DNA of 64,000 nt from a virus. The stretch lies in the IMG/VR virus record IMGVR_UViG_3300042308_000168, positions 110,500 to 174,499 of that record; one strand, given 5' to 3'. Position 1 is the stretch's first letter; each line of letters begins with the position of its first letter. A program made the translations under genes and the position numbers. This document shows positions 1 to 64,000 of the stretch, one piece after another. The notes under the pieces are model-generated. The model was not told the origin of the DNA and ran no database searches. It saw only the letters and a list, made by a program, of their open reading frames with translations.

Positions 1-55
1 TCTAGAAACATTTATGAATGAGCGGGTGAAAGAGATTAAGGATCGCTGGAAGTGA
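1..55 (+). CDS. 3' end of a gene cut by the window edge
   Basis: An open frame enters from the left (codons in phase with base 2) and stops at TGA 53-55. The visible tail reads LETFMNERVKEIKDRWK. The next gene starts on GTG inside the same GTGA, the translational-coupling overlap used throughout this genome. Too little is visible for a function. Confidence 0.6.
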   Translation, partial: LETFMNERVKEIKDRWK

Positions 56-267
56 AAGTTGACTTTAACACATTTAAGTCTGGTGATGTTGTAAGATTGA
101 AGCCAGGCTTTCCTTATGTCAATCGTGAACTTCTAATAGATGAGATATACATAATAGACAAGATGATTGCCGACGCTGGTATTGTAACACTTATCGGTCA
201 GCAACCAAATAAAACATTCCCTGAGGATGCTTTTGAACTAGTGAGCAAAGATGACGCTATACAATGA
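52..267 (+). CDS. small protein, possible SH3/KOW-like barrel
   Basis: 71 aa starting on GTG within the preceding stop (GTGA overlap). The sequence FKSGDVVRLKPG followed by short beta-like segments and VTLIG resembles small SH3-like or KOW-like barrels that phages use as binding modules; this is a shape argument only. It overlaps the next gene by 17 bases, so it is probably in the same operon as the putative modification genes. Function unknown. Confidence 0.7.
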   Translation: MKVDFNTFKSGDVVRLKPGFPYVNRELLIDEIYIIDKMIADAGIVTLIGQQPNKTFPEDAFELVSKDDAIQ

Positions 268-1057
268 AACAGCAGAAGACTATCTAAGCCTAATCGGCAA
301 TTGGGTTGATCCCAATCCTGCACCAGTGATTGTAGAACACGAAGGTTATCATGTTGTTCGTGATGACCTTCTTTCTGTTGGTTCTAAGGCGAGAGCCGGT
401 GACTATCTTATTGGTCATGCGACTGAATATGCAAACATAAAAGAGTGGGTGTATGGATCATCGCCTGCAACTGGCTATGCTCAAATCTCCCTCCCCTTCA
501 TTTGCAATCGTTATAACAAAAAAGCCGTAATCTTTATGGCAGAAAGATCGATGGATAAATTACATGAGTATCAAAAGCGTGGCATTGAACTTGGCGGTGA
601 ATATCATTGGGTCCCGAACGGTATGCTTCCGGTTACGCAAAAGAGGGCTAAAGACTATGTTGCAGAATTGCCTGACGAAAGAGCATTACTTCCAATTGGT
701 GTTGAACACCCTACCTCGATTGCTTGTATTATTCGTGTTGCTCGTTCTATTGCGGTTTCTCCCAAAGAGGTCTGGTCCGTAGGATCATCTGGCACTCTAA
801 CGAGAGCATTGCAACTTGCATGGCCTGATGCAGAAGTTCATGTGGTATCTGTAGGACATACAATGGGCCCTAGAGAAATCGGGCGTGCCATACTGCACAA
901 GTCGCCATACAAGTTTGACAAGCCAGTGAAGAAAGAACATACACCGCCTTATCCTTCTGCACCTACCTATGATGCAAAGGTATGGCATGTCATGAAAGAA
1001 TATCACGAAGGACACTCCCGAAAAGAGCCTTGTCTGGTATGGAATGTAGCAGGATGA
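251..1057 (+). CDS. PLP-dependent enzyme, tryptophan-synthase-beta fold
   Basis: 268 aa. The segment RDDLLSVGSKARAGDYLI matches the D-cysteine desulfhydrase/ACC-deaminase pattern in which the lysine (about K46) holds pyridoxal phosphate. SSPATGYAQ (about 69-77) fits the substrate loop after the lysine, and VGSSGTLTRAL (about 176-186) fits the glycine-rich phosphate-binding loop of fold type II enzymes. Family members act on amino acids by beta-elimination or replacement. It overlaps genes on both sides and sits with a GT-B-like transferase and a TSPPY methyltransferase, so I infer a role in making a modified base or nucleotide rather than central amino-acid metabolism. Substrate unknown. Confidence 0.75.
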   Translation: MTLYNETAEDYLSLIGNWVDPNPAPVIVEHEGYHVVRDDLLSVGSKARAGDYLIGHATEYANIKEWVYGSSPATGYAQISLPFICNRYNKKAVIFMAERSMDKLHEYQKRGIELGGEYHWVPNGMLPVTQKRAKDYVAELPDERALLPIGVEHPTSIACIIRVARSIAVSPKEVWSVGSSGTLTRALQLAWPDAEVHVVSVGHTMGPREIGRAILHKSPYKFDKPVKKEHTPPYPSAPTYDAKVWHVMKEYHEGHSRKEPCLVWNVAG

Positions 1058-2031
1058 AGATTTGTATTTGTCGTCTCCGTTCTTCGGCTAACTATATCGT
1101 TCCGTTGGAACATATCATGGACTCATTCTTTGAGTTGCTAAAGTTGTATGTGCGCAATCATCCTGAGCATGAATGGTATTATTACAATTTCGGTTTCAAC
1201 ATGAAGCCTCGTCGTGAACCAGAAGCAATCAAAAATGCAGACATTATCATCATACCCAGTGAAGCAGAGTTCACTTATTGGATCCCTGGTGCTATTCACA
1301 CATTAGATTTGAAACGATCTAATGAGCATCTTGAGACAATCAAACCATACTTTGAAGGCAAGAAGGTCATCATTCTACGGTCAGATCGCCGTGACGATGA
1401 AGAACTATACAGAACTAAAGTCTTCCCTAATATGAACATTACATATGAGACGATTGATGAATGTGACTTTGGTAATGTTCATGGTATGAAATATCGTTTC
1501 ATCAAGAACCATAGTTTTCTTTTCCCTCATGATGAGAAGACGATTGACTTTGTATATTGGGGTTCGGACAAGCGCAAGACAATTGATGGTAAGCTATCAG
1601 GCGACCAGCGCCATACAATTCTAAAACAGATTCATAAGAGCGACCTTGATACATGGTTCATTGGTCGTTTTCATGGTTTCAAGAGAGACCAAAGATGGGG
1701 TAAGATGAAAGACATTCTTCCTACTCTATTGCTTTCACGGTCCACATTATGCTTTAACTGGATGGATCCTAAAGCAACAACCTCAAGATATGTTGAAGCC
1801 GTTGCATGTGGCATCTTTCCCTTTGTCTGGGATAACTATGACGAAGATAAAACCTTTGTCGCTACCGATTGGCAGAGGGTAAGATCATTCGATGAGTATC
1901 TTGACAAGTATCACAGTTTAGAGTATATTGATCACTTCGAAGAAATTGAGAACAAACTTTTTACCGTCCTCAAGACGCCTGACCAATATTATGCACAGTT
2001 TGAAGGAATGCTAAATGCAATGGTTTTATGA
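1054..2031 (+). CDS. putative GT-B-like glycosyltransferase
   Basis: 325 aa; the start at 1054 is chosen because ATG overlaps the previous stop (ATGA) and an in-frame upstream ATG would overlap the PLP gene by 76 bases. The C-terminal half contains WFIGRFHGFKRDQRWG and then SRYVEAVACGIFPFVWDN, which resembles the donor-binding E-x-x-A-x-G segment of GT-B glycosyltransferases. There is no signal peptide or membrane segment, so it is cytoplasmic. With the PLP enzyme before it and the methyltransferase after it, DNA-base glycosylation (compare T4 alpha-gt) is a reasonable but unproven hypothesis. Confidence 0.55.
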   Translation: MKICICRLRSSANYIVPLEHIMDSFFELLKLYVRNHPEHEWYYYNFGFNMKPRREPEAIKNADIIIIPSEAEFTYWIPGAIHTLDLKRSNEHLETIKPYFEGKKVIILRSDRRDDEELYRTKVFPNMNITYETIDECDFGNVHGMKYRFIKNHSFLFPHDEKTIDFVYWGSDKRKTIDGKLSGDQRHTILKQIHKSDLDTWFIGRFHGFKRDQRWGKMKDILPTLLLSRSTLCFNWMDPKATTSRYVEAVACGIFPFVWDNYDEDKTFVATDWQRVRSFDEYLDKYHSLEYIDHFEEIENKLFTVLKTPDQYYAQFEGMLNAMVL

Positions 2032-3631
2032 ACGCAATGACCAGTTACTAAACTCTCCTGTCAATAAGACATTTGAAGAACTGCTATGGATGACCAATGA
2101 TGAGTTTCGTCAGTGGGTCATTGATATGCGTAAAGAGGTTGTGCGCTTATGGGATGAAGAAGGCATTCCTCCTCGTGTGGGTTTTACCAAAGATGGTATA
2201 GTTGATAACTTTCAGAAGATGGTTTCATTTCCAGTTCATGAGTTTGAAACGCTCGACCTTCGCACAGGTGAGAAAGATGTTATTCGTAACACCTCTGTAG
2301 TAGGCAATGCTGTCAATCAATGGTTCCCTACCATGATGAAGACGGGCATTTCATATTCAACAAAAGGCAAGGCTAAGTCGATCTATGATTATTTTGCTGA
2401 TGATGACTATCTGGACACCTTCGTTACTTATGCCTCTAGACACTTTAAGCGTGACTCTTTTTACCATTATTCCAATCCTATTAGCATTGGTGATACCGGA
2501 CGCATAAACAACATTCCATATCATGTTGAGTCTGCTGACCAGTTTATTGAGTTTATGAAAGACAAAGAAGGTTGGGACTACTGGCTTTGCCCTATCAAAG
2601 AAGATAAGGTTTACACAGGCTATTCTGCTACTCTAGGCAAGAAACAGAATGTGATTGTGGACGCTGATTATGCTGATAAGGTACCAGAGCGTTGTCGCAC
2701 CAATGTTGATCGTAACAAGACCAATGCATACACCATTCGTCTATTCAAACTAGGACAGAAGATATTCCCTCTAGGTCTTAAATCATTTAGAGTGTCTTTC
2801 TGTCAGTATGCGGTGAACTATCCACCACTCACCGCTCGTTATCTTTATGAGCGTTTCACTGATCATATCAAGGATCAAGATGTAATCAACATTTGGGATC
2901 CTTCTAGTGGTTGGGCAGGTCGTATCGTAGGAGCTATGTCTGTAGATGACAAGAGAACGATTCATTACATTGGTACTGATCCTAATACAGACCATAACAC
3001 TACTCCTGGTCGCACTAAGTACCATGAAGTGGCAGATTTCTTCAATGAGAATGTAAGAGAGAATGGCAGTCTGTTCCCTAAGTCACACACATATGAGATT
3101 TTTCAGTGTGGGTCTGAGGTAGCACAGTTTCAGCCTGGCTTTCAAAAGTATAAGGGCAAGCTTGATATGGTGTTCACTTCACCACCTTATTTTGCAAAAG
3201 AGGTCTATTCGGATGATCCCGAACAATCTTGTCACAAGTTTTCGCAATATGAGGATTGGGTTGATGGTTTTCTACGACCTACTCTGGAGACTGCCGTTAG
3301 CTACCTACGACCGGATCGTTATCTTCTTTGGAACATTGCTGATGCTGCATTTGATGGGAAGCTATTGACATTAGAGGAAGATTCCTGTAATATATTAAAA
3401 GAGTTGGGAATGGAATATGTCGGAACTCTAAAGATGGCTCTTGCTCAAATGCCGGGCGGAAACAGAATGGTTGAGACTGGTGAAAAGGTAACAATCAACC
3501 CTATTACCGGCGAAGAAGAAACGGAAGTCATCCTTGAAGGCAAGATGAAAAACTTTTGTCAGATTGAAAACAATGGCAAAAAGATCATGCTGAAATATGA
3601 ACCCGTTTTCGTTTTCAGAAAGGTTAAATGA
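2015..3631 (+). CDS. TSPPY-motif DNA/base methyltransferase-like protein
   Basis: 538 aa. The C-terminal half has an AdoMet-binding-like motif IWDPSSGWAGRIVGA (about 294-308) followed by VFTSPPYFAKEVY (about 386-398). TSPPY is the catalytic motif IV of amino-methyltransferases acting on cytosine N4 or adenine N6; the order motif I then motif IV differs from classic beta-class enzymes. The N-terminal ~230 residues (WFPTMMKTGISYS, SIYDYFADDDY) match nothing I recognise and may be a partner or target-recognition domain. It overlaps the GT-like gene by 17 bases. It may modify DNA or an activated nucleotide. Confidence 0.75.
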   Translation: MQWFYERNDQLLNSPVNKTFEELLWMTNDEFRQWVIDMRKEVVRLWDEEGIPPRVGFTKDGIVDNFQKMVSFPVHEFETLDLRTGEKDVIRNTSVVGNAVNQWFPTMMKTGISYSTKGKAKSIYDYFADDDYLDTFVTYASRHFKRDSFYHYSNPISIGDTGRINNIPYHVESADQFIEFMKDKEGWDYWLCPIKEDKVYTGYSATLGKKQNVIVDADYADKVPERCRTNVDRNKTNAYTIRLFKLGQKIFPLGLKSFRVSFCQYAVNYPPLTARYLYERFTDHIKDQDVINIWDPSSGWAGRIVGAMSVDDKRTIHYIGTDPNTDHNTTPGRTKYHEVADFFNENVRENGSLFPKSHTYEIFQCGSEVAQFQPGFQKYKGKLDMVFTSPPYFAKEVYSDDPEQSCHKFSQYEDWVDGFLRPTLETAVSYLRPDRYLLWNIADAAFDGKLLTLEEDSCNILKELGMEYVGTLKMALAQMPGGNRMVETGEKVTINPITGEEETEVILEGKMKNFCQIENNGKKIMLKYEPVFVFRKVK

Positions 3632-3768
3632 TGCATTATACCCCTAACTATTTCGATTTTGATAAGCTTAAGCATACCGGTGAGATTGCGGAAGTTTTCC
3701 TAATGGTCGCTGCCGTTTACATTCTGATCTATTCCGTTTCTTGGCTATATGTATATCTTCGTAAGTGA
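3628..3768 (+). CDS. 46-aa single-pass membrane protein
   Basis: Starts ATGATG overlapping the previous stop (ATGA). The N-terminal half is polar; VFLMVAAVYILIYSVSWLYV near the C-terminus is one membrane helix followed by YLRK, suggesting N-out/C-in or the reverse. It is the last gene before a strong promoter at 3785. Function unknown. Confidence 0.6.
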   Translation: MMHYTPNYFDFDKLKHTGEIAEVFLMVAAVYILIYSVSWLYVYLRK

Positions 3769-3784
3769 TTGATTCCATTAGGAC

Positions 3785-3813
3785 TTGACAAACCCGGCCT
3801 GATTTGCTATACT
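3785..3813 (+). promoter_or_regulatory. sigma70-like promoter for the CobT-like gene
   Basis: TTGACA at 3785-3790, 17-bp spacer, TATACT at 3808-3813. The transcript leader ends with GTGAAAGGA as Shine-Dalgarno before ATG 3839. Confidence 0.85.
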
Positions 3814-3838
3814 TATGAAAATCGTGAAAGGAACACAT

Positions 3839-6022
3839 ATGTCGGATAAGTCGCTTCTTGCTAAACTCCTCGCTACGGAAAACATCACCGTCCAGCGCAA
3901 CCCGGCGCTTAAGACGGCTATGTTTGACCTTAAGAACCGTGTCCTTATGCTGCCCATCTGGCAGGGTATCTCTAATGACCTTGAGGACCTTTTGCTGGTT
4001 CATGAAACTGGTCATGCTCTTGATACTCCGTCTGCCGATGTTTATAAGCAGACTGCCGATGATCTTGCTGCTAAGATTTTTCCTGGTGAGAAAGTCTCCG
4101 AGGCTCTCCGTCGTACCGTTCAAGGCTTCTTGAATGTTATCGAGGATGCTCGTATTGATAAGCGTCAAAAGCGCCGTTATCCTGGCTGCCGTCGCAACTA
4201 TCTTGCTGGCTACAAAGAACTGGTTGAGCGTGACTTTTTCGGTACCGCTAACCGTGATATCAATTCAATGAACTTTATCGACCGCTTGAATATCTATTTC
4301 AAGGGTGGTAATGTGCATATGAATATTACCTTCTCTTCCGAAGAAAAGGTTCTTCTCAAGAAAGTTGAAAACGCTGAAACTTGGGATGATGTTGTTTCTC
4401 TTACTGAGGAAATTTACGCCTATTGTAAGAAGAAACTCGAAGAACAAAATGAAATGGAAATCGACCTAATTGCAGGAGAAGGTGATGATGATGTTGATCT
4501 TGACGACCTTGATTATGAGGAAATTGATGGTGATGAAGGTGATGGAGATGAAAACGGCAAAAGCCAGGGTGTAAGAAGCGAAGGCGAGTCTTCGGGTGCT
4601 GGTGGCTTCGGTAAGGGCGCTGGTCAGTCAGAGGCTCCTTCTAATGCTCCTCGCTCCGAGACTGATGAAACTTGGCAGCGTAAGTCTGAGGAAATTGTTA
4701 AGAACGAAAACTCCACTTTCGTTTATCTGACAATGCCTAATGTCAATTGGGATAAGGCTGTTAATGACTATAAGGTCGTTATCAAAGATTGGCGTGATGA
4801 ACTTTCTGGCAATAAAAAGTCGCCTTATGCTACGCCTCTTAGCAATGCGGCATTTGATGATTGCCGTCGTCTTATGACCCAGTGGAAAATGAAAGAGAAA
4901 GAAACAATCTCTTTCATGGTCAAGGAGTTTGAACAGCGTAAGGCTGCCGAACTTTATGCTCGTATCAATGTGGCTAAGACTGGTGTTATCGACACCAACA
5001 AGCTTCATTCTTACAAGTATAACGACGATATCTTCCGTCGTCTTGCTACTACGCCTAAGGGTAAGAACCATGGCTTTGTTATGTTCATTGACTGGTCCGG
5101 TTCTATGCATTACAACCTTCAAGAGACTTTGAAGCAGTTGTTTTCGCTTACCCTGTTCTGTAAGCAGATTGGTGTGCCTTTCGAGGTCTATGGCTTCAAG
5201 GATTCTGGTGCTGATAATCCGTTCTCTTACATCGGTAAGCAGAATGTGATTAAAGGCTCCCGCTTGGTATTGCGCAACTTCCTCTCTTCCCGAATGAACA
5301 TTCAGGAAATGAATTTCGCAATGTCGTTCCTTTGGGCTGCTGGTATGGGTCATTATCTTGCGAGTGACACAATGGGCGGTACCCCGCTTAATGATGCAAT
5401 CATGATTGCACCCAAGGTCATCCGTGAGTTTACGACTCGTAACAAGCTGGAAATCACGAATGTTGTTTGGCTCACCGATGGCGAGTCGAATGGTTCTGCT
5501 GGTATTGAAAACTCCAACGAACCTCGCAACTTTACAAAGGGGCATAACACTCGTTATTTCTATGTCGATCCGATCACCAATAAGACTTACGATTGGTATC
5601 CTCATCATTGGAGTGCCACTCGTGAAAACACCAATACGCTGCTGCGTATTCTAAAAGATAGCACCGGCTGCAATCTCGTCGGCTTCTTTCTTTACGACTA
5701 CAATAACTTCAAGCGTATTGATAACGAGTATGGTATCTCTAATGGCAATCCCGATGCCTTTACGAAGGCTCGTAAATACTGGAGTGACAACAAATACTAT
5801 CCTGTCAAGAGTGCGGGCTATGATGAGTATTATATCATCAACACCTCTGCCATGAAAGACACGGAGAACAATCTGGAAATCGATAACTCCGGTGATAAGA
5901 AAATGACCGTCAAAAAGATGGCTTCCGCTTTCTCCAAGTTTGCCCAGAAAAAGACGGTAAACCGTGTTCTTTTGCGCCAGTTTGTGGAACGGATTGCTGG
6001 TCATTCCAAGAAAGTAGCGTAA
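3839..6022 (+). CDS. CobT-like VWA-domain protein
   Basis: 727 aa. The start at 3839 follows a GAAAGGA ribosome site; an in-frame ATG at 3815 lies at the expected transcription start and is probably leader, as at the AAA+ gene downstream. An N-terminal HETGH (about 55-59) and IEDARIDKRQKRRYPG mark the CobT/VWA metalloprotease-like region. A very acidic linker follows (about 210-245). The C-terminal von Willebrand A domain has MIDAS motif DWSGS (about 418) plus TMGGTPLND and LTDGES. CobT pairs with the AAA+ protein CobS in cobaltochelatase, and MoxR/VWA pairs act as metal-insertion or remodelling chaperones. The next gene is such an AAA+ protein, so they probably form one complex. No CobN-like chelatase subunit is visible, so the target is unknown. 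Confidence 0.85.
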   Translation: MSDKSLLAKLLATENITVQRNPALKTAMFDLKNRVLMLPIWQGISNDLEDLLLVHETGHALDTPSADVYKQTADDLAAKIFPGEKVSEALRRTVQGFLNVIEDARIDKRQKRRYPGCRRNYLAGYKELVERDFFGTANRDINSMNFIDRLNIYFKGGNVHMNITFSSEEKVLLKKVENAETWDDVVSLTEEIYAYCKKKLEEQNEMEIDLIAGEGDDDVDLDDLDYEEIDGDEGDGDENGKSQGVRSEGESSGAGGFGKGAGQSEAPSNAPRSETDETWQRKSEEIVKNENSTFVYLTMPNVNWDKAVNDYKVVIKDWRDELSGNKKSPYATPLSNAAFDDCRRLMTQWKMKEKETISFMVKEFEQRKAAELYARINVAKTGVIDTNKLHSYKYNDDIFRRLATTPKGKNHGFVMFIDWSGSMHYNLQETLKQLFSLTLFCKQIGVPFEVYGFKDSGADNPFSYIGKQNVIKGSRLVLRNFLSSRMNIQEMNFAMSFLWAAGMGHYLASDTMGGTPLNDAIMIAPKVIREFTTRNKLEITNVVWLTDGESNGSAGIENSNEPRNFTKGHNTRYFYVDPITNKTYDWYPHHWSATRENTNTLLRILKDSTGCNLVGFFLYDYNNFKRIDNEYGISNGNPDAFTKARKYWSDNKYYPVKSAGYDEYYIINTSAMKDTENNLEIDNSGDKKMTVKKMASAFSKFAQKKTVNRVLLRQFVERIAGHSKKVA

Positions 6023-6034
6023 AATCAAACACTT

Positions 6035-6072
6035 AGGAGGGGCTTGACAAAAGCCCTTCCTTCCGCTATAAT
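6035..6072 (+). promoter_or_regulatory. sigma70 promoter whose -35 lies in a hairpin loop
   Basis: TTGACA 6044-6049, 17 bp, TATAAT 6067-6072. An 11-bp inverted repeat (6035-6045 with 6051-6061, one G-T) encloses the -35 and could form a hairpin in read-through RNA from the CobT-like gene. There is no T-run, so terminator function is uncertain. Confidence 0.85.
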
Positions 6073-6105
6073 ATATGCATAATGAGAATTGTGAAAGGAA
6101 CTCAT

Positions 6106-7293
6106 ATGACTAAGGTTGCTGCTGCTCGTACCGAGTTTTTCGACAAGGTGCGTTTTGAGTTTGGTGCTATCCGTGAAATCACTCGTGCCCAGGTTAAAGA
6201 GGTTACTGAAAAGTATAATCTCGCTTGGCCTCATTGGTTCTTGAATGATGCTGACCGCCGTCTCGGTCGTGGTCTTTATGCAATCACCGAGCATGGTTCT
6301 GAAACTGCCGCTAAGGTTGTTTCTAAGCCTGCTAAGGTTGTGGCTCCCGTTGAGCCGACTGTAGCAGTTGCTATGGTTGCTCCGTCTGTTCTTTCGCATA
6401 ATGCTGAAATGTCGCTTGTGCCTGAAAAGGCAACTGGCTATGTCCCGTTTGGCAACTTCCCTGATGTTCGTGCTATTATCAAGTCTCGTAAGTTTTATCC
6501 CGCTTACATTACTGGTCTTTCTGGCAACGGCAAGACTATGATGGTCGAACAGGTTTGCGCTAATGAAAAGCGTGAATGTGTCCGTGTCAATATTACTATT
6601 GAAACCGACGAAGATGATTTGATCGGTGGCTTCCGCCTTGTTAACGGTGAAACTGTCTGGCAGGACGGACCTGTTGTTACTGCCATGACTCGTGGTGCCG
6701 TTCTCCTTCTTGACGAAGTGGATCTTGGTTCTAATAAGATGATGTGCCTTCAGCCTGTCCTTGAAGGCAAGGCTGTTTATCTTAAAAAGACCAATCGTGT
6801 TGTTCATCCTGCTCCTGGCTTCAATGTGATTGCAACTGCAAACACTAAGGGTAAGGGTTCTGATGACGGCCGTTTCATCGGCACCAATGTTATGAACGAA
6901 GCGTTCCTTGAGCGTTTCAGCATTACAATGGAACAAGAATATCCGTCTGCTAAAGTTGAGGCTAAAATCCTCAACAATGTCCTCAATGCTTCTGGTGTTT
7001 CTAACACCGACTTTGTTGATAAGATGGTCACTTGGGCAGATGTTATTCGCAAGTCCTTCTATGAAGGTGCTTTGTCCGAGATTATCTCTACCCGTCGTCT
7101 CGTTCATATCTGCGAGGCTTATGCAATCTTTGGTCAGAACAAAGTGAAAGCAATTGAACTTTGTCTGAACCGTTTCGATGTGGATACTAAGAATGCCTTC
7201 ATGGAACTGTATAAGAAAGTCGATGAGACGATTGACCCGGCTCCTGTGGCTGAACAGGCGACTCCCGATGTTACTGCGGAAGTTGCTTTCTAA
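6106..7293 (+). CDS. CobS/MoxR-like AAA+ ATPase
   Basis: 395 aa from ATG 6106, chosen for the GTGAAAGGA ribosome site; the leader is almost identical to that of the CobT-like gene. Walker A GLSGNGKT (about 136-143), Walker B GAVLLLDEVD (about 198-207), sensor-1 IATANT (about 244) and a downstream ERF arginine-finger-like segment identify an AAA+ ring ATPase of the MoxR/CobS group. These ATPases work with VWA partners to load metal ions or remodel complexes; the partner here is the upstream gene. The N-terminal ~100 residues are Ala/Val-rich and may be a substrate-binding extension. Confidence 0.88.
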   Translation: MTKVAAARTEFFDKVRFEFGAIREITRAQVKEVTEKYNLAWPHWFLNDADRRLGRGLYAITEHGSETAAKVVSKPAKVVAPVEPTVAVAMVAPSVLSHNAEMSLVPEKATGYVPFGNFPDVRAIIKSRKFYPAYITGLSGNGKTMMVEQVCANEKRECVRVNITIETDEDDLIGGFRLVNGETVWQDGPVVTAMTRGAVLLLDEVDLGSNKMMCLQPVLEGKAVYLKKTNRVVHPAPGFNVIATANTKGKGSDDGRFIGTNVMNEAFLERFSITMEQEYPSAKVEAKILNNVLNASGVSNTDFVDKMVTWADVIRKSFYEGALSEIISTRRLVHICEAYAIFGQNKVKAIELCLNRFDVDTKNAFMELYKKVDETIDPAPVAEQATPDVTAEVAF

Positions 7294-7306
7294 GTAATAT
7301 AAGAAT

Positions 7307-7374
7307 ACCCGTGTATAATAAAATGGTGTTGGTGGTTATACACGGGTCCTTTCCTTTCACGACCACCAACACCA
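7307..7374 (+). repeat. interleaved inverted repeats, pseudoknot-capable
   Basis: Arm A (7307-7317, ACCCGTGTATA) pairs perfectly with A' (7337-7347). Arm B (7324-7336, TGGTGTTGGTGGT) pairs perfectly over 13 bp with B' (7362-7374). The order A-B-A'-B', with B directly abutting A', means the two helices either form an H-type pseudoknot or exclude each other. The element fills the gap between the AAA+ gene and the next gene and ends 24 bases before the latter's start codon. Neither helix is followed by a clean U-run. Confidence 0.85.
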
Positions 7375-7398
7375 AAACTTTGAATGGAGAATTATATA

Positions 7399-7620
7399 AT
7401 GGCTACACCCCGTAAGACTCAGATTGAGAAGATTGAAACCGCCCTGCTAAACCATAACACTGGTCCAGGCATTACTGCCGCTTCTATTGCCCGCATGGCT
7501 CGTGTGCCATATGAGGCAGTTGCCAAGCGAGTTTACGATCTTCGTGAGCATTACACCATCTATACCAATTGGCGTAAGGTCAATGGCAAGCGCACCGCTT
7601 TCTATCGCCTTGCTAACTAA
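7399..7620 (+). CDS. 73-aa winged-helix-like DNA-binding protein
   Basis: Start at 7399 follows GGAG with 9-nt spacing. The order PRKTQIEKIETALLNH, then GITAASIARMARVPYEAVAKRVYDL, then TIYTNWRKVNGKRTAFYRL fits helix-turn-helix plus wing: ASIARMARVPYEAVAKRV looks like the HTH and the basic KVNGKRTAFYRL the wing. Probably a small transcription factor or DNA-binding protein. Its 5' leader contains the interleaved repeats at 7307-7374, so its own synthesis may be regulated. Confidence 0.7.
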   Translation: MATPRKTQIEKIETALLNHNTGPGITAASIARMARVPYEAVAKRVYDLREHYTIYTNWRKVNGKRTAFYRLAN

Positions 7621-7644
7621 TTCTTAAAAAGAATACTATATATA

Positions 7645-7676
7645 AGCGTGGTGCCTTTTTGGGCTCCACGCTTTTC
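7645..7676 (+). terminator. rho-independent terminator
   Basis: Stem 7645-7655 with 7662-7672 (AGCGTGG-GCC with GGC-CCACGCT, one T-T mismatch), loop TTTTTG, then TTTT. It ends transcripts of the winged-helix gene. Confidence 0.8.
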
Positions 7677-7692
7677 GTGTATGGAGAACATT

Positions 7693-8499
7693 ATGGAAAT
7701 TAAAATTACAACAGATGAATTGAGAAAGAGAAAGTTGTTTATCGCCACCCCCTGCTACGGTGGTGTTTGCACAGGACTTTATGCCAAAGCATGTTTAGAC
7801 CTTCAAGGGCTGTGCATTCAGTATGGCGTGGAGTGTCGCTTCTCATTCATCTTCAATGAATCTCTAATCACCCGTGCCAGAAACTATCTCGTTGATGAAT
7901 TTCTTCGTTCTGGTTGCACTCATATGTTGTTTATCGACGCCGACATTCAGTTCAATCCACAAGATGTTATCGCCCTTCTAGCAATGGATCGTGATATCAT
8001 TGGTGGTCCATATCCTAAGAAGACAATCAATTGGGCTAACATTGTCAATGCAGTTAAGAACCATGCTGACAAGGAAGGCTTCAATCCTAATGAGCTAGAT
8101 CAGGTCACCGGTGACTTCGTTTTCAATCCAGTTCCTGGTACTAAGTCATTCAGAGTTACCGAGCCAGTTGAAGTTATGGAGATTGGTACCGGCTTCATGA
8201 TGGTAAAGCGTGAAGTGTTTGATACTTATGCTGAAAAGTATCCAGAGTTGAACTATAAGCCAGATCATATCGGTCAGGCCAACTTTGATGGTACTCGCTA
8301 CATTCACGCCTACTTTGATACAGTCATCGACCCACAATCACACCGCTATCTATCGGAGGACTATATGTTCTGTCAGAATGCTCGTGCTATTGGCATCAAG
8401 GTTTGGCTATGCCCATGGATGAAGACTACACATGTTGGAACATATGCGTTCCAGGGTGATCTACCAGCCGTCGCCGCTCTTACAGGTGCTTTGCGATGA
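7693..8499 (+). CDS. GT-A-like glycosyltransferase
   Basis: 268 aa from ATG 7693, preceded by GGAGA; longer in-frame starts run into the terminator. FIATPCYGGVCTGLYAKAC at the N-terminus and MLFIDADIQFNP with a DxD-type motif (about residues 77-79) are typical of nucleotide-sugar transferases of GT-A fold. EIGTGFMMVKREVF and SEDYMFCQNARAIG match the acceptor/ED motif region of GT2-like enzymes. Soluble; target (DNA, virion or host glycan) unknown. It overlaps the dNMP kinase start by 4 bases. Confidence 0.75.
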   Translation: MEIKITTDELRKRKLFIATPCYGGVCTGLYAKACLDLQGLCIQYGVECRFSFIFNESLITRARNYLVDEFLRSGCTHMLFIDADIQFNPQDVIALLAMDRDIIGGPYPKKTINWANIVNAVKNHADKEGFNPNELDQVTGDFVFNPVPGTKSFRVTEPVEVMEIGTGFMMVKREVFDTYAEKYPELNYKPDHIGQANFDGTRYIHAYFDTVIDPQSHRYLSEDYMFCQNARAIGIKVWLCPWMKTTHVGTYAFQGDLPAVAALTGALR

Positions 8500-9092
8500 T
8501 TATCGGCCTTGTCGGGTTTATCGGATCCGGCAAGGGCACCGTAGCCGATCTTCTCGTTAAAGATCACGGCTATAGAAAGTTTGCCTTTGCTGATGCTCTA
8601 AAGGATGCCGTTGCCACAATCTTTATGTGGCCACGGGGCCTTCTAGAAGGTGATAGTAATGCCTCACGGACCTTTCGTGAGACTGTTGATCCATGGTGGT
8701 CACATAAGCTAGGATACGAGGTAACTCCTCGTCTCATTCTACAAAAGTTTGGTACCGAAGCTTGTCGCCATGGCATTGCTGATAACATATGGATTGCTGC
8801 CTTAGAGAAGCGTATCCATGGTTATGAAGATGTTGTTATCTCCGATTGCCGCTTCCCGAATGAAATCGATTTTATCCGGAGTGTCGGCGGCAAGATAATT
8901 CATGTTTCTAGAGGTAAATATCCTAGCACCGAAGAACTTGCAAAGATGCACATATCGGAGACCGCATGGACTGATATCTTTCCTGATTATACCGTCTTCA
9001 ACAACGGCACTCTGGCTGAACTGAATAAGGAAGTCAGTTTGCTCTTGACAGGAATCGAAAAACCTCGTACCATATTTCATCATCCCGTATAA
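8496..9092 (+). CDS. 1: deoxynucleoside monophosphate kinase (T4 gp1 family)
   Basis: 198 aa. P-loop GFIGSGKGT (residues 7-15) near the N-terminus, LILQKFGTEACR in the middle and ISDCRFPNE (about 112-120) are hallmarks of phage dNMP kinases of the T4 gene-1 family. They phosphorylate dTMP, dGMP and modified dCMP or dUMP to diphosphates for phage DNA synthesis. Location directly before the sliding clamp fits a nucleotide-metabolism role. Confidence 0.9.
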   Translation: MIIGLVGFIGSGKGTVADLLVKDHGYRKFAFADALKDAVATIFMWPRGLLEGDSNASRTFRETVDPWWSHKLGYEVTPRLILQKFGTEACRHGIADNIWIAALEKRIHGYEDVVISDCRFPNEIDFIRSVGGKIIHVSRGKYPSTEELAKMHISETAWTDIFPDYTVFNNGTLAELNKEVSLLLTGIEKPRTIFHHPV

Positions 9093-9103
9093 AGGAGTTT
9101 ATA

Positions 9104-9757
9104 ATGAAGCTAAGTGAAAATACCTTGAATGTTCTAAAGAACTTTGCCTCTATCAATAGCGGCGTTGTTCTAAATGAAGGCAAGGTTCAGAAAACTATCT
9201 CCCCCGAAAAGTCTATTCTTGTAGAGGCTACTCTTGAGGATGAAATCCCAAATCAGTTTGGCATCTATGATCTTAATCAGTTCCTTGCCAATCTAACTCT
9301 TATCAAGAATACCGAGATTACATTCGACAAGGATTCTGTTACGATCTTTGATGGTGAAATGTCGTTTAACTATCTCGGTTGTTCTACAAACCTAATCATC
9401 ACCCCACCAGATAAGGAACTTGCTTTAAAGTCGGTTGATGTTAAGTTCACCCTACTCAATTCATCTTTTCAGAATTGGATCAAGAGAGCAGTTCTTAACT
9501 CTATTCCTAATCTATCTGTCATTGGTAAGAACGGTGAACTTCTTATCAAGATTCATGAAAAGGCAAACGATACTTCCAATCAGGGTTCAGTCAAGATTGG
9601 TGACTATGCTGGCAAGGACTTCGTTGCAACCTTCAAGATCGACAATCTAAAGTTGCTTCCTGATGATTACACCGTTGAGGTTCAGGCTGGTGCGTTTGCT
9701 AAGTTTACGAATGCCAACAATACTCTTACATACTTCATTGCTCTGGAGACAAAGTAA
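9104..9757 (+). CDS. 45: DNA polymerase sliding clamp (T4 gp45)
   Basis: 217 aa; ribosome site AAAGGAG lies 6 nt upstream of the start. KLSENTLNVLKNFASIN at the N-terminus, IYDLNQFL and the overall length (T4 gp45 is 228 aa) identify the gp45 trimeric clamp. It tethers polymerase gp43 and, in T4, also activates late transcription with gp33 and gp55. The clamp-loader genes follow within 2 kb. Confidence 0.92.
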   Translation: MKLSENTLNVLKNFASINSGVVLNEGKVQKTISPEKSILVEATLEDEIPNQFGIYDLNQFLANLTLIKNTEITFDKDSVTIFDGEMSFNYLGCSTNLIITPPDKELALKSVDVKFTLLNSSFQNWIKRAVLNSIPNLSVIGKNGELLIKIHEKANDTSNQGSVKIGDYAGKDFVATFKIDNLKLLPDDYTVEVQAGAFAKFTNANNTLTYFIALETK

Positions 9758-10023
9758 TGATGGGTGATCGTCAGTTTGCAAGTCGAGCCGTTTCTGAATG
9801 GCTTGATCCACTTGGTGTAATTATTCTCGGCACAGTCGGTATTTCTGTGCTTACTGTCATTGCAATGTTATATGTTGCTCACCAGAACGATCTGGAGCGC
9901 AATGCATTTCAAAAAGTTTGTGTAGATTCTGGTGGATATCCGGTTGTTACCTATTCATACATCAAAGGTAGTAAAGATGGCCGCCTTTGTATCAATCCAT
10001 CCGCAATTATTGAGGTAAACTAA
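9757..10023 (+). CDS. 88-aa single-pass membrane protein
   Basis: Starts on ATGATG overlapping the clamp stop codon. GVIILGTVGISVLTVIAMLY (about 19-38) is one membrane helix, followed by a 50-residue tail with two cysteines (CVDSGG, RLCINPS) that could be disulfide-bonded outside the cytoplasm. Function unknown. Confidence 0.65.
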   Translation: MMGDRQFASRAVSEWLDPLGVIILGTVGISVLTVIAMLYVAHQNDLERNAFQKVCVDSGGYPVVTYSYIKGSKDGRLCINPSAIIEVN

Positions 10024-10133
10024 TGTTTGATGATCGTTATATGGTAAGCCTTCTATTGAAGGTTATTGAACTACTCGAAACGAAACAGACCGCAAAGCAG
10101 AAGCATTGTGGTATTGGATACGGAGGCCTCTAA
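10023..10133 (+). CDS. 36-aa small protein
   Basis: MFDDRYMVSLLLKVIELLETKQ is helical, then a short tail with CGIGYGGL. It starts in the TAATG overlap with the preceding gene and its stop overlaps the DsbA-like start, so it is embedded in a coupled gene string. Function unknown. Confidence 0.5.
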   Translation: MFDDRYMVSLLLKVIELLETKQTAKQKHCGIGYGGL

Positions 10134-10429
10134 TGAGTATGATTGGTCATAACCAGCAGCAACGCTCGGTTCAGGGTCTTACCGATGAAGATCGTAAGAC
10201 ACTTAAAAAGGCTGTTATTGAAATGAATGACTCAATGACTCGTGTGGGGGCGGAGCGTGAGTTGCAGAAAGAAACCGTTAATGAAGTCTGCGACAAGCTA
10301 GGCATCGATAAGAAGCTATTTCGCCGTATGTCTCGTGCATACTTTAAGGCAAACTTCAAGGATGAGGTTCAGGAGAACACCGACTTTGAGGAGTTCTATA
10401 CCGCAGTTATTGAGAAGACTGCACCATGA
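10133..10429 (+). CDS. dsbA: DsbA-like dsDNA-binding protein
   Basis: 98 aa from ATG 10133 (TAATG overlap). The C-terminal half, LGIDKKLFRRMSRAYFKANF and EEFYTAVIEK, resembles T4 DsbA (89 aa), a double-stranded DNA-binding protein near late promoters. The middle is helical and charged. It lies between clamp and clamp-loader genes, an early/middle replication setting. Confidence 0.75.
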   Translation: MSMIGHNQQQRSVQGLTDEDRKTLKKAVIEMNDSMTRVGAERELQKETVNEVCDKLGIDKKLFRRMSRAYFKANFKDEVQENTDFEEFYTAVIEKTAP

Positions 10430-10587
10430 TTGAACTGGCATTTGAACTTGTGGGGGCGGCCAATCTTGTGGCTGCCCTTATCTACTTTGCTATCGATGAG
10501 AATGATATCATGCACTGGTTGTTTTATCTTCTCGTTTCTGCTATAATGTATATCAATGCAATCCGCTATGATAAGGGGAATGAATGA
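10426..10587 (+). CDS. 53-aa two-helix membrane protein
   Basis: ATGA overlaps on both sides. Two hydrophobic segments, LVGAANLVAALIYFAI and MHWLFYLLVSAIMYINAI, joined by the acidic turn DENDI suggest a membrane hairpin. Function unknown. Confidence 0.6.
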   Translation: MIELAFELVGAANLVAALIYFAIDENDIMHWLFYLLVSAIMYINAIRYDKGNE

Positions 10588-11519
10588 GTGAATATCTATA
10601 TGTTGAGAAGTATCGTCCTCACAAGATTGAGGACTGTATTCTTCCTGATCGCCTAAAGAAGGTCTTTCAGGAGTATGTGACAAAGGGAGAAATCCCAAAT
10701 CTAATGCTCACTGGGTCTGCCGGTTGCGGTAAGACTACAGTGGCAAAGGCGATGTGTGAGGAGATTGGCCTTAATCATCTTTTCATTAACTCGTCCGATG
10801 AAAGAGGTATTGACACCCTTAGAACAAAGATCAAGGGTTATGCCTCTACTGTATCTCTTACAGGTGGTCGTAAGGTTATCATCCTTGACGAAGCAGACTA
10901 TCTAACTCCAGAGGCGCAGGCAGGCCTGCGTGGTGCCATCGAGGAGTTTAGTGAAAACTGTTCGTTTATCTTCACCTGTAACTTTAAGGCTCGTCTGATT
11001 GATGCCCTTCATTCTCGCTGTTCTGTCATTGACTTCTCCCTTAAGGGTGATGAAAAGTCAAAGATGGCAATGCAGATGTTTAAGCGACTAACAAACATTC
11101 TTTCGCAAGAGGGTATTGAATATGACAAGCAAGTATTGGCAAAGATTGTTGAGCGATATTTTCCAGACTATCGTAGGACTCTTAACGAACTCCAGAGGTA
11201 TTCTACTTCTGGAAACATTGATGCTGGTGTTCTTAGTCAGGTTAATGATGTTCGCAAACTAGACGAACTTATCAAGACACTAAAGAGTAAAGACTTTGGT
11301 GCTATGCGTAAGTGGGTCGTTCTCAATTCAGATGTTGATCCAGCCCGTGTGTTTCGTAACATCTATGACGGTTTGTCAGAATATCTAAAGCCCGAGAGTG
11401 TACCAGCGGCTGTTATTACACTTGCTAAGTATCAGTATCAGGCAGCGTTCGTTGCCGATCAAGAAATCAATCTAGTTGCATGTCTAACAGAACTGATGGT
11501 TGAGTGTGAGGTAAAGTAA
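10584..11519 (+). CDS. 44: clamp-loader ATPase subunit (T4 gp44)
   Basis: 311 aa. AAA+ signatures: Walker A GSAGCGKTT (about 43-51), Walker B VIILDEADYL (about 97-106), sensor-1 FIFTCN and arginine finger SRC (HSRCSVIDF). Length matches T4 gp44 (319 aa). With gp62 it opens gp45 and loads it at primer-template junctions. gp62 lies one gene downstream. Confidence 0.93.
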   Translation: MSEYLYVEKYRPHKIEDCILPDRLKKVFQEYVTKGEIPNLMLTGSAGCGKTTVAKAMCEEIGLNHLFINSSDERGIDTLRTKIKGYASTVSLTGGRKVIILDEADYLTPEAQAGLRGAIEEFSENCSFIFTCNFKARLIDALHSRCSVIDFSLKGDEKSKMAMQMFKRLTNILSQEGIEYDKQVLAKIVERYFPDYRRTLNELQRYSTSGNIDAGVLSQVNDVRKLDELIKTLKSKDFGAMRKWVVLNSDVDPARVFRNIYDGLSEYLKPESVPAAVITLAKYQYQAAFVADQEINLVACLTELMVECEVK

Positions 11520-11899
11520 TGTATGCTAGAGCATCAAGGTTTCAAACAGGACAATTCAAGGCAACTCAAAGAACAGTAATTGAACATGGATTCGTCCAGA
11601 GTTTCGTTGAGGAAACGTTCAACGAAAAATTGAAAGGTGAGATAACTCGGGAAGAGTATGCTTCTATCATAGACAAACGATTTGATGAAATCATAAAGGA
11701 GTATCCATATAACGAGTCAACAGACGTTATGCCATTTGGTATGTATAAAGGTGATCGTATTATAGATATCTTCAATGAAAATCCTGAGTATCTATTATAC
11801 ATTCTTTGGGTTAAAAAAACTGATAAGAATTTTATCAGACTCATATCCGAGAATTGTAATTTACCTTATCTTGTTAGAAAGTTGGTTGCTATACAATGA
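11519..11899 (+). CDS. 126-aa protein with ExoX-C-terminal-like motif
   Basis: TAATG overlap with gp44 and ATGA overlap with gp62. The C-terminal half VMPFGMYKGDRIIDIFNENP followed by EYLLYILWV matches the small FGxYKG...DPxYLxWL module found at the C-terminus of exonuclease X and in stand-alone phage proteins. The N-terminal half is helical and charged. It may be a nucleic-acid-binding accessory of replication; no nuclease residues are evident. Confidence 0.65.
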   Translation: MYARASRFQTGQFKATQRTVIEHGFVQSFVEETFNEKLKGEITREEYASIIDKRFDEIIKEYPYNESTDVMPFGMYKGDRIIDIFNENPEYLLYILWVKKTDKNFIRLISENCNLPYLVRKLVAIQ

Positions 11900-12303
11900 C
11901 AGACCTATTCAGAGATATCATTCCAAGCATCCTTCAAACTAAGAAGGATGTCTTGGAAACCGAAAAAGATTATAATGCTTTCGTAGTGAACCGGGCCCTC
12001 TCGTTTCACTATGATTGCGTTTTGCAAGCAAATGAAATGAACCGTTATCCCTCGTTGCCAGGATCCCTGCAATATCAGTATTTACTAAATACCATCCGTG
12101 GATACAAACGTCCATTTAGACCATGGCAGAAGCGTGAGACCATTGAGAATCTGGAAGCTGTGAAAGAGTATTACAACTACTCTTACGAAAAGGCGAAAGA
12201 AGTGATGGTTTTACTAAATGCCAACCAGATAGAAGAAATAAAAAAACAGATTCATAAGGGTGGCACAGATGACAGTAAACCTAGACGAGTTCGTGGAAGT
12301 TAA
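11896..12303 (+). CDS. 62: clamp-loader small subunit (T4 gp62)
   Basis: 135 aa, shorter than T4 gp62 (187 aa). FVVNRALSFHYDCVLQANEM and RPFRPWQKRETIENLEAVKE are diagnostic of the gp62 family. Non-catalytic partner of gp44. Its 3' end overlaps RegA by 35 bases. Confidence 0.85.
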   Translation: MTDLFRDIIPSILQTKKDVLETEKDYNAFVVNRALSFHYDCVLQANEMNRYPSLPGSLQYQYLLNTIRGYKRPFRPWQKRETIENLEAVKEYYNYSYEKAKEVMVLLNANQIEEIKKQIHKGGTDDSKPRRVRGS

Positions 12304-12679
12304 ACTTCCCGACCCTCAAGCCTTTTTAAAGGTAAAGGAGACGCTGACCCGCATTGGTGTGGCGTCTAAGAAAGATAAGACTCTTTATCAGTCTTGTCAT
12401 ATTCTACATAAGCAAGGGCATTACTACCTTGTTCATTTCAAAGAAATGTTTATTCTAGATAACAAGCCAACAGACTTCTCTGAGGAAGATAGAGGTCGTC
12501 GTAACACGATTGCCAATCTTCTAGCAGAATGGGGATTGGTTTCATTAGTCGATCCTAAGAAGTCACAAGAGCCTTTGACTCCTATTAACCGTATCAAGAT
12601 CATATCATACGGCGAGAAGTCAGAATGGAATCTAGTTGCTAAGTATTCTCTAGGCAAGAAGAAATACACCGAAGAATAA
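12269..12679 (+). CDS. regA: RegA translational repressor
   Basis: 136 aa. Start 12269 is preferred to GTG 12260 because AAGGG lies 8 nt upstream. FLKVKETLTRIGVASKKDKT, LYQSCHILHKQGHYYLVHFK and WGLVSLV align by eye along T4 RegA (122 aa). RegA binds ribosome-binding sites of early phage mRNAs and blocks translation. Order 44-62-regA is conserved with T4. Confidence 0.93.
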   Translation: MTVNLDEFVEVKLPDPQAFLKVKETLTRIGVASKKDKTLYQSCHILHKQGHYYLVHFKEMFILDNKPTDFSEEDRGRRNTIANLLAEWGLVSLVDPKKSQEPLTPINRIKIISYGEKSEWNLVAKYSLGKKKYTEE

Positions 12680-12694
12680 GAAAGTGAGTATATT

Positions 12695-13291
12695 ATGGAA
12701 ACATTGAAAGTTTGGAAAACACATCCTTCAGTTAGACTCCCAGTTCATCAGACCGAACAGTCTGCTTGTTTTGACCTGGCATTCCAGCCGGCTGGCAAAT
12801 CTGTTTGTCAGGGTTACACACAATTCAATAAGCCAATCAATCGTGAAATGAGAGAATCGATTACCATTAGTCCTGGTGACAGGGTGATGGTACCTACTGG
12901 TCTTGTATTCGACATTCCAGAGGGTTATTCGGTTCGTGTTCATGCTCGTTCTGGTTTATCACTTAAGCAGGGTCTAGCACTTGTCAATGCCGAGGGTGTT
13001 ATAGATGCTGACTATGTTCAAGAGGTGTATGTCCTCATTCATAATGTGTCTGGTAACCCTGTAACGATCAATAACGGTGATCGTGTTGCACAGGCCGAAC
13101 TAGTCAAGAATGTAGAATATAAGATTGAAGAAATCAATTTCATGCCTCTTGTTAAGACAAGTCGCACAGGTGGCTTTGGTTCTACCGGAGTGTCCGCCGA
13201 GATTAAAGTTATCAATATAAATACAGAAGAAGCAAAAGTTGAGCCTGTTCCTGTTAAACGGGGCAGAGGAAGACCTAGGAAGGATTCATGA
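12695..13291 (+). CDS. dut: dUTPase with AT-hook-like C-terminal tail
   Basis: 198 aa. Trimeric dUTPase motifs in order: CFDLAF (1), HARSGLSLKQG (2), GVIDADYVQEVYV (3), GDRVAQAEL (4) and RTGGFGSTG (5). It hydrolyses dUTP to dUMP plus pyrophosphate, keeping uracil out of phage DNA and feeding thymidylate synthesis. A basic tail KRGRGRPRKDS after motif 5 matches an AT-hook (core GRP) and is not part of normal dUTPases, which suggests DNA tethering. Confidence 0.95.
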   Translation: METLKVWKTHPSVRLPVHQTEQSACFDLAFQPAGKSVCQGYTQFNKPINREMRESITISPGDRVMVPTGLVFDIPEGYSVRVHARSGLSLKQGLALVNAEGVIDADYVQEVYVLIHNVSGNPVTINNGDRVAQAELVKNVEYKIEEINFMPLVKTSRTGGFGSTGVSAEIKVININTEEAKVEPVPVKRGRGRPRKDS

Positions 13292-13842
13292 GCGGATTTC
13301 CAGTTCATTTCATCGGTGCATTAAGAATGTGTGGTGCTTTAACCACACCAGGTCCTGGCAACCCAATGAATGTGTTTGTTGAGGGTAAGCCTGTTGCGGT
13401 AGCTGGTGATTTAAATACACACAATAATCTAGGTGCTTTGCTATCTCTATCACCGGGTAATGTCTTGGTCGGAGGTGTCCCTCTTGTCGTTTCTTTGTTA
13501 GATCAAGGATCACCAGATGTTCAAGGCATTATACCTCATGTAACTGGTCTGCCAACACCTGCCGAAGGTTCGGGTGTTGTAAAGGCGTATGGGATGCTTA
13601 GTAGCACCCTTGGCATGATGGGTGGTGGTAAAGGTAACAAAAATGGCAGAATGGATACAGGAGAAAATGTATTAGCTGGAGGCCAGAAGGTAGGTGATAT
13701 CTACCGTGTAGTTGATGGTGGTGGTGCTGGTTTCGATGTTCTAGTTTTGGCTAATGTATCGAATACCGTTGTTAATGGTTCCTCAGTCACCGGTGAAACA
13801 TCAGGTAACACTTTTACATTTTCCACCTACTATTCCACTTGA
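13288..13842 (+). CDS. PAAR-like tail-tip protein
   Basis: 184 aa, ATGA overlap with dut. The N-terminal half PGPGNPMNVFVEGKPVAVAG and GNVLVGGVPLVV follows the repeated PAAR pattern that forms the sharp cap on a tail-spike trimer (compare T4 gp5.4). The C-terminal Gly/Thr/Ser-rich region may be another beta-strand tip domain. A structural protein within replication genes is out of place but T4-like genomes show similar scattering. Confidence 0.7.
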   Translation: MSGFPVHFIGALRMCGALTTPGPGNPMNVFVEGKPVAVAGDLNTHNNLGALLSLSPGNVLVGGVPLVVSLLDQGSPDVQGIIPHVTGLPTPAEGSGVVKAYGMLSSTLGMMGGGKGNKNGRMDTGENVLAGGQKVGDIYRVVDGGGAGFDVLVLANVSNTVVNGSSVTGETSGNTFTFSTYYST

Positions 13843-13868
13843 CAATCACCCGATGTTTACTATATAAT
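13839..13868 (+). promoter_or_regulatory. sigma70-like promoter of hsp20
   Basis: TTGACA 13839-13844, 18-bp spacer, TATAAT 13863-13868; predicted transcription start near 13875, just at the first leader hairpin. The -35 overlaps the stop codon of the PAAR gene. Confidence 0.8.
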
Positions 13869-13872
13869 GTAT

Positions 13873-13925
13873 GATGATAGCCGAAAGGTATCGTCTTTTA
13901 TAATCTCGCTGAAAAGGAGAAACAC
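13873..13925 (+). ncRNA. ROSE-like RNA thermometer in the hsp20 leader
   Basis: Hairpin I: 13873-13882 with 13887-13895, bulged G13880, GAAA loop. Hairpin II: TCTCGCT (13904-13910), GAAA loop (13911-13914), AGGAGA (13915-13920), with G13908 bulged. The strand UCGCU opposite Shine-Dalgarno AGGA fits the UYGCU consensus of ROSE elements, which mask the ribosome site of small heat-shock genes in rhizobia and melt on heating. The start codon is at 13926. Confidence 0.75.
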
Positions 13926-14468
13926 ATGGAAACTTTCAAGAAATTCAATACCGATAACTTTGGTATTCCTGATTCGCTATCCCGTCAATTTATCGGCTTT
14001 GATGCCATTCTAGATACTTTGCGCCGTTCTAATGAACAATTGGCAAAGGCATCTAATTACCCTCCATACAATATCAAAAAGATTGATGATGAACATTTTG
14101 TGATCGAAATGGCTGTTGCTGGTTTCGGCAAGCAGAACCTTGATATTGAATTGAAGGAAGGTGAACTAACTATTACTGGTTCACATGAAGCCGAGGAAAA
14201 CGATTACATCTATCAAGGCATTGCAAATCGTGCCTTTACTCGCAAGTTCACTCTTGCTGACACTGTTGTTGTAAAAAATGCGGAGTTGGTCAATGGTCTA
14301 CTTAAAATCGCTCTTGAACGCTATATTCCCGAGGAGAAGAAGGCTAAGAAAATCGATATCTTGGATCCGTTCGGCGTCGGGGAGACGACGAGGCAGCTTC
14401 TCAACGAGGGTACGAAAGCGTGGGCGGATGGCGTCCAGAAGATTGCGGACTCGCTAACACCTAAGTGA
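13926..14468 (+). CDS. small heat-shock protein, Hsp20 family
   Basis: 180 aa. The alpha-crystallin domain (about 45-140) is clear: FVIEMAVAGFGKQNLDIELK, LTITGSHE, GIANRAFTRKFTLADTVVV and NGLLKIALERYIPEEKK. These ATP-independent chaperones hold unfolding proteins; T4-like cyanophages also carry hsp20. It has its own promoter and a ROSE-like leader. The last ~34 codons (from DPFGVGETTRQ) are distinctly GC-rich compared with the rest, as if that tail had a different origin. Confidence 0.93.
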   Translation: METFKKFNTDNFGIPDSLSRQFIGFDAILDTLRRSNEQLAKASNYPPYNIKKIDDEHFVIEMAVAGFGKQNLDIELKEGELTITGSHEAEENDYIYQGIANRAFTRKFTLADTVVVKNAELVNGLLKIALERYIPEEKKAKKIDILDPFGVGETTRQLLNEGTKAWADGVQKIADSLTPK

Positions 14469-14476
14469 TATAAATA
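14469..14476 (+). promoter_or_regulatory. T4-late-like promoter octamer TATAAATA
   Basis: Exact T4 late consensus directly after the hsp20 stop codon, 10 bases before a stem-loop that would start the transcript leading into the glycan island. Candidate only. Confidence 0.45.
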
Positions 14477-14486
14477 AAAATAACAC

Positions 14487-14525
14487 GGTCGGGACCTCTG
14501 TTCATACAAGTCCCGGCCTTCTTTT
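14487..14525 (+). terminator. rho-independent terminator after hsp20
   Basis: 9-bp stem GGTCGGGAC / GTCCCGGCC (one G-T) at 14487-14495 and 14510-14518, then TTCTTTT. It may double as a 5' stem-loop for a late transcript from 14469. Confidence 0.75.
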
Positions 14526-14539
14526 ATATGAGGTAGATT

Positions 14540-15109
14540 ATGCAGCTTACAATTATTGATACAGAATATGTTCGTCCCGACATTCACATTTCTAAAGAAA
14601 ATCTAGAGAAGTATAAGAACGGCGATACATTCATTGAAACAGGAACCTATCATGGTGATACAGTTTCAATGGTCCTCAAAACTAATCTATTCAAAACAAT
14701 CCATACAATCGAACTAGACAAGCAACTGTATGACAATGCCGTTGAAAACTTTAGTAAGAATACAGAGGTAGTTTGTCATCAGGGTGACTCTATTGATTGT
14801 CTCAAGGAAATCGTTTCAAAGTTAGAAGGACCTGCTACATTCTGGCTAGATGCACATGCTTCGGGACCGCTTCCTGGTGGTAAGTCTGGTGGTTCTCCTG
14901 TATTGGATGAACTAGATATCATTGCAGCAACCGGTCGTAACGATCATACCATTATCATTGATGACTGTCGTTTGTTCGGTTCAGCAGAATGGTCTTTCGT
15001 TACTAAAGAAGATGCTGTAGAACGGATTAAGAAGATCAATCCAAACTACAATATTCACTACCTTGATGGTCATGAAAGAAACGATGTTCTTTGGGCAACA
15101 GTGAAATGA
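14540..15109 (+). CDS. class I SAM-dependent methyltransferase-like protein
   Basis: 189 aa. FIETGTYHGDTVSMVL (about 31-46) is a motif-I-like AdoMet loop, IHTIELDKQLYDNA contains the acidic residue expected after strand 2, and FWLDAHASG and IIIDDCR are later strands. First gene of the sugar-biosynthesis and transferase island, so likely a sugar or glycan methyltransferase. Ribosome site TGAGGTAG upstream. Ends in an ATGA overlap with a glycosyltransferase. Confidence 0.7.
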   Translation: MQLTIIDTEYVRPDIHISKENLEKYKNGDTFIETGTYHGDTVSMVLKTNLFKTIHTIELDKQLYDNAVENFSKNTEVVCHQGDSIDCLKEIVSKLEGPATFWLDAHASGPLPGGKSGGSPVLDELDIIAATGRNDHTIIIDDCRLFGSAEWSFVTKEDAVERIKKINPNYNIHYLDGHERNDVLWATVK

Positions 15110-15861
15110 AACTTGTAATCGAAAAGCCTGTAGCGGTTATCACACCTACAATCGGTTCTCCTAAACTAGTTGATGCTATGAAGTCTGTAGCAAATCAGAC
15201 TTACAAGTGTAAGCATTATATCGTTATTGATGGACCTCAATACAGTGATAATGTTGCAGACACGGAAGCATTCTCTGGCATTGATCGTGATAGATATGAA
15301 ATCACCATTCTTCCAGAGAACACAGGTAAGACTGGCGGTGACTTCTACGGGCATCGTATCTATGCTGCAATGCCGCATCTTCTCAACTCAGAATATGTTC
15401 TCTTTCTAGATGAAGATAACTGGTATGAACCAGATCATGTCGCCACTCTTATTGAGACAATCGAAACTAAGCAATTAGACTTTGCATATTCACTTCGTAA
15501 GATTTTCTCTCCTACAAGAGATTATCTTTGTGACGATAACTGTGAGAGTCTAGGCAAGTGGGAAATCTTTCTGTCTCGTGGTTCTCCTCATGGTAAGCAC
15601 TATCTAATCGATACATCTTCTTTCTGTTTCCGCAGAGAGTTTATCCAGAAGACATGTCATCTATGGCATGCCGGTTGGGGTGGTGATCGTATCTATTACT
15701 ATGGTGTAAAAGATCATTGTCGATATGATACAAACGGCAAGCATACACTTTGCTATCGTCTAGATGGCAATCCTAATTCAGTTACCAAAGAATTTTTCGA
15801 TGAAGGTAACAAGACACAAGAAGCATATTATGGGGGCAAATTTCCATGGAAAAAGACCTGA
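15106..15861 (+). CDS. GT2-family glycosyltransferase
   Basis: 251 aa from the ATGA overlap at 15106. AVITPTIGSPKLVDAMKSVA followed by NQTYKCKHYIVIDGP is the standard GT2 N-terminus. YVLFLDEDNWYEPDHV carries the metal-binding acidic motif. AGWGGDRIYYY may be acceptor-side. Cytoplasmic, no membrane anchor. Confidence 0.82.
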   Translation: MKLVIEKPVAVITPTIGSPKLVDAMKSVANQTYKCKHYIVIDGPQYSDNVADTEAFSGIDRDRYEITILPENTGKTGGDFYGHRIYAAMPHLLNSEYVLFLDEDNWYEPDHVATLIETIETKQLDFAYSLRKIFSPTRDYLCDDNCESLGKWEIFLSRGSPHGKHYLIDTSSFCFRREFIQKTCHLWHAGWGGDRIYYYGVKDHCRYDTNGKHTLCYRLDGNPNSVTKEFFDEGNKTQEAYYGGKFPWKKT

Positions 15862-16784
15862 TCATCGGCGGGGCATCAAACTACGATTACGAAAAGCTAC
15901 AATACTGGGTTAACTCAATCAAGCAAACCGAGTTCTCAGGTGATATCGTTATCTGTGCTACCAACATTACAAAAGAAACAATCGATAAGCTATCTAAGAA
16001 GAATGTTACCGTGTATGCTTATGGTGTACCAGATGGTAATGGTGGATTTAAGAGTGAGACACGCCTAGCGCCACATGTTGAAAGATTTTTCTATCTATGG
16101 GGTTTTCTAAACGAGCATCGTGAAAACTATAGATATGTTGTGGTAACTGATACAAGGGATGTTATCTTTCAGACAAACCCTTCTGACTTTCTCCTTGAGA
16201 ATCTAAAGGTAACAAACTCTCTAATCTGTTCATCCGAAGGCCTTCTATATAAAGATGAGCCATGGGGTGATAAGAACCTGCTTGACACCTTCGGGCCTTT
16301 CTTTCATAATATCTATCGTGAAGAAATGATTTACAATGTAGGAACGATTGCAGGTATGTCAGAAGATGTTGCCGCTCTATTGCTCATGATCTTCCAGCTA
16401 TCTATCAACCGTCATACACCGATTGTCGATCAGGCAGTGTTTAACTTCATTGTTAATCAGTTACCTTACAGTGCAGAGATTCAGAAATCGACAAACGAAG
16501 ATGGTTGGGCTATTCAGTTAGGTACAATTCGCAAGGCTGTTGAGGCAGGCTTTGGTGAAATTGGACAGAGAGCAAAGACTGATCCTAAGCAGCTAGAGCA
16601 GTATGATAAGAACTACCGTGATGTTCAGCCTGTGATCAATGATCATATTGTCGCCACACCAAAGGGTGATAAGTATTGTATTGTTCACCAGTGGGATCGA
16701 GTTCCTGAACTGAAAGAAAAAGTTTTAAAGTTTTATGGTGATGAAGCTGGTGAAGGAGTCATATCATTTCAGACAAGCAACTAA
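15846..16784 (+). CDS. putative GT-A glycosyltransferase
   Basis: 312 aa, overlapping the previous gene by 16 bases. LIIGGASNYDYEKLQYWVNS, YRYVVVTDTRDVIFQ (acidic metal site) and the IYNVGTIAGMSEDVAALL and VDQAVFNFI segments match nucleotide-diphospho-sugar transferases that read polysaccharide or protein acceptors. Ends within the start region of the fucosyltransferase gene. Confidence 0.7.
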   Translation: MEKDLIIGGASNYDYEKLQYWVNSIKQTEFSGDIVICATNITKETIDKLSKKNVTVYAYGVPDGNGGFKSETRLAPHVERFFYLWGFLNEHRENYRYVVVTDTRDVIFQTNPSDFLLENLKVTNSLICSSEGLLYKDEPWGDKNLLDTFGPFFHNIYREEMIYNVGTIAGMSEDVAALLLMIFQLSINRHTPIVDQAVFNFIVNQLPYSAEIQKSTNEDGWAIQLGTIRKAVEAGFGEIGQRAKTDPKQLEQYDKNYRDVQPVINDHIVATPKGDKYCIVHQWDRVPELKEKVLKFYGDEAGEGVISFQTSN

Positions 16785-17623
16785 AACTAGGATTTGCTGA
16801 CACCATCGATGGAGTAAAAAACTACTTCACCGATGTTTTGTCAAAACGATACAATGTAGTCCGGGACGATGAGCGCCCGGACTATCTCATATTTGGTGAT
16901 AGAAACTTTGGTGACACTAATGGAAGATTTAAGAACTGTGTTCGTATCTTCTACACAGGTGAGAACCAGCGTCCTCACGATTATGATTGCCACTTTGCTA
17001 TGTCTTTCGATCATCCTGTTTCAAACAAGATGTATCGACTACCTCTCTATTTGATTTATGAGTATGATCATCATATACTAAGAGATAGAGAGACAAGGAC
17101 TGTTGACGATTATGACAACAGTGAATTTTGTTCGTTTGTTGTTAGAAATCCTGGATGCGAATATCGTAACGCCTACTTTCATACAGTGTCACGATATAAG
17201 CGTATCGATGCTGGTGGTCCTCTATTCAATAACATGAATGGATGGACGCCTGCCGATGTGGTAGAGAAGGTTAAGTTTATGAGCAATTATAGATTCAATC
17301 TTTGCTTTGAGAATAGTTCGTATCCTGGCTATTGCACAGAGAAACTATTTGAGGCTTTGTGTGCCAAGACTGTTCCAATCTATTGGGGTTCACCGACTGT
17401 TGCGTTAGACTTCAACCCTAAGGCATTTCTCAATCGCTATGACTATGCATCTGATCTAGAGTTTATCAATAAAATAATTGAACTAGATAGTAATAAGGAT
17501 GCTTACAACGAAATGTATATGCAACCTATGTTTCGTGACGATGAGCATCAAAGAAACTTTAACGAAGACCGTTTTCTAAACTGGTTTGAACAAAATGTAT
17601 ATCAAGGTGTGATCAATGAATAA
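16766..17623 (+). CDS. alpha-1,3-fucosyltransferase-like protein (GT10), AUU start
   Basis: 285 aa if started at ATT 16766. FNLCFENSSYPGYCTEKLFE followed by AKTVPIYWGSP is the GT10 signature, and RIFYTGENQRP fits the upstream GT10 motif. The only conventional start upstream of the core is TTG 16838, which would lose the first strand (LKLGFADTIDGVKNYFTDVL) and has no ribosome site. In the same frame the coding sequence continues back to an AAGGAG at 16753-16758 with only ATC 16763 and ATT 16766 available; ATT has ideal spacing. It transfers fucose or a related deoxysugar from a nucleotide donor. Overlaps the upstream stop, as neighbours do. Confidence 0.82.
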   Translation: MSDKQLKLGFADTIDGVKNYFTDVLSKRYNVVRDDERPDYLIFGDRNFGDTNGRFKNCVRIFYTGENQRPHDYDCHFAMSFDHPVSNKMYRLPLYLIYEYDHHILRDRETRTVDDYDNSEFCSFVVRNPGCEYRNAYFHTVSRYKRIDAGGPLFNNMNGWTPADVVEKVKFMSNYRFNLCFENSSYPGYCTEKLFEALCAKTVPIYWGSPTVALDFNPKAFLNRYDYASDLEFINKIIELDSNKDAYNEMYMQPMFRDDEHQRNFNEDRFLNWFEQNVYQGVINE

Positions 17624-18356
17624 AGCATTAATTATTTCCCCCACAGGCCGCCCTCTATACTTCCATGAGGACTATGAAAAGGACAATCATTGGCGTTACA
17701 CTAAGCCTGAACGCACATATGATACCTGTCTTGTTCTCTACAATGATTTTGAGCCGGAGCCCGACACATATGACTTTCTAGTTGAACATAAAGGCTTCAA
17801 GTGGAAGATCCTTCCTGAGTTGTCTAAGATCATCAAGTGGGAAGATTATGATTATATCGGCTTCTGGGATGACGATTATGTAACAGACATTCGGTCTGTA
17901 AATCTCGCATTAGATTTGGCGAGGAAGTTTGACTTTCGTTTGTTCCAGCAGGCGACAACTTCGTTTCAGACTTATGATTGTTTGAAGCATAATCCTGAAT
18001 GGGTGTTTGCTGAAACGAACTTTATCGAGATTGGTATTCCATTCTTTAGAAATGATATCTTTCGTAAGGTGATTCGTTTCATCGAAGACTATAGTAAAGA
18101 TACACTCAACTGGGAAGCAAGTTGGGGAATTGATAAAGTTCTTTGTTATTACCTACAAGCAACTGCCCATGTCGTTCATGCCTCAACTGCTAGACATATG
18201 GTTCCAGAAAGTAGCATGTATGATAAGACTGCCGCATTTAATGAAATGGATTATCTCATGAGAGATTTCTTTCCTAGATATATGAAAGAAGAATTTGGTA
18301 TTGATTACCAGTATTCAGATGTTCAACAGACATTAAAAGCATACAAGTTTAGTTAG
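17616..18356 (+). CDS. DUF707-like putative glycosyltransferase
   Basis: 246 aa, 8-base overlap with the GT10 gene. KALIISPTGRPLYFH, YDTCLVLYNDFEP, YIGFWDDDYVTD (acidic motif) and EIGIPFFRNDIFRKV resemble DUF707/GT-A-like proteins. The conserved WDDD probably binds the metal-nucleotide sugar. Confidence 0.65.
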   Translation: MNKALIISPTGRPLYFHEDYEKDNHWRYTKPERTYDTCLVLYNDFEPEPDTYDFLVEHKGFKWKILPELSKIIKWEDYDYIGFWDDDYVTDIRSVNLALDLARKFDFRLFQQATTSFQTYDCLKHNPEWVFAETNFIEIGIPFFRNDIFRKVIRFIEDYSKDTLNWEASWGIDKVLCYYLQATAHVVHASTARHMVPESSMYDKTAAFNEMDYLMRDFFPRYMKEEFGIDYQYSDVQQTLKAYKFS

Positions 18357-18362
18357 GAGATT

Positions 18363-19034
18363 ATGATGACGACCCTTAGAAAATGTTTTGATAATGTGAC
18401 ACATTCATCCGATAAGTGGGAACCATACTTTGACATTTACGAAAGACATTTGAGCCGCTATATCGGTAAGAAGTTTAACATGGTAGAAGTTGGTGTGCAG
18501 CGAGGCGGATCACTAGAAATGTGGTCTAACTATTTCGGCGCACAGATGCATATCACTGGTGTTGATGTTGATACTGAATGTGCTAAGTTACAGTATAAGG
18601 AAAAGAATATCGATGTTGTAATTGGTGATCAGGGTGACGCCAAGTTTTGGGATGACTTTCTAACTAAGCATACCAAGATTGATGTATTCATTGATGATGG
18701 TGGACACTTTATGGATCAGCAGATCCTTACCTTCGAAAAAGTCTTTCCCAAGATGCCTGTTGGTAGTATCTTCATTTGCGAAGATTGCCACACAAGTTAT
18801 ATGCCTTACAATGGCGGAGGACTAAATCGTCCAGGCACATTCATTGAATATGCCAAAGATTACATTGATGTGCTACATTACTCATGGAAGGAAAGCAGCA
18901 CAGATGTTCTCGAAAAGAAGTATGCTATCGGTGAAGGCTTGACAGGTGTTTACTTTTATGATAGTGTAGTCGTGTTTGAAAAGTTTGGCAAGGTGAATAT
19001 GAAAACAGTATTCCCGCCACTGAATAAGGAATGA
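18363..19034 (+). CDS. SAM-dependent methyltransferase (CmcI/MycE-like)
   Basis: 223 aa (start 18363 or 18366, after TTAGGAG). MVEVGVQRGGSLEMWSNYFG is the AdoMet-binding loop, ITGVDVD the acidic turn and KIDVFIDDGGHFMDQQ the metal/catalytic segment found in sugar O-methyltransferases of the CmcI/MycE type. Likely methylates a sugar made by this island. Confidence 0.72.
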   Translation: MMTTLRKCFDNVTHSSDKWEPYFDIYERHLSRYIGKKFNMVEVGVQRGGSLEMWSNYFGAQMHITGVDVDTECAKLQYKEKNIDVVIGDQGDAKFWDDFLTKHTKIDVFIDDGGHFMDQQILTFEKVFPKMPVGSIFICEDCHTSYMPYNGGGLNRPGTFIEYAKDYIDVLHYSWKESSTDVLEKKYAIGEGLTGVYFYDSVVVFEKFGKVNMKTVFPPLNKE

Positions 19035-20068
19035 ATATGAGCAAGAATGTTTTGATCACAGGTGGATGCGGATTTATTGCCCATCATGTTATTGATGTTC
19101 TACTTGATAGGACAGATTGGAATATCATTACCCTAGATCGCCTAGATTATTCGGGCAATCTAAACCGTATTGCTGAGGTTCTTGATACAAAGACGCCAGA
19201 GCAACGCAAGCGTATCCGCACGGTATTCTCCGACCTAAAGGCAGAGATCAATCCTCTTACTGCTAGTTTCATTGGTGATGTGGATATCATTCTGCATCTA
19301 GCGGCTTCTTCTCATGTTGATCGTTCTATTACACACCCTCTAGAATGTATCAATGACAATACAATGGGAACTGCCCATCTATTGGAGTATGCTCGTAAGC
19401 TAGAGAAGCCACTAGAGACATTTCTATATTTCTCTACCGATGAAATCTTTGGTTCAGCACCTCCTGGCGTAGCATATGGCGAGTATGATCGTTATAACTC
19501 AACCAATCCTTATTCTGCATCTAAGGCAGCAGCCGAGGAACTATGTGTAGCATATGAGAACACATACAAGATTCCCATGATGATTACTCATACAATGAAT
19601 GTGTTTGGTGAGAGACAGACACCAGAGAAGTTCATTCCTCTTTGTATCAATCGAGTTCGTAAGGGTGAGAAGATTTATATTCACTCTAATGCAGAAAAGA
19701 CTGAGGCTGGTTCTCGTTTCTACATTCATGCTCGTGATGTTGCCGATGCTATTCACTTCCTCATTACAAAGAAGCCTGAATCGCCACATAAGATTTTCAA
19801 TCAGCCAATGTGTGCCAAGTTTAACATCGTAGGCAAGGAAGAGATTGATAATCTAACACTCGCTAAGATGATCGCTAAATCCCAGGGTAAGGAACTTAAT
19901 TATGAAATGGTTGACTTTCACAGTAGCAGGCCCGGTCATGATCTTCGCTATGCTCTTTCTGGTGAGCTTATGCGCAGTCTTGGTTGGGAGCCTAAGATCG
20001 CTCTTTCGCAACGAATCGAAGAAGTAACTAAGTGGTATCTAGATAATCCACGTTGGTTGGGAGAGTAA
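19031..20068 (+). CDS. RmlB-like NDP-glucose 4,6-dehydratase
   Basis: 345 aa extended SDR. GGCGFIAHHV binds NAD; FLYFSTDEIFG supplies Thr-Asp-Glu characteristic of 4,6-dehydratases; NPYSASKAAAEEL gives the catalytic Tyr and Lys; MNVFGERQTPEKFIP follows the dehydratase pattern. It would make the 4-keto-6-deoxy sugar from which fucose-, rhamnose- or C-methyl deoxysugars derive. ATGA overlap upstream. Confidence 0.88.
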   Translation: MNMSKNVLITGGCGFIAHHVIDVLLDRTDWNIITLDRLDYSGNLNRIAEVLDTKTPEQRKRIRTVFSDLKAEINPLTASFIGDVDIILHLAASSHVDRSITHPLECINDNTMGTAHLLEYARKLEKPLETFLYFSTDEIFGSAPPGVAYGEYDRYNSTNPYSASKAAAEELCVAYENTYKIPMMITHTMNVFGERQTPEKFIPLCINRVRKGEKIYIHSNAEKTEAGSRFYIHARDVADAIHFLITKKPESPHKIFNQPMCAKFNIVGKEEIDNLTLAKMIAKSQGKELNYEMVDFHSSRPGHDLRYALSGELMRSLGWEPKIALSQRIEEVTKWYLDNPRWLGE

Positions 20069-20069
20069 T

Positions 20070-21284
20070 ATGGATTGCACACCTATCACACATTGCATTG
20101 CTTGTGGCTCTGATGCTCTAGTTCCTGTATTGGATCTAGGGCATCAACCCCTTGCCAATTCATATAAGGATCATGAGAATGATCCCGAACAGACATTCCC
20201 TCTTGCTATCAATAGATGCACACATTGTTATCATGTGCAATTGACGCATCAGGTCAATCCAGAACTTATGTTCAAGGACTATGCCTATGTGTCTGGAACA
20301 GCTAAGACGCAACTAGATTACTTTGATTGGTTCGTTGATCAGATCGTTAAGATCAAAGGATCGACTCCAAGGACGGTATTAGACATTGGTTGTAACGATG
20401 GTTCATTTCTAAATGCATGGGGTGGAACTGGCGCAACAACATATGGTGTCGATCCTGCTGAGAACTTGTATCCTGTTTCTTCTAAGAATCATAATGTTCA
20501 TTGTGGTTTCTTCACAGGACAAGAATATCCAGGTATCAAGTTTGATATCATTACTTGTATGAATGCCTTCGCTCATAATGCTAATCAGTTAGAACTATTG
20601 AAACATGCTCGTGATAGACTGAGTAATGATGGACTAATCTTCTGCACCACATCACAGGCAGACATGATTCTAAATGGTGAGTTTGATACGATTTACCATG
20701 AGCATGTATCATTCTATAATATCTATTCGGCACAGGCTCTATGTCGTCGTGCTGGTTTAAACTTGATTGATGTTCTAAAGCATCCTATTCACGGCACAAG
20801 TTACATCTTTGTCATTTCAAAAGATATGACATTCAGTCAAAAAGTTAAGAACCTTATTGATGAAGAAGCAAAACTTGGTCTATATGATCCTAAGACATAT
20901 ACAGAGTATGCCGAAAAGTGCTATAAGGTAGCGGAGTTGTTTGCGAGAACAATTCGTTTGTATCGTGATCGTGGCATTCCTGTTGTTGGGTTTGGAGCAG
21001 CAGCAAAGGGTAACACACTATTGAACTTTGCTAATGAGAAGCCTGATTTCATCATTGATGAAAATCCTCTAAAGCAATTGAAGTTCACGCCTGGCGTAGC
21101 AGCACCAATCTATCCTTTGAACTATCTAACTCTTAACTACTTTGAGAAGCAGCCTGTTTGCTTCATTCCTCTCGCATGGAATTTCTATGATGAGATTGTT
21201 AAGAAGGTCAAGTCTGTTAGACCTGCACATACACACAAGGATATCTTTGTTCGGTACTTCCCAACATTTGAAATTGTAGAATGA
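20070..21284 (+). CDS. NDP-sugar C-methyltransferase (TylC3/NovU family)
   Basis: 404 aa. N-terminal zinc-binding region (CIACGS, CTHCYHVQL; about residues 9-53), central SAM fold TVLDIGCNDGSFLNAW, then YHEHVSFYNIYS and the C-terminal GFGAAAKGNTLLNF domain, in the order of sugar C-3/C-5 methyltransferases. The substrate is expected to be a 4-keto-6-deoxy sugar, matching the dehydratase directly upstream. Confidence 0.88.
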   Translation: MDCTPITHCIACGSDALVPVLDLGHQPLANSYKDHENDPEQTFPLAINRCTHCYHVQLTHQVNPELMFKDYAYVSGTAKTQLDYFDWFVDQIVKIKGSTPRTVLDIGCNDGSFLNAWGGTGATTYGVDPAENLYPVSSKNHNVHCGFFTGQEYPGIKFDIITCMNAFAHNANQLELLKHARDRLSNDGLIFCTTSQADMILNGEFDTIYHEHVSFYNIYSAQALCRRAGLNLIDVLKHPIHGTSYIFVISKDMTFSQKVKNLIDEEAKLGLYDPKTYTEYAEKCYKVAELFARTIRLYRDRGIPVVGFGAAAKGNTLLNFANEKPDFIIDENPLKQLKFTPGVAAPIYPLNYLTLNYFEKQPVCFIPLAWNFYDEIVKKVKSVRPAHTHKDIFVRYFPTFEIVE

Positions 21285-22048
21285 ACATAGGATATTATCA
21301 CACATATCTAACAGACAATCCCGCCATATGGTTGTCTGTTGTTATGGAGCAGTTTAAGATAATGGAAGATAGTGGTCTAGTGGAAAACCTAGACCGCTTC
21401 ATCATTACTGCCATAACGCAGGATGATAGACGCACACATTATTTTAAAGAACTATGCGAATCATACAACTTCAACAATCTAGAAATCCATTTCGTAAACA
21501 ATTCACACAAGAATGATTGCGACATGCTATCACTGATAGAATCCACATCAACAACCGAAGTCATTACATTGAAACGGTTGTGGCAAGAATGTCAAAGAGG
21601 TGATTTCAATGTCCTGTATTTCCACTCTAAGGCAATTACAGGAACGGATAAGCTCCTAAACAATTCTGATATGAAGGCTTTCAAGCGAAGTGTTTATTGG
21701 AGGCAATACCTTAATTGGGGTGTTCTAGAGAAGTGGGAGGAATGCGTAAAAAGGCTTGACAAGTATGATGTATCTGGTGTAAACTATAGCAATGATCCGA
21801 TACCGCATTATAGCGGAAACTTTTGGTGGGCTAAGTCTTCCCATATAAGAAGGCTTCCCGATCCTGAAACGAATGATTGGTGGCACCTTGTTCAAGCAAA
21901 TGCTACCGATCAATGGTTGAAGTATTGTCCACTTCGTTATAAGGATGAACAGTGGGTGACGCATCTAAAGGATACTAAGATGTTTAATGTTGAAGGCGTA
22001 AAAGATAATCCTGCTTTTACAATTACACCAAGGAGATTATACGCATGA
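21281..22048 (+). CDS. putative glycosyltransferase of the HSK/SGNFWW type
   Basis: 255 aa. VLYFHSKAITG, then HYSGNFWWAKSSHIRRLPDP and QWVTHL are typical of a transferase family found in bacterial surface-glycan clusters and large viruses. Acidic residues of a metal site are not obvious. ATGA overlaps on both sides. Confidence 0.62.
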   Translation: MNIGYYHTYLTDNPAIWLSVVMEQFKIMEDSGLVENLDRFIITAITQDDRRTHYFKELCESYNFNNLEIHFVNNSHKNDCDMLSLIESTSTTEVITLKRLWQECQRGDFNVLYFHSKAITGTDKLLNNSDMKAFKRSVYWRQYLNWGVLEKWEECVKRLDKYDVSGVNYSNDPIPHYSGNFWWAKSSHIRRLPDPETNDWWHLVQANATDQWLKYCPLRYKDEQWVTHLKDTKMFNVEGVKDNPAFTITPRRLYA

Positions 22049-23289
22049 AGGTAGCAGTTATTGGCGCAGGTGGACATGTTGGCTTTCCATTCTCTTGTGT
22101 TCTAGCAGAAGCAGGACATACAGTTTATGGTATTGATGTTAACCAGGCAGCGGTCGATATGCTCAACAAAGGTATTGTACCATATATTGAAGAAGGTGCT
22201 GCTGATATTCTAAGAGACAATTTACAGAAAGAGCGACTACTGTTTTCTACAGACTTTGACTTCATTCAAGATGCTGATGTGGTTGCTATCATGATTGGCA
22301 CACCGGTAGATGGAGAAGGCAATGCAAGACTTGATGATCTTTTTAATTTTATTGACGATAATCTTGTTTCTCGTATGAAGAAACACCAGTTGATTGTTCT
22401 AAGATCAACTGTATCACCAGGCACAACTGAGGTTCTTCGTAAGCACTTTCAGAAGCATGGATGGATTGAGGGTATCGATTATTATCTAGTGTTTTGTCCT
22501 GAGCGTGTTGTTCAGGGCAAGTCAATCATTGAAACGACTAAGTTGCCACAGATCGTGGGTGCATTCAATGATTTTTCGTTTAGGGTTGCTAAAAACTTTT
22601 TTAGATCCTTTATTAACAATGAAATCTTCCAACTGACTCCTCGTGAGGCAGAACTTGGCAAGTTGATGACTAACATGTATCGTTATGTTACCTTTGCGTT
22701 TGCCAATGAAATGTGGATGATTGGTGAAAAGCATGGAGTGAACATTGACAAAGTTATCGACGCATGTAATTTCGATTACCCGAGAATGGATGTGCCTCAT
22801 CCTGGACCTAATGTCGGAGGCCCTTGCCTTTTCAAGGACGGTCGCTTTCTTCTTTCTGATATTCCTTTCGGCGACCTTATTCAAACTAGCTTCCTTATCA
22901 ATGAAGGCATGCCAGATTATGTCTTTAACCGTATCAAAGAAATCAACCCTGAGGTAGAGAAGGTTCTTATTCTAGGTGCTACCTTTAAGAAGGGCTGTGA
23001 TGATACTCGTAACAGTCTATCATTCAAGATGAAGAAGGTTTGTAGAAAGCATGGTGTTGATGCATGGATTGTAGATCCCCTACATATCGAAGACATGAAC
23101 ATTCCGGCAGAGAATAAGTTTGATGCTGTAATCGTTATGACGCCACATGATGATTTTACAGACCCTGATAAAATGGGTTATAAGATCACTAGATTTAAAC
23201 ATCATTGTGTCGTTGCTGATATTTGGAAAATGTTCCCAGAAAGTAAACTAAGTAATACGGGCATTTATAAAGTTGGAGATATGCTATGA
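22045..23289 (+). CDS. UDP-sugar 6-dehydrogenase (Ugd/WecC-like)
   Basis: 414 aa. KVAVIGAGGHVGFPFSCVLA is the NAD site; VLRSTVSPGTTE, VFCPERVVQG and GPNVGGPCLFKDG (catalytic Cys) are diagnostic of the UDP-glucose/GDP-mannose/UDP-ManNAc dehydrogenase superfamily, which oxidises a C6 hydroxyl to a uronic acid. Length matches WecC-type enzymes (about 420 aa). Confidence 0.9.
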   Translation: MKVAVIGAGGHVGFPFSCVLAEAGHTVYGIDVNQAAVDMLNKGIVPYIEEGAADILRDNLQKERLLFSTDFDFIQDADVVAIMIGTPVDGEGNARLDDLFNFIDDNLVSRMKKHQLIVLRSTVSPGTTEVLRKHFQKHGWIEGIDYYLVFCPERVVQGKSIIETTKLPQIVGAFNDFSFRVAKNFFRSFINNEIFQLTPREAELGKLMTNMYRYVTFAFANEMWMIGEKHGVNIDKVIDACNFDYPRMDVPHPGPNVGGPCLFKDGRFLLSDIPFGDLIQTSFLINEGMPDYVFNRIKEINPEVEKVLILGATFKKGCDDTRNSLSFKMKKVCRKHGVDAWIVDPLHIEDMNIPAENKFDAVIVMTPHDDFTDPDKMGYKITRFKHHCVVADIWKMFPESKLSNTGIYKVGDML

Positions 23290-24284
23290 AGATTTTGGTT
23301 ACAGGAAGTGAAGGCTCACTAATGCAGGCGGTTATCCCGCTGCTACTAAAGAAGAAGTATGTTGTTTATGGTGTTGATAACCTTGCCCGTTATGGTGAAC
23401 GCCTAGGACATGCTGGTACAGATTATACTTTTATCAAGTGTGATCTTACAGATGGTATTAGTGTTAATAGGCTTGTTGAACAGGTAAAGCCAGACTATAT
23501 CATTCAGGCCGCTGCTACAATCTATGGTGTAGGTGGCTTCAATAAGTATTGCGGTGAAATGTATAAGGACATTACTCTACACGATAATGTCCTTCGTGCT
23601 GCCGTTGCACACAATGTTAAGAAGGTAGTTTATATTTCGTCTTCTATGGTCTATGAGAACTGCCCACAGGTTATCGGTGAGCCAGTTGCGGAAGATATTG
23701 TTGAACAGTATCCAGCACCATCAACCGATTATGGTCTATCTAAGTTTGTTGGTGAAAGAGTATCAAGAGCATACTTTAAGCAGCATGGTCTAAAATACAC
23801 CATCTGGCGTCCATTCAACATCATCACCCCATATGAAAAGAGCGAAGATGAGGAAGTTGGTATCTCTCATGTTTTTGCCGACTACATTAAGAACATCGTA
23901 ATCGAAAAGAAGAAGCCTCTTCCAATCATTGGCGACGGTCTACAGGTTCGTTGCTTTACATGGATTGACGAAGTAGCACAGGCAATTGCAGATTACTCCT
24001 TCTTGGAGAAGACAGACAATGAGACTTACAATCTAGGCAATCCAGAACCAATCTCAATGCGTGTTCTAGCAGAAAAGATCATTGATGTTGCTGCTAATGA
24101 ATATCAGCTATTCACACCTTACTATCCTCTTTACGAAACTGTCGGTGAGTATGAGAACGATGTTAAGGTTCGTATCCCTAATGTTGACAAGGCCAAAGAA
24201 CAGCTTGGTTGGGAAGCCAAGATGAAAGTTGATGACTCCGTTCGTATGTGCCTAAAGTATATTGTGGAGAGCAAGCATGTCTAA
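23286..24284 (+). CDS. NAD-dependent sugar epimerase/dehydratase
   Basis: 332 aa extended SDR. TGSEGSLMQ replaces the usual GxxGxxG spacing but keeps three small residues; VVYISSSMVYENCP and DYGLSKFVGERV supply Ser, Tyr and Lys. WRPFNIITPYEK fits epimerases. Exact reaction unclear (GalE-, GMER- or WbpP-like). Confidence 0.82.
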   Translation: MKILVTGSEGSLMQAVIPLLLKKKYVVYGVDNLARYGERLGHAGTDYTFIKCDLTDGISVNRLVEQVKPDYIIQAAATIYGVGGFNKYCGEMYKDITLHDNVLRAAVAHNVKKVVYISSSMVYENCPQVIGEPVAEDIVEQYPAPSTDYGLSKFVGERVSRAYFKQHGLKYTIWRPFNIITPYEKSEDEEVGISHVFADYIKNIVIEKKKPLPIIGDGLQVRCFTWIDEVAQAIADYSFLEKTDNETYNLGNPEPISMRVLAEKIIDVAANEYQLFTPYYPLYETVGEYENDVKVRIPNVDKAKEQLGWEAKMKVDDSVRMCLKYIVESKHV

Positions 24285-25221
24285 AACATTCGTAGTCACA
24301 GGCTGTAATGGATATATTGGCAGTCATATGTGCTATGAATTGAGAAAGACATATCCCGATTGCATCATACATGGAATAGATAAACATGAAAAGCAACATC
24401 TTAGGTCTCTTTATGATTTTTATCATAATACTGATTTGGTTAGCGATACCATTAATCTTCCTGCGAGAGCGGACGCCATCTTTCACTTCGCCGCCTACAC
24501 AAGTGTCGAAGAAAGTATGCGAGAACCCTTTATGTACCACCAAAACAATCTGGTGGGGAGTATTAGGCTCATTGACCGGGCAATAGTAGAAAGAGCAGAG
24601 AACTTTATCTTTTCATCAACTGCTGCGGTATATGGTGAAAGCCATGATAGTATGTTTGGTCATCTTAACGAGAACCGACCAATGAATGCTCTATCTGTTT
24701 ATGGACATACTAAGCAAGTGGTGGAAGAAATTCTTGCCAGTGTTTATCAAATGAATGTTATGTGCCTTCGCTATTTCAATGCATGTGGTAGAAATGTAGA
24801 AGCAGGTTTGTATGAGGAACATGATCCTGAAACTCACCTGATTCCACTTCTTGCCCGAAGCAAGACTGCCACAATCTACGGTAATGATTGGCCAACTAGA
24901 GACGGTACCTGTATTCGTGATTATGTTCATGTGATTGATATCTGTAAAGCACATTTACTTTCCTATAAGCATATGAGCGGAATGGCAATGAGGACTAATG
25001 ATGTTCTTAATGTTGGTTCAGGCAAAGGATATACAGTAAAAGAAATAGTTGACAAAGCCAATGAAATCATTCATAATGGTGAAATGACTATTGAGTATAA
25101 GGAACGCAGAGAAGGTGATGTTGCTTACCTTGTTGCTAATACAGACAAGATAAAAATGATGTTGAACTTTACTCCGCAATATACACTAGACGACATATTG
25201 GAGTCGATGAAGAATGGATAA
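24277..25221 (+). CDS. GalE-like UDP-sugar 4-epimerase
   Basis: 314 aa from ATG 24277 (8-base overlap upstream). GCNGYIGSHMCYEL, FHFAAYTSVEESMR, FSSTAAVYGES, SVYGHTKQVVEEI and RDYVHVIDICKAHL are the complete GalE pattern. It interconverts UDP-glucose/galactose or N-acetyl forms, supplying donors for the local transferases. Last large enzyme of the island. Confidence 0.9.
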   Translation: MSKTFVVTGCNGYIGSHMCYELRKTYPDCIIHGIDKHEKQHLRSLYDFYHNTDLVSDTINLPARADAIFHFAAYTSVEESMREPFMYHQNNLVGSIRLIDRAIVERAENFIFSSTAAVYGESHDSMFGHLNENRPMNALSVYGHTKQVVEEILASVYQMNVMCLRYFNACGRNVEAGLYEEHDPETHLIPLLARSKTATIYGNDWPTRDGTCIRDYVHVIDICKAHLLSYKHMSGMAMRTNDVLNVGSGKGYTVKEIVDKANEIIHNGEMTIEYKERREGDVAYLVANTDKIKMMLNFTPQYTLDDILESMKNG

Positions 25222-25381
25222 GTGGCAAGAACTAAAAGGTTTGATAGATGCTAGTTTGGCATTTAATGTTCACTATTCATCCGAAAGACCTGTTGAACAT
25301 AATATGTTACATAAGGTCAAGCAATGGATGATCGAACTAGAAGAAAGAGAAGCAAAGGAAGGATCAAAACATGAAGTATAA
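25214..25381 (+). CDS. 55-aa charged helical protein
   Basis: Starts inside the galE-like stop region (ATGGATAAG) and overlaps the acyl-CoA dehydrogenase start by 11 bases. WQELKGLIDASLAF and VKQWMIELEEREAKEG are helices. Translational coupling on both sides suggests it is real. Function unknown. Confidence 0.55.
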   Translation: MDKWQELKGLIDASLAFNVHYSSERPVEHNMLHKVKQWMIELEEREAKEGSKHEV

Positions 25382-27074
25382 AGCACCAGTAGATTCCACC
25401 CTGTTCCTTCTTCGTGATGTTCTAAAGTTTGATAACGAGTTAACAGAGCCAATCCTAACAGAGATTGCAAAATTATCAGAAGAAACTATTGCACCAACTA
25501 ATCAAGAAGGTGATTGGAGAGGTTGCAAACTTTCACAAAAAACACCTATGTTTCCTTTTACAGAACCAGTAGAACCATTGAGTGTTCATGTGCCTGAATG
25601 TTTCCACGGACCATACAAACAGTTTGCAGAGGGAGGTTGGATTGGTCTATCAGTTCCGGAAAGATTTGGCGGCCAAGGTATGCCGTTTACACTTGCGGTT
25701 GCTGCAAACGAATTTGTATCCTCATCTAACATGGCTTGGTCTCTTTTTGCTGGCATTACTCGTGGAGCGATACAAACACTACTAGTTTCTGGTTCAGATG
25801 CACAGAAAGAAACATTCATTCCACCAATGGTGCGTGGTGAATGGACAGGAACAATGTGTCTTACTGAACCACATTGCGGCACTGACCTTGGTTTGCTCAA
25901 GACTAAAGCAGTAGATAAACAGAATGGATCATATGAGATTACTGGCCAGAAGATTTTTATTTCTGGTGGTGAACATGATCTAACAAAGAACATTCTTCAC
26001 CTCGTCCTCGCCCGTGCGGCAGGCGACCCAGAAGGTGTCAAAGGTATTAGTTTGTTTGCTGTGCCAAAGATTCTTCCTGATATGTCACGCAACAAAGTAT
26101 CTTGTGGTTCTATTGAATCTAAGATGGGTATTCATGGTTCACCAACTTGTGTTATGAACTTTGATGGTGCTACAGGATTCCTAATCGGTGAAAGATGCCG
26201 TGGTCTCCAGGGCATGTTTATTATGATGAATGAACTTAGATTAGGCTGTGCTATTCATGGTCTATCACAATCGGAGTTAGCGTTTCAAAATGCCTTACAA
26301 TATGCCAAAGACAGAATCCAGAGTAAGAGTGCCGTCGCTCTTAGCGGTCCTAGTGTCGCTATTCTTTCACATCCTGATATTAGGCGTATGCTTATGGATG
26401 TTCGCAGCATTAATGAAGCTGCCCGTCTATTAGTATTAGAAGCAGCCACATTAGTTGATAAGGGTGGAGAAGAAGCGGAAGATCGTCTTGGTCTTATGAC
26501 TCCAGTTCTCAAAGGTGTTGTTACTGATTATGGTGTTGAGAACGCTATCAAGATGCAGCAAGTATGGGGCGGTCATGGTTATGTCCGTGACAATGGCATG
26601 GAACAGATTGTCCGTGATGCCCGTATTGCCATGATCTATGAAGGTGCTAATGGTATTCAGGCTCTTGATCTTGTTGGTCGTAAGTTGCCAAAGAACATGG
26701 GTCGTGCTATTATGACTTTCTTCAAAGATACTGAAACATTCCTAACAAGTTCTTATGAACACGATATCAACCATATCGTTCAGCCAATGACACAAGCCGT
26801 AAGCGAACTAAAGCAAGCAACTGAATGGTTAGCAGCAAATGGTATGAAGAATCCTAATGATGCTGGTGCAGCAAGTTATCCATATATGAAAATGTTTGGA
26901 TTGGTTTTGTTAGGATTGGCGCATATTCGTATTTGTTTGGCAACCGACGACAAAGCAAGACATACTACCGCAACTTATTTTATGGAGAATGTCTTGCCAG
27001 AAGCCAGTTTCTTACTGAAAAAGATTCGTCAAGGATCACAAACAATGATGGCACTAACTCCAGACGAGTTCTGA
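25371..27074 (+). CDS. acyl-CoA dehydrogenase (DmdC/FadE-like)
   Basis: 567 aa, the size of long acyl-CoA dehydrogenases with a C-terminal extension. In order: HGPYKQFAEGGWIGLSVPER plus FGGQGMP, TGTMCLTEPHCGTDLG (FAD-binding), ITGQKIFISGGEHDL, QVWGGHGYVRDNGMEQI, then IYEGANGIQALDLVGRKL with the predicted catalytic Glu (about 424). The tail after about 450 corresponds to the extra helical domain of the DmdC-like branch. These flavoenzymes introduce a double bond into acyl-CoA and pass electrons to ETF. It follows the sugar island and its codons look phage-like. A phage-borne copy is very unusual; the substrate is unknown. Confidence 0.93.
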   Translation: MKYKAPVDSTLFLLRDVLKFDNELTEPILTEIAKLSEETIAPTNQEGDWRGCKLSQKTPMFPFTEPVEPLSVHVPECFHGPYKQFAEGGWIGLSVPERFGGQGMPFTLAVAANEFVSSSNMAWSLFAGITRGAIQTLLVSGSDAQKETFIPPMVRGEWTGTMCLTEPHCGTDLGLLKTKAVDKQNGSYEITGQKIFISGGEHDLTKNILHLVLARAAGDPEGVKGISLFAVPKILPDMSRNKVSCGSIESKMGIHGSPTCVMNFDGATGFLIGERCRGLQGMFIMMNELRLGCAIHGLSQSELAFQNALQYAKDRIQSKSAVALSGPSVAILSHPDIRRMLMDVRSINEAARLLVLEAATLVDKGGEEAEDRLGLMTPVLKGVVTDYGVENAIKMQQVWGGHGYVRDNGMEQIVRDARIAMIYEGANGIQALDLVGRKLPKNMGRAIMTFFKDTETFLTSSYEHDINHIVQPMTQAVSELKQATEWLAANGMKNPNDAGAASYPYMKMFGLVLLGLAHIRICLATDDKARHTTATYFMENVLPEASFLLKKIRQGSQTMMALTPDEF

Positions 27075-27724
27075 TGTTGTTTGGAGTTTAGATGTTGATT
27101 CCAGTTGTGTTGTCCTTTTATATCACGATTACAGCATGAGCAATGAAACACAGGAGCAGTTTGGAAATACTTCTTTCGTCTTTCCGACTGCTCTTGTCTC
27201 TTTTTAGGGTCAGACCATGTTTCTTTATGCTTCTTTGATAATGCTTCTCTTTTGGCAGTATTGGACCAAACCTTTGAACTTATCTTTGATCTTTCTTCCA
27301 AGTATTCAGGAGAGTTTCTAATGGCCACCATGTTATCACGAAACTCTGGATCATCCCATTGTCTTTTTAGATTATCTGACCTTAGTTTTCTTATCTCAGG
27401 AGCGTTATTGATTTCTAACATTCTGGCATAGTATTCGGGATCAGACCATCTTTCGTTATTCAACTTGGTGGCAAAGTCAGAGATTTCTTGTTGGGACATT
27501 TTGAGTTTTTGAGATATTCTCAAACAAGCGTATGTGTCGTTCTGGGAAAAATGAATATCGTAATGTTCCTGTATAGAAACACACTGGAGATTATCTATAT
27601 GATTATTGGAATGATTACCGTCGATGTGATGGATTTCATACGATCTTCCTTGTTCGTCTTTAGGAATAGGACCGTTGAAATGTTCCCAGATTTTGCGGTA
27701 GTTGGTTGTAGTATAAATATCCAT
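27029..27724 (-). CDS. HNH homing endonuclease
   Basis: 231 aa on the minus strand from ATG 27724, with CGGAGG upstream. YEIHHIDGNHSNNHIDNLQ (about 29-47) is the HNH metal/catalytic motif. Four WSDPE-like repeats (WSDPEYYARM, WDDPEFRDNM, VWSNTAKREA, TWSDPKKRQE) are NUMOD3-type DNA-binding modules, and CSCCNRDIKGQHNWNQH is a zinc finger. Its 3' end overlaps the dehydrogenase gene by 46 bases in antisense, so its last ~15 residues are read from dehydrogenase coding sequence. Free-standing phage homing endonucleases copy themselves into homologous genomes. Confidence 0.9.
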   Translation of the reverse strand: MDIYTTTNYRKIWEHFNGPIPKDEQGRSYEIHHIDGNHSNNHIDNLQCVSIQEHYDIHFSQNDTYACLRISQKLKMSQQEISDFATKLNNERWSDPEYYARMLEINNAPEIRKLRSDNLKRQWDDPEFRDNMVAIRNSPEYLEERSKISSKVWSNTAKREALSKKHKETWSDPKKRQEQSERRKKYFQTAPVFHCSCCNRDIKGQHNWNQHLNSKQHQNSSGVSAIIVCDP

Positions 27725-27782
27725 GCTGGACCTCCGATCAGGTTTAGAGTAGGTGAGGATTCCCGTCCTGCGACCTACACTT

Positions 27783-27790
27783 CTATTTAG
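27783..27790 (-). promoter_or_regulatory. late-like octamer CTAAATAG upstream of the HNH gene
   Basis: On the minus strand, CTAAATAG is followed within a few bases by a stem (GTAGGT with ACCTAC, enclosing AGGA/TCCT). T4 homing endonuclease genes are known to use late promoters and hairpins; this fits, but is a motif match only. Confidence 0.4.
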
Positions 27791-27805
27791 TATTCCGAGG
27801 TTTTG

Positions 27806-27955
27806 ATGAAATCGTGGAAAGAACTTGACTTCCGAGAGCAAATAGAGTATATTAGACAGGCTGAGTATCTCCAAGAAAAAGGATACTTTCCTGGAATAGA
27901 TCCTTTTGTAGTTGCGGAAATGTTGTATCGGAAAAGGAAGTCAAGAAAGGATTGA
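27806..27955 (+). CDS. 49-aa basic-tailed small protein
   Basis: ATG after CCGAGG. WKELDFREQIEYIRQAEYL is amphipathic helix, ending YRKRKSRKD. A weak promoter-like TTGACT-N17-TATATT lies inside it (27824-27852). Function unknown. Confidence 0.5.
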   Translation: MKSWKELDFREQIEYIRQAEYLQEKGYFPGIDPFVVAEMLYRKRKSRKD

Positions 27956-27958
27956 AAC

Positions 27959-28381
27959 ATGGGTCTTGATATGTATCTCTACGGTAATAAGTGTTCTTTT
28001 TCCAAAGAACAAAAGGTCGATGGATTTCCTGTTTCGTCTGTGTTACTTGAAATGGGTTATTGGAATAAACGTGTCAACCTTCATGGATTTATCGTTGAAG
28101 CCTTTGCTGCCGGATTTGATGATGGCCAGAAGATCGATCTAGATAAAGATGACCTTGATTATATTATTAATGTATGGGAGAATGATAGCCATTATGATGA
28201 ACTTGTAACAGGTTTTTTCTTTGGTAAGGCTTATTTCACAGAGGAAAAAGACGAATACGATCCTCATGAGGAACAGAAGGCTCGTGATATAGAACTATTC
28301 ACGAAGGCTAAAAACTGGCTAACTGAAGAACATTCTAAGGATGAATATCGTTCTATCTATTACGAAGCATCGTGGTTATGA
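27959..28381 (+). CDS. conserved phage protein, MGLDMYL family
   Basis: 140 aa. The N-terminus MGLDMYLYG and YWNKRVNLHGFIVEAF with a run of acidic residues after FDDGQ are familiar from an uncharacterised family (MGLDMYL...GYWRKxNxIHxWF) common in phages. The family probably binds something through its conserved Trp/His; role unknown. The Shine-Dalgarno AAGGA is 7 nt upstream. Confidence 0.75.
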   Translation: MGLDMYLYGNKCSFSKEQKVDGFPVSSVLLEMGYWNKRVNLHGFIVEAFAAGFDDGQKIDLDKDDLDYIINVWENDSHYDELVTGFFFGKAYFTEEKDEYDPHEEQKARDIELFTKAKNWLTEEHSKDEYRSIYYEASWL

Positions 28382-28393
28382 GGAGATTGTAGA

Positions 28394-28555
28394 ATGACAG
28401 CGTTTGAAGCAATATTATGGTTAGAATCAACGTCACAGTATTTCAGCAAACGACCAACAAACGGTGAAGATCAAGCATATTGGTCTAATGTGTATAACTC
28501 TGAAAACTGTTTGAAGATTGCCGAACTAATAAGAGAATTATGTAAAGATGACTGA
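28394..28555 (+). CDS. 53-aa hypothetical protein
   Basis: GGAG lies 9 nt upstream of the start. MTAFEAILWLESTSQYFSKR and LKIAELIRELCKDD are helices around a polar middle. It overlaps the dehydrogenase-C-terminus-like ORF by 8 bases. Function unknown. Confidence 0.55.
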   Translation: MTAFEAILWLESTSQYFSKRPTNGEDQAYWSNVYNSENCLKIAELIRELCKDD

Positions 28556-28673
28556 CGATAAGGACAGACACAATACCGCAGAATATTTTATGAACCGTAT
28601 TCTACCAGAAACAAGTATGCTATTGAAGCGTATGCGTTTTGGAAGTGAGACGATGATGAAGGCTGATTTGTGA
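28548..28673 (+). CDS. 41-aa stand-alone copy of the acyl-CoA dehydrogenase C-terminus
   Basis: TDDKDRHNTAEYFMNRILPE and ETSMLLKRMRFGSETMM match the end of the 25371-27074 product (TDDKARHTTATYFMENVLPE, EASFLLKKIRQGSQTMM) at 24 of 36 aligned positions by eye, without gaps. It begins on its own ATG, overlapped by the preceding ORF, and ends in TGTGA overlapping the next. It lacks all FAD and substrate residues, so it cannot be an enzyme: either a remnant of a split or recombined dehydrogenase gene or a retained mini-protein. Confidence 0.75.
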   Translation: MTDDKDRHNTAEYFMNRILPETSMLLKRMRFGSETMMKADL

Positions 28674-28828
28674 GTAAGAAAGAGTTTCTAATCATAACTG
28701 GATTGATTTGCATACTTGCCTCTGCTCCTATGTATGGACTAACTCATGAACCATTAGTTTTAGTGCCCATAGTAGTTTTATTTTTTGCTGTTATTGTATG
28801 TCTAAGGAGTATAAAGAATGAACGATGA
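28670..28828 (+). CDS. 52-aa two-helix membrane protein, GTG start
   Basis: Starts GTG overlapping the previous stop. Hydrophobic segments FLIITGLICILASAPMYGL and LVLVPIVVLFFAVIVCL separated by THEP, then a short basic tail. Function unknown. Confidence 0.55.
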   Translation: MSKKEFLIITGLICILASAPMYGLTHEPLVLVPIVVLFFAVIVCLRSIKNER

Positions 28829-28991
28829 ACGAACTATGACGATGAAGTTTAATAAGGATGGGACAAAACAGGTGACTGAAATTTCATCATCTGCCGCATT
28901 GGGTTTGATTGAAGAAAACGCTAAACTACGACAACGTATCGCAGAATTAGAAGATCAGTTGAATGAAATCAATAACTCAAGCAGAATATAA
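28818..28991 (+). CDS. 57-aa coiled-coil protein
   Basis: MNDERTMTMKFNKDGTKQVT followed by a heptad-like LIEENAKLRQRIAELEDQLN, a short coiled coil. AGGAG 11 nt upstream. It overlaps genes on both sides in other frames. Function unknown. Confidence 0.5.
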   Translation: MNDERTMTMKFNKDGTKQVTEISSSAALGLIEENAKLRQRIAELEDQLNEINNSSRI

Positions 28992-29157
28992 CAAACTGTT
29001 TGATGATTATATAAGAGAACAAAAGTTCGACGGTGGAGACCGGGACAGATGGTATTCTAACCATGTTATCAAGTTCTTCAAGATAACAACGGAAGATACA
29101 GATATCCGTCCTGGTTTCCACGTCAATGAAATAGGTGAGAGAATAGATGAAAGTTGA
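28963..29157 (+). CDS. 64-aa hypothetical protein
   Basis: Overlaps the coiled-coil ORF by 29 bases in another frame. EYNKLFDDYIREQKFDGGDR and FFKITTEDTDIRPGFHVNEI; no recognised motif. Confidence 0.5.
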   Translation: MKSITQAEYNKLFDDYIREQKFDGGDRDRWYSNHVIKFFKITTEDTDIRPGFHVNEIGERIDES

Positions 29158-29278
29158 ATTGTTCGGTATAGCGTTATGGATTGCAATTATCGGAGGACTA
29201 GTATATGCCTTTGGGTTTGTTCCCGTCCTTATTACAATTGCACTTTTCATCGCTTGGTTTATGGTATATGTCGTATGA
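29147..29278 (+). CDS. 43-aa very hydrophobic membrane protein
   Basis: Almost entirely hydrophobic: LFGIALWIAIIGGLVYAFGF and VLITIALFIAWFMVYVV form two membrane helices with almost no loop. ATGA overlap with the next gene. Function unknown. Confidence 0.55.
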   Translation: MKVELFGIALWIAIIGGLVYAFGFVPVLITIALFIAWFMVYVV

Positions 29279-29526
29279 GTAATGATGAACTAATCAAACA
29301 ACTACACGAGTTAGCAGATTGGGTTGAAAAGGCTAATCATGTTCATTGCAACTCTGTCCCTCGCCGTGCTGCATATCTCATACAAAAGTATGAAGATGAA
29401 AACAATCAACTACGCCTGAGGCTTAACAAGAGAGATATATATCTGATCGACTATATCAATCGTGTCATTGGTTTTATAAGACTGCAATGGTATCTATTCA
29501 AAAAGAAAAGAGGAAAGAATGTATGA
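29275..29526 (+). CDS. 83-aa helical protein with basic C-terminus
   Basis: Start taken at the ATGA overlap 29275 rather than the longer frame from 29176. ELIKQLHELADWVEKANHVH, RRAAYLIQKYEDENNQLRLR and LYLFKKKRGKN-like basic end; mid C-terminal FIRLQWYLF may touch membrane. This ELxxxLxxxAxW pattern is common in small phage proteins. Function unknown. Confidence 0.55.
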   Translation: MSNDELIKQLHELADWVEKANHVHCNSVPRRAAYLIQKYEDENNQLRLRLNKRDIYLIDYINRVIGFIRLQWYLFKKKRGKNV

Positions 29527-29783
29527 TGAAATTTTTGATCTTGATCTTAATGGTGGTATTCCCCACGGCGGTTAATGCTCAAGTACCAATGACGACTGAA
29601 AATCGTTCTCTCGGTCCAGGCACATATGAAGAAAGCATGGCACAAATTAACGGCGCACCTCCACCATCTGATGGTTATAGAAAAGGATGGCAGTCATCAA
29701 AGCCTGGTGTATCTATGTCGTATGGAGGAGCAACAGGAACTATTCCTTTACTTAATCCTAATATGGAAGTTCCTGACGAATGA
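29523..29783 (+). CDS. 86-aa secreted small protein
   Basis: MMKFLILILMVVFPTAVNAQ is a Sec signal peptide with cleavage likely after NAQ or NA. The mature part is Gly/Pro/Ser-rich (GAPPPSDGYRKGWQSSKPG) and appears unstructured. One of several exported small proteins in this genome. Confidence 0.6.
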   Translation: MMKFLILILMVVFPTAVNAQVPMTTENRSLGPGTYEESMAQINGAPPPSDGYRKGWQSSKPGVSMSYGGATGTIPLLNPNMEVPDE

Positions 29784-29868
29784 CGAAAATTGATAGCAGA
29801 TTGTCTAGGATTGACTGTTTTCCATCGGCAATCTATGTCATACTATTGTCAAGTAGTCAATAGGGACT

Positions 29869-29909
29869 GCTAAATAACAGACCGGGTAACCTATCCCGGA
29901 AGACCCGGT
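29869..29909 (+). promoter_or_regulatory. late-like octamer plus leader hairpin before pmoC
   Basis: CTAAATAA (29869-29876), then an 8-bp perfect inverted repeat GACCGGGT (29879-29886) / ACCCGGTC (29902-29909). An internal CCCGG (29893-29897) can instead pair with the first arm, so two hairpins compete. The pmoC ribosome site AGGAG lies 11 bases beyond. Confidence 0.5.
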
Positions 29910-29932
29910 CAATAATAAAATAGGAGTGATAT

Positions 29933-30703
29933 ATGAGCGTTGTAAATCAATCGGCGAAAGCCGTGGCTACCGGCGTTAATGAGGTCGTTGACCTTAGGGG
30001 TATGTGGATCGGCCTAGCCCTTCTAAATACCTTTTATCTAATAGTCCGTATTTATGAACAAGTATATGGTTGGCGTGCCGGCCTTGACTCGTTCGCACCA
30101 GAGTTCCAGACATACTGGATGAGTATCCTCTGGACAGAAATTCCACTAGAATTGGTTTCAGGTCTTGCACTAGCAGGTTACCTATGGAAGACAAGAGACC
30201 GTGACCTCGCAAGCCTCTCACCTCGTGAAGAAATGCGTCGTCTAACTGTATTAGTTCAGTGGTTGGTTGTTTATGCTGTTGCTATCTATTGGGGTGCAAG
30301 TTTCTTCACCGAACAAGATGGTACCTGGCATATGACAGTCATTCGTGATACCGACTTCACTCCGTCACATATCATTGAGTTCTACATGAGTTATCCAATC
30401 TATTCAATCATCGCTGTTGGTGCGTTCTTCTATGCGAAGACCCGTATTCCTTACTTCGCACAGGGATATAGCCTTGCGTTCCTGATTGTTGCTATTGGTC
30501 CATTCATGATTATTCCAAACGTTGGGCTCAATGAGTGGGGTCATACATTCTGGTTTATGGAAGAGCTATTTGTGGCACCGCTACATTGGGGCTTCGTATT
30601 CTTTGGATGGATGGCACTAGGTGTCTTTGGTGTTGTGCTACAGATCCTAGGACGTGTTCATTCTCTAGTTGGTAAGGAAGGCGTTGCTCTCCTAACCGAG
30701 TAA
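29933..30703 (+). CDS. pmoC: particulate methane monooxygenase subunit C
   Basis: 256 aa, the normal length of PmoC/AmoC. Five to six membrane helices. EQDGTWHMTVIRDTDFTPSH carries the three metal ligands of PmoC: Asp129, His133 and His146 here, with the D-x3-H-x12-H spacing of Methylococcus Asp156, His160 and His173. IIPNVGLNEWGHTFWFMEEL and APLHWGFVFFGW are also highly conserved. PmoC is the membrane subunit that, with PmoA and PmoB, oxidises methane to methanol (AmoC acts likewise on ammonia). No pmoA or pmoB is present, so it would act by joining host subunits. It has its own leader and a strong terminator and stands alone. Confidence 0.97.
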   Translation: MSVVNQSAKAVATGVNEVVDLRGMWIGLALLNTFYLIVRIYEQVYGWRAGLDSFAPEFQTYWMSILWTEIPLELVSGLALAGYLWKTRDRDLASLSPREEMRRLTVLVQWLVVYAVAIYWGASFFTEQDGTWHMTVIRDTDFTPSHIIEFYMSYPIYSIIAVGAFFYAKTRIPYFAQGYSLAFLIVAIGPFMIIPNVGLNEWGHTFWFMEELFVAPLHWGFVFFGWMALGVFGVVLQILGRVHSLVGKEGVALLTE

Positions 30704-30728
30704 GGTAAATGTAAACGAATGTAAACTG

Positions 30729-30756
30729 GGGTGCGACAAAACGTCGCACCCTTTTT
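30729..30756 (+). terminator. strong rho-independent terminator after pmoC
   Basis: 9-bp perfect stem GGGTGCGAC / GTCGCACCC (30729-30737, 30743-30751), loop AAAAC, then TTTTT. The downstream promoter begins three bases later. Confidence 0.92.
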
Positions 30757-30758
30757 GC

Positions 30759-30787
30759 TTGACAACACCACTAGATTTTGCTATACT
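30759..30787 (+). promoter_or_regulatory. sigma70-like promoter
   Basis: TTGACA 30759-30764, 17 bp, TATACT 30782-30787, driving the run of small genes from 30811. Confidence 0.85.
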
Positions 30788-30810
30788 CCATATCGTCAAT
30801 GGAGATTTAT

Positions 30811-31221
30811 ATGCCGCTTCTTCCCGTCTATTATACCACGACCAATCTTCGCAAGCGCAAGCGCAAGCAGACCAAGCATGATCGTTCCGAGCATGATGCA
30901 TGGTTGGTAAAGATGGGTGTTTCGCCTAAGCAGATTAAGGCAAAGAAGACTAAGAATACTTCCTGGAAGTCTGATTATTCTAATTCATTGCAGGTAGATC
31001 GTTCTACCAAACATCACGAAAAATCTATTCAAGAGGTGTGTAATGCACCTGCAAATGCCACGGCTAATCGTTCCGTGATGGCTAATCTGCATAAAGAGAG
31101 CGAAGAAACTCGCAAGGCTATTCTTGCTAAGGCGGCCAGGACTGCCCCTCTGTATTCCAAAGGTCCATATCAGTATATTACTGACGGCACAAATCTTGAT
31201 GATGTAGGGAAAAAGAAATGA
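30811..31221 (+). CDS. 136-aa basic conserved phage protein
   Basis: Start 30811 follows GGAG with 8-nt spacing. MPLLPVYYTTTNLRKRKRKQ, then EHDAWLVKMGVSPKQIK and a C-terminal TAPLYSKGPYQYITDGTNLD. I have the impression of a widespread uncharacterised phage family (MPLLPxxYT...), but no function is known to me. The Arg/Lys-rich N-terminus suggests nucleic-acid contact. Confidence 0.7.
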   Translation: MPLLPVYYTTTNLRKRKRKQTKHDRSEHDAWLVKMGVSPKQIKAKKTKNTSWKSDYSNSLQVDRSTKHHEKSIQEVCNAPANATANRSVMANLHKESEETRKAILAKAARTAPLYSKGPYQYITDGTNLDDVGKKK

Positions 31222-31502
31222 CTGATAAAATGACAAATGAAGAACTCGTGGAACGTCTCCGTGATTGGGATAACTGTAGCCAAGATGACTATGAACTGGC
31301 GGCACACCGCATTGAAATAATGAATAAGTTTCTGCGTCATAATGTTTTCGCTGAAAAGCATTTTGGTGTCTTTTTCATTTGTGGTGAAGCAGGTGAGAAA
31401 GATATAAACGGTATACCCGAAGAGGTGCATATCTGTCCTGCATATGGATCAGATGTATCGTATGTTTTTACTCGTGGCAAATCATTCGCACCGGAGTGGT
31501 AA
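31218..31502 (+). CDS. 94-aa hypothetical protein
   Basis: ATGA overlap with the previous gene. NEELVERLRDWDNCSQDDYE followed by LAAHRIEIMNKFLRHN is helical; the C-terminal half is mixed. The ELxxRLR...AAxRIExL pattern is common in small phage proteins of unknown role. Confidence 0.6.
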   Translation: MTDKMTNEELVERLRDWDNCSQDDYELAAHRIEIMNKFLRHNVFAEKHFGVFFICGEAGEKDINGIPEEVHICPAYGSDVSYVFTRGKSFAPEW

Positions 31503-31503
31503 G

Positions 31504-31782
31504 ATGAAAGTAAGATACTCAACAAACTGGATGGGTCCAGTCAACAAGAAGTGGATTGATGAAAACGGTAAAGACTGGTGTGCTGGTCGTATTGATGTGT
31601 ATGGTGATGACGTTCCAGAATATACCGAGTTAGGTCTCAATATTATGAAAGGCAAAGACTGGGTTCGGTTTACAAGGTGGCTTGAAGGAAACTTTACTAC
31701 TCCTGAAATATGGACGACCGAGCAGTTGGTTCAGGCATATGAGTTTCATAATCCAAAGATAACATGGTGGGAAAAGAAATGA
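31504..31782 (+). CDS. 92-aa hypothetical protein
   Basis: Start 31504, one base after the previous stop. KVRYSTNWMGPVNKKWIDEN plus RIDVYGDDVPEYTELGLNIM and a Trp-rich C-terminus (FTRWLEGNF, PKITWWEKK). Unrecognised. Confidence 0.65.
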   Translation: MKVRYSTNWMGPVNKKWIDENGKDWCAGRIDVYGDDVPEYTELGLNIMKGKDWVRFTRWLEGNFTTPEIWTTEQLVQAYEFHNPKITWWEKK

Positions 31783-31970
31783 GCAAATTTACACTTGATA
31801 TTGACTACGACATTATGGATGAAATCACTAGGCAAAATCTAAAAGAAGCATATCGTCATGCGGATATGAATGATGATGAAATGCGTAACGCTCTTGATCT
31901 TGTGATAAACTACTTTTCTAGTCAAGAGCAATACCAAGAATGGATTGAGGAGAAACTAAAATATGTCTAA
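31779..31970 (+). CDS. 63-aa hypothetical protein
   Basis: ATGA overlap. SKFTLDIDYDIMDEITRQNL and LKEAYRHADMNDDEMRNALD; acidic and helical. Similar short proteins with a TRxNLKxxY segment occur in other phages; function unknown. Confidence 0.6.
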   Translation: MSKFTLDIDYDIMDEITRQNLKEAYRHADMNDDEMRNALDLVINYFSSQEQYQEWIEEKLKYV

Positions 31971-32262
31971 GATCGTGTTGGTTGAAACCGTAAGTTCTTT
32001 TCGTCATGTTCATGCAGTTGAGTTGCCTGATGATGCACCTGATGATTGGGCTATTGAGGATGTTATCTCTGAAATTACCAAAGATGATCCTGATATGAGT
32101 GAAGTTGGTCAGAAGTGGATCGGCGAAGAAATCTTTTCCCATCGTGTAGTTGATGAGAAAGAATACCTGCGAGTATTTGATGAGATGAATGGTCCTTACT
32201 TTGCTGAATGGCCAGTTGAAAAGAAGAAGGAGTTTATCTTCAAGCGAAAAGAAGAAGCATAA
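31963..32262 (+). CDS. 99-aa acidic hypothetical protein
   Basis: 8-base overlap with the previous gene. KIVLVETVSSFRHVHAVELP and EEIFSHRVVDEKEYLRVFDE suggest a small alpha/beta fold; very acidic in the middle. Unrecognised. Confidence 0.62.
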   Translation: MSKIVLVETVSSFRHVHAVELPDDAPDDWAIEDVISEITKDDPDMSEVGQKWIGEEIFSHRVVDEKEYLRVFDEMNGPYFAEWPVEKKKEFIFKRKEEA

Positions 32263-32270
32263 ATAATACT

Positions 32271-32573
32271 ATGCTCAAAAGATGGTATGAAACTAGACCG
32301 TTCACTTTTGGGGCGGTCTTCATTTTTCTTTATATGACTATACCTATATTAGATCAAGTTTTTATGTATCCGAAGATGAAACCAGTTTGTAATGGAGAAA
32401 TCACGGATCAACAAGCTAGAGCATGTACCGATTGGATCCGAAAGAAGGAGACTCAACATGTTCGAATTGATAAACGAGGACCTGGAAGTCTGCATAGAGA
32501 TACTAAGACAGATGAGTACCTGCGAGAACAGGAACGAGCAATTGCAGATTTTGGCAGAACACAGAATAAGTAA
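32271..32573 (+). CDS. 100-aa single-pass membrane protein
   Basis: FTFGAVFIFLYMTIPILDQV (about 11-30) is a membrane helix; the remainder is charged with two cysteines. Its last 116 bases overlap the next ORF in a different frame. A late-like ATAAATAA lies at 32259-32266. Confidence 0.5.
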   Translation: MLKRWYETRPFTFGAVFIFLYMTIPILDQVFMYPKMKPVCNGEITDQQARACTDWIRKKETQHVRIDKRGPGSLHRDTKTDEYLREQERAIADFGRTQNK

Positions 32574-32643
32574 AAGAGACATTCAGAAAACAGTTGACTT
32601 GTGCGAACTATTGGTGTATTATAATGACAAAATCAAAGACTGA
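32458..32643 (+). CDS. 61-aa helical protein
   Basis: Start chosen for AAGGAG 7 nt upstream, a strong ribosome site inside the preceding gene. MFELINEDLEVCIEILRQMS, EQLQILAEHRISKRDIQKTV and a helical end. Overlaps its neighbour by 116 bases; both frames look coding. Confidence 0.5.
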   Translation: MFELINEDLEVCIEILRQMSTCENRNEQLQILAEHRISKRDIQKTVDLCELLVYYNDKIKD

Positions 32644-32809
32644 TAAAATAGAAGATATAAAAGATCGTGAATTTATGTTGGAGATGGCTGATGAAGTCTG
32701 GCAAAAGTGCAAAGGTATACCAATTCCCGACGACTACTCGGAAGAAGATCGTTTGTCAATATTCGAGCGATACTACCACAGAGCGGTCTCCAAGTCCCAA
32801 GGTGAATGA
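32624..32809 (+). CDS. 61-aa hypothetical protein
   Basis: Start at ATG 32624, overlapping the previous gene by 20 bases. REFMLEMADEVWQKCKGIPI and SIFERYYHRAV; charged, soluble. Unrecognised. Confidence 0.5.
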   Translation: MTKSKTDKIEDIKDREFMLEMADEVWQKCKGIPIPDDYSEEDRLSIFERYYHRAVSKSQGE

Positions 32810-32909
32810 TAAGACCGATATTGAACTAAGATTGTTGGGTGCTGTTATTGGTGCCACTCTCATGTTTGGCATCATGTATCTATCTGCCTTAACAATATAT
32901 GGAGTTTAA
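32802..32909 (+). CDS. 35-aa membrane peptide, GTG start
   Basis: GTG overlaps the preceding TGA. DIELRLLGAVIGATLMFGIM then YLSALTIYGV: one membrane helix with a charged N-terminus. Confidence 0.42.
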   Translation: MNDKTDIELRLLGAVIGATLMFGIMYLSALTIYGV

Positions 32910-32910
32910 T

Positions 32911-33075
32911 ATGAAAGAACTAGTATTTGCAGTCATATCGATTTGTCTTACATCAGGCGAATGTGAGACGCACCAGGTAAAGATTGAGCCTAAGGTATGT
33001 CATTTGAAGTCTTCTCAGGCACAAGTTCCTATGAACGGTGAATGGAAAGATGCCGTTGTAAAATTTAAGTGCTAG
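32911..33075 (+). CDS. 54-aa cysteine-containing small protein
   Basis: GGAG 6 nt upstream. Hydrophobic start MKELVFAVISICLTSGEC may be a signal anchor; four cysteines (positions 12, 18, 30, 54) suggest an exported, disulfide-bonded peptide. Function unknown. Confidence 0.5.
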   Translation: MKELVFAVISICLTSGECETHQVKIEPKVCHLKSSQAQVPMNGEWKDAVVKFKC

Positions 33076-33078
33076 GGC

Positions 33079-33107
33079 TTGACATTCCGTTTAGACTAGT
33101 TTAATAT
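33079..33107 (+). promoter_or_regulatory. sigma70-like promoter of the TTGACATTCCGTTT type
   Basis: TTGACA 33079-33084, 17 bp, TAATAT 33102-33107. The 14 bases from the -35 (TTGACATTCCGTTT) are identical at 47826 and 49793. Confidence 0.82.
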
Positions 33108-33136
33108 GCTTTATAAGATGAATGATGTGAGGAAAG

Positions 33137-34246
33137 ATGACGCAGTTTCTACAGAATGGTAAGGTGTTCCGTCCTAGTGATGAAACCTCTATGTGCGTTC
33201 ATAAGGTTCTTCCTACTGGCAATTTTACCATTGCTAAGGATCCTTTTGAGAATATGTATTTCGAGCGTGTCGATGACTTCGCTCAGCCGGGTAAGCTATA
33301 CGGTGATACCCAGCGTCATACCAACCGTATTCTAAGCACCTTTCTAAGCCGTCCTAATGCAACTGGCGTCCTTCTCTCTGGTGAGAAGGGTTCTGGTAAG
33401 ACAATGCTTGCCAAGAACCTCGTGGTTCAGGGTGCCCAGCAGCACAACCTTCCTACGATTATCATCAACCAGCCTTGGTCTGGTGATCAGTTCAATAAGT
33501 TCATTCAGGATATTCAGCAGCCTGCCATTGTCCTTTTCGATGAGTTTGAAAAGGTATATGACCGTGAGCAGCAGGAAGTTATGCTAACACTCCTTGATGG
33601 TGTCTTTCCTTCTAAGAAGCTATTCATTCTAACTTGTAACGACAAGTGGCGTGTCGATGAGCATATGCGCAATCGTCCTGGTCGTTTGTTCTATTCACTA
33701 GAGTTTTCTGGTCTAACTCCAGAGTTTGTGAAAGAGTATTGCGAGGACAATCTTCTTAATAAGAACCATATCGGTCGAGTCGTAAAGGTATCAACCCTTT
33801 TCGATAAGTTCAACTTTGACATGATGAAGGCTCTTATCGAAGAAATGAATCGATATGATGAGACTCCAGAGCAGTCTTTGGAAATGCTCAATGCTAAGAT
33901 TGAATATGCCAACAAGGCTTCTTACAAAGTTACTCTGAAAAAGAAGGGTATCATCATTGACACTGCCGATGAAATGTGGTCTGGCAATCCTTTGCTGGGT
34001 AGCATTCATGTTGACTACACATACACCAGCTCTAATGAGGGTAAGAACAAGTATATGAATAGTAACCGTCCGCAGCCTGTTGCGGTTGATGATAATGAAA
34101 ACTATGTTTCAATTTCATTTAAGCCAGAGGACTTGGTTGCTCTAGACCCTGTTCTTGGAACCATGACTTTTGTTCGTGACGACCATGAACTAGTCCTAAC
34201 AAAGGTTGTCGCAAAGAAGGTGAACTTCTTTGATATTGCCTTCTAA
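33137..34246 (+). CDS. AAA+ ATPase
   Basis: 369 aa behind a dedicated promoter and GAGGAAAG ribosome site. Walker A LLSGEKGSGKTML (about 82-91), Walker B AIVLFDEFEK (about 132-141), sensor-1 FILTCNDKW and NRPGRLFYSLEF (arginine-finger region) define an AAA+ protein of the FtsH/Rubisco-activase-like kind. The C-terminal ~130 residues are beta-rich and specific to it. Phage AAA+ proteins of this type are usually uncharacterised remodelling factors. Confidence 0.85.
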   Translation: MTQFLQNGKVFRPSDETSMCVHKVLPTGNFTIAKDPFENMYFERVDDFAQPGKLYGDTQRHTNRILSTFLSRPNATGVLLSGEKGSGKTMLAKNLVVQGAQQHNLPTIIINQPWSGDQFNKFIQDIQQPAIVLFDEFEKVYDREQQEVMLTLLDGVFPSKKLFILTCNDKWRVDEHMRNRPGRLFYSLEFSGLTPEFVKEYCEDNLLNKNHIGRVVKVSTLFDKFNFDMMKALIEEMNRYDETPEQSLEMLNAKIEYANKASYKVTLKKKGIIIDTADEMWSGNPLLGSIHVDYTYTSSNEGKNKYMNSNRPQPVAVDDNENYVSISFKPEDLVALDPVLGTMTFVRDDHELVLTKVVAKKVNFFDIAF

Positions 34247-34275
34247 ATAAGATATACCTTTTAAGGGAGAAACAA

Positions 34276-34509
34276 ATGATTGTAGGAGATAAAGTAAGTC
34301 ATTCCGCTGTAACCGAAGCCTATTGCCTTATCTCTTCCTATATCAGGGAAGAGGGTAAGATTGGCGCTAACTATAACAAGGAACATCTATTGGACTTTGT
34401 TAACTTTCTAGCGGAAGTCTTAAAGCATCCAGAGAATTTTACGAATACGGCGCCAGTCAAATTGGCGCCGGTAGAAACCCCCGAACATGATGGTACGGGT
34501 TTAGCATAA
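34276..34509 (+). CDS. 77-aa hypothetical protein
   Basis: Ribosome site GGGAGA. IVGDKVSHSAVTEAYCLISS is helical, with a Pro/Thr-rich tail. The 3' part contains an 8-bp perfect hairpin (CGGCGCCA / TGGCGCCG, about 34449-34471). A late-like CTAAATAA lies upstream at 34243. Confidence 0.6.
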   Translation: MIVGDKVSHSAVTEAYCLISSYIREEGKIGANYNKEHLLDFVNFLAEVLKHPENFTNTAPVKLAPVETPEHDGTGLA

Positions 34510-34525
34510 GAAAGGTGAATGCATA

Positions 34526-34816
34526 ATGAATAAGTTTTATATGGCAACTGTTATCGTCCTCGGTCTAACCGGCTCAGCACTTGCTCTAACTACACAGGAC
34601 GAGACTCACAATGGCGTCACTGCCGCTGTTCCTGGTCCAACTAAGAGCAAGGGCTTTCTAGCTCCAGCCGCTCAGGTTACTCCGCACGGTATGGTTGTGA
34701 CTGCTCCTCCGGGCGCAAATGTCGTTGTCGATAATGATGACGGTGACATTGAGATTGATATCGCTCCTTCAGGTAAGAAGCGTGGTCTTCTAGGCCTAGG
34801 ATTTCTAGGTCTATGA
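34526..34816 (+). CDS. 96-aa secreted protein
   Basis: MNKFYMATVIVLGLTGSALA is a Sec signal peptide (cleavage after ALA). The mature region has PPGANVVVDNDDGDIEIDIA and ends in a Gly/Leu-rich stretch KKRGLLGLGFLGL. Probably periplasmic; coupled with the next exported protein by an ATGA overlap. Confidence 0.65.
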   Translation: MNKFYMATVIVLGLTGSALALTTQDETHNGVTAAVPGPTKSKGFLAPAAQVTPHGMVVTAPPGANVVVDNDDGDIEIDIAPSGKKRGLLGLGFLGL

Positions 34817-35049
34817 GAAAGGCCCTAGTCGTTCTGGCTATGCTCGTTAGCACTTCTGCTTTCGCTGCACCTTATGGCACATATTATAACCCTGTGCAGG
34901 ATCCACCATTCGCTGGTGATTGGTCTGTTCCAGTGCATCGTGGTATGTATTGTGTTCAGGGAACTTGGCACTATGGCTGGCTTCGTCCTTGGGAACGCTC
35001 TCCTGTAATCAAGCCATCTTGTGGAACTGCAATCTATCAGATTCAGTAA
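34813..35049 (+). CDS. 78-aa secreted protein with two cysteines
   Basis: MRKALVVLAMLVSTSAFAAP is a typical signal peptide (cleavage after AFA). Mature part is Tyr/Trp/Pro-rich with two cysteines (MYCVQGT, PSCGTAI), consistent with one disulfide in the periplasm. Confidence 0.68.
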   Translation: MRKALVVLAMLVSTSAFAAPYGTYYNPVQDPPFAGDWSVPVHRGMYCVQGTWHYGWLRPWERSPVIKPSCGTAIYQIQ

Positions 35050-35061
35050 AGCATCGGAAAA

Positions 35062-35092
35062 CTAAATAGTGGTGTCCAATTACGGACACTAC
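35062..35092 (+). promoter_or_regulatory. late-like octamer plus 5' stem-loop
   Basis: CTAAATAG (35062-35069) directly followed by the 9-bp stem GTGGTGTCC / GGACACTAC (35069-35077, 35084-35092; one G-T), then TTGGAG and the holin-like gene. Confidence 0.5.
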
Positions 35093-35103
35093 TATTGGAG
35101 AAT

Positions 35104-35340
35104 ATGATGTTTCCATACAAGACATATCTTATGGCTCTAGTTGTTTCAGTTCTTCCATGGGCTACTGAAAAGCTCGGAATGGTTGATTGGAATGCTTTGC
35201 TTCTAGGATGGGGAGTACCAGATAATATGGTAGTTCCGGCAGCAACCGCCGTAAGTGGTGTTATCATGATTATCATGAGATTTATCACCCAGATTACAAC
35301 GGTTCATGCTGCTCTAATGACAGAGCCACCAAAGCAATAA
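35104..35340 (+). CDS. holin-like small membrane protein
   Basis: 78 aa; ATG 35104 follows TTGGAG. Two hydrophobic segments, YKTYLMALVVSVLPWATEKL and VVPAATAVSGVIMIIMRFIT, with a short soluble C-terminus resemble class II holins. Spanin genes on the opposite strand end next to it, supporting a lysis cassette. No sequence-specific holin motif exists, so this is by context. Confidence 0.5.
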   Translation: MMFPYKTYLMALVVSVLPWATEKLGMVDWNALLLGWGVPDNMVVPAATAVSGVIMIIMRFITQITTVHAALMTEPPKQ

Positions 35341-35345
35341 GATTT

Positions 35346-35370
35346 AGGGGAGCATTTAGCTCCCCTTTTT
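35346..35370 (+). terminator. terminator between holin-like and spanin genes
   Basis: Perfect 8-bp stem AGGGGAGC / GCTCCCCT (35346-35353, 35359-35366) with loop ATTTA and T5. The stop codon of the convergent o-spanin gene lies in it, so it may work in both directions. Confidence 0.85.
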
Positions 35371-35637
35371 CAACCTTGCATCCGCATCATTTAGAAACTT
35401 GCGGATAGATTCAATGGAACTTTTGCATGTCAAATTGTTCTTATGAAGACGAACAACAGTCTTCGCCACCTGACTGTCAGTCAGAGTCTTCCAATCAGGA
35501 AACTCTTTTAGAACGGGACAGTGATACATTGCCTCGTCAGGATGCACAACCATATGACGATATGTCGTCACAATCTGTTGTTGATCATTACAAGAAGCCA
35601 GTAACATTACGGCTAACAATAGAATAACTTTTTTCAT
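35356..35637 (-). CDS. outer-membrane spanin (Rz1-like lipoprotein)
   Basis: 93 aa. MKKVILLLAVMLLASC is a lipoprotein signal with lipobox LASC (lipidated Cys16). A small lipoprotein right behind a TM-coiled-coil protein is the two-gene spanin arrangement; together they fuse inner and outer membranes in the last lysis step, implying a Gram-negative host. Starts in a 4-base overlap with the i-spanin gene. Confidence 0.75.
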   Translation of the reverse strand: MKKVILLLAVMLLASCNDQQQIVTTYRHMVVHPDEAMYHCPVLKEFPDWKTLTDSQVAKTVVRLHKNNLTCKSSIESIRKFLNDADARLKKGS

Positions 35638-36017
35638 TTCATTTCTCCGAGAGACTTAAATGTGTCTTTTAGAACTTTAGAGGATTGTCTGTCATGTTCT
35701 GTGCCAGTGTTCTTATCAATGTTTGACATGATCGAACTTAACTTCTCTTCCAGTTTATCTTTCTCGATATAGAGGTTTGCCACAATCTCACTCTTGCTCT
35801 TGCTGATATCTTCCATCTGTTTGATGTATGTATCTTTGTCCTTCAATGCTTGTTGAAGTTCATTTATGTTATATTGCTGGAGTGCTGCCTGTACCTCGGA
35901 ATCTACAATCTTGCGATGTTGAGAATAGGCACCACCAATGATCCCAAAAACTAGGACTAGAATGGCAACCCATTTCAAGGCACCTGAGGAAACGAAAGAT
36001 AAAAGTAAAGCGGGCAT
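35634..36017 (-). CDS. inner-membrane spanin (Rz-like)
   Basis: 127 aa. N-terminal membrane helix ALKWVAILVLVFGIIGGAYS followed by a long coiled coil (LQQYNINELQQALKDKDTYI ... DKLEEKLSSIMSNI). The ribosome site CGGAGG precedes ATG 36017. Matches i-spanin topology: cytoplasmic N-tip, TM, periplasmic coiled coil. Confidence 0.75.
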   Translation of the reverse strand: MPALLLSFVSSGALKWVAILVLVFGIIGGAYSQHRKIVDSEVQAALQQYNINELQQALKDKDTYIKQMEDISKSKSEIVANLYIEKDKLEEKLSSIMSNIDKNTGTEHDRQSSKVLKDTFKSLGEMK

Positions 36018-36018
36018 G

Positions 36019-36047
36019 TTGACCTCCGAAATCTATTCTGCTATAAT
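36019..36047 (+). promoter_or_regulatory. sigma70-like promoter divergent to the spanin genes
   Basis: TTGACC 36019-36024, 17 bp, TATAAT 36042-36047; leader ATTATGAGAGG leads to the Bfd-like gene. The -35 overlaps the i-spanin start region. Confidence 0.75.
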
Positions 36048-36070
36048 ATATAGTATTATGAGAGGTAAAG

Positions 36071-36250
36071 ATGATCTTATGTTCCTGTAACGCTATATCT
36101 TCCAGCGATATCAAACGAGTCGTTGAAAGCAGCCCAAGAATACCTACCGTTCAAGAAATCATGGAAAAGCATAGATGTTCAATTGAATGTGCTACCTGTG
36201 TTCGTAACATCAAAGAAGAAATTAGGAAACATTATGAAGACAAAGTATGA
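36071..36250 (+). CDS. Bfd-like [2Fe-2S] ferredoxin
   Basis: 59 aa. ILCSCNAISSSDIKRVVESS then CSIECATCVRNIKEEI reproduces bacterioferritin-associated ferredoxin: Cys4-x-Cys6 and Cys40-x2-Cys43, with helices between (E. coli Bfd: C4, C6, C38, C41). An additional Cys36 is present. Bfd binds one 2Fe-2S cluster and passes electrons to bacterioferritin to release iron. Its own promoter and first position in a run of small genes suggest early expression. No bacterioferritin is seen here, so it could act on the host protein or supply electrons elsewhere. Confidence 0.8.
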   Translation: MILCSCNAISSSDIKRVVESSPRIPTVQEIMEKHRCSIECATCVRNIKEEIRKHYEDKV

Positions 36251-36491
36251 GAAGGGTGATGATGTATGGATCCATGTTGGTTCTACACCCGGTAAGCTAT
36301 CAAAGGGAACCGTTCTAGAGGTTCTTGATCTATCAGAGCATGGTTATTCCTTTTTGAATTATCTAATTGAAATTCAAACAAGCATTGATCCTATTCTAGA
36401 AGTTCGTGAAGCGATGACCATGAGCGAAGATGAAAAGGGTCCTATCGGACTGTTTCGTAAGATGAAAGAGAGACATAAGAATGAAGGTTAA
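36234..36491 (+). CDS. 85-aa SH3-like small protein
   Basis: ATG 36234 overlaps the Bfd-like gene by 17 bases; AGGAAAC upstream. YEKGDDVWIHVGSTPGKLSK and GTVLEVLDL fit a small beta barrel, followed by a basic helical tail LFRKMKERHKNEG. Function unknown. Confidence 0.6.
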   Translation: MKTKYEKGDDVWIHVGSTPGKLSKGTVLEVLDLSEHGYSFLNYLIEIQTSIDPILEVREAMTMSEDEKGPIGLFRKMKERHKNEG

Positions 36492-37107
36492 TATTGGCCC
36501 ATATAAGAACTGGATTGGTCCTTATCAGATTGCCGATAAGATTCCATTCCTCAGTGAAGATGCCCGTGAAAAGTTTGGTGATTGGCTTTCTGAAACATGG
36601 GTTCAGAAGTTCTTACAGTGGGTTGATTCTAAGAGACAGCGTAAGTTCTATGTTCGCATTGATAAGTATGATACATGGAACATGGACACCACACTATCAC
36701 CAATCATTCTTCCTATGCTCAAACAACTAAGAGATACCAAGCACGGTTCTCCTATGGTTGATGAGGAGGATGTACCGCCTCATATGCGCCACACCAATAT
36801 CACACCTGACAATCCATGGGGTGCTGATAACTGGGTTCATTACAAGTGGGACTGGGTTCTCAATGAAATGATTTGGGCATTTGAGCAACTTGCCGATCCT
36901 GATCGTAAGTGGGAAGAACAGTTCTATCACGGAATACCAACCTTTAATCACATTGACGAAGAAGACGAAGAATACGGTAAGTGTTATCGTCTAGAGCAAA
37001 CAAATCCTGACTATTGGGTTGACATGGAGGGTCTAAAACGCTATAATGAACGCATTCATAACGGGACTCGCCTGTTCGGCAAGTATTATCAAAACCTTTG
37101 GGATTAA
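36481..37107 (+). CDS. conserved phage protein of unknown function
   Basis: 208 aa. KFYVRIDKYDTWNMDTTLSP then IILPMLKQLRDTKHGSPMVD and WDWVLNEMIWAFEQ are strongly conserved blocks of a hypothetical family common in large phages. It appears enzymatic (conserved Asp, His, Trp) but its role is not known to me. Starts within the previous gene's last codons. Confidence 0.8.
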   Translation: MKVNIGPYKNWIGPYQIADKIPFLSEDAREKFGDWLSETWVQKFLQWVDSKRQRKFYVRIDKYDTWNMDTTLSPIILPMLKQLRDTKHGSPMVDEEDVPPHMRHTNITPDNPWGADNWVHYKWDWVLNEMIWAFEQLADPDRKWEEQFYHGIPTFNHIDEEDEEYGKCYRLEQTNPDYWVDMEGLKRYNERIHNGTRLFGKYYQNLWD

Positions 37108-37110
37108 GAT

Positions 37111-37293
37111 ATGAAACATAATTGGTTTATCTTCCGCTACTATATCTCAAGAAATCTAATCAACCTCGGTCTTCTGGTGATGCCTGAGTCGGCATACAAG
37201 AGAGAGTTGCTAAGACGCCTCTGGGAACTACGAGTTGATGTTGAGGTAGCACTACACAATCATAATAAGGAGAATGAAAATGGTGACCAGTGA
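37111..37293 (+). CDS. 60-aa hypothetical protein
   Basis: WFIFRYYISRNLINLGLLVM is a possible membrane-associated helix; then SAYKRELLRRLWELRVDVEV. Overlaps the next start by 14 bases. Unrecognised. Confidence 0.58.
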   Translation: MKHNWFIFRYYISRNLINLGLLVMPESAYKRELLRRLWELRVDVEVALHNHNKENENGDQ

Positions 37294-37486
37294 GAAGAAC
37301 ATGCAGGTTCTAGAAACCTCTTTTAAGCAGCGAGCCTTTGATGGCAAGTGGGAACGAATCGTCAAGATTATGGATCTTGATAACTCTTATTCATTCGTGA
37401 ATGAGAATGGCAACCGCACTACTCTAATTCCAGAGAAGTGGGTAACAGTCGGTGTTTACGACTATCTAATGGAGATTGCAGACTAA
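37280..37486 (+). CDS. 68-aa hypothetical protein
   Basis: Start 37280 (AAGGAG 7 nt upstream) preferred to ATG 37274. QRAFDGKWERIVKIMDLDNS and TTLIPEKWVTVGVYDYLMEI look like a small beta-rich domain. TAATG overlap with the next gene. Confidence 0.6.
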   Translation: MVTSEKNMQVLETSFKQRAFDGKWERIVKIMDLDNSYSFVNENGNRTTLIPEKWVTVGVYDYLMEIAD

Positions 37487-37797
37487 TGGCAAAGAATTTG
37501 AAAGTTATCCGTCTATACACAGGCGAAGATGTTGTTGCAGAGGTGGTGGAAGTCACCGACACAGAAATCAAGATTAAGGATGCTGCCCGCATCATGGTCA
37601 TTCCTTATGAGAAGGATAAGAACCGTCCGGGTGTTGCTCTTTCTCCATTCACACATTGGAGTCAGGACAAGGAGTTCGTTCTAAATAAGAACCTTGTTCT
37701 ATTCATGGCTAATCCAATTAAGCAGTTCATTGAATCGCATACCGAATGCTTCTCTGGACTAATCATCAACGAACCACAGATCATCTATCCAGAATGA
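37486..37797 (+). CDS. Sm-like conserved phage protein
   Basis: 103 aa. NLKVIRLYTGEDVVAEVVEV then KIKDAARIMVIP has the look of an Sm/Lsm-type barrel, a conserved neighbour of T4-like DNA polymerase genes in marine and rhizobial phages as far as I recall. ATGA overlap into the polymerase gene. Possibly RNA- or protein-binding. Confidence 0.65.
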   Translation: MAKNLKVIRLYTGEDVVAEVVEVTDTEIKIKDAARIMVIPYEKDKNRPGVALSPFTHWSQDKEFVLNKNLVLFMANPIKQFIESHTECFSGLIINEPQIIYPE

Positions 37798-40334
37798 AAT
37801 TTTACACAAACGTTGAAGTATGGGGCGGTAAAATTCTTTACCGTGGTGTTGAGAACGGTCGTCGGGTTCGACATAAGGTCGATTACTACCCGACTCTTTT
37901 TGTGCCTTCTGACAAGCCAACCAAATACACGACAATCTACGGAGATTATGTCGGTCCAGTTAAGCCTGGATCGATCCGTGATACTCGTGACTTCGTGAAG
38001 CAATATGATGGTGTTGAGAACTTTAAGATTTATGGTAATCAACGCTACCAGTATTGTTTCATTGCGGACGAGTATCCCGGCACCGTCGATTGGGATATCT
38101 CTCTAATCAAAGTGGCAAACATCGATATCGAAGTAGGATCAGAGAACGGCTTTCCTGAGCCTGAAACTGCTAGTGAACCTCTAACCGCCATCACGGTCAA
38201 GATGGACGGTCGCTTTGTCACATTTGGATTGGACACATATGATAACCGCCGTGACGATGTAACATACTTTGAATGTTATGATGAGCATGATTTGATTATG
38301 AAGTTCCTTGGGTGGTGGGAGTCTGAGTATCCAGATATCATCACCGGCTGGAACGTTGAGCAGTTCGATATTCCTTATCTTGTCAACCGCATTACCAAAC
38401 TAGAAGGTGATAAGGTTGCTCGTAGGCTTTCTCCTTGGGGCGTGTTGCAAGATAAGGTTCTCGATTTGGGAATGGGCCGTCGTGGTAAAGGATGGTCCAT
38501 TCTCGGCATTGCTACACTTGACATGATCACATTGTATAAGAAGTATGCATCAGGTGGGTATTCGCAAGAGTCCTATCGACTGGATAATATTGCCCATGTC
38601 GAATTGGGTGAGCGTAAACTATCGTATGAAGAATATGGCTCTCTGCATAACCTCTACAAAGAGGATTATCAGAAGTTTATTGACTATAACATCAAAGACG
38701 TTGAACTTGTTGATCGTATCGATGACAAGGGTAAGTTCGTTGAACTTGCTCTAACTCTATCTTATGATAACAAGTGTAACTTTGAAGATGTGTTCGCTCA
38801 AGTTAGAATGTGGGATGTCATTTGCTTCCATCATCTAAAGAGTAAGAACATCGTTGTTCCACCTATTGAGAGACATGAAAAGGAAGCAGCTTATGTTGGC
38901 GCCTATGTTAAGGACCCTCTTATTGGATTTCATGATTGGGTTGCTAGTTTCGACGTCAATAGTGAGTATCCTTCTGTCATTATGGGATCCAATATCTCGC
39001 CGGAGACGATTGTTGATCCTAGTCTTTACACCCCTGCTATGCGTAATCTTATCGCAGGCGACATTACTGTGGATAAACTCCTTACTAGGTCTATTGACTT
39101 ATCCCTTCTAAAGGATGACAATCTTTGTCTAACAGCCAATGGACAATTCTATCGCCGTGATAAGCAGGGCTTCATGCCTGAAATGGTTGAGAAGATGTTC
39201 AATGACCGTAAGGTCTATAAGAAAGAAATGTTGGATGCTGAGTCGCTATACGAAGTTGAAAAAGATCCCCAAAAGAAAGCAGAACTTAAAAATAAGATTT
39301 CCAAGTTCAAGAACCTACAACTCTCCAAGAAGGTATCGCTCAATTCACTCTATGGTGCCATGGGTTCCAAGTTCTTTAGGTTCTATGATCTTCGCAATGC
39401 GGTGGCAGTCACAACTACAGGTCAGCTATCAATTCGCTGGATTGAAAAGGCACTTAACGAGTATCTTCGAAAGATACTAAAAACAGGGGATGATTATGTC
39501 ATTGCAGTCGATACGGATTCAGTCTATCTTAATCTTGCTCAGATTGTCGTCAAGACTTTGGGGCAAGAAGTTGAGGCTGCAAGAGGCATCGCCTTCATGG
39601 ATAAGGTCTGTGAAACTGCCCTTCAACCGGTTATTGATAAGGCTTGTAAGGATCTTGGTGAATATACTAACGTATTCCAGCAAAAGATTGTAATGAAGCG
39701 AGAGGTCCTAGCCGACAAGGCTATCTGGACTGCCAAGAAGCGTTACATTCTCAATGTCCATAACTCCGAAGGTGTGCAGTATGCTAAGCCTAAGAAGAAG
39801 GTTATGGGTCTTGAAATGGTCAAGAGTTCCACACCATCAGCATGTAGAGAAAAACTGAAAGAGGCAATTGATGTTATCTTTTCCGCAGATGAAGCGGCTG
39901 TCCAGTCTTTTATTGAGACTTTCCGTAGTGAATTTAAAACTCTGGATTTGGCGGACATTGCTTTCCCTAGGGGAGTTAATGGTCTCGTTAAATACGCAGA
40001 TAGTAAATCTGTATATGCATCCGGTTGCCCTATCCATGTTCGTGGCTCTCTTGTATATAACCATCTTCTACGCAAGCATAACCTTACTGCTAAATATCCG
40101 GTAATCAATGGCGGCGAGAAGATCAAGTATATCTTCCTGAAAGAACCGAACACCATTCAATCGAATGTGATTGCATTCCCACAAGGAGGTATACCAGAGC
40201 AGCTTGACTTACACAAGTATATCGACTATAATACACAATTCGAGAAAGCTTTCCTCGATGCCTTGAAGATCATTCTTGAAGCAATCGGATGGAAAGCAGA
40301 ACGAAGCGCAAGCCTGGAGGACTTTTTCTCATGA
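37794..40334 (+). CDS. 43: family-B DNA polymerase (T4 gp43)
   Basis: 846 aa (T4: 898). 3'-5' exonuclease motifs: ANIDIEVGSE (Exo I, about 107), ITGWNVEQFDIPYL (Exo II) and YNIKDVELV (Exo III). Polymerase motif A ASFDVNSEYPSVIMG (about 383-397), motif B KKVSLNSLYGAMGS (about 511) and motif C IAVDTDSVYLN (about 570), plus KKRYIL. It replicates the phage genome with gp45/44/62. Start at 37794 is in an ATGA overlap. Confidence 0.97.
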   Translation: MKFYTNVEVWGGKILYRGVENGRRVRHKVDYYPTLFVPSDKPTKYTTIYGDYVGPVKPGSIRDTRDFVKQYDGVENFKIYGNQRYQYCFIADEYPGTVDWDISLIKVANIDIEVGSENGFPEPETASEPLTAITVKMDGRFVTFGLDTYDNRRDDVTYFECYDEHDLIMKFLGWWESEYPDIITGWNVEQFDIPYLVNRITKLEGDKVARRLSPWGVLQDKVLDLGMGRRGKGWSILGIATLDMITLYKKYASGGYSQESYRLDNIAHVELGERKLSYEEYGSLHNLYKEDYQKFIDYNIKDVELVDRIDDKGKFVELALTLSYDNKCNFEDVFAQVRMWDVICFHHLKSKNIVVPPIERHEKEAAYVGAYVKDPLIGFHDWVASFDVNSEYPSVIMGSNISPETIVDPSLYTPAMRNLIAGDITVDKLLTRSIDLSLLKDDNLCLTANGQFYRRDKQGFMPEMVEKMFNDRKVYKKEMLDAESLYEVEKDPQKKAELKNKISKFKNLQLSKKVSLNSLYGAMGSKFFRFYDLRNAVAVTTTGQLSIRWIEKALNEYLRKILKTGDDYVIAVDTDSVYLNLAQIVVKTLGQEVEAARGIAFMDKVCETALQPVIDKACKDLGEYTNVFQQKIVMKREVLADKAIWTAKKRYILNVHNSEGVQYAKPKKKVMGLEMVKSSTPSACREKLKEAIDVIFSADEAAVQSFIETFRSEFKTLDLADIAFPRGVNGLVKYADSKSVYASGCPIHVRGSLVYNHLLRKHNLTAKYPVINGGEKIKYIFLKEPNTIQSNVIAFPQGGIPEQLDLHKYIDYNTQFEKAFLDALKIILEAIGWKAERSASLEDFFS

Positions 40335-40516
40335 GTAAGAAGACAGATAAGAACCTTAAACACTCACCCGCTCGCATCTATGAGTTCGAGCCTAAAGGAC
40401 ATGTTGATGCAAACAGTGTGAATGAACTAGCAAAGGTTATTCGAGTCGGGATTCCTGGCGACCTATATGGTAAGCTATCGCCTGAACTGCAACAGCATTT
40501 CAAGGAAGTTGCGTGA
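40331..40516 (+). CDS. 61-aa hypothetical protein
   Basis: ATGA overlap with the polymerase gene. SPARIYEFEPKGHVDANSVN and LYGKLSPELQQHFKEVA; charged, soluble. Unrecognised. Confidence 0.6.
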   Translation: MSKKTDKNLKHSPARIYEFEPKGHVDANSVNELAKVIRVGIPGDLYGKLSPELQQHFKEVA

Positions 40517-41049
40517 GTGTAAAGTCTTTACATCGTCTAATTGGGCACGGCAACAACCGTGTCCAAGATGACTTTTATCCTACACCCTCAGATGCTACTA
40601 TGGCTTTGCTCGAAAGAGAGAAGTTTGATGGTAATGTCTGGGAGCCCGCATGTGGTGATGGTGCTATCTCAAAGCTATTGAAGCTACAAGGCTATGATGT
40701 TTACTCAACTGACCTTGTAGATCGTGGTTATGGCGACAAGCACTTTGACTTTCTTAACAGTTGGGAGTTGCACGATAACATCGTCACCAATCCCCCTTTT
40801 AACATCGGCACTAAGTTTGCCATTCATTCATTGCATTGTGCAAGAAAGAAGGTAGCAATCTTTCAGAAACTAACCTTTCTAGAAGGTAAGGAGAGGCGTG
40901 ATAAATTGTTCTCTCTTAACATGTTAAGAAATGTATATGTGTTTTCAGAAAGGCAAGGCTTTGGCAACCACAAAGGTGGTATGCTTGCCTTCGCTTGGTT
41001 TGTCTTTGATAAAGAATACCAAGGAAAAGCCGAAATATCATTCATCTGA
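40513..41049 (+). CDS. N6-adenine DNA methyltransferase-like protein
   Basis: 178 aa from GTG 40513 (GTGA overlap). DDFYPTPSDATMALLER, VWEPACGDGAISKLL (motif I) and NIVTNPPFNIGTKF (motif IV NPPF) are typical of small phage m6A methyltransferases. Methylating phage DNA would protect against host restriction. No cognate endonuclease is adjacent. Confidence 0.82.
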   Translation: MSVKSLHRLIGHGNNRVQDDFYPTPSDATMALLEREKFDGNVWEPACGDGAISKLLKLQGYDVYSTDLVDRGYGDKHFDFLNSWELHDNIVTNPPFNIGTKFAIHSLHCARKKVAIFQKLTFLEGKERRDKLFSLNMLRNVYVFSERQGFGNHKGGMLAFAWFVFDKEYQGKAEISFI

Positions 41050-41065
41050 CGAAAAGGAGAATCTT

Positions 41066-42133
41066 ATGTCAGACATTTTCAATCAGTTGTTGGCTGAGAC
41101 CGACAACGAATACGCTACTATTGTCGATGATGGTGTGGCAGCAGGTGATGTGTCCGGTTTTATTGGCACAGGTAACTATGCTATGAATGCCCTACTATCA
41201 GGCACAATCTATGGTGGCCTTCCACAGAATAAAGTTACAGCATTTGCCGGTGAACCTTCTGTTGGTAAAACTTTCTATGCTCTCAATATCGTAAAGCAGT
41301 TTCTAGAGGATCATCCTGATGGGTTTGTATTTTACTTTGAGTCAGAGTCCGCTATCTCCAAGCAGTTCATTACTGATCGTGGCATTGACGCACGGCGTGT
41401 TGGCATTGTTCCTGTGGCTACTGTCCAAGAGTTTCGCACACAGGCAGTAAAGATCCTCGATAAGTATCTAGAGGGTAAGGACAAGCCACCAATGGTGTTT
41501 GTTCTCGATTCACTCGGCAATCTTTCAACTGATAAAGAAATGAACGATATTGCCGAAGGTAAAGATACACGAGACATGACACGAGCCCAGTTGGTGCGTG
41601 GTGCCTTCCGTGTTCTTACTCTTAAACTTGGCAAGGCTAAGGTTCCTCTAATCGTAACTAACCATGTTTACGATGTTGTTGGTTCATATGTGCCTGTTAA
41701 GAAGATGGGCGGTGGTTCTGGTCTAGAGTATGCGGCTTCAACCATCATCTTTCTTTCTAAGAAGAAGGACAAGACACTAGATGACGATAATGGTCGAACT
41801 GGTGCAGTCATTACAGCACACCTTAAAAAGTCTCGTATGACTGTAGAAGATAAGAAGGTTGAAACCTGGCTAAACTATCAGTCAGGTCTAGATAGATATT
41901 ATGGATTACTTGACATGGCCGAGCGTTACGGTATTGTCAAGAAAGTATCAACTCGTTTTGAGTTCCCTAATGGTGCTAAGGCATTCGAAAAGGAAATCAA
42001 AAAGAATCCTGAGAAGTTCTTTACCAAGGAAATCCTAGATGCTATCAATGAAGGCGCACAAGCCGAGTATCTATATGGTAAGTATAATGAAGCCGATGAG
42101 GTAGAGGAGGTCGAGGATGGAACTGGAGAATGA
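41066..42133 (+). CDS. uvsX: UvsX recombinase (RecA-like)
   Basis: 355 aa (T4: 391); start 41066 after AAAAGGAGA. Walker A FAGEPSVGKTFYAL (about 60-73), Walker B PMVFVLDSLGNLST, and VVGSYVPVKKMGGGSGLEYA identify UvsX. It forms filaments on single-stranded DNA and drives recombination-dependent replication in T4-like phages. UvsY is not visible in this window. Confidence 0.93.
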   Translation: MSDIFNQLLAETDNEYATIVDDGVAAGDVSGFIGTGNYAMNALLSGTIYGGLPQNKVTAFAGEPSVGKTFYALNIVKQFLEDHPDGFVFYFESESAISKQFITDRGIDARRVGIVPVATVQEFRTQAVKILDKYLEGKDKPPMVFVLDSLGNLSTDKEMNDIAEGKDTRDMTRAQLVRGAFRVLTLKLGKAKVPLIVTNHVYDVVGSYVPVKKMGGGSGLEYAASTIIFLSKKKDKTLDDDNGRTGAVITAHLKKSRMTVEDKKVETWLNYQSGLDRYYGLLDMAERYGIVKKVSTRFEFPNGAKAFEKEIKKNPEKFFTKEILDAINEGAQAEYLYGKYNEADEVEEVEDGTGE

Positions 42134-42455
42134 ATATAAGTTTAGGGATGACTTGTTTGATCCTAAAGAAGACGGATCAACATGCCCTATTGAATTAACT
42201 GTTGACCCTTTCACTGGAGTAGTGTATCGTTATACTACTGTAAGATTCAAACTGGATGAGGATGATATCCCTAAGTTGCAGTTTGACTATGAGATTATCA
42301 AGACAAACGATTTGTCTATGATGACCCTAAGAAAGAACCAAAAGTTTAACACAACTATTGGTCTTATTTTAAATGCTCTATTGCTAGATGCATCAGAAGT
42401 GGAAGGTGCGAGTGAGACTAGAACAGACAATCCTAAAGAACCTGATCAGGAATGA
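42117..42455 (+). CDS. conserved phage protein between uvsX and gene 41
   Basis: 112 aa. ELTVDPFTGVVYRYTTVRFK and DYEIIKTNDLSMMTLRKNQ; similar small proteins sit between uvsX and the helicase in T4-like phages. It overlaps uvsX by 17 and the helicase by 44 bases. Function unknown. Confidence 0.65.
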   Translation: MELENEYKFRDDLFDPKEDGSTCPIELTVDPFTGVVYRYTTVRFKLDEDDIPKLQFDYEIIKTNDLSMMTLRKNQKFNTTIGLILNALLLDASEVEGASETRTDNPKEPDQE

Positions 42456-43791
42456 GGATTATACACGAAAAGTTCTTCCCTTTCTAAAAGAAGAATACTT
42501 TTCTAATTCAGAAGACCGGCTACTTTTCAAAGAAGTGGCCGGCTTCATCTTGAAGTATAATCAGCAGCCGACATTTGATGCTCTCGATATCGAAGTGAGC
42601 AATATCAGAGGCACGACTGATGACACGGTTAAGAATATTCAGAATACTCTGAAAGAGTTAAAAGAAGATGAGACACAGACAAACCAAGAGTGGCTAGCCG
42701 ATTCCACCGAAAAGTTTTGTCAGGAACGTGCCATCTATAATGCTATTACAACATCATTGGAGATTATGAATGGAAAGGGGAAACTCGATAAGGGCGCTAT
42801 ACCTTCTTTGCTGTCTGATGCTTTGGGTATATCTTTTGATCCGAATGTTGGTCACGATTATCTAGAACAAGCCGATGAGCGTTACGAACACTATCATAGA
42901 GTGGAAGAACGCCTAAGCTTTGACTTGGATTTCTTTAACAAGATCACAAAGAATGGTGTGCCTAGAAAGACCCTCAATGTTGTCATGGGTGGTGTTGGTG
43001 GTGGTAAGTCTCTTACCCTTTGTCATTTCTCTGCCTCGTATCTTGCTATGGGTAAGAATGTTCTATACATTACCCTAGAACTTGCCGAAGAGGAAGTTGC
43101 AAAGCGTATCGACGCCAACCTTATGAATATTACATTTGATGATCTAATGGAACTTCCTAAGGATCTTTATGACAAGAGAGTGAACAATCTAAAACAGAAG
43201 ACAAACGGCAAACTCATTATCAAAGAGTATGCCACAGCAACGGCATCGACTATTCACTTTAGGTCTTTGTTGAACGAACTTAACCTAAAGAAAGGATTCG
43301 TGCCTGATGTTATCATGGTCGACTATCTCAATATTTGTGCGTCATCCCGTATCAAGCCTGGTAATGGTGTTAATTCTTATACCTATGTTAAAGCAATTGC
43401 CGAGGAGTTACGAGGTCTCGCCGTAGAACAGAATGTGCCAATCTGGTCTGCCACACAGTTAACCAGAAGCGGATATTCCAGTTCTGATCCTGGCATGGAA
43501 GATACCTCTGAATCTTTCGGCTTGCCTGCAACGGCAGATTTCTTCGTGGCACTTGTTGCCTCAGAACAGTTGCAGCAACTTAACCAGCTTATGGTAAAGC
43601 AGTTGAAGAACCGTTATGCCGATCCTGCAATGAATAAAAGATTTGTTATTGGGGTTGACAGAGCGAAGATGAAGCTGTATGATGTAGAACAGTCGGCACA
43701 AGACTTGTCTGATTCTGGACAGGAAGAATATGTGCCAACACCGAAGCCCGCTTATGACAAACAGAACAAGTTCAAAGGATTGAAAGTATGA
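42412..43791 (+). CDS. 41: replicative DNA helicase (T4 gp41, DnaB-like)
   Basis: 459 aa from GTG 42412, chosen because GGAAGG lies 5 nt upstream and the N-terminus then aligns with T4 gp41. An N-terminal helical domain is followed by the RecA-like core: Walker A VMGGVGGGKSLTL (about 190-202), VLYITLELAEEEVA, and VIMVDYLNIC (Walker B). Hexameric 5'-3' helicase of the replication fork, working with primase gp61 (not in this window). Confidence 0.92.
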   Translation: MRLEQTILKNLIRNEDYTRKVLPFLKEEYFSNSEDRLLFKEVAGFILKYNQQPTFDALDIEVSNIRGTTDDTVKNIQNTLKELKEDETQTNQEWLADSTEKFCQERAIYNAITTSLEIMNGKGKLDKGAIPSLLSDALGISFDPNVGHDYLEQADERYEHYHRVEERLSFDLDFFNKITKNGVPRKTLNVVMGGVGGGKSLTLCHFSASYLAMGKNVLYITLELAEEEVAKRIDANLMNITFDDLMELPKDLYDKRVNNLKQKTNGKLIIKEYATATASTIHFRSLLNELNLKKGFVPDVIMVDYLNICASSRIKPGNGVNSYTYVKAIAEELRGLAVEQNVPIWSATQLTRSGYSSSDPGMEDTSESFGLPATADFFVALVASEQLQQLNQLMVKQLKNRYADPAMNKRFVIGVDRAKMKLYDVEQSAQDLSDSGQEEYVPTPKPAYDKQNKFKGLKV

Positions 43792-44027
43792 AGAAGCTAT
43801 ACACTTATTATCCTGAGTTCAATGACAATGATGAATTGCTTTGGGTTGTGTTTGAGGAAGCAACGGCACAGGTCATCAGTGAGTTTTTCTTTGAGGACGA
43901 TGCATCAGCGGCTTGTGAGTTCTTTGAACGGGGAGGAGCCTTCGCCGGCTTCACCCCTTCCTTCGTCTTAAAAAAGACACAATTTGGTAATATAAATGAT
44001 GCCTTCGATGTGGAATTTTCGGAATAA
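43788..44027 (+). CDS. 79-aa hypothetical protein
   Basis: ATGA overlap with gene 41. LYTYYPEFNDNDELLWVVFE, then acidic DDASAACEFFERGG. Probably in the same operon as the helicase; unrecognised. Last gene before the tRNA region. Confidence 0.6.
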   Translation: MKKLYTYYPEFNDNDELLWVVFEEATAQVISEFFFEDDASAACEFFERGGAFAGFTPSFVLKKTQFGNINDAFDVEFSE

Positions 44028-44053
44028 TTCCTAAAAATATCTAAAAAAAGTTC

Positions 44054-44082
44054 TTGACATTCCCGTTTGTGGCATATATAAT
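44054..44082 (+). promoter_or_regulatory. sigma70-like promoter of the tRNA array
   Basis: TTGACA 44054-44059, 17 bp, TATAAT 44077-44082. Related to the TTGACATTCCGTTT promoters (one inserted C). The first tRNA begins 19 bases downstream. Confidence 0.85.
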
Positions 44083-44101
44083 AATCAGACACTAGAGATT
44101 T

Positions 44102-44178
44102 GGTTCCGTAGTTCAACTGGATAGAGCATCCGCCTTCTAAGCGGGTTGTTGAAGGTTCGAGTCCTTCCGGGACCGCCA
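44102..44178 (+). tRNA. tRNA-Arg(TCT)
   Basis: Acceptor GGTTCCG/CGGGACC, anticodon loop CTTCTAA with anticodon TCT, T-loop TTCGAGT, encoded CCA. Reads AGA/AGG, rare in GC-rich hosts. Confidence 0.95.
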
Positions 44179-44196
44179 TTATATAAGGATGTGAAA

Positions 44197-44397
44197 GTGA
44201 GTCAGAAACTAGACGATATTCTTGCTATTGGTACTGTTGCTGGATTCTTTACCGTGGGTGCAGCACTAGCACTAGGTTGGATCTTCAATGTCATGGCTAT
44301 CTGGCATAGCATTGACAATCCTATCACGGCAAAGTTTATCCTTCGCTGTATCGGTATCTTTGTATTACCAATCGGTGGTATTCTGGGATATCTGTAA
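44197..44397 (+). CDS. 66-aa two-helix membrane protein, GTG start
   Basis: GTG 44197 follows AAGGATGTGAAA. ILAIGTVAGFFTVGAALALG and FILRCIGIFVLPIGGILGYL are two membrane helices. Lies between tRNA genes. Function unknown. Confidence 0.6.
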   Translation: MSQKLDDILAIGTVAGFFTVGAALALGWIFNVMAIWHSIDNPITAKFILRCIGIFVLPIGGILGYL

Positions 44398-44402
44398 CAT
44401 GT

Positions 44403-44493
44403 GGGGGTGGGTGTAAGACACAAGAGGGACTTATAAACCCTTTAGCGGCCGATTACCGTTCTCGACCAGGAGCGTTACCTGGCACCCCTACCA
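44403..44493 (+). tRNA. atypical class II tRNA-like gene, apparent anticodon TAT
   Basis: Acceptor GGGGGTG/CACCCCT (G1-T72), A73 and encoded CCA, T-stem CCAGG/CCTGG, long variable arm and anticodon loop CTTATAA (TAT, reads AUA), but the closing 31-39 pair is A-A. T-loop AGCGTTA and a 3-nt D-loop lack the usual tertiary-contact bases. Could be a degenerate Tyr/Leu tRNA instead. Confidence 0.6.
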
Positions 44494-44508
44494 AATTTGG
44501 AGACTGAA

Positions 44509-44691
44509 ATGGAAGATAAGTTTTACCCACTGTTTGAGTGCTACATTTCTGGGCAAATGTCCGAAAGACAGTGGCAGGAACATCTTACGAATGATGTTGG
44601 ACTTAAAGAGTGGTTTGAAAATTTCAAGAAGGAACGAAAGGCTGCTATGGAACAAAAGCAGCGGGAATACTACGATACAGTCCTAAAGTAA
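44509..44691 (+). CDS. 60-aa charged helical protein
   Basis: Start 44509 after TTGGAG. FYPLFECYISGQMSERQWQE and LKEWFENFKKERKAAMEQKQ; soluble, helical. Phage proteins of this kind (xxYxxGQMSERQWxxH) recur between tRNA genes; function unknown. Confidence 0.65.
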   Translation: MEDKFYPLFECYISGQMSERQWQEHLTNDVGLKEWFENFKKERKAAMEQKQREYYDTVLK

Positions 44692-44763
44692 ATGTAAACA
44701 GTCTATCCAGTCTATAGACTAAGGGTGCGTCAAATTGTCGCACAAAAAATGTAAAAAAAGTTC

Positions 44764-44792
44764 TTGACTATGCGTTTTGTTGCCTATATAGT
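44764..44792 (+). promoter_or_regulatory. sigma70-like promoter
   Basis: TTGACT 44764-44769, 17 bp, TATAGT 44787-44792; drives the 60-aa gene at 44823 and the main tRNA block. A GTGCG/CGCAC hairpin (about 44726-44743) just upstream resembles the pmoC terminator but lacks a T-run. Confidence 0.75.
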
Positions 44793-44822
44793 ATGTGAAC
44801 GATTGAGAGAAGAGGTTACGGC

Positions 44823-45005
44823 ATGAAAGAGGAAACCGTAAAGCGTAGCGCCTACTGGATAGTAGAAGCCATTGACAAGTCTGGCAAGACGGTGTATAAT
44901 GGCACATTCCTTGACTTCGAAAAGGCATGGAGCAAATACTATTCATTCAAAAATAAGGCTACTGTTTCCTTGCAACGCAAGTTCAAGGAGAGTAAGATAG
45001 CCTGA
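44823..45005 (+). CDS. 60-aa hypothetical protein
   Basis: Leader GAGAGAAGAGG then ATG. SAYWIVEAIDKSGKTVYNGT and AWSKYYSFKNKATVSLQRK; small alpha/beta protein, basic C-terminus. Unrecognised. Confidence 0.62.
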   Translation: MKEETVKRSAYWIVEAIDKSGKTVYNGTFLDFEKAWSKYYSFKNKATVSLQRKFKESKIA

Positions 45006-45047
45006 TGCTGTTTGACAATTGAATCTGGCTATAGTAATATAGTAATT

Positions 45048-45122
45048 GGGCTGCGGGTCGGATGATAAGGCACAGGACTGCAAATCCTTGAGGACTCGGT
45101 TTGATTCCGAGGCAGCCCTCCA
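45048..45122 (+). tRNA. tRNA-Cys(GCA)
   Basis: Acceptor GGGCTGC/GCAGCCC, anticodon loop CTGCAAA, T-loop TTTGATT, T73 and encoded CCA. Its last A begins the 20-bp inverted repeat that follows. Confidence 0.9.
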
Positions 45123-45276
45123 TTACTATTACGCCAACGGATTAGATTGCGGTTCGAAACGTTGACAGTAACACGGTTGCAATTGATCCGGAGCAAGTTC
45201 GATTCTTGCATAAAATTGGCTGAACGGTGATAGGAGAGCCTATCGGTTATCTCTAGTCCGTTGGCGTAATAGTAAT
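45122..45276 (+). ncRNA. 155-nt element closed by a 20-bp perfect inverted repeat
   Basis: 45122-45141 (ATTACTATTACGCCAACGGA) is exactly complementary to 45257-45276. Inside are a tRNA T-arm-like hairpin (GCAAG-TTCGATT-CTTGC, about 45194-45210), a 6-bp hairpin GATAGG/CCTATC (about 45229-45244) and ATTGC/GCAAT. The core GCCAA can also pair with TTGGC at about 45217. The 10-mer ATAGTAATAT flanks the tRNA-Cys plus element on both sides (45031, 45269). No ORF. Confidence 0.7.
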
Positions 45277-45278
45277 AT

Positions 45279-45356
45279 TCGGCGGTAGCACTCTAGGTGA
45301 GTGCGCTCGGCTGTTAACCGAGAATGAGGTTGGTTCGAATCCAACCCGCCGAGCCA
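45279..45356 (+). tRNA. tRNA-Asn(GTT)
   Basis: Acceptor TCGGCGG/CCGCCGA, anticodon loop CTGTTAA, T-arm GTTGG-TTCGAAT-CCAAC, G73, CCA encoded. Confidence 0.93.
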
Positions 45357-45360
45357 ATAC

Positions 45361-45435
45361 GGCCCCTTCGTCTATCGGTTAGGACACGAGACTTTCAATC
45401 TTGTAAGAGGAGTTCGATTCTCCTAGGGGTCACCA
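45361..45435 (+). tRNA. tRNA-Glu(TTC)
   Basis: Acceptor GGCCCCT/AGGGGTC, anticodon loop CTTTCAA, T-loop TTCGATT, CCA encoded. Confidence 0.94.
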
Positions 45436-45440
45436 ATTAT

Positions 45441-45516
45441 GGACCTGTAACTCAATTGGTAGAGTAGCGGACTCTTAATCCGTGTGTTGAAGGTTCGATT
45501 CCTTCCAGGTTCACCA
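45441..45516 (+). tRNA. tRNA-Lys(CTT)
   Basis: Acceptor GGACCTG/CAGGTTC, anticodon loop CTCTTAA, T-loop TTCGATT, A73, CCA encoded. Confidence 0.94.
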
Positions 45517-45523
45517 ATACAAT

Positions 45524-45599
45524 GGATCCATAGCTCAATTGGCAGAGCAGGGGACTTTTAATCCCAAGGTTGTCGGATCGTGGCCGACTGGATCCTCCA
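45524..45599 (+). tRNA. tRNA-Lys(TTT)
   Basis: Acceptor GGATCCA/TGGATCC, anticodon loop CTTTTAA; T-loop ATCGTGG has A54 and T58 instead of T54/A58. CCA encoded. Confidence 0.92.
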
Positions 45600-45603
45600 A
45601 TAT

Positions 45604-45678
45604 GCGGGTGTAACTCAGTGGTAGAGTCACAGTCTTCCAAACTGTTGGTCGTCAGTTCGATTCTGATCACCCGCTCCA
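45604..45678 (+). tRNA. tRNA-Gly(TCC)
   Basis: Acceptor GCGGGTG/CACCCGC, anticodon loop CTTCCAA, T-loop TTCGATT, T73, CCA encoded. Confidence 0.94.
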
Positions 45679-45682
45679 ATAT

Positions 45683-45763
45683 CACCACGTATCCCCCTCG
45701 GCTACGAACCGAGAGTAAGGTAACTGGATGTAAATAGAGGTTCGACTCCTCTCGTGGTGGCCA
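45683..45763 (+). tRNA. tRNA-Arg(ACG)-like, no recognisable D-arm
   Basis: Acceptor CACCACG/CGTGGTG, anticodon arm CTCGG-CTACGAA-CCGAG (ACG) and T-arm AGAGG-TTCGACT-CCTCT are perfect, with G73 and CCA. Only 7 nt (TATCCCC) separate acceptor and anticodon arm, where a D-arm should be, while 22 nt occupy the variable region. Confidence 0.7.
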
Positions 45764-45769
45764 TATAAT

Positions 45770-45844
45770 GCTGGTAGGTCGGCAAGATGTCGAGGAGTCC
45801 TCATAAGGCTTTAAAGGTTGGTTTGATCCCAACTATCAGCACCA
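45770..45844 (+). tRNA. tRNA with CAT anticodon (Met or Ile2)
   Basis: Acceptor GCTGGTA/TATCAGC, anticodon loop CTCATAA, T-arm GTTGG-TTTGATC-CCAAC, A73, CCA. D-loop lacks a clear GG. CAT may be Met, or Ile reading AUA if C34 becomes lysidine. Confidence 0.85.
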
Positions 45845-45961
45845 ACATGAAGGACGGTACTCGGGTAATGCGAGACCTGAGGAGAACATGCTTTTGGTTC
45901 GCACATTAGCATTAAGTATCCACATATAACCGTGGAGCGTTTCTTCTACTTACAAGTTTTT
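45845..45961 (+). other. 117-nt inter-tRNA spacer with small hairpins
   Basis: No ORF and no tRNA fold. Visible helices: CTCG/CGAG (about 45860-45874) and CCAC/GTGG (about 45920-45935); GGTACT (about 45856) can pair with AGTATC (about 45914). Function unknown. Confidence 0.4.
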
Positions 45962-46037
45962 AGCGGTCAGGTGGTCCGGAGACCATTCTTGTCTCATAAG
46001 CAAGAGAGCCGTTGTTCGACTCATGGGTCCGCATCCA
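45962..46037 (+). tRNA. divergent tRNA-like gene with CAT anticodon
   Basis: Correct length and encoded CCA; anticodon arm CTTGT-CTCATAA-GCAAG is good and the T-loop is TTCGACT. Acceptor (GCGG with CCGC) has an A-A at 1-72 and a T-T mismatch, and the T-stem is weak. Possible initiator-like, Ile2-like or decaying tRNA. Confidence 0.5.
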
Positions 46038-46042
46038 AGTTT

Positions 46043-46116
46043 ATCAGTGAAGTGTTACGGTAGCACATCTGTCTCCAAAACAGAGGGCGAGGGTTCGACT
46101 CCTTCCACTGGTGCCA
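46043..46116 (+). tRNA. tRNA-Trp(CCA)
   Basis: Acceptor ATCAGTG/CACTGGT, anticodon loop CTCCAAA, T-arm GAGGG-TTCGACT-CCTTC, G73, CCA encoded. Confidence 0.92.
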
Positions 46117-46123
46117 TTATAAT

Positions 46124-46199
46124 CTAGGTGTAGCTCAATTGGCAGAGCATCCCGTTTGGGGCGGGAAGGTTGTTGGTTCAAGTCCAGCTACCTAGACCA
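46124..46199 (+). tRNA. tRNA-Pro(TGG)
   Basis: Acceptor CTAGGTG/TACCTAG, anticodon loop TTTGGGG, T-loop TTCAAGT, A73, CCA encoded. Confidence 0.93.
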
Positions 46200-46218
46200 T
46201 TTAGAAAGGTGACTAGAT

Positions 46219-46332
46219 ATGAGTAGAGAACAGTTAAAACTACAGGCTATTATTCGCCTTTCTTTGTTCTTCGCTATCGCTGTTGTGATAGGGTTTATTG
46301 TAAGTGATATTAATATTCTATTAAGTCAGTGA
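46219..46332 (+). CDS. 37-aa membrane peptide within the tRNA array
   Basis: AAAGGTGA lies upstream. Basic N-terminus then LSLFFAIAVVIGFIVSDINI as one membrane helix. Eight bases before the next ORF. Function unknown. Confidence 0.5.
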   Translation: MSREQLKLQAIIRLSLFFAIAVVIGFIVSDINILLSQ

Positions 46333-46339
46333 GGACAAT

Positions 46340-46498
46340 ATGTTTAAGATTACAGAAGAAACAAAAGCAGCAGCAATTGAGGCAATGCGTGAAGTCCTTA
46401 AAAAGGATGGGGCGTGCGATACTCATTTGACAGACGAAGTTATCGGTAATGCGTTTGATGTTGCTGTTGATATTGTAAAGAAGCAGTTTGGTATGTAA
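46340..46498 (+). CDS. 52-aa helical protein within the tRNA array
   Basis: GAGGACA ribosome site. TEETKAAAIEAMREVLKKDG and VIGNAFDVAVDIVKKQFG are helices. Ends 8 bases before tRNA-Ser. Function unknown. Confidence 0.5.
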   Translation: MFKITEETKAAAIEAMREVLKKDGACDTHLTDEVIGNAFDVAVDIVKKQFGM

Positions 46499-46506
46499 GA
46501 ATACCT

Positions 46507-46596
46507 GGAGAGTTGGCTGAGTGGTCGAAAGCGGCCGTTTGCTAAATGGTTGAGCCTTAGTCGGCTCCATAGGTTCGAATCCTATACTCTCCGCCA
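46507..46596 (+). tRNA. tRNA-Ser(GCT)
   Basis: Class II. Acceptor GGAGAGT/ACTCTCC, anticodon loop TTGCTAA, long variable arm, T-loop TTCGAAT, G73, CCA encoded. Confidence 0.93.
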
Positions 46597-46601
46597 GAAT
46601 T

Positions 46602-46685
46602 GGAGGATAGCGTTCATGGTGAGCAATCGGTCTTGAAAACCGAGCCCCCGCAAGGGTGATGGTTCGATTCCTTTATCCTCCGCCA
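46602..46685 (+). tRNA. tRNA-Ser(TGA)
   Basis: Class II. Acceptor GGAGGAT/ATCCTCC, anticodon loop CTTGAAA, variable arm CCCCCGCAAGGG, T-loop TTCGATT, CCA encoded. Confidence 0.93.
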
Positions 46686-46831
46686 GAGACTTCATATGTG
46701 ATCTATCACTAGGAGCATATGAGCCGTTGGACGAAGATAGCGTCACGAACGGATGGGGACACTCTAGTAAGTTTTGTGTCTGATACAGGACGAAAGCAAA
46801 TGGTTGGGGTCACTGTATCATTAGAATTTAT
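46686..46831 (+). ncRNA. inter-tRNA region with four stacked hairpins
   Basis: Helices in order: CATATG/CATATG enclosing GTGAT/ATCAC (about 46692-46720), CCGTT/AACGG enclosing GACG/CGTC (about 46723-46751), GACAC/GTGTC (about 46758-46780) and GATACAG/CTGTATC (about 46782-46819). Dense pairing over the whole spacer suggests a structured RNA. No ORF, no tRNA fold. Confidence 0.5.
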
Positions 46832-46906
46832 GCGGGCTTAGTTCAGAGGTAGAACATCGGTGTTACATACCGAGTGTCGGTGGTTCGATCCCATCAGTCC
46901 GCACCA
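46832..46906 (+). tRNA. tRNA-Val(TAC)
   Basis: Acceptor GCGGGCT/AGTCCGC, anticodon loop GTTACAT, T-loop TTCGATC, A73, CCA encoded. Confidence 0.93.
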
Positions 46907-46910
46907 ATAC

Positions 46911-46987
46911 GCCCCTCTAGCCCAACTGGTAGAGGTGTCTGACTTAGAATCAGAAGGTTCTCAGTTCGAATCTGAGGAGGGGCACCA
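46911..46987 (+). tRNA. tRNA-Leu(TAG), short variable arm
   Basis: Acceptor GCCCCTC/GAGGGGC, anticodon loop CTTAGAA, T-loop TTCGAAT, A73, CCA. Variable region is only about 5 nt, whereas bacterial tRNA-Leu normally is class II. Confidence 0.88.
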
Positions 46988-47054
46988 ATAGTCAGAGGGA
47001 TTGTAGGTAGACCTGTTTGCGTCGGACTGGGTTGTAACCTTCATAAAGTTTAAA

Positions 47055-47129
47055 GGCCCGTGAGTCAGCAGGTGTGGACTCTAGCCTGTCACGCTAGGGA
47101 GAGGGGATCGATACCCCTACGGGTCGCCA
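47055..47129 (+). tRNA. tRNA-Asp(GTC)
   Basis: Acceptor GGCCCGT/ACGGGTC, anticodon loop CTGTCAC, T-loop ATCGATA with A54, G73, CCA encoded. Confidence 0.92.
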
Positions 47130-47135
47130 TTTAAC

Positions 47136-47211
47136 GGGCGTATAGCTCAACTGGGAGAGCAACTCCTTTGCACGGAGAAGGTTGGGGGTTCAAGTCCTCT
47201 TACGTCCACCA
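47136..47211 (+). tRNA. tRNA-Ala(TGC)
   Basis: Acceptor GGGCGTA/TACGTCC, anticodon loop TTTGCAC, T-loop TTCAAGT, A73, CCA encoded. Confidence 0.92.
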
Positions 47212-47213
47212 AG

Positions 47214-47340
47214 TTTTGTGAGGCAGTATCGATATCACGGATGAGCAGAATTGCCACATCGAGGTCGGGAGACGGTGCGAGGCTGTCGTAACCTTGGGAA
47301 CCCGGATACTGAAAAGAGGATGCATACTCGTTCCTCACAA
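47214..47340 (+). ncRNA. 127-nt inter-tRNA RNA with closed terminal stem
   Basis: TTTGTGAGG (about 47215) pairs with CCTCACAAA (about 47332), immediately followed inside by CAGTATC/GATACTG (7 bp). Internal hairpins GATG/CATC and GACGG/CTGTC. The nested order suggests a multibranched RNA; no CCA, so not a tRNA. Confidence 0.5.
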
Positions 47341-47349
47341 ATAGTTTAT

Positions 47350-47424
47350 GCTTCGTTCGTCTATTGGCTAGGACACTCGCCTCTCAAGCGGGAAAGATGG
47401 GATCGATACCCATACGAAGCACCA
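47350..47424 (+). tRNA. tRNA-Glu(CTC)
   Basis: Acceptor GCTTCGT/ACGAAGC, anticodon loop CTCTCAA, T-loop ATCGATA with A54, CCA encoded. Second Glu isoacceptor. Confidence 0.91.
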
Positions 47425-47429
47425 ATTAT

Positions 47430-47505
47430 GCGTCTCTGGTGTAGGTGATCCGCACGACGGTTTGAAGCACCGTAGGACTTAGTTTGATTCTAAGGGGACG
47501 CACCA
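47430..47505 (+). tRNA. tRNA-Phe(GAA)
   Basis: Acceptor GCGTCTC/GGGACGC, anticodon loop TTGAAGC, T-arm CTTAG-TTTGATT-CTAAG, A73, CCA encoded. Confidence 0.91.
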
Positions 47506-47506
47506 T

Positions 47507-47583
47507 GCCCTCGTAGCCCAATTGGCAGAGGCAGTTGATTCAAACCCAACTTAGTGTCAGTTCGAATCTGACCGAGGGCACCA
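47507..47583 (+). tRNA. tRNA-Leu(CAA), short variable arm
   Basis: Acceptor GCCCTCG/CGAGGGC, anticodon loop TTCAAAC (A31-C39 mismatch), T-loop TTCGAAT, CCA. Variable region about 4-5 nt; D-arm nearly identical to tRNA-Leu(TAG). Confidence 0.85.
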
Positions 47584-47589
47584 ATTCAT

Positions 47590-47663
47590 GCTGGGGTAGT
47601 GTAATGGAAGCACCTGGGTTTGTGGAGCCCAGAGCCTAGGATCGATACCTAGTCCCAGTACCA
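47590..47663 (+). tRNA. tRNA-His(GTG)
   Basis: Acceptor GCTGGGG/TCCCAGT (G1-T72), anticodon loop TTGTGGA, T-loop ATCGATA with A54, A73, CCA. No obvious G-1:C73 pair in the DNA. Confidence 0.88.
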
Positions 47664-47668
47664 TATTC

Positions 47669-47742
47669 GCTTCTGTAGTTCAAAGGTAGAACAGGGTCTT
47701 GGTAAGACTCAGACCTCGGATCGTTACCGGGCAGAAGCACCA
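47669..47742 (+). tRNA. tRNA-Thr(GGT)
   Basis: Acceptor GCTTCTG/CAGAAGC, anticodon loop TTGGTAA, T-loop ATCGTTA (A54, T58), A73, CCA encoded. Confidence 0.91.
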
Positions 47743-47747
47743 GTTAC

Positions 47748-47821
47748 GCCGGTTTAGTATAATGGCATTACAGTAGTTTCGTAATCTTCTGATAGGGGTT
47801 CGATTCCTCTAACCGGCACCA
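47748..47821 (+). tRNA. tRNA-Thr(CGT)
   Basis: Acceptor GCCGGTT/AACCGGC, T-loop TTCGATT, CCA encoded. Anticodon arm CAGTAG/CTTCTG has a T-T mismatch and a 9-nt loop centred on CGT. Confidence 0.82.
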
Positions 47822-47825
47822 TTAC

Positions 47826-47854
47826 TTGACATTCCGTTTTCGGTGTGTTATTAT
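47826..47854 (+). promoter_or_regulatory. sigma70-like promoter, TTGACATTCCGTTT type
   Basis: TTGACA 47826-47831, 17 bp, TATTAT 47849-47854; TTCCGTTT (47832-47839) is complementary to AAACGGAA (47873-47880) beside the start codon of the next gene. Confidence 0.82.
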
Positions 47855-47883
47855 TAGACATAATGAGAAAGGAAACGGAACTA

Positions 47884-48360
47884 ATGAAAAAGCTTTGGGT
47901 ATTTGATATCGATAACACTCTGGCAAATGTGCATCACCGTTGGGATCATCTACGGAACGGTAACAAGAATTGGGATGAGTTCTTTGCTGCACAAGATAAG
48001 GATACACCTTATCAGGCAGTTCTAGATGTTCTCCATGCTCTTGCATTTGACCGTGGTAAGATGCTAGGTGATAAGATTATCGTTGTGACTGGTCGTGATG
48101 AGCGTTTTCGTGAAGTCTCTTTAGAATGGCTTCGTCGTCATATCGATTATCCGTTTGAGAATGAAGACCTATATATGCGTCCCGGTGGTAACCGTGAAGA
48201 CGATGACAAGTTGAAGGTTCACATTATCAAGGATTGGCTTGCTGCTAATCCTGAATATAAAGTCGGTGCTATCTTTGAAGATCGTCACCGTATCATCGAT
48301 GCTTTTCGTGCCGAAGGTTGGTATACCTTTGAGTGCAATCAGGAGCGTCTAGAGTATTGA
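47884..48360 (+). CDS. HAD-family phosphatase, PseT-phosphatase-like
   Basis: 158 aa. WVFDIDNTLAN (motif I DxDxT), IIVVTGRDERFRE (motif II), DLYMRPGGNREDDDKLK (motif III Lys) and GAIFEDRHRIIDAFRAEG (motif IV) match HAD phosphatases of the polynucleotide-kinase 3'-phosphatase type. In T4, PseT phosphatase repairs tRNA ends cut by host anticodon nucleases; here it lies inside the tRNA array without a kinase domain, suggesting RNA or nucleotide phosphatase activity. Confidence 0.78.
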   Translation: MKKLWVFDIDNTLANVHHRWDHLRNGNKNWDEFFAAQDKDTPYQAVLDVLHALAFDRGKMLGDKIIVVTGRDERFREVSLEWLRRHIDYPFENEDLYMRPGGNREDDDKLKVHIIKDWLAANPEYKVGAIFEDRHRIIDAFRAEGWYTFECNQERLEY

Positions 48361-48366
48361 GTTTAT

Positions 48367-48440
48367 TGTTCCGTAGCTCAAAGGTAGAGCAATGTGCTGA
48401 TAACACATAGACACTGGATCGTTACCAGTCGGAACAACCA
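48367..48440 (+). tRNA. tRNA-Ile(GAT)
   Basis: Acceptor TGTTCCG/CGGAACA, anticodon loop CTGATAA, T-loop ATCGTTA (A54, T58), A73, CCA encoded. Confidence 0.92.
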
Positions 48441-48441
48441 T

Positions 48442-48527
48442 GGGGGACTATTTGGCTAAGGACGCCAAGGGGTCTGTAAAACCCAAGCCTATGTGCTGGC
48501 CCGGATCGTTACCGGGGTCCCCTACCA
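48442..48527 (+). tRNA. tRNA-Tyr(GTA)
   Basis: Class II. Acceptor GGGGGAC/GTCCCCT, anticodon loop CTGTAAA, long variable arm, T-loop ATCGTTA (A54, T58), A73, CCA encoded. Confidence 0.92.
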
Positions 48528-48535
48528 CTTCTTAT

Positions 48536-48611
48536 TCGGGGTTAGTTCAATTGGCAGAACGGCAGACTTTGAATCTGCATGTTGGTGGTTCGAGACCATC
48601 ACCCCGATCCA
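48536..48611 (+). tRNA. tRNA-Gln(TTG)
   Basis: Acceptor TCGGGGT/ACCCCGA, anticodon loop CTTTGAA, T-loop TTCGAGA, T73, CCA encoded. Confidence 0.93.
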
Positions 48612-48618
48612 TTCTTGT

Positions 48619-48693
48619 TCAGGATTAGTTTAACTGGTAAAACTCCGGACTCTGACTCCGGCATTCGAGGTTCGAATCCTTGATCCTGAACCA
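48619..48693 (+). tRNA. tRNA-Gln(CTG)
   Basis: Acceptor TCAGGAT/ATCCTGA, anticodon loop CTCTGAC, T-loop TTCGAAT, A73, CCA encoded. Last tRNA of the array. Confidence 0.92.
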
Positions 48694-48711
48694 ATCATTG
48701 AAAGGTATATT

Positions 48712-48975
48712 ATGACTGTTTTGTTTCCAGAAGATATCGGTATCACTTGCCCCAAAGAATTGGAATATATGTATGCTGATAATGCAGCATCCCCTGGTGA
48801 TGGTGATCCCGTTGTTACAGCATATCCTCAATATCCTATGAGTGCATGGGAACTCTGGAATTATCAGAAGGGTAAAGTCGCACAACATTGTAATGATTTG
48901 CAGACCAAGTATCCGTCCTACTTTAACTCTCATGCGAAATTTGCTCTACAAAATTTTATACGAGGTTTGAAATGA
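48712..48975 (+). CDS. 87-aa hypothetical protein
   Basis: GAAAGG ribosome site. CPKELEYMYADNAASPGDGD is acidic, then a helical C-terminus with QHCNDLQTKYPSYFNSHAKF. ATGA overlap into the RlpA-like gene. Unrecognised. Confidence 0.62.
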   Translation: MTVLFPEDIGITCPKELEYMYADNAASPGDGDPVVTAYPQYPMSAWELWNYQKGKVAQHCNDLQTKYPSYFNSHAKFALQNFIRGLK

Positions 48976-49457
48976 ACAAAGCATTTTCTACTCTAGCCAT
49001 ATTCATCACCCTCACAACTTCGGCCGCCGCCGATCCGTTATCCGATTTTTTCGGTGGTATCTTTGGCGGTCAATCACAAACACAACAACAGACAGTCAAA
49101 GGAAGAAATAGACATGGCCGAAGCGTTCAAAGCAATGGTAATGACACTTGGAATGTTGGTTGGGGCTCTCATGATACTGGAGGGAGCCGCATGGTTGCTT
49201 CATTCTACGGTCACGGAGAGAGACTTTCAAAACACACCGCTTCGGGGGCAGTTTTCAACCCTCACGCCTTCACCGCAGCCCATCGAACACTGCCGTTTGG
49301 TACGCACCTGCGTGTTTGCCATCAGGGTTGTGTAAATGTCGTGGTCAATGACCGAGGTCCTTTCGTTCGTGGTCGGTCTCTTGATCTTTCCTATGGTGCT
49401 GCTAGGGCTATCGGCATGGGTAGCACATCAGCAATCACAGTCCAGAGACTAAATTAA
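48972..49457 (+). CDS. exported RlpA-like (double-psi barrel) protein
   Basis: 161 aa. MNKAFSTLAIFITLTTSAAA is a signal peptide. A linker of about 50 residues precedes VASFYGHG...LSKHTASGAVF, TAAHRTLPFGTHLRV and VVNDRGPFVRGRSLDLSYGA, the RlpA pattern (ASxYG...TAAHxxLPFG...DRGPF...DLS). RlpA proteins bind or cleave peptidoglycan glycan strands. Possible role in lysis or cell-wall access. Confidence 0.82.
   Translation: MNKAFSTLAIFITLTTSAAADPLSDFFGGIFGGQSQTQQQTVKGRNRHGRSVQSNGNDTWNVGWGSHDTGGSRMVASFYGHGERLSKHTASGAVFNPHAFTAAHRTLPFGTHLRVCHQGCVNVVVNDRGPFVRGRSLDLSYGAARAIGMGSTSAITVQRLN
49114..49335 (+). CDS. possible nested membrane-protein gene inside the RlpA-like gene
   Basis: 73 aa in the +1 frame relative to the host gene. 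AAAGGAAG lies 8 nt upstream, and MVMTLGMLVGALMILEGAAW (about 8-27) is a convincing membrane helix. The C-terminus is forced by the other frame and looks random. Embedded lysis genes occur in phages, but this one rests on SD plus helix only. Confidence 0.3.
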   Translation: MAEAFKAMVMTLGMLVGALMILEGAAWLLHSTVTERDFQNTPLRGQFSTLTPSPQPIEHCRLVRTCVFAIRVV

Positions 49458-49461
49458 TTTC

Positions 49462-49490
49462 TTGACAAAACGCTCCGAGGACTATATATT
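49462..49490 (+). promoter_or_regulatory. sigma70-like promoter
   Basis: TTGACA 49462-49467, 17 bp, TATATT 49485-49490. The transcript would begin in a perfect 8-bp hairpin TATTGTGC/GCACAATA (49495-49513), followed by a GCTTC/GAAGC hairpin, then AAAGGAAAAG before the start codon. Confidence 0.82.
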
Positions 49491-49557
49491 ATTGTATTGT
49501 GCGCTGCACAATAGAAATTGCTTCGCCTAATGGGAAGCGCAACATAAAGGAAAAGAA

Positions 49558-49785
49558 ATGAATAAGGTTATTTCTCTACTAACAATCCTCACACTAGCAA
49601 CACCAGCATTTGCTGCCGACTATAAGATTGACACATATGAAAAGTATGGTTATGCCGCTGGTGCTTCTGCTATCCCTAGCACAGAGTTGAAGGGTGGACT
49701 TCGTGGCTCTCATGTAGCCGCTAATCATCACCAGGAAAACTCTTACTACCCTGGCTACGCAGCCACACATCCTACGGTAAAGTAA
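49558..49785 (+). CDS. 75-aa secreted protein
   Basis: MNKVISLLTILTLATPAFAA is a Sec signal peptide. The mature part (YKIDTYEKYGYAAGASAIPS, HHQENSYYPGYAATHP) is Tyr/His/Gly-rich and small. Strong promoter with stable 5' hairpin suggests abundant expression. Function unknown. Confidence 0.68.
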   Translation: MNKVISLLTILTLATPAFAADYKIDTYEKYGYAAGASAIPSTELKGGLRGSHVAANHHQENSYYPGYAATHPTVK

Positions 49786-49792
49786 AAAACAC

Positions 49793-49821
49793 TTGACATT
49801 CCGTTTCTCCTATGCTAATAT
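49793..49821 (+). promoter_or_regulatory. sigma70-like promoter, TTGACATTCCGTTT type
   Basis: TTGACA 49793-49798, 17 bp, TAATAT 49816-49821. Confidence 0.84.
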
Positions 49822-49851
49822 TATGCATAATGTGAAAGGAGAAACGGAATG
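49797..49851 (+). repeat. 15-bp inverted repeat from promoter spacer to start codon
   Basis: CATTCCGTTTCTCCT (49797-49811) is exactly complementary to AGGAGAAACGGAATG (49837-49851), which contains the ribosome site and ATG of the next gene. Confidence 0.9.
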
Positions 49852-50136
49852 GTTACCAAGACTGTTTACCGAGAAGTCGCCGTTGATGTTGATATCGACC
49901 TTGACGATTATGACACGGATGAGTTGATTGCTGAAATCGAAGATCGTGATGGTGGTAATAAATGGCTAGTGGTTGATAAACTCGATACTGATTTTGTCGC
50001 CCCTGATGTTGAAGATAAGATCCGTGATCTTAAAGAAGACTTTCTAAACTGGTATCAGTTCGGTATGAAGAATGAAAACTTTGAAAAGGCTCTTAAGGAG
50101 TTTTTCAAGGACACTATCGATGAGTTTATTATCTGA
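49849..50136 (+). CDS. 95-aa acidic hypothetical protein
   Basis: YREVAVDVDIDLDDYDTDEL then IAEIEDRDGGNKWLV is highly acidic; C-terminal half helical (KDLNWYQFGMKNENF-like). Strong ribosome site AAAGGAG. DNA-mimic-like charge is possible but unproven. Confidence 0.65.
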   Translation: MVTKTVYREVAVDVDIDLDDYDTDELIAEIEDRDGGNKWLVVDKLDTDFVAPDVEDKIRDLKEDFLNWYQFGMKNENFEKALKEFFKDTIDEFII

Positions 50137-50147
50137 GGAGATATACA

Positions 50148-50354
50148 ATGGCTACGAAGACTTCAACAAAGATCAGCGATAAGATGGAGAAGGTCTCCGA
50201 CAACTTTACTATATATCGTTACGACAACGGATACATGATTGAAATCTGTGGTCGCAATAAGGATGAGGATTGGGTGACTGCTAAGGTGGTTTGCACCAAT
50301 GTTGACGAATTGATCGAACTTGTTAAAGAGTCTTTAACACTTCCCATCGACTAA
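50148..50354 (+). CDS. 68-aa hypothetical protein
   Basis: GAGGAG 9 nt upstream. FTIYRYDNGYMIEICGRNKD and EDWVTAKVVCTNVDELIELV form a small alpha/beta pattern. Phage proteins with YxNGYM(I/V)EIxGR segments are widespread and uncharacterised. Confidence 0.68.
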   Translation: MATKTSTKISDKMEKVSDNFTIYRYDNGYMIEICGRNKDEDWVTAKVVCTNVDELIELVKESLTLPID

Positions 50355-50366
50355 AGGAACACAATC

Positions 50367-50675
50367 ATGAGAAATAAGATTATCGCATTGGTCGCCGCCA
50401 TCGGTATTACCTTTGCTGCTATTGCACCTGCTAATGCATGGTATCGTGGCGGTTGGGGTGGCTATGGTGGTGGCTGGGGCTACGGCGGAGGCTGGGGTTA
50501 TGGCGGCGGTGCTGCTATTGCTGGTCTAGCTGTAGGCGCTCTTGCTGGCGCTGCTATTGCAGGTGCCGCTAATCCGTATTATGGTGGTTACTACGGGGGT
50601 TATTATCCTCAGTATTACGGTGGTTATTATGCACCAGGCTATTACTATGCTCCTGGTTACTACGGCGGGTGGTAA
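50367..50675 (+). CDS. secreted Gly/Tyr-rich protein
   Basis: 102 aa. MRNKIIALVAAIGITFAAIA plus PANA is a signal peptide. The mature region is Gly/Tyr/Trp repeats (GGWGYGG, YYGGYY) around an Ala/Gly hydrophobic segment AIAGLAVGALAGAAIAGAA that may insert in membrane. Resembles low-complexity bacterial envelope proteins (YXWGXW-like); function unknown. Confidence 0.7.
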   Translation: MRNKIIALVAAIGITFAAIAPANAWYRGGWGGYGGGWGYGGGWGYGGGAAIAGLAVGALAGAAIAGAANPYYGGYYGGYYPQYYGGYYAPGYYYAPGYYGGW

Positions 50676-50700
50676 GTTATAATTAACAGCGAGGAAGAGA

Positions 50701-50991
50701 ATGTGCTACTACACTGTAACTTTAGATCATGTTGCAAGTGAAGGCCATAAACGGGCCATTATGATATTGGATGCCAAAGATAAAACCGAGGCAACTGCCA
50801 AGTTTCTAAACACCTTCGGACCACAATACTACAACGATCTTAATTTGGTCGAAGGCATTCATGTTCCCGAGGGGTTTGATCGCCTCTTGACAGAACATGC
50901 CAAGAAGTATATACTGAAAGCTAAAACTAAGGCAGACGATGCTCCGCCTCTAATGTCTTACCAGAATATGATACATCTTAAATATGGGTGA
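50701..50991 (+). CDS. 96-aa hypothetical protein
   Basis: GAGGAAGAG upstream. MCYYTVTLDHVASEGHKRAI and MILDAKDKTEATAKFLNTFG suggest a ferredoxin-like small fold. Unrecognised. Three bases before the carbamoyltransferase gene. Confidence 0.62.
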   Translation: MCYYTVTLDHVASEGHKRAIMILDAKDKTEATAKFLNTFGPQYYNDLNLVEGIHVPEGFDRLLTEHAKKYILKAKTKADDAPPLMSYQNMIHLKYG

Positions 50992-50994
50992 TGA

Positions 50995-52542
50995 ATGAAG
51001 TTTTTAGGGATTAGAAATCATCATGATACAAACATTACATACACAGATGGCACGAAAGTAAAATACCTAAAGCTAGAAAGAAACTTACAAGAAAAACACT
51101 ACTGCTATTACAACTACGAAGAAATTGTAGCGGAAGAGTTTGATATTATCTTTAGAAAGAGCAAGGAACTTTTGGGCGTAGATTTTCGCTCATTAGACGC
51201 CATTGCTCTTTCTCTCGTTTATCCAGACAATGTGTTTAAGTTTCAGCCGTTTGTTCATGTCAATGAATTGTATCAGAAGTTAGATAAGAAGAAATATCCT
51301 TTCTGGGATCAGTTCTCTTGTCCTGTCTATAATCTAGATCACCACTATGCCCATGCACTAAGCTGTTGGCCTCTTATTGAGGATGCCAATAGCATTGTGA
51401 TTGATGGCATGGGTTCTCATAAGCGTTTCTTTTCTGCATTTAAGAATAACGACCTTGTTGATTATGTCGATATTACCGAGTGCGATAGTTTCTCATTGTT
51501 GATGAATGTTATTGGTGAGCAAATGGGCATGAAGGGTATCATCATCGATCATGCCGGCAAACTCATGGCTCTTAAGGCGTATCATAAACTTGATGATGTG
51601 TTTATCAAGCGAGTGTTTGATTATGCCAAGTATATGAAATACAGAAACATGCATTCGTTTCTTGAACTTGTAGAAGCCTTGCAAGAGAAGAATGGACAGA
51701 ATGTCAAAGACAAGCAGGCACTAATCGATAAGACATATCTTGTTCATGAGTTTATGAATAGAAAGTTGCCGGACTATATCGGTCAGTTTGTTGATGATAA
51801 TGAGGTCTTTACATATTCAGGCGGTACGGCACAAAACACGGTTGTCAATACTGTGCTTAAGAGCCGTTATAAGAACATGATCATTCCACCACATTGTCCT
51901 GATGATGGCATTAGTTTGGGTTGTGTAGAGTTTCTTAGAAGAAAATATAAGCAACCTTCTTTTGAGAAGAAAAACTTTCCATTCTGGCAATCTGACGAAG
52001 ATGGCGGAGTGCCCAATGATGTGACTATTGATCGGGCTGCCGAATTACTTGCACAAGGTAAGATTGTTGGTTGGTATCAAGGTAATGGTGAGATTGGTCC
52101 AAGAGCATTGGGCAATCGTTCTATTCTCATGGACCCAACAATCAAGCGTGGCAAAGATGTTATCAATAACAAGGTGAAACATCGTGAGCCGTATCGTCCA
52201 TTCGGTGCATCTATCTTGCTTGGTGATGTTAGTAGAGTATTTCAGTGGCACGATGAAAGTCCTTACATGCTATATAATGCCAAGTGCAGAGAACCAAAAC
52301 GATATTCATCTATTGTTCATGTTGATGGATCATGCCGCATACAAACGGTAAATCAAGAGCATGAACATTTCTACCGTCTGATTGATTCCTTTAAGCGCAA
52401 GACAGGCATTCCTACCGTTCTCAATACCTCATTAAACATTGACGGTAAGCCAATTGCTGCATATAAACAAGATGCTAAAACATTGTTTGAAAAGACAGAA
52501 ATGGATGCGGTAATCATTGGTAACGATATCTTGACAAAGTGA
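50995..52542 (+). CDS. NodU/CmcH-family O-carbamoyltransferase
   Basis: 515 aa. FLGIRNHHDTNITY, NLDHHYAHALSCWPLIEDAN and SIVIDGMGSH form the Kae1-like ATPase domain, and the C-terminal half GWYQGNGEIGPRALGNRSIL plus MDP, HREPYRPFGASIL and PTVLNTSLNIDGKP is the carbamoyltransferase signature. These enzymes move a carbamoyl group from carbamoyl phosphate via carbamoyl-AMP onto sugar hydroxyls (nod factors, antibiotics). Here it might decorate a phage-made sugar or base. Confidence 0.92.
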   Translation: MKFLGIRNHHDTNITYTDGTKVKYLKLERNLQEKHYCYYNYEEIVAEEFDIIFRKSKELLGVDFRSLDAIALSLVYPDNVFKFQPFVHVNELYQKLDKKKYPFWDQFSCPVYNLDHHYAHALSCWPLIEDANSIVIDGMGSHKRFFSAFKNNDLVDYVDITECDSFSLLMNVIGEQMGMKGIIIDHAGKLMALKAYHKLDDVFIKRVFDYAKYMKYRNMHSFLELVEALQEKNGQNVKDKQALIDKTYLVHEFMNRKLPDYIGQFVDDNEVFTYSGGTAQNTVVNTVLKSRYKNMIIPPHCPDDGISLGCVEFLRRKYKQPSFEKKNFPFWQSDEDGGVPNDVTIDRAAELLAQGKIVGWYQGNGEIGPRALGNRSILMDPTIKRGKDVINNKVKHREPYRPFGASILLGDVSRVFQWHDESPYMLYNAKCREPKRYSSIVHVDGSCRIQTVNQEHEHFYRLIDSFKRKTGIPTVLNTSLNIDGKPIAAYKQDAKTLFEKTEMDAVIIGNDILTK

Positions 52543-52559
52543 AATCTTTCATATATAAT
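52531..52559 (+). promoter_or_regulatory. sigma70-like promoter inside the carbamoyltransferase 3' end
   Basis: TTGACA 52531-52536, 17 bp, TATAAT 52554-52559; leader ATTATGAAAGTGAGGAAAGG to ATG 52584. Confidence 0.85.
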
Positions 52560-52583
52560 ACATTATGAAAGTGAGGAAAGGTT

Positions 52584-52922
52584 ATGAAGAAGATACTTCT
52601 GGCTACCGTTCTGTTTATTGCTCCTGTGACTTCCGCTAATGCTTGGTGGGATGGATATGGCGGATTTACATGCGGCTACATGGACCCGCTAACATCGTTT
52701 CTAGATGGCATCTTTGGTCCTCCGTGTCCGCCGCCGATGCCAGTAAGAGTTGCGCCAGCACCGGTGCCTGTTGCTCGACCAGTGCCAGTTCCCGCACCCG
52801 TTCCGGTTGCTGCACCCATGCCAATGGCTGCACCGATGCCAGTTCCTGTGCCGGTACCCGGTCTGTTTATCGACCCATACCTTGTTAATGTTTGTGCTAG
52901 AAACCCAGGCGGATGCCTCTAA
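52584..52922 (+). CDS. secreted Pro/Ala/Val-rich protein
   Basis: 112 aa. MKKILLATVLFIAPVTSANA signal peptide, then Cys-containing WDGYGGFTCGYMDPL, and a long PVPVxxPM low-complexity region, ending DPYLVNVCARNPGGCL. Four or so cysteines at the ends could pair. Extended periplasm-spanning linker-like protein; function unknown. Confidence 0.7.
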   Translation: MKKILLATVLFIAPVTSANAWWDGYGGFTCGYMDPLTSFLDGIFGPPCPPPMPVRVAPAPVPVARPVPVPAPVPVAAPMPMAAPMPVPVPVPGLFIDPYLVNVCARNPGGCL

Positions 52923-52933
52923 AGGAGATTAAA

Positions 52934-53305
52934 ATGCGTCATGTTATTATTGCTGTTGTTGGTGTCTTTCTTGGTTCAGCTTTCTTTCAGTATGTGAACC
53001 ATGCTCATGGTGCAGAAGCGTCTAAGAAGGAAGAACTCCCTTGTGCCAATAACAAGGATATCGAAAAGATTATGAATGACAAAGGTTACTCTTTGTTGCT
53101 AAATATGACACGCAAAGAAGACAATAAGGATGGTATCATCGAAACAGTATGGATCGGTGGCACTAACATTGTTATTACTGCGACCACACCTAAGGGTGAA
53201 GCTAGTTGCTTGATTGCCAATATGGGCAATGTTATTGTTAACCCAAATACGATTGAAGAAGTTTGGGAGAACTATAAGAAGCAGACTAAGCAAAAAGACA
53301 TTTAA
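52934..53305 (+). CDS. 123-aa exported or anchored protein
   Basis: Start 52934 (AAGGAGATT upstream). RHVIIAVVGVFLGSAFFQYV followed by HAHGAE is a signal anchor or cleavable peptide. The mature domain has WIGGTNIVITATTPKGEASC, two cysteines and a basic tail. Unrecognised. Confidence 0.65.
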   Translation: MRHVIIAVVGVFLGSAFFQYVNHAHGAEASKKEELPCANNKDIEKIMNDKGYSLLLNMTRKEDNKDGIIETVWIGGTNIVITATTPKGEASCLIANMGNVIVNPNTIEEVWENYKKQTKQKDI

Positions 53306-53320
53306 TAGAGGAAGAGATAA

Positions 53321-53668
53321 ATGGCTTGGGGATATCATTTGAGCCTTGACTGCTATGCAGGTGACAAGGAACTCGTTAAGAGCGGGACAAACATTGAAGC
53401 GTTTGCCAAAGTATTGGTAAAGCGTATTCAGATGAAGGCTTACGGTGAACCGCAAGTCATTCATTTCGGTGAAGATGACAAGCAGGGTTATACACTCGTG
53501 CAGTTAATTGAAACCTCAAATATCTGTGGTCATTTTTGTGATGACACAGGCAATTTCTATATCGATGTATTCTCATGTAAGCCTTACGAGAATGCTGTAG
53601 TAGTAGAAACAGTAAAACAGTTTTTTCATCCAGAACGAATAGTAGAGCATTACATAGAAAGAGAATAG
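53321..53668 (+). CDS. S-adenosylmethionine decarboxylase-like protein (SpeD)
   Basis: 115 aa, the size of small bacterial-type SpeD proenzymes. GYHLSLDCYAGDK at the N-terminus, GYTLVQLIETSNICGHF (Ser expected to become the pyruvoyl cofactor) and NFYIDVFSCKPYENAVVV match AdoMetDC. It supplies the aminopropyl donor for spermidine; T4-like cyanophages carry speD as an auxiliary gene. The normal HIS(I)H after the Ser is changed to NICGH, so activity is uncertain. Confidence 0.8.
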   Translation: MAWGYHLSLDCYAGDKELVKSGTNIEAFAKVLVKRIQMKAYGEPQVIHFGEDDKQGYTLVQLIETSNICGHFCDDTGNFYIDVFSCKPYENAVVVETVKQFFHPERIVEHYIERE

Positions 53669-53670
53669 TT

Positions 53671-54144
53671 ATGAGACGGAGGCTAGATTTAAATGAGGTC
53701 AAAGACTACATTGAAAACTCCTCAGAATCAACCCGAATCTATATCGGTGCTGACTCAGAACGCCATAGAAGGGGCGGTGTTTGGTTCGCTGATTATGCTA
53801 CAGTGGTGGTCATTCACATTGACGGCAATCGAGGCGCAAAGGTCTTTGGTGAAATCACTACGGAGCGTGATTACGACCAGTCAAAAGACAAGCCAAGAAT
53901 GCGATTGATGAATGAGGTGATGAAGGCTGCCGAACTCTATCTAGAACTAGCCGAGTGTATTGGTAACAGGGAATGTGAAGTTCATATCGATATTAATCCT
54001 GATCATAAGCATGGTTCATCTTGTGTTATCAGTGAAGCAGTTGGCTACATTCGTGGCATGACTGGTGTGACTCCTAGAGTTAAGCCAGAGGCATGGGCCG
54101 CTTCTATCGCTGCGGATAAGTTTCCAGAATTGGCGGCAAACTGA
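53671..54144 (+). CDS. RNase H-like YkuK/DUF458-type protein
   Basis: 157 aa. RIYIGADSERHRRGGVWFAD, EVHIDINPDHKHGSSCVISE and RVKPEAWAASIAADKFPE match a phage family related to DUF458 (YkuK), predicted to have an RNase-H-like fold with acidic residues in IGADS and HIDINPD. Possible RNase H function in primer removal is inference. Confidence 0.78.
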   Translation: MRRRLDLNEVKDYIENSSESTRIYIGADSERHRRGGVWFADYATVVVIHIDGNRGAKVFGEITTERDYDQSKDKPRMRLMNEVMKAAELYLELAECIGNRECEVHIDINPDHKHGSSCVISEAVGYIRGMTGVTPRVKPEAWAASIAADKFPELAAN

Positions 54145-54155
54145 TATAAAGTTTG

Positions 54156-54300
54156 CTAAATAGTATTCCACAAGGCAGTCATATTGCCTTGTGGTTCAAC
54201 CGCACCGGTGACCACGGATGTAATGGCACTGGTGCATCAACTCTCCTCGTCAGGCATTACTACGCCTAAAACAATCCCTCATTTCATTCATCTTTCGTTG
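54156..54300 (+). promoter_or_regulatory. late-like octamer and structured leader
   Basis: CTAAATAG (54156-54163) is followed by a perfect 10-bp stem CCACAAGGCA/TGCCTTGTGG (54168-54194), a 9-bp stem GCACCGGTG/CACTGGTGC (one G-T, about 54202-54236) and AGGC/GCCT (about 54252). The leader to ATG 54344 is about 180 nt with no ORF I can support. The first stem may also terminate upstream transcripts. Confidence 0.5.
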
Positions 54301-54343
54301 TCGAGGTATTGTGCGTGGAGTTTTATAACAGAAAGGTACTACT

Positions 54344-54838
54344 ATGAAGAAGATTTTATTTGCTTTCATTACGGTACTTGCTCTTGCGGTACCCGCAGAA
54401 GCAAGAAATCTCGCTCACCACGAGGTCCCAGAGCGTAGTCTTATTGACGACATTCTAGGAACTCCAGATGGAAATTGGGGCGTATCTCCACAAATTCGTG
54501 GCCATATGCGTCATGCCCATCAATATTATCACACATATACACGCCACTTTGCTGGTCATGCATCATCTTCCATTGTTGCTTACGGAAGAATGTTGCAGCA
54601 TTCCGGACTTCGTGTCTCGGAGCATCCTGCATTTGGTGGCGTTCACCACGTCCATCATGGGTGGGCACATTATGCCGGTCGTGCAATTGATGTTAATATA
54701 GGACGGGGTGTTAAAGAGGCGTCAGGTAGAGCAACAAGGGCAAGATTTGACGCTGTTGCCGCACGAGCTAGAGCAGCAGGATATACCGTGCTTTGGCGAG
54801 TAGCGGGTCACTTTGATCACATACATATTCAACGATAA
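54344..54838 (+). CDS. exported M15-like peptidase domain protein
   Basis: 164 aa. MKKILFAFITVLALAVPAEA signal peptide. YGRMLQHSGLRVSEHPAFGG, HYAGRAIDVNIGRG and VAGHFDHIHIQR place H-x-D-like and HFDHIH metal ligands as in M15/Hedgehog-like zinc peptidases. A D,D-carboxypeptidase-like cell-wall enzyme exported by the Sec route. Second such gene in the window (see 59733). Confidence 0.7.
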   Translation: MKKILFAFITVLALAVPAEARNLAHHEVPERSLIDDILGTPDGNWGVSPQIRGHMRHAHQYYHTYTRHFAGHASSSIVAYGRMLQHSGLRVSEHPAFGGVHHVHHGWAHYAGRAIDVNIGRGVKEASGRATRARFDAVAARARAAGYTVLWRVAGHFDHIHIQR

Positions 54839-54843
54839 CGATT

Positions 54844-54871
54844 GGGGAGCAGAAATGCTCCCCTTTCTTTT
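54844..54871 (+). terminator. rho-independent terminator
   Basis: Perfect 8-bp stem GGGGAGCA/TGCTCCCC with a GAAA loop (54844-54863), then TTTCTTTT. Confidence 0.9.
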
Positions 54872-54910
54872 AACTATATACAAGTATAACATTAATAATG
54901 GATCTATGAC

Positions 54911-55672
54911 ATGGTTTACTTTTTCAATCGTTCTTCAACTATTCATGTTGATGCCTTCACATACAGCCCAAGTGTTTATGAATACACACCAATAGTAAAA
55001 GCCAATCGTGCTATGCCTGAGTATTGGAAGACTTTGGAAAACCCAGGACCAATTACAGGCATCAGAGAAGACGGCGGATATTTTGTTGAAAGACACTCCA
55101 CAATTAAGAACTGTAGAGGACTTATCGAACTCTATAAGAGAGGTTTCATTGTAGAGAACTGGTCTGACATTTCTATTCTTGTAGAGCAGGAAGGTTTTAG
55201 ATTTTATTTCAGTGATCTAGAACACCCTAAGTCTCATCCCAAGGAACAGTTCGGAACATCATTCAAAGACTTTCATCATATAAAGCTAATGTCACCTTGG
55301 CTTGTCAAAGAGAAAACAGGTGTTATGTTTCATGGTGCGCCTACTCTTTGGAGCCATGAGAAGTTTGACTTTATCATGCCGCAGGGTGTTCTAGATTTCA
55401 AAAAGAATCATGCGGTCAATCTTCAAATTCTTTTGAGAAAGAAGCCAAAGCCATATGAGTTTACTATAGAGTTTGGCCAGCCTATGATGCATTTCATTCC
55501 AATATCAGAGAAGAAGATGGAATTGAAAACGCACCTGGTGGATTATCCTGAATTTGAAAAAATGAAATTGCATCCAGCCAATTCATTTTGGGGTTGGAGA
55601 AAAATTGATAAACTAGTAAAAAGAAACGAAGAACGAGAAGGAAAATGTCCTTTCGGCTTCGGTGACGCATAA
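54911..55672 (+). CDS. conserved phage protein of unknown function
   Basis: 253 aa. VYFFNRSSTIHVDAFTYSPS, FSDLEHPKSHPKEQFGTSF, KLMSPWLVKEKTGVMFHGAP and FIMPQGVLDFKKNH look like a beta-rich fold with conserved His/Trp, of a family I recall from marine T4-like phages. Start has weak ribosome pairing. Function unknown. Confidence 0.72.
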   Translation: MVYFFNRSSTIHVDAFTYSPSVYEYTPIVKANRAMPEYWKTLENPGPITGIREDGGYFVERHSTIKNCRGLIELYKRGFIVENWSDISILVEQEGFRFYFSDLEHPKSHPKEQFGTSFKDFHHIKLMSPWLVKEKTGVMFHGAPTLWSHEKFDFIMPQGVLDFKKNHAVNLQILLRKKPKPYEFTIEFGQPMMHFIPISEKKMELKTHLVDYPEFEKMKLHPANSFWGWRKIDKLVKRNEEREGKCPFGFGDA

Positions 55673-55676
55673 ATAG
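55669..55676 (+). promoter_or_regulatory. late-like octamer ATAAATAG
   Basis: Overlaps the stop codon of the upstream gene, 16 bases before the next start; downstream genes look structural. Confidence 0.45.
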
Positions 55677-55691
55677 GCATAAGGAGTTAAT

Positions 55692-55892
55692 ATGTCAAAT
55701 CTCAGCGAAGAATTGCACCATCGTAAGGAAGTTGCAAAAGAACGAATGTTGATTTGCATTGATTGTGATAAGTATAATAAGACGACCACACAATGTAGCG
55801 AATGTGGCTGTATCATGCTTATCAAAACAATACTCGCCAATTCCTCATGCCCGTTGAAAAAGTGGGGCCCAGATAAGAAAAAGGATAACTAA
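55692..55892 (+). CDS. 66-aa zinc-ribbon protein
   Basis: AAGGAG ribosome site. ICIDCDKYN and QCSECGCIM give CxxC...CxxCxC ligands of a small zinc ribbon, with another Cys in SSCPLKKW. Similar stand-alone ribbons precede tail genes in T4-like phages; binding partner unknown. Confidence 0.72.
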   Translation: MSNLSEELHHRKEVAKERMLICIDCDKYNKTTTQCSECGCIMLIKTILANSSCPLKKWGPDKKKDN

Positions 55893-56576
55893 ATGGCTTT
55901 ACCAGCGTCAGGTGCTATATCGTTCTCACAAATGGCTGCCATTGTTTATAACAATGCTTCGGCAACAGTATCGCTAAATGATTCTGATATTCGAACCCTA
56001 CTCGGAGTTGCTTCTGGATCAATTTCAATCAGTAGCGGTAGATCAAAACCAACAGCAGCAACTTATACTTATACAACACCAGGAACTTATAGTCTTGTTG
56101 TTCCAGCATATGAAAGCATGGGCATCGGTGTTTGGGGTGCGGGACAAGGTGGTAATGGAGGATCGGGATCAGATACTTGCACCGGATGGTGTGGACAATT
56201 TTGTTTCTTTCCTTTCTGTTGTAATGGCCGAGGCGGTGATGCCGGCGCAGCAGGCGGCGAGAGTTATTTTCGTGTAGGAAGTATCAATGTTACTGCTAAT
56301 GGTGGTACATCATCGGCTAATGGCGGCGGATATGGTGGAACAGTTACGGCTGGCGGCGGCGCCGCAGGCGGCACAGCAGGAGCGGCTTTCGGTTGTACCG
56401 GTAGTGGCGGCTCGATTGGTAAGAATGGTGGGCTCGTTACTTATACTGTTAGAAAAGGATCTACAGGTCCTGCATACGGCGCATCATGCTCTATTGCTGT
56501 GGGTGCAGGTGGTGCTGGTGGATTTAATGCTGGCGGCGCCGGCGGCGGCGGTGCCGTCAATGTAGATGTAACTTAA
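55893..56576 (+). CDS. Gly-rich tail-fibre-like protein
   Basis: 227 aa. The N-terminus ALPASGAISFSQMAAIVY is a familiar phage tail/fibre attachment segment. A middle YTYTTPGTYSLVVPAYESMG leads into a glycine-rich domain (GGNGGSGSD, GGGAAGGTAGAAF, GGAGGGGAVN) with a Cys cluster (CTGWCGQFCFFPFCC). Glycine-rich tips mediate receptor contact in T4-like fibres (compare gp38-type adhesins). Confidence 0.72.
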   Translation: MALPASGAISFSQMAAIVYNNASATVSLNDSDIRTLLGVASGSISISSGRSKPTAATYTYTTPGTYSLVVPAYESMGIGVWGAGQGGNGGSGSDTCTGWCGQFCFFPFCCNGRGGDAGAAGGESYFRVGSINVTANGGTSSANGGGYGGTVTAGGGAAGGTAGAAFGCTGSGGSIGKNGGLVTYTVRKGSTGPAYGASCSIAVGAGGAGGFNAGGAGGGGAVNVDVT

Positions 56577-56588
56577 CGGAGTTTTTAA

Positions 56589-57161
56589 ATGTCAGATATG
56601 TCACTATTCATAAAAATAGGTGCAGACGGTAAACCTGAAACTTTTCCTATTCTAGAAGAAAATCTTAAAGACCTAATTGAAAATTTTGATCCTAAGAATC
56701 CATCAGAGGGATTTGTTAAGTTCGTCAAAACACCTATTCCAGAATTGAAGCCATATGAAAAATATGATTATATGGATTATGAGCGTAGTCCAGAACTTAC
56801 AGCAGAGTATGGTCAAGAGACTTGGCATGAGGTTCATCATGTTCGCTCACTAAACGAAGCTGAAAAGCAAGAAGTCATTGATAAGTTCAAAGAGTTGAAT
56901 CCAGAACTAAGCGATTGGATTTATGATGATGTAACTCACAATCTCGTTCCTCCTGTTCCAATGCCACAAGATGGTAAGAGCTATTTCTGGAACACAGATG
57001 ATAAAGAATGGCAAGAGAATAGAGTATCGATCAGTCCAGAACAAATTATGCAGATTGCTAAAGAACTAGGCATTGATCTTCAAGAAATGCACGGTCGTCC
57101 AGAATTTACAGAAGAAATGATGAATCAGATTCTAGAGGTGGCTAAGCAACAAGGAAAGTAA
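56589..57161 (+). CDS. putative structural/assembly protein
   Basis: 190 aa. Acidic; LFIKIGADGKPETFPILEEN and YFWNTDDKEWQENRVSISP plus a helical C-terminus. Its position after the fibre-like gene suggests a fibre assembly protein, by context only. Confidence 0.55.
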   Translation: MSDMSLFIKIGADGKPETFPILEENLKDLIENFDPKNPSEGFVKFVKTPIPELKPYEKYDYMDYERSPELTAEYGQETWHEVHHVRSLNEAEKQEVIDKFKELNPELSDWIYDDVTHNLVPPVPMPQDGKSYFWNTDDKEWQENRVSISPEQIMQIAKELGIDLQEMHGRPEFTEEMMNQILEVAKQQGK

Positions 57162-57166
57162 TTATT

Positions 57167-57775
57167 GTGAGTGATATAGCATTTAAGAGATTGGGTAACA
57201 TTGATCCAACTTCTTTGATTGAAAAGACCTCGGTTGTTTTAGAAAAGGGTTGGAACAATCTTTGTTTTGATCCAGGGCCACCATATAATGAAATGAACAA
57301 GATTCAATCTCTTGATATGATTTTCTTATTCTCTCTTCCTGAGAAGGATAACATTGTTCTACAGAACTTAATTGTTAACACAGAACTATTGAACTTGTTT
57401 AAGAATGATATTGAACAAATCTGTCGTATGTGTGAGTTTCATTATCCTAATCATGATCCAAAACGCATAACATTGAGCAACATGAAAGCCCATTCTGTTA
57501 TTCCAGAACATATAGATTTTAAATATCACTATGAGAATACCAAAAGGGTTCATGTTCCTATTATCACCAATGAGAGCGTGATCTTTAAATTCCCTTCCGT
57601 TGATAAGTCATTACATATGAAGGTTGGTGAGGTTGTGTTTTTTAACAATAACATTCCTCATTCTGGACGGAATGATTCCGAAGAAAACAGAATACACCTT
57701 ATCATTGATTTCGGTAAGAAAGATGATCCATATTACGGTAATGTTGAATACAACTGGAAAAAGTATTTGACATAG
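57167..57775 (+). CDS. 2-oxoglutarate/Fe(II) oxygenase-like protein
   Basis: 202 aa from GTG 57167. EHIDFKYHYENTKRVHVPII and VFFNNNIPHSGRNDSEENR fit the H-x-D...H...R arrangement of aspartyl/asparaginyl beta-hydroxylase-like dioxygenases. Such enzymes hydroxylate proteins or bases; T4-like phages often carry them near fibre genes. Confidence 0.7.
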   Translation: MSDIAFKRLGNIDPTSLIEKTSVVLEKGWNNLCFDPGPPYNEMNKIQSLDMIFLFSLPEKDNIVLQNLIVNTELLNLFKNDIEQICRMCEFHYPNHDPKRITLSNMKAHSVIPEHIDFKYHYENTKRVHVPIITNESVIFKFPSVDKSLHMKVGEVVFFNNNIPHSGRNDSEENRIHLIIDFGKKDDPYYGNVEYNWKKYLT

Positions 57776-57795
57776 ACACCTTCCTCGTATATAAT
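57767..57795 (+). promoter_or_regulatory. sigma70-like promoter
   Basis: TTGACA 57767-57772, 17 bp, TATAAT 57790-57795, inside the 3' end of the oxygenase gene. The predicted start (about 57802) coincides with the next ATG. Confidence 0.85.
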
Positions 57796-57801
57796 GATAT
57801 T

Positions 57802-58215
57802 ATGAGAAATGTGAATATAGGTATTCTTCACACACTAGCGAAAGTAGCCGCTGCTAATCCTGCTCCTCAGGAAAAGTTTGCGGCTGCTGTCGTTTACCGT
57901 AATCGTATCATATCTATCGGTATGAATAGTATGAAATCCCATCCCATGCAGGCTAAGTTTTCCAAGAATGAACATGCCATCTTTCTACATGCGGAAGTGG
58001 CTGCTATCAAGAATGCATTGCGTGAACTAGATGTGGATGACATTTCTAAGTGTGACCTGTATATTACCAGAGTAAAGAAGGAAGCACCATTCACTAAAAA
58101 GTTTGTGTGGGGATTGTCTAAGCCGTGTCCTGGTTGCGCTAGAGCAATCGCCGAGTTTGGTATCAAGAGAACGATTTATACTTGTGATGATGGAGATTAT
58201 GAGGTGGTGGAATGA
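57802..58215 (+). CDS. dCMP deaminase-like cytidine deaminase
   Basis: 137 aa. FLHAEVAAI (HAE zinc/catalytic motif, about 62-70) and KPCPGCARAIAEFG (PCxxC, about 108-112) define the zinc deaminase family. dCMP deaminase makes dUMP for thymidylate synthesis, complementing the dUTPase. No Shine-Dalgarno is seen and the ATG sits at the predicted transcription start, so the mRNA may be leaderless. Confidence 0.82.
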   Translation: MRNVNIGILHTLAKVAAANPAPQEKFAAAVVYRNRIISIGMNSMKSHPMQAKFSKNEHAIFLHAEVAAIKNALRELDVDDISKCDLYITRVKKEAPFTKKFVWGLSKPCPGCARAIAEFGIKRTIYTCDDGDYEVVE

Positions 58216-58436
58216 AGATCGAAGGATATGTAATCTGCACCCCTATCAATACATGGGGCGATGAAAGTAAGTCACCATGGCATCCTCATATGAATAGTTT
58301 TGGAACAACTGCAACAGAAGCGTGGGCTCGTTTTATGAATATTGCTCCTGATGATGTTCATTGGGATCGCAAGATAACACACTGGGTCAAATGTGGTCAT
58401 TGTCCGAAACATGCGACATTGGAGGTCACTTGGTAA
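58212..58436 (+). CDS. 74-aa hypothetical protein
   Basis: ATGA overlap. TPINTWGDESKSPWHPHMNS, then WVKCGHCPKHATLEV with CxxC. Similar phage proteins with a TWxxxxxxPWxPHMxxFG pattern are of unknown function. Confidence 0.62.
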   Translation: MKIEGYVICTPINTWGDESKSPWHPHMNSFGTTATEAWARFMNIAPDDVHWDRKITHWVKCGHCPKHATLEVTW

Positions 58437-58765
58437 TGCAAATCATGGAAAGACCTATGACGGGTATAAGCGGTCTTGTTTCTGGTAGTACCATTGGTGT
58501 TACAACCAAAAAGAACTCGCAGATATTGGATGTCTTTTCTAGGGATGATAATATCTTTATGTCTCTATTAGAAGAAGGTGATATATCGCTTGTTCGTAAT
58601 TTTGTAGTGGCTGCATCACATACGAATATTGATCACTTACAACAAAAACCTTTCAGGTTCATTACACGGATGCAAACACAACAGCCGAGTTACTGGACTC
58701 CTGCAAATGGATATCATAGCGTATATTATCCTGTGAACTACTATATCTTTGAGGTGTTACAATGA
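58436..58765 (+). CDS. 109-aa hypothetical protein
   Basis: TAATG overlap. QIMERPMTGISGLVSGSTIG and LVRNFVVAASHTNIDHLQQK; N-terminus Gly/Ser-rich. Unrecognised. Confidence 0.6.
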   Translation: MQIMERPMTGISGLVSGSTIGVTTKKNSQILDVFSRDDNIFMSLLEEGDISLVRNFVVAASHTNIDHLQQKPFRFITRMQTQQPSYWTPANGYHSVYYPVNYYIFEVLQ

Positions 58766-59175
58766 ACGAGACAATGGAAGAAAAACTGGCACAGTCTCTA
58801 TTTGAGCGTGGTGCTGAAAAGTGTTTTGATAAGAATACCCGTGTTGCCTTCTGTAAGGCCTATCTAAAAAAGGCTGGTGTTGATATCGAACCTAGACCAT
58901 ACATGCCAAATAATTTGCCCTTACAAGATATCCGAAACTTTGATAGAGAAGAAACATATACCTTTACCGCACGGGAAACAATACCTAATTATAATGTTAA
59001 CATGGCATCAAATCAGACCGCACTCATGCAAAGTGTAAAACACAATCTTGCAAATAAACTAATACATGAACTGGTAAAAAATGATATGGTCTATTTTGAA
59101 GAAATGAAAAACTATGCTATGGATAGCGTAGAGGTATATGCAGGTGTCAAAGCAGCAAAGTGGGACAAGAAATGA
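58762..59175 (+). CDS. 137-aa hypothetical protein
   Basis: ATGA overlap. ARVAFCKAYLKKAG-like helix near the N-terminus, then YTFTARETIPNYNVNMASN and helices. Unrecognised. Confidence 0.6.
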   Translation: MNETMEEKLAQSLFERGAEKCFDKNTRVAFCKAYLKKAGVDIEPRPYMPNNLPLQDIRNFDREETYTFTARETIPNYNVNMASNQTALMQSVKHNLANKLIHELVKNDMVYFEEMKNYAMDSVEVYAGVKAAKWDKK

Positions 59176-59609
59176 GTGACGATAAGATGACCTGGCTAGA
59201 AGCAAGTCAAGAGCTAGGAAAACTCATAGAGAAATATAATGATGACCTAGATAAGATGGCCGAAGAATGTCCTAATGAGTTGAAGATTGCTGTTACTCGT
59301 TGGGCTATGAACCATATCGTAGAACATGCAAAAAGCGGTGGATCTTATCGTTATCTAATCTATAGTCGCATGGGATTCGGACCAGAGGCATATGCACCGC
59401 TTCTAGATGGTGGTATGGTTATCTCTAACGAGTTTGATATTGAACAGATGGACAACATCAAAAAGATCGTGGCGGAGAACAAGTATGATGCATTGAAAGA
59501 TGTTCTACATATGTGTGACGAACCCGATTGCTATAAGGACGCTGGCTGTGGTTGGCCCACCGAAGATGGTGGGTATCGAATGACCTGCGGCAAACATTAC
59601 AAGAAATGA
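59172..59609 (+). CDS. 145-aa hypothetical protein
   Basis: ATGA overlap at 59172. LEASQELGKLIEKYNDDLDK helical, then YRYLIYSRMGFGPEAYAPLL; C-terminal CDEPDCYKDAGCGWPTEDGG and TCGKHY give a cysteine cluster suggestive of a zinc site. Confidence 0.65.
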   Translation: MSDDKMTWLEASQELGKLIEKYNDDLDKMAEECPNELKIAVTRWAMNHIVEHAKSGGSYRYLIYSRMGFGPEAYAPLLDGGMVISNEFDIEQMDNIKKIVAENKYDALKDVLHMCDEPDCYKDAGCGWPTEDGGYRMTCGKHYKK

Positions 59610-59746
59610 TATATATTCATAGGATAGCAAACCTAGCAAGATCAAATCGTGAGTATTGGTGTTGTGAATATGTTATCACCTATAACACTGAGAATGGTAT
59701 CAGTGATTGCGATTACAGAATAGGAGAAATCGATGGCTACATTTAA
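59606..59746 (+). CDS. 46-aa small protein
   Basis: ATGA overlap upstream and 14-base overlap with the endolysin gene. IHRIANLARSNREYWCCEYV then TYNTENGISDCDYRIGEIDG. Unrecognised. Confidence 0.48.
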   Translation: MIYIHRIANLARSNREYWCCEYVITYNTENGISDCDYRIGEIDGYI

Positions 59747-60395
59747 AGAGGCATTTGCCGCTGCACGAAAGGCGGGCAAAGATACATTCATTTACGATGG
59801 TAAGGTTTACACTACACAGGTCGCTGTAAAAGAGGCTGATGAAACAAAGTTCGTTGATGTTACCAATACAGTAGCGGATGCTAAGGTTCCAACAGTTGGT
59901 AAGCTAAAGAAGAATGTTTGGCCACTACAGTCAGAATTGCGTAAGAAGTTTGGTACACCTGATTACGGTGGAACATTTAAGAAGAATATGGTACAAGTCC
60001 AGCTTCCATATACCATGTGGATGGATGATATAAAGATCACCAAGTGCTGGATGAATAAGTCTTGTTCCGATTCTCTTATCCGTGTTCTAACATATGTGTG
60101 GGACGAGAACGGCAGAGACTATGACAAGATCAAGGCTCAACAGCTACACATCTTTTCTGGCTCATGGAACATTCGTAACATGCGTGGTGGACATTCTCTA
60201 TCTACCCATGCATTTGGTGTTGCAATTGATATCGCTGCACCATACAATGCTCTTGGCAGAAAGCCTGGGTATAACAAGTATTCATTCACTGAGGATTCAC
60301 TAATCGTTAAGGCTTTCCGTGAAGAAGGTTGGACATGGGGTGGTGAATGGACCCGTGGCGACGGTATGCATTTCCAGGCTGCACGAGTCGGCTAA
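59733..60395 (+). CDS. endolysin: M15-family D-Ala-D-Ala carboxypeptidase-like
   Basis: 220 aa; GGAGAAATCG ribosome site. C-terminal domain has GGHSLSTHAFGVAIDIA (H-x6-D, about 152-168) and DGMHFQAA (second His), the zinc ligands of peptidase M15. No signal peptide, so release through a holin is expected. The N-terminal ~50 residues may bind the wall. Best candidate for the phage lysin. Confidence 0.88.
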   Translation: MATFKEAFAAARKAGKDTFIYDGKVYTTQVAVKEADETKFVDVTNTVADAKVPTVGKLKKNVWPLQSELRKKFGTPDYGGTFKKNMVQVQLPYTMWMDDIKITKCWMNKSCSDSLIRVLTYVWDENGRDYDKIKAQQLHIFSGSWNIRNMRGGHSLSTHAFGVAIDIAAPYNALGRKPGYNKYSFTEDSLIVKAFREEGWTWGGEWTRGDGMHFQAARVG

Positions 60396-60412
60396 ACATT
60401 GGAGTTTTTGTT

Positions 60413-60703
60413 ATGAAGATGATCTATAAGTATCCGCTTGGTATGGATATCCATCACAATGCGGTGTATGAAGTTGAAATGCCCAAGGCAGCTAAGATTT
60501 TGACGGTCCAGGAACAGGGTGGATTCCCTATGATCTGGGCCGTCGTAAATCCTAAGAAAGAAACACGAAAGTATATCTTTCATGTCTTTGGTACTGGCTA
60601 TGAAATGGCTGACTATGATAAGAAGCACTATGAGTATATCGGCACAGTCCAGCAGAAAGGTATGACTACTCTTGTTTGGCATGTCTTTGAGGTGCATGAA
60701 TAA
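60413..60703 (+). CDS. 96-aa conserved phage protein
   Basis: Start 60413 after TTGGAG. IYKYPLGMDIHHNAVYEVEM, KILTVQEQGGFPMIWAVVNP and FHVFGTGYEM match a small beta-rich family (xxILxVxxQxGxPxLWAxV) widespread in phages. Function unknown. Confidence 0.75.
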   Translation: MKMIYKYPLGMDIHHNAVYEVEMPKAAKILTVQEQGGFPMIWAVVNPKKETRKYIFHVFGTGYEMADYDKKHYEYIGTVQQKGMTTLVWHVFEVHE

Positions 60704-61341
60704 TGGCTATTACTAAATCTAATAAAGGTTATTCAACAGGCGTATCGGCCGCCGGTATGGGCATGGGACAAGCAATGCCTTCTTATAACAATAGTTCAAC
60801 TCCACCTTCTAATCCATCATTCGGTGATTTGTGGCAAGATGATACCAGCGGCGAGATTTTTGTATATACCCAAAACGGTTGGGTAGATACTACTTCTAAA
60901 ACCGCTGTTGCAGGAAATATTCCTATGGCATCAATCTCTAATAATGGTAATCTATCAGTAGGTAAGGGTCAATCATATGCATTTCATACTCCACCAACAA
61001 GTGTTATCTCTATTGAAACTAAAGTAGGTAGGATTAGTATTGATATTGAAACTGGTGACCTTACTATTCCGCAGAGTATCGGTAGAGAGCAGGCCATTCG
61101 TGAGTTTTGGTTAGGATTTCAAGAACACTTTCAGCCTACTAATAAGGCAAAGTATGAGAAAGAGATTGAAGATTTGAAAAGAGAGGTGGCATCCACTAAA
61201 AGTTCGGCTGTCTTAATGAAACAAGCAAGCGAAAAAGAGGCAAACAAAAGAGTGGCCGATAAAGTCCGAAAGAAGTATGGCAATGAGAAGTTCATCATGC
61301 TCAAGCCTGATGACCTAATCAGGTTTCTTGAAGAAGCCTAG
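60703..61341 (+). CDS. putative virion-associated protein
   Basis: 212 aa. PSNPSFGDLWQDDTSGEIFV and YTQNGWVDTTSK fit phage fibre or display modules that describe trimming or attachment (NPSxGDxWxDxxSGxxxV pattern). SVISIETKVGRISIDIETGD is beta-rich and the C-terminal third is coiled coil. TAATG overlap upstream; converges with the minus-strand nuclease-like gene. Confidence 0.62.
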   Translation: MAITKSNKGYSTGVSAAGMGMGQAMPSYNNSSTPPSNPSFGDLWQDDTSGEIFVYTQNGWVDTTSKTAVAGNIPMASISNNGNLSVGKGQSYAFHTPPTSVISIETKVGRISIDIETGDLTIPQSIGREQAIREFWLGFQEHFQPTNKAKYEKEIEDLKREVASTKSSAVLMKQASEKEANKRVADKVRKKYGNEKFIMLKPDDLIRFLEEA

Positions 61342-62078
61342 CCTTTCAAAAGAAAGGGATTCTTCTTTGATGTTCCTGGTCTAATTGAATACTGACTTGC
61401 AGGCATGTTTTTAATTTTAATCTCTGCCTGCACTTCATAGTATTCAGAACGAGTAGAAACACGAACCTTAAAGTCACCTCTGCCAGACAATAATGGAATC
61501 GTCTTTGAAAGGCCTAGTGGGTTTGCTTTTGATATAAGATAAAAATCATCGCCCGCCTGCATGTAGTAGGCGGGTTCTTTTTTGCCCTGTGTGTAATGTG
61601 CGGTGACAAGTTCACCTAGAGGTGAGTTTTCTTTGTTAGCAATATATCGATTGATACCTGGCTGCTCAAAGTATTCTCTCATAACTTCTAGAGGCACAGC
61701 GTTAGGATCAGATAACATGCCCTTGTTGGTAGGAATGATAACTTTTGCTACTGGTATGCCAGCATACTTAGCAATATCACGAACAAATTTCTTTGCTTGT
61801 GCTGATTCGTTTAGAATATCAACAGCAGCCTTAGCGGTAGGAGTTTTATATGTTGTTTGCCACTTCTTATCAGCATAGAACACACGAGGATTGGATAGAT
61901 TGTCTGTGTGGTTCATCTTGACTTCAACCCAAACACCTTTTACTGGCTTGTTGTTGAACTTGGTTATTTGAACATCGGATAGAGCCGTGTCGGCAGTAGG
62001 TCTAACGGCTGTTACACCCTTGACAGAGTTAATCGATTTAGCAATATTTGCCTCGAATAGATCGGATGCAGCACTCAT
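61338..62078 (-). CDS. putative PD-(D/E)XK-like nuclease
   Basis: 246 aa from ATG 62078 on the minus strand (AAGGAG upstream). TALSDVQITKFNNKPVKGVW then VEVKMNHTDN give the D...ExK spacing of PD-(D/E)XK nucleases. The remaining domain is unrecognised. Its stop overlaps the convergent gene by 4 bases. Confidence 0.55.
   Translation of the reverse strand: MSAASDLFEANIAKSINSVKGVTAVRPTADTALSDVQITKFNNKPVKGVWVEVKMNHTDNLSNPRVFYADKKWQTTYKTPTAKAAVDILNESAQAKKFVRDIAKYAGIPVAKVIIPTNKGMLSDPNAVPLEVMREYFEQPGINRYIANKENSPLGELVTAHYTQGKKEPAYYMQAGDDFYLISKANPLGLSKTIPLLSGRGDFKVRVSTRSEYYEVQAEIKIKNMPASQYSIRPGTSKKNPFLLKG
61552..61583 (+). terminator. + strand terminator lying antisense inside the nuclease-like gene
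   Basis: Perfect 7-bp stem CCCGCCT/AGGCGGG (61552-61558, 61568-61574) followed by TTCTTTTTT, oriented to stop + strand transcription arriving from 60703-61341. Confidence 0.7.
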
Positions 62079-62109
62079 GTAAGACTCCTTTCGCATATTT
62101 ATAACACAA

Positions 62110-62117
62110 CTAAATAT
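62110..62117 (+). promoter_or_regulatory. late-like octamer CTAAATAT
   Basis: 27 bases before the next start codon; motif match only. Confidence 0.35.
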
Positions 62118-62143
62118 ATAAGTAAATAATACCCTGAGGAACC

Positions 62144-63385
62144 ATGATTAGACTATCAGACTATCTAACAGAAGCAGCCGCAGAAAAAGACCGTCATCTT
62201 ACACATATTGAGGATGCTGTTCTAGAAGGCGGTGTTACAGGCACTCGCAATGCTATCAAGTTTCTTATTGCTCTAAGAGATATGTTTGCCGATGATGGGC
62301 AGACATTATCAGAGGCACCAGGTTCTCTTATTCTTAGAACAAAGTTTGACGGCGCACCTGCCATCTATGCTGGTATCAATCCAGAGAATGGTAAGTTCTT
62401 TGTCGGCTCTAAGTCTATCTTTGCTAAGAATGCAAAGTTGAATTATACCGAAGCAGATGTTAGAGCAAATCACTCTGGTGGTCTTGCCGATAAATTATCA
62501 GATGCACTAAAGTATTTGCCTGAACTAGGTATCACCGGTATCGTTCATGGCGATTTCATGTTCTCTAAATCTGATCTTAAGTCAGAAACAATCGATGGTA
62601 AGAGCTATATCACATTTCGTCCTAACACAATCACATACGCTGTTCCCGCTGGTTCTAGAATAGCACAGCAAGTTCAAGCAGCCAAGATTGGTATTGTCTT
62701 TCACACCACATATCATGGTAAGACAATGCAGACACTACAAACACATTTTGATATCAATGTCAATAACTTTAGACCATCACGCAATGTATGGTATCGTTCT
62801 AACAAGTTTCTTGATGTTACTGGTCGTGCTACCCTCACAAAGGCAGAGAACGCTAAACTAACAGGCATTCTTTCCCAAGCTGGTTCAGTATTCAGAACCA
62901 TTCCTTCCTCACTATTAAATCAGATTGCAACCAACGACACATATAGAATCCATATCATGTCATTCTATAATCAGCGTGTCCGTGCTGGTGAACATATGGG
63001 CGCTGGTCATACGGCTGCACTAATAAAGTGGGTTGGGGATAAATATCAAAAGGGCGTTGATGATGCCAAACTACCAGCAACCAAAGCAAAGCGTAAGGCA
63101 GAGCGTGATATGGTTCTTCGTTGGTACCGTCAACATGCATCTGATCTAAAGAAAATCTTTCAGTTGCAAAACCTACTGATAGATGCCAAGATGCTATTGA
63201 TTGCTAAGTTTAACATGGTGAACGATCTTGGCACATTCTTACATACCGCTGATGGTGGCTATAAGGTAACAACTCCTGAGGGCTATGTTGCCGCTTGGTC
63301 AACTGGTGGTGATGCTGTTAAGCTAGTTGATAGATTAGAGTTTAGCCGTGCTAACTTCTTAGCTGTCAAGAATTGGGGAAGATAA
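62144..63385 (+). CDS. KxDG nucleotidyltransferase/ligase-like phage protein
   Basis: 413 aa; GAGGAACC upstream. LILRTKFDGAPAIYAGI has the KxDG motif I of the RNA/DNA ligase and capping-enzyme superfamily. GITGIVHGDFMFSKSDL and KIGIVFHTTYHG are candidates for motifs III and IV. It belongs to a family I recall only as a hypothetical phage protein (RTKFDGAPA). Ligase or nucleotidyl-transfer activity is inference; a plain motif V was not identified. Confidence 0.65.
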   Translation: MIRLSDYLTEAAAEKDRHLTHIEDAVLEGGVTGTRNAIKFLIALRDMFADDGQTLSEAPGSLILRTKFDGAPAIYAGINPENGKFFVGSKSIFAKNAKLNYTEADVRANHSGGLADKLSDALKYLPELGITGIVHGDFMFSKSDLKSETIDGKSYITFRPNTITYAVPAGSRIAQQVQAAKIGIVFHTTYHGKTMQTLQTHFDINVNNFRPSRNVWYRSNKFLDVTGRATLTKAENAKLTGILSQAGSVFRTIPSSLLNQIATNDTYRIHIMSFYNQRVRAGEHMGAGHTAALIKWVGDKYQKGVDDAKLPATKAKRKAERDMVLRWYRQHASDLKKIFQLQNLLIDAKMLLIAKFNMVNDLGTFLHTADGGYKVTTPEGYVAAWSTGGDAVKLVDRLEFSRANFLAVKNWGR

Positions 63386-63478
63386 ATGACAGATAAACCG
63401 ACACCAAAGCCTGTGCCGGTAATTAAGACGATTAAAAAGATCGTCAAGCAGGCTAGAGATAAGAAAAAGTATAAATAG
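63386..63478 (+). CDS. 30-aa Lys/Pro-rich peptide
   Basis: TAAATG overlap. DKPTPKPVPVIKTIKKIVKQ then ARDKKKYK: very basic. Its end contains the TATAAATA octamer. Small basic peptides here could bind nucleic acid; expression unproven. Confidence 0.42.
   Translation: MTDKPTPKPVPVIKTIKKIVKQARDKKKYK
63470..63477 (+). promoter_or_regulatory. T4-late-like octamer TATAAATA
   Basis: Exact T4 late consensus 27 bases before ATG 63504. Confidence 0.45.
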
Positions 63479-63503
63479 TATAATAATCCTGTAGAGGGAA
63501 TAA

Positions 63504-64000
63504 ATGAAGAAAATTGTATTTACATTTGGCCGATATAATCCGCCAACCACGGGTCACGCAGAACTAATCAATTATGCGGTTAGATTAGCACATAGAACAG
63601 GTGCTGATCATCGTATCTATACCTCACAATCTCACGATCCCAAAAAGAATCCTCTACCACCAAAACAGAAGATGGCGTTTCTTCGTCAGATAATGCCTGG
63701 CGTCAATTTCGTTGATGATCCAAATATGAAGACTGCATTCATCATTTGTAAGAAATTGTCAGATGAAGGTTACGAAGATGTAACATTTGTCGTTGGTGAA
63801 GATCGTGTAGCAGATTTTAAATCGCAACTAGGCAAGTATGTAAAGCCAAAGACGGCTAAAGACTTCAACCCCAAGATTCATTATCCATTCAAGAAATTTC
63901 AGGTTGTATCATCTGGTGGGCGCAAAGAAGGTATCTCTGGTACCGCACTAAGAGCAGCCGTTCGCAAGGGTGATTTCTCCACATTCGCTAAGGCATCAGC
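63504..64000 (+). CDS. NMN adenylyltransferase-like nucleotidyltransferase (partial)
   Basis: At least 165 aa, cut by the window end. KIVFTFGRYNPPTTGHAELI has the GRxNPPTxGH signature of the nucleotidyltransferase alpha/beta-phosphodiesterase fold, and GISGTALRAAVRKGD the ISGTxxR motif. Closest to phage NadM/NMNAT-like proteins that make NAD from NMN; a cytidylyltransferase is possible. Confidence 0.78.
   Translation, partial: MKKIVFTFGRYNPPTTGHAELINYAVRLAHRTGADHRIYTSQSHDPKKNPLPPKQKMAFLRQIMPGVNFVDDPNMKTAFIICKKLSDEGYEDVTFVVGEDRVADFKSQLGKYVKPKTAKDFNPKIHYPFKKFQVVSSGGRKEGISGTALRAAVRKGDFSTFAKAS

Follow-up and report, generated by a model that had tools for sequence, protein, structure and literature searches.

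The 53-nt predicted 5′ untranslated region (UTR) of a phage hsp20 gene is very likely a short two-hairpin ROSE-like RNA thermometer, a reading in which the thermal response is carried over from validated homologs. The gene lies in a 64-kb window (the whole stretch of DNA that we analysed) contained in a 174.5-kb phage record with the T4-type genes gp44, regA, uvsX and gp23. The leader element is not peculiar to this phage; nearly all of the phage hsp20 leaders examined have it, so a heat sensor of this sort is probably built into many bacterial viruses.

The hsp20 gene (13926..14468, plus strand) encodes an IbpA-type small heat-shock protein of 180 aa that was recognised by a PF00011 match in its own genome; among NCBIfam models IbpA fits it best, with 131 bits, below the 212-bit equivalog cut-off. 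Upstream lies a putative sigma-70-type promoter, TTGACA-N18-TATAAT (13839..13868, plus strand), that matches the consensus at 12 of 12 positions, and both boxes also occur in the leaders of close relatives with a variable spacer between them. The predicted transcription start falls at about 13873, and since the promoter is directly upstream of the hairpins, the predicted UTR corresponds almost exactly to the two hairpins.

The initial annotation had described two hairpins here, and both are present in the minimum-free-energy fold. Hairpin I (13873..13895, plus strand) is GAUGAUA-(G)-CC-GAAA-GG-UAUCGUC, with a 7-bp stem, a bulged G at 13880 and a GAAA loop; hairpin II (13905..13921, plus strand) is UCUC-(G)-CU-GAAA-AG-GAGA and covers the Shine-Dalgarno (SD) sequence AGGAGA (13916..13921, plus strand), which forms its 3′ arm. 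The AUG at 13926 falls outside both. In each hairpin a single G bulges from the 5′ strand, and two further base pairs lead from it to the GAAA loop. The ROSE-type architecture that had been claimed, i.e. UYGCU against AGGA with a bulged G ahead of a small heat-shock gene, is borne out: in the 3′-most hairpin UCGCU pairs against AGGA, the bulged G sits inside the anti-SD/SD helix at a position kept across homologs, and the leader adjoins hsp20. The two hairpins and the size of the predicted UTR also agree with ROSE elements, which have two to four hairpins and UTRs from about 60 to more than 100 nt, the length here being slightly under 60 nt; leader-model matches in relatives are about 52 to 70 nt long.

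Taken alone, the window leader is close to what chance would give: the z-score of its fold is -1.33, 18 of 200 shuffled sequences fold as well, and the core motif TYGCTNNNNAGGA occurs 2 times in the 64 kb against 1.17 expected. The unremarkable fold speaks for a chance hairpin over a strong SD, and the leader also gives a weak match to the SAM-V riboswitch (19.6 bits, E 1.2), although this is far under the 41-bit gathering score; we consider either reading, a SAM-V-like riboswitch or a chance hairpin, extremely improbable. With the single-sequence evidence near chance level, it is the comparison with homologs that decides.

Homologs were collected by their Hsp20 protein, blind to the leader, and comprise 80 IMG/VR loci plus named phages, mostly Kyanoviridae. 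The same leader layout is found among them even though protein identity drops to about 30-50%. A hairpin II descriptor (at least 3 outer pairs, a single bulged G, a C-G pair and one more pair, a loop of 3-8 and an SD of GGAG or GGTG) is matched by 67 of 70 distinct phage hsp20 leaders versus 0 of 157 other SD-bearing leaders on the same contigs; the descriptor was composed after viewing the leaders, so the weight rests on the control count. A chance hairpin does not yield these numbers, nor the covariation described below, and together they rule it out, which the single sequence could not do. Hairpin I with the GCC..GG apex and bulged G is present in 53 of the 70 leaders and altered in the other 17. 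The carriers include lytic T4-like phages of methanotrophs, cyanobacteria and SAR11, among others. In S-TIM5 (L083) the SD and its partner strand are altered together, giving CCAC-G-CUU against AAGGUGG, and DSL-LC02 (L087) uses a different pairing register.

Several loci depart from the common form. In one leader (L050) the SD reads UGGAG and the anti-SD strand has changed to match (GCA against UGG), a compensation within hairpin II that arose naturally. A subgroup (L034, L036, L038-L042, L045 and L048) has gained an extra inner pair (CUA/UAG) in hairpin II and has a hairpin I without the bulged-G GCC..GG apex, from which it follows that the two hairpins evolve separately. Four others (L071, L073, L074 and L075) replace hairpin I with a long, G+C-rich, terminator-like hairpin and a T run, which lead directly into the ROSE-type SD hairpin; a second layer of control by attenuation is possible there. 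Prochlorococcus phage P-SSM2 has a manA RNA (Rfam, 181 bits; L089 554-751) two genes upstream of its hsp20.

Covariation in homologous phage leaders, which the initial annotation had named as a test, is clearly present. A covariance model built solely from 16 window-type leaders (R1) also picks out, at the start of hsp20, the leaders of phages that are more distantly related, and a second model (R2), built from phage leaders only, was used to align 50 phage leaders. In this alignment 94.8% of cells pair, both sides change in 152 cells, where shuffles give 42, and covariation scores 0.53 as against 0.15 for shuffles and at most 0.105 with slid arms. Because the structure guided the alignment, these figures are biased in its favour; a smaller R1-fitted set agrees. 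MAFFT alignments of mixed leaders (A2 and A3) put hairpin I or the SD one base off and were left out of the counts. Most of the covariation comes from hairpin I, which covaries at 8 of its 9 pairs, and from the outer pair of hairpin II, which is UA, CG or AU; the pair beside the bulge is CG or UG, and almost no variation is seen in the core pairs of hairpin II, as expected for an SD that is fixed by the ribosome.

Searches of whole genomes with R2 point to one gene. Of 17 complete genomes of named phages, 14 gave the hsp20 leader as a match, as did all 7 IMG/VR records; just two weaker matches fell elsewhere in the virus genomes searched, and the genome that contains the window gave no other match at E up to 1. 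At one locus (L057, 3485-3532) a second, weaker leader-model match (18 bits) lies directly downstream of hsp20. An R1 match on the minus strand of L012 at 4192 and a ROSE_3 match in G016 at 16612 are inside or antisense to other ORFs and were taken as chance. The structure of the element is shown by comparison, and its conservation, its covariation and its specificity for hsp20 are shown as well.

R2 also finds proteobacterial hsp20 leaders (SAR86, PS1, other alpha- and gammaproteobacteria, and Burkholderiales) with E-values down to 6e-9, and covariation is equally strong in these bacterial leaders. Class-wide samples of bacterial genomes searched with R2 gave 6 of 190 and 5 of 185, which is not an estimate of prevalence since the strict filters lose weak matches; five of these new matches adjoin hsp20. 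These bacterial leaders bear on a further reading, in which a RegA-type translational repressor of the phage would act on the element as its operator; regA is just upstream of hsp20 in the window and near it in many cyanophages. We judge such an operator very unlikely: the same element precedes bacterial hsp20 genes, it is present before the hsp20 of HTVC115P with no regA annotated in the neighbourhood displayed, and it is absent before other phage genes (none of the 157 control leaders).

A search of the window leader with the Rfam ROSE models, as the initial annotation had proposed, gave a mixed result. RF02523 (ROSE_3) does not match the window leader itself; it does match homologous phage leaders at the correct place, with all scores under the 43-bit gathering score. 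The best of these is the hsp20 leader of Methylophilales phage Melnitz-2 (L093; 34.1 bits, E 6.8e-6 in an all-family scan), and the hsp20 leaders of phages C48C1 and S-SKS1 (L086 and L094 in our set) are matched too, as are, more weakly, other leaders that include a close relative of the window phage (L017). As a control, 17 bacterial hsp20 loci were scanned, and these likewise gave no Rfam family, ROSE included, at the gathering score, which indicates that the curated threshold is strict. As the ROSE_3 gathering score is not reached, we name the element ROSE-like and do not file it in RF02523; it is a short ROSE-like element of the kind shown experimentally in Pseudomonas ibpA, where two-hairpin ROSE elements of 61-62 nt are experimentally shown thermometers (PMC3669281). 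In the Pseudomonas elements it is hairpin II that melts, with hairpin I remaining folded, and when the bulged G is deleted the SD is locked (PMC3669281).

From these validated homologs we infer that the SD would be sequestered, and released by heat, in the cell. Transcription would start at the gene's own sigma-70 promoter; as long as the temperature is normal, hairpin II would pair the SD AGGAG with the YUYGCU strand around the bulged G and keep translation low. With a stability of about -5 kcal/mol at 37 °C the hairpin is weak, and warming would open it to ribosomes. Hairpin I would stay folded at the 5′ end, where its role may lie in folding, in stabilising the mRNA or in binding protein. 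For the window leader, nearest-neighbour folding computes an SD accessibility of 0.02 at 20 °C, a level as low as which just 2 of 40 other window genes reach, and of just 0.06-0.07 at 42 °C; control genes rise by as much. The validated thermometer of E. coli ibpA has the same computed curve (0.04 to 0.11), and the calculation therefore agrees with a thermometer without proving one. We rejected in silico melting as proof, since it does not discriminate between the validated ibpA and control genes that rise as much.

A translational operator bound by protein would look similar to a thermometer. The leader could be mainly a binding site for the phage's own Hsp20, with autoregulation as for E. coli IbpA, which binds its own 5′ UTR via R93, R97, K98 and the aromatic residue at position 34 and represses translation (PMC10474464). 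Free Hsp20 would bind both bulged-G hairpins and repress translation, and aggregated protein would titrate it away; heat melting would be secondary or coupled. This reading is compatible with a thermometer. The window Hsp20 retains Y34, R93, R97 and K98 of E. coli IbpA, with R102 of the phage protein as the counterpart of R93. Among 39 phage Hsp20s, position 34 is aromatic in all 39, 37 have R and 2 have K in the place of R93, and position 97 is R or K in 36. The bulged G and CC/GG of hairpin I, kept in the 53 leaders noted above, are not needed for the melting of hairpin II alone. Against this, K98 is found in 13 of the 39 and is not conserved, K could not replace R93 in E. coli IbpA, the arginine may serve the alpha-crystallin fold instead, and hairpin I is altered in the remaining 17 leaders. 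We regard a leader that serves mainly Hsp20 binding as possible rather than probable. Equally tentative is a combination of the two, in which one proteobacterial module, an IbpA-type chaperone with a two-hairpin ROSE leader, would sense both heat and free chaperone, having been captured by T4-like phages and kept through host jumps that include cyanobacteria.

As to where the thermometer came from, the initial annotation had left open capture or convergence. Capture is favoured over convergence, since proteobacterial hsp20 leaders are recovered by a model that was built on those of phages, and since Hsp20 is IbpA-like; on this basis hsp20 would have been captured together with its leader from Proteobacteria and the element retained across hsp20-carrying T4-like phages. 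In the Hsp20 tree the freshwater and cyanophage clades fall among proteobacterial sequences, with deep branches that give no count of captures; its bacterial sequences were retrieved by a phage profile and include no Hsp20 from cyanobacteria, which leaves room for other sources.

The further suggestion that the element supports an alphaproteobacterial host does not stand: it is also found in phages of Synechococcus, Prochlorococcus, Pelagibacter and Methylophilales, and it thus says nothing on this point. Independent of the element, the window contains a stand-alone pmoC gene (methane monooxygenase subunit C; 29933-30703, PF04896), the product of which is 88% identical to its best PDB PmoC chain, 3rfr, and scores 516 bits with 3rfr versus 346 bits with 1yew. 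We take 3rfr to be PmoC from Methylocystis, an alphaproteobacterium, and 1yew to be the Methylococcus chain; pmoC then suggests that the window phage infects a Methylocystis-like alphaproteobacterial methanotroph. Elsewhere in the window are a large cluster of 25 tRNA genes (44102-48693) and, near it, a Nol-like carbamoyltransferase gene (phrog_1601, 50995-52542). By gene content the window phage is a pmoC-phage in the sense of PMC7674155, where HSP20 is reported in all but three pmoC-phages; the gene, also described as a cyanophage core gene, is found in nearly all pmoC-phages (PMC7674155).

The claim that ROSE had no earlier description in a phage agrees with the literature searched, in which we found no earlier report. 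A search for RNA thermometers with cyanophage or hsp20, in a corpus that has subscription papers and preprints largely outside its coverage, returned nothing relevant, and the cyanophage sHSP papers searched have no passage on a thermometer or the untranslated leader. No ROSE element is among the phage thermometers reported, which are those of lambda cIII, SPbeta blyA and a sigma-70 gene (PMC11182007). The hsp20 leader thus appears to be a known kind of element in a new setting, with unusually broad conservation, and it suggests that translation of phage hsp20 is controlled by temperature and possibly by its own product. If capture of a dual sensor is true, no phage RNA thermometer known would be more widespread, and it would let lytic phages make chaperone on demand when infection or heat yields unfolded protein.

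Comparison with known systems places the phage leader closest to ibpA elements. Like Pseudomonas ibpA ROSE (RF02523; PMC3669281), it has two hairpins in a 5′ UTR of about 60 nt before a small heat-shock gene, with UYGCU paired to the SD around a bulged G; unlike it, the leader belongs to a phage gene, the promoter is sigma-70-like and not sigma-32, and the UTR is a predicted 53 nt. It shares with the Rfam ROSE_3 consensus a bulged G in both hairpins and GCC..GG in hairpin I, and differs in the lower stability of hairpin II (-4.9 versus -7.9 kcal/mol at 37 °C) and in a window-leader score below Rfam thresholds. The E. coli ibpA ROSE has the same SD hairpin (UCUCGCUGAUUUCAGGAG) and an upstream bulged-G hairpin in the form GCC-UGAU-GG; unlike the phage leader, it has an additional hairpin between the two and a UTR about twice as long, and R2 ranks the ibpB and ibpA leaders first in the E. 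coli locus with weak E-values of 0.07 and 0.4. As with lambda cIII, SPbeta blyA (a fourU element) and the sigma-70 gene of a gut Caudoviricetes phage (PMC11182007, PMC10586365), translation of a phage gene would be under temperature control. Those elements are fourU or alternative conformations on other genes, none of them hsp20, and were found singly, whereas the hsp20 element is conserved over many phage genera.

Follow-up and report, generated by a model that had tools for sequence, protein, structure and literature searches.

The locus described here raises the question of why a virus that carries a complete gene for an acyl-CoA dehydrogenase (ACAD) should hold, downstream of it, a second copy of the end of that gene as a separate open reading frame (ORF) of 41 amino acids (aa), and by which route this copy came to stand alone. 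The locus lies within the window, which is the whole 64,000-nt stretch of DNA that was analysed (positions 110,500–174,499 of the 174,499-bp virus record IMGVR_UViG_3300042308_000168). Owing to a PmoC/AmoC gene at 29933–30703 (PF04896, E 3e-109) and 25 tRNA genes in a single cluster at 44102–48693, the record resembles, in its gene content, the pmoC-phages of methanotrophs described earlier (PMC7674155). The host bacteria of these phages are likely methanotrophs. Related loci, denoted by L-numbers, were gathered in scans of viral contigs with the ACAD, the tail DNA pattern, HNH, ORF140, ORF64 and tail 1 as queries, and all contigs compared are metagenome assemblies. A near-DNA comparison of window positions 20000–36000 with a phage collection gave zero matches. 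A promoter and terminator scan returned no terminator and 10 promoter-like sites against 4.7 expected, from which no conclusion is drawn. The features to which the text refers are as follows.

25371–27074, plus strand: ACAD gene, 567 aa, intact, with its 3′ end replaced (Pfam PF02771, PF02770, PF00441, PF12806)
26717–28585, no strand assigned: tract with zero variable sites among 7 HNH-bearing contigs; the putative left arm is its ACAD portion, and the putative right arm is the start of tail 2
26943–27074, plus strand: tail 1, the foreign replacement C-terminus, 43 codons and a stop, ending in MMALTPDEF
27029–27724, minus strand: HNH_3 endonuclease, 231 aa, with a C-terminal C2H2-type zinc finger (PF13392, E 7e-14, above cut-off; zf-met, E 9e-4, slightly under its cut-off; phrog_12324, E 2e-31)
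27803–27955, plus strand: ORF50, a small cargo ORF of 50 aa, found at all 9 of the close HNH loci
27959–28381, plus strand: ORF140, a small cargo ORF of 140 aa
28394–28555, plus strand: ORF53, a small cargo ORF of 53 aa with its stop codon within the tail 2 junction
28548–28673, plus strand: tail 2, the displaced native ACAD 3′ end, now the 41-aa ORF with an acquired ATG
28551–28558, plus strand: 8-bp microhomology ACTGACGA at the right junction, where the native ACAD codons equal the small-gene start ATGACTGACGACC in L048
28659–28672, plus strand: within tail 2, AAGG, a 7-nt spacer and the GTG that starts the next gene
28670–28828, plus strand: next gene, 52 aa, whose GTG start overlaps the tail 2 stop
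28963–29157, plus strand: ORF64, with a homologue directly after the intact ACAD in L006 and after tail 2 in L003, L017 and L023

The relationship between the two ends, which the original prediction had put at 24 of 36 positions, is confirmed: residues 2–37 of tail 2 are identical to ACAD residues 525–560 at exactly that count (tblastn E 8e-13), and the Smith–Waterman score of tail 2 against the ACAD is 127, compared with a maximum of 49 among 5000 shuffles. At the DNA level, tail 2 and tail 1 agree at 70 of 108 bases and differ at 38, the differences being distributed over codon positions 1, 2 and 3 as 13, 7 and 18, with third positions affected most. Pfam places tail 2 on the last part of Acyl-CoA_dh_C (PF12806) with an E of 4e-6, under the family cut-off. 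The best PDB relative of the ACAD is 6ijc_A (E 4e-154); its structure model is poor (mean pLDDT 45) and shows local helices at residues 528–541 and 544–560 in the tail region. The predicted arrangement, with an HNH endonuclease and three small genes between both copies, also holds, the nuclease being of the HNH_3 type on the minus strand and the small ORFs comprising 50, 140 and 53 aa. With a repetitive-ORF region at about 66–80 kb set aside, this is the sole duplication of the kind long gene/short ORF seen in the 174,499-bp record. The region set aside (65.9–80 kb), which lies outside the window in the same record, contains very long ORFs rich in internal repeats, possibly tail fibre genes.

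Which of the two ends is native becomes apparent from relatives. The ACAD end of L019 equals tail 2 in 39 of 40 residues, and the body of the L019 ACAD is 74% identical to that of the window. When the locus was compared in related phages without HNH, as had been proposed, the tail-2-type end was found in frame on an intact ACAD. Moreover, tail 2 adjoins the old neighbour of the ACAD: an ORF64 relative follows the intact ACAD in L006 via an ATGA overlap, and ORF64 follows tail 2 in L003 via a GTGA overlap. Relatives of both ORF64 and ORF116 stand behind the intact ACAD in L006, L104 and L107, the gene order in L104 being ACAD, ORF64, ORF116, PmoC. These observations bear out the earlier suggestion of recombination or homing in which the ACAD received a new end and its old 3′ tail stayed behind. 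No native record sharing the right flank of the window was found, and the nearest empty sites have an ORF64 of just about 35–37% identity. In L100 and L101 (4001–6843), the order from ORF64 to PmoC occurs with ACAD and tails absent within 4 kb upstream.

The ACAD end is visible, with the family HNH absent behind it, in 22 contigs (L005–L010, L012–L014, L019–L021, L104, L107, L203–L207 and L209–L211), many of which are near-duplicates; in L008, only about 0.7 kb downstream is visible. HNH together with both tails is visible in 9 records (the window, L001, L003, L004, L011, L015, L017, L022 and L023), which represent 8 haplotypes, L001 being identical to the window. A second full tail is present in 9 of 9 HNH records versus 1 of 22 HNH-less contigs (L005), and the Fisher p of 5e-7 for this association serves only as a guide, since the near-duplicate contigs and the identity of L001 with the window make the rows non-independent. 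Seven other contigs carry tail 2 with the ACAD out of view (L027, L028, L029, L037, L042, L048 and L049), and all of them start within or just upstream of the insert. In L021 (5001–6756), the ACAD homologue is split over several frames and is apparently a pseudogene or the product of poor assembly.

Tail 1 has a different character. It is 95–100% identical across HNH-bearing contigs, shows 57–67% DNA identity to the ACADs of HNH-less phages, and extends three residues beyond the end of the native phage ACADs compared. Among 80 bacterial ACAD relatives, with endings such as MELAAEAF and MALPAEAF, the MAL..F pattern is found in 36, and identity is higher for tail 1 than for tail 2 in 57. Judged by these comparisons, tail 1 is foreign, with an ending of the length and type of bacterial ACADs. 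The tail 1 scan of viral contigs found no HNH-less phage bearing tail 1, which would be a candidate donor.

The right junction records how tail 2 obtained its start codon. DNA continuous with the native ACAD of L209 begins only at 28551, and no longer ACAD remnant, for which a search had been proposed, was found. At the place where the native L203 and L209 have CTTGCT-ACTGACGATAAGGACAGACACAATACC, the window has ATG-ACTGACGATAAGGACAGACACAATACC. ORF53 has the same end in L048, where a different small gene, starting ATGACTGACGACCTAATC, comes after it; the small-gene start at the junction microhomology is ATGACTGACGA, and the corresponding native ACAD sequence is ACTGACGATAAGG. An L048-type gene start and native ACAD joined at ACTGACGA give the window junction exactly, ATG included. 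In other words, the ATG of tail 2 was gained at the microhomology junction, replacing the internal Ala codon GCT, and was not kept from an older gene, as the original prediction had held; the native right side of the donor is deduced here from L048 only. L005 and L048 have another junction in common, AATGAAGGACAG, and L028 shows yet another upstream context. Tail 2 of L048 has lost its C-terminal part. L005 carries two tails with HNH absent, and its first tail belongs to a type of its own, distinct from both tail 1 and tail 2; after the ACAD stop it reads GATGTTGTATCTGAAAAGGAATAAGTGATGAC, similar to the ORF50 end in L004, and ATGTTGT occurs at both places (ACAD stop and ORF50 end) in the window and L004. 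Hence L005 resembles a descendant that lost HNH by deletion between the ATGTTGT repeats.

The inserted nuclease combines an HNH_3 domain with a separate DNA-binding region, the zinc finger, by which a free-standing phage HNH homing endonuclease is recognised, and it is the sole HNH_3 match in the whole record. Between the window and L004, its gene has a dN of 0.0125 and a dS of 0.116; on these values, it is under purifying selection. Protein relatives of HNH occur at 27 loci, 9 at 97–100% identity and 18 more distant. Tail 2 adjoins HNH in 9 of 9 close loci; the L058 contig starts inside HNH, so that the ACAD is out of view there. No ACAD lies within the fetched flanks of the 18 distant relatives (L060–L077), and no C-terminal duplication of the ACAD/tail 2 kind was recognised beside them, the hits being short similarities among neighbouring small ORFs. 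Of the cargo, ORF50 is 100% conserved in L031 and L037 and 93% over 46 aa in the contig of L004, which is without ORF140. All 8 loci found for ORF140 are 100% identical and belong to contigs of this element. The HNH frame also enters the last 46 bases of the ACAD in antisense (27029–27074), and in this way the nuclease end and tail 1 are physically tied.

Variation along the locus is sharply partitioned. Among the window, L003, L011, L015, L017, L022 and L023 (of which L022 and L023 cover the left part incompletely), there are 0 variable sites in 26717–28585, a tract of 1869 bp that spans HNH, compared with 69 in 26200–26716 and 10 in 28586–28670. L004, which is several per cent different, was excluded from this test, and L037, which starts inside HNH, differs at a few sites. 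The right edge of the tract falls inside tail 2, where the first part is common, the last 30 bases and the sequence beyond differ between groups, and the 3′ part is a mosaic. This shared first part and divergent end fit the trace expected of gene conversion in which tail 2 would serve as the right arm. In the tree of ACAD residues 1–440, L003 and L004 group together (96/91) and are joined by L005 (100/99), apart from the window; in the tree of residues 450–567, the window is identical to L003, and L004 stands outside the pair (100/99 for the three). On these trees, the phylogenies of the 5′ and 3′ parts of the ACAD gene are in conflict.

The best explanation, with a probability of roughly three in four, is that an insertion of the homing type took place in the phage ACAD gene at its 3′ end, with tail 2 as the right homology arm. 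Displacement, replacement, the invariant tract, the mosaic tail 2, the tree conflict and the microhomology are legible in the sequences themselves, and the process behind them may be pictured as follows. The mobile unit would consist of the replacement ACAD 3′ end (tail 1), the gene for the HNH–zinc finger nuclease and the three small passenger genes, and its insertion would have displaced the native 3′ end, now tail 2, by about 1.5 kb downstream. We infer that HNH cuts tail-2-type ACAD alleles of a co-infecting phage and that the break is repaired from the carrier, with the ACAD sequence as the left arm and tail 2 as the right arm. The recipient would acquire HNH and tail 1, and its own 3′ end would become the new tail 2. 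Tail 1 may resist cutting, given the 38 of 108 bases at which it differs from tail 2. The first insertion presumably took place without a right arm and would have been closed via the 8-bp microhomology to the start of a small gene, giving tail 2 its ATG. Tail 2 would then be retained both as the right arm and for its last bases, from which the next gene apparently takes its ribosome site and start codon. Unusual conservation of the target DNA among native ACADs was considered and not upheld, as 48-bp windows equal to or better than the target were few in only 2 of 21 pairs (L209–L019, 10/445; L006–L107, 11/407).

A less likely account treats HNH as a passenger: general short-homology recombination between co-infecting phages would add small genes at the ACAD 3′ end, and the surviving inserts would be those that duplicate the upstream gene end, keeping the enzyme C-terminus and the start site of the next gene. 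It draws on short ACAD-end remnants that occur without HNH. In L012 (7010–7042), a 33-bp piece is separated from the stop by about 300 bp with two small ORFs, and L009 is the empty version of this site, in which the gene after the piece directly follows the ACAD (94 of 100 bases identical). Similar pieces of about 32 bp in L019 (6824–6855; score 20 versus a maximum of 13 in 20 shuffles) and about 18 bp in L209 (4349–4366; 15 versus 11 in 20 shuffles) were found, and no remnant above chance was seen in 6 of the 10 HNH-less haplotypes tested (L006, L008, L009, L014, L107 and L203). Since the three remnants lie behind small-gene inserts in haplotypes that now lack HNH, displacement may not strictly depend on this nuclease. 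A Shine–Dalgarno (SD)-like motif with a start codon for the following ORF is kept in all three, as in 6 of 8 tail 2 alleles tested and 7 of 10 native ends, on a motif set that is broad and without a chance control; this suggests that the remnants were retained for these signals. A start for a following ORF of at least 30 aa is absent in tail 2 of L015 and L037. The many right-hand contexts that occur after tail 2 across contigs also suit general recombination. However, the invariant 1869-bp tract carries HNH over several flank combinations, and this spread and the purifying selection on HNH agree better with a nuclease that drives the process.

Translation of tail 2 is possible, and the presence of a start codon and an open frame behind several different upstream sequences, its mostly synonymous allele differences and its stop/start overlaps with neighbours would suit a functional small gene, for example one for a peptide replacing or modulating the ACAD C-terminal helices. 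That role is nevertheless rather improbable: a full-length ACAD with an intact C-terminus stands upstream, L048 has lost the C-terminal part, and no independent relatives were seen outside ACAD loci. The low dN/dS of tail 2 was dropped as functional proof, because the variation is recombination-derived and confounds the ratio. An assembly artefact fusing two strains is very improbable. All the data are metagenome assemblies and several contigs break at or inside the element and may come from a common lake, yet many different IMG records contain contigs with this same tail 2 junction, followed by several right flanks. The second copy of a C-terminus downstream of a gene also recalls the template/variable repeat pairs of diversity-generating retroelements, or an alternative 3′ exon behind an intron, both of which are scarcely credible here. 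The differences are not A-specific (A at 11 of the 38 differing sites in tail 2 and 13 of 38 in tail 1), the ACAD is complete without splicing, and Rfam intron families are absent over 26500–29500 (E up to 1), where only three sub-threshold snoRNA/lncRNA matches appeared.

If HNH cuts as the homing reading supposes, 3′-end-replacing homing would also operate in phages, with an unrelated nuclease, which would make it a convergent arrangement alongside introns and inteins. The process would also account for orphan C-terminal fragments in the genomes of phages and hint at how overlapping gene arrays gain genes with neighbours unbroken. ACAD alleles that are candidates for sensitivity and for resistance are available and form a ready test system. 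In addition, the gene affected has a metabolic role and lies near pmoC in phages likely to infect methanotrophs, so that the process would reshuffle metabolic genes carried by phages. Somewhat better than evenly balanced is the broader proposal that phages carry a homing class like the WHO elements of yeasts, independently evolved with an HNH–zinc finger nuclease and using the displaced end as the second arm, and that 3′-end duplication is a general gene-adding route in overlapping arrays because it preserves both the end of the upstream protein and the downstream start site.

Among phages, a full-text search of open-licence literature, which leaves most subscription papers outside, found no precedent for 3′-end-replacing homing. 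Three Lake Mendota phages share a 2-kb region with part of an ACAD gene near a partial pmoC, for which recombination during coinfection was suggested (PMC7674155). Phage homing genes have been treated as exchange boundaries, and the portions available of that report hold no description of C-terminal duplication (PMC10448857). The seg/mob intronless homing of T4 is similar in its free-standing phage HNH nucleases (mob) and co-conversion tracts, and for the intron homing of T4, illegitimate repair that is one-sided and leaves microhomology junctions has been reported; a displaced copy of a host-gene end is not described in the portions available (PMC2988022).

Closer likenesses come from eukaryotes. 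In fungal mitochondria, mobile ORFs with a carboxy-terminal duplication occur in atp6 of Allomyces and in atp6, atp9, cox2 and nad3 of Glomus; there, an endonuclease ORF is inserted with a foreign C-terminus and the native C-terminus is displaced (by about 1 kb in atp6), the native end being near that of a relative (91–98%) and the inserted end divergent (64–81%). These systems differ in being mitochondrial, with a LAGLIDADG example, and in that the native end of atp6 and cox2 is untranscribed (PMC3630166). WHO elements, known from Torulaspora and Lachancea, give FBA1 a new 3′ end at each integration, and the displaced fragment that stays downstream is the proposed second homology region; a zinc-finger endonuclease lies downstream of a metabolic host gene, in some cases in opposite orientation, and trees of the host gene disagree between its 5′ and 3′ parts (PMC7282813). 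The phage locus has the same features, with a nuclease gene directly downstream of its host gene, outside an intron or intein, a divergent 3′ replacement whose old end is kept downstream, and conflicting 5′ and 3′ phylogenies. WHO elements differ in residing in a yeast nuclear genome, in their LAGLIDADG/intein-type nuclease, in the aldolase gene FBA1 as host gene and in that cutting was shown, and passenger genes are not mentioned in the available portions of that report (PMC7282813); the phage locus has small passenger genes, an HNH nuclease, ACAD as host gene and a start codon from a microhomology junction. Since its nuclease belongs to the HNH_3 family and not to the HO/VDE-related, intein-derived LAGLIDADG type, the phage element is one that works like WHO and is not WHO by descent.
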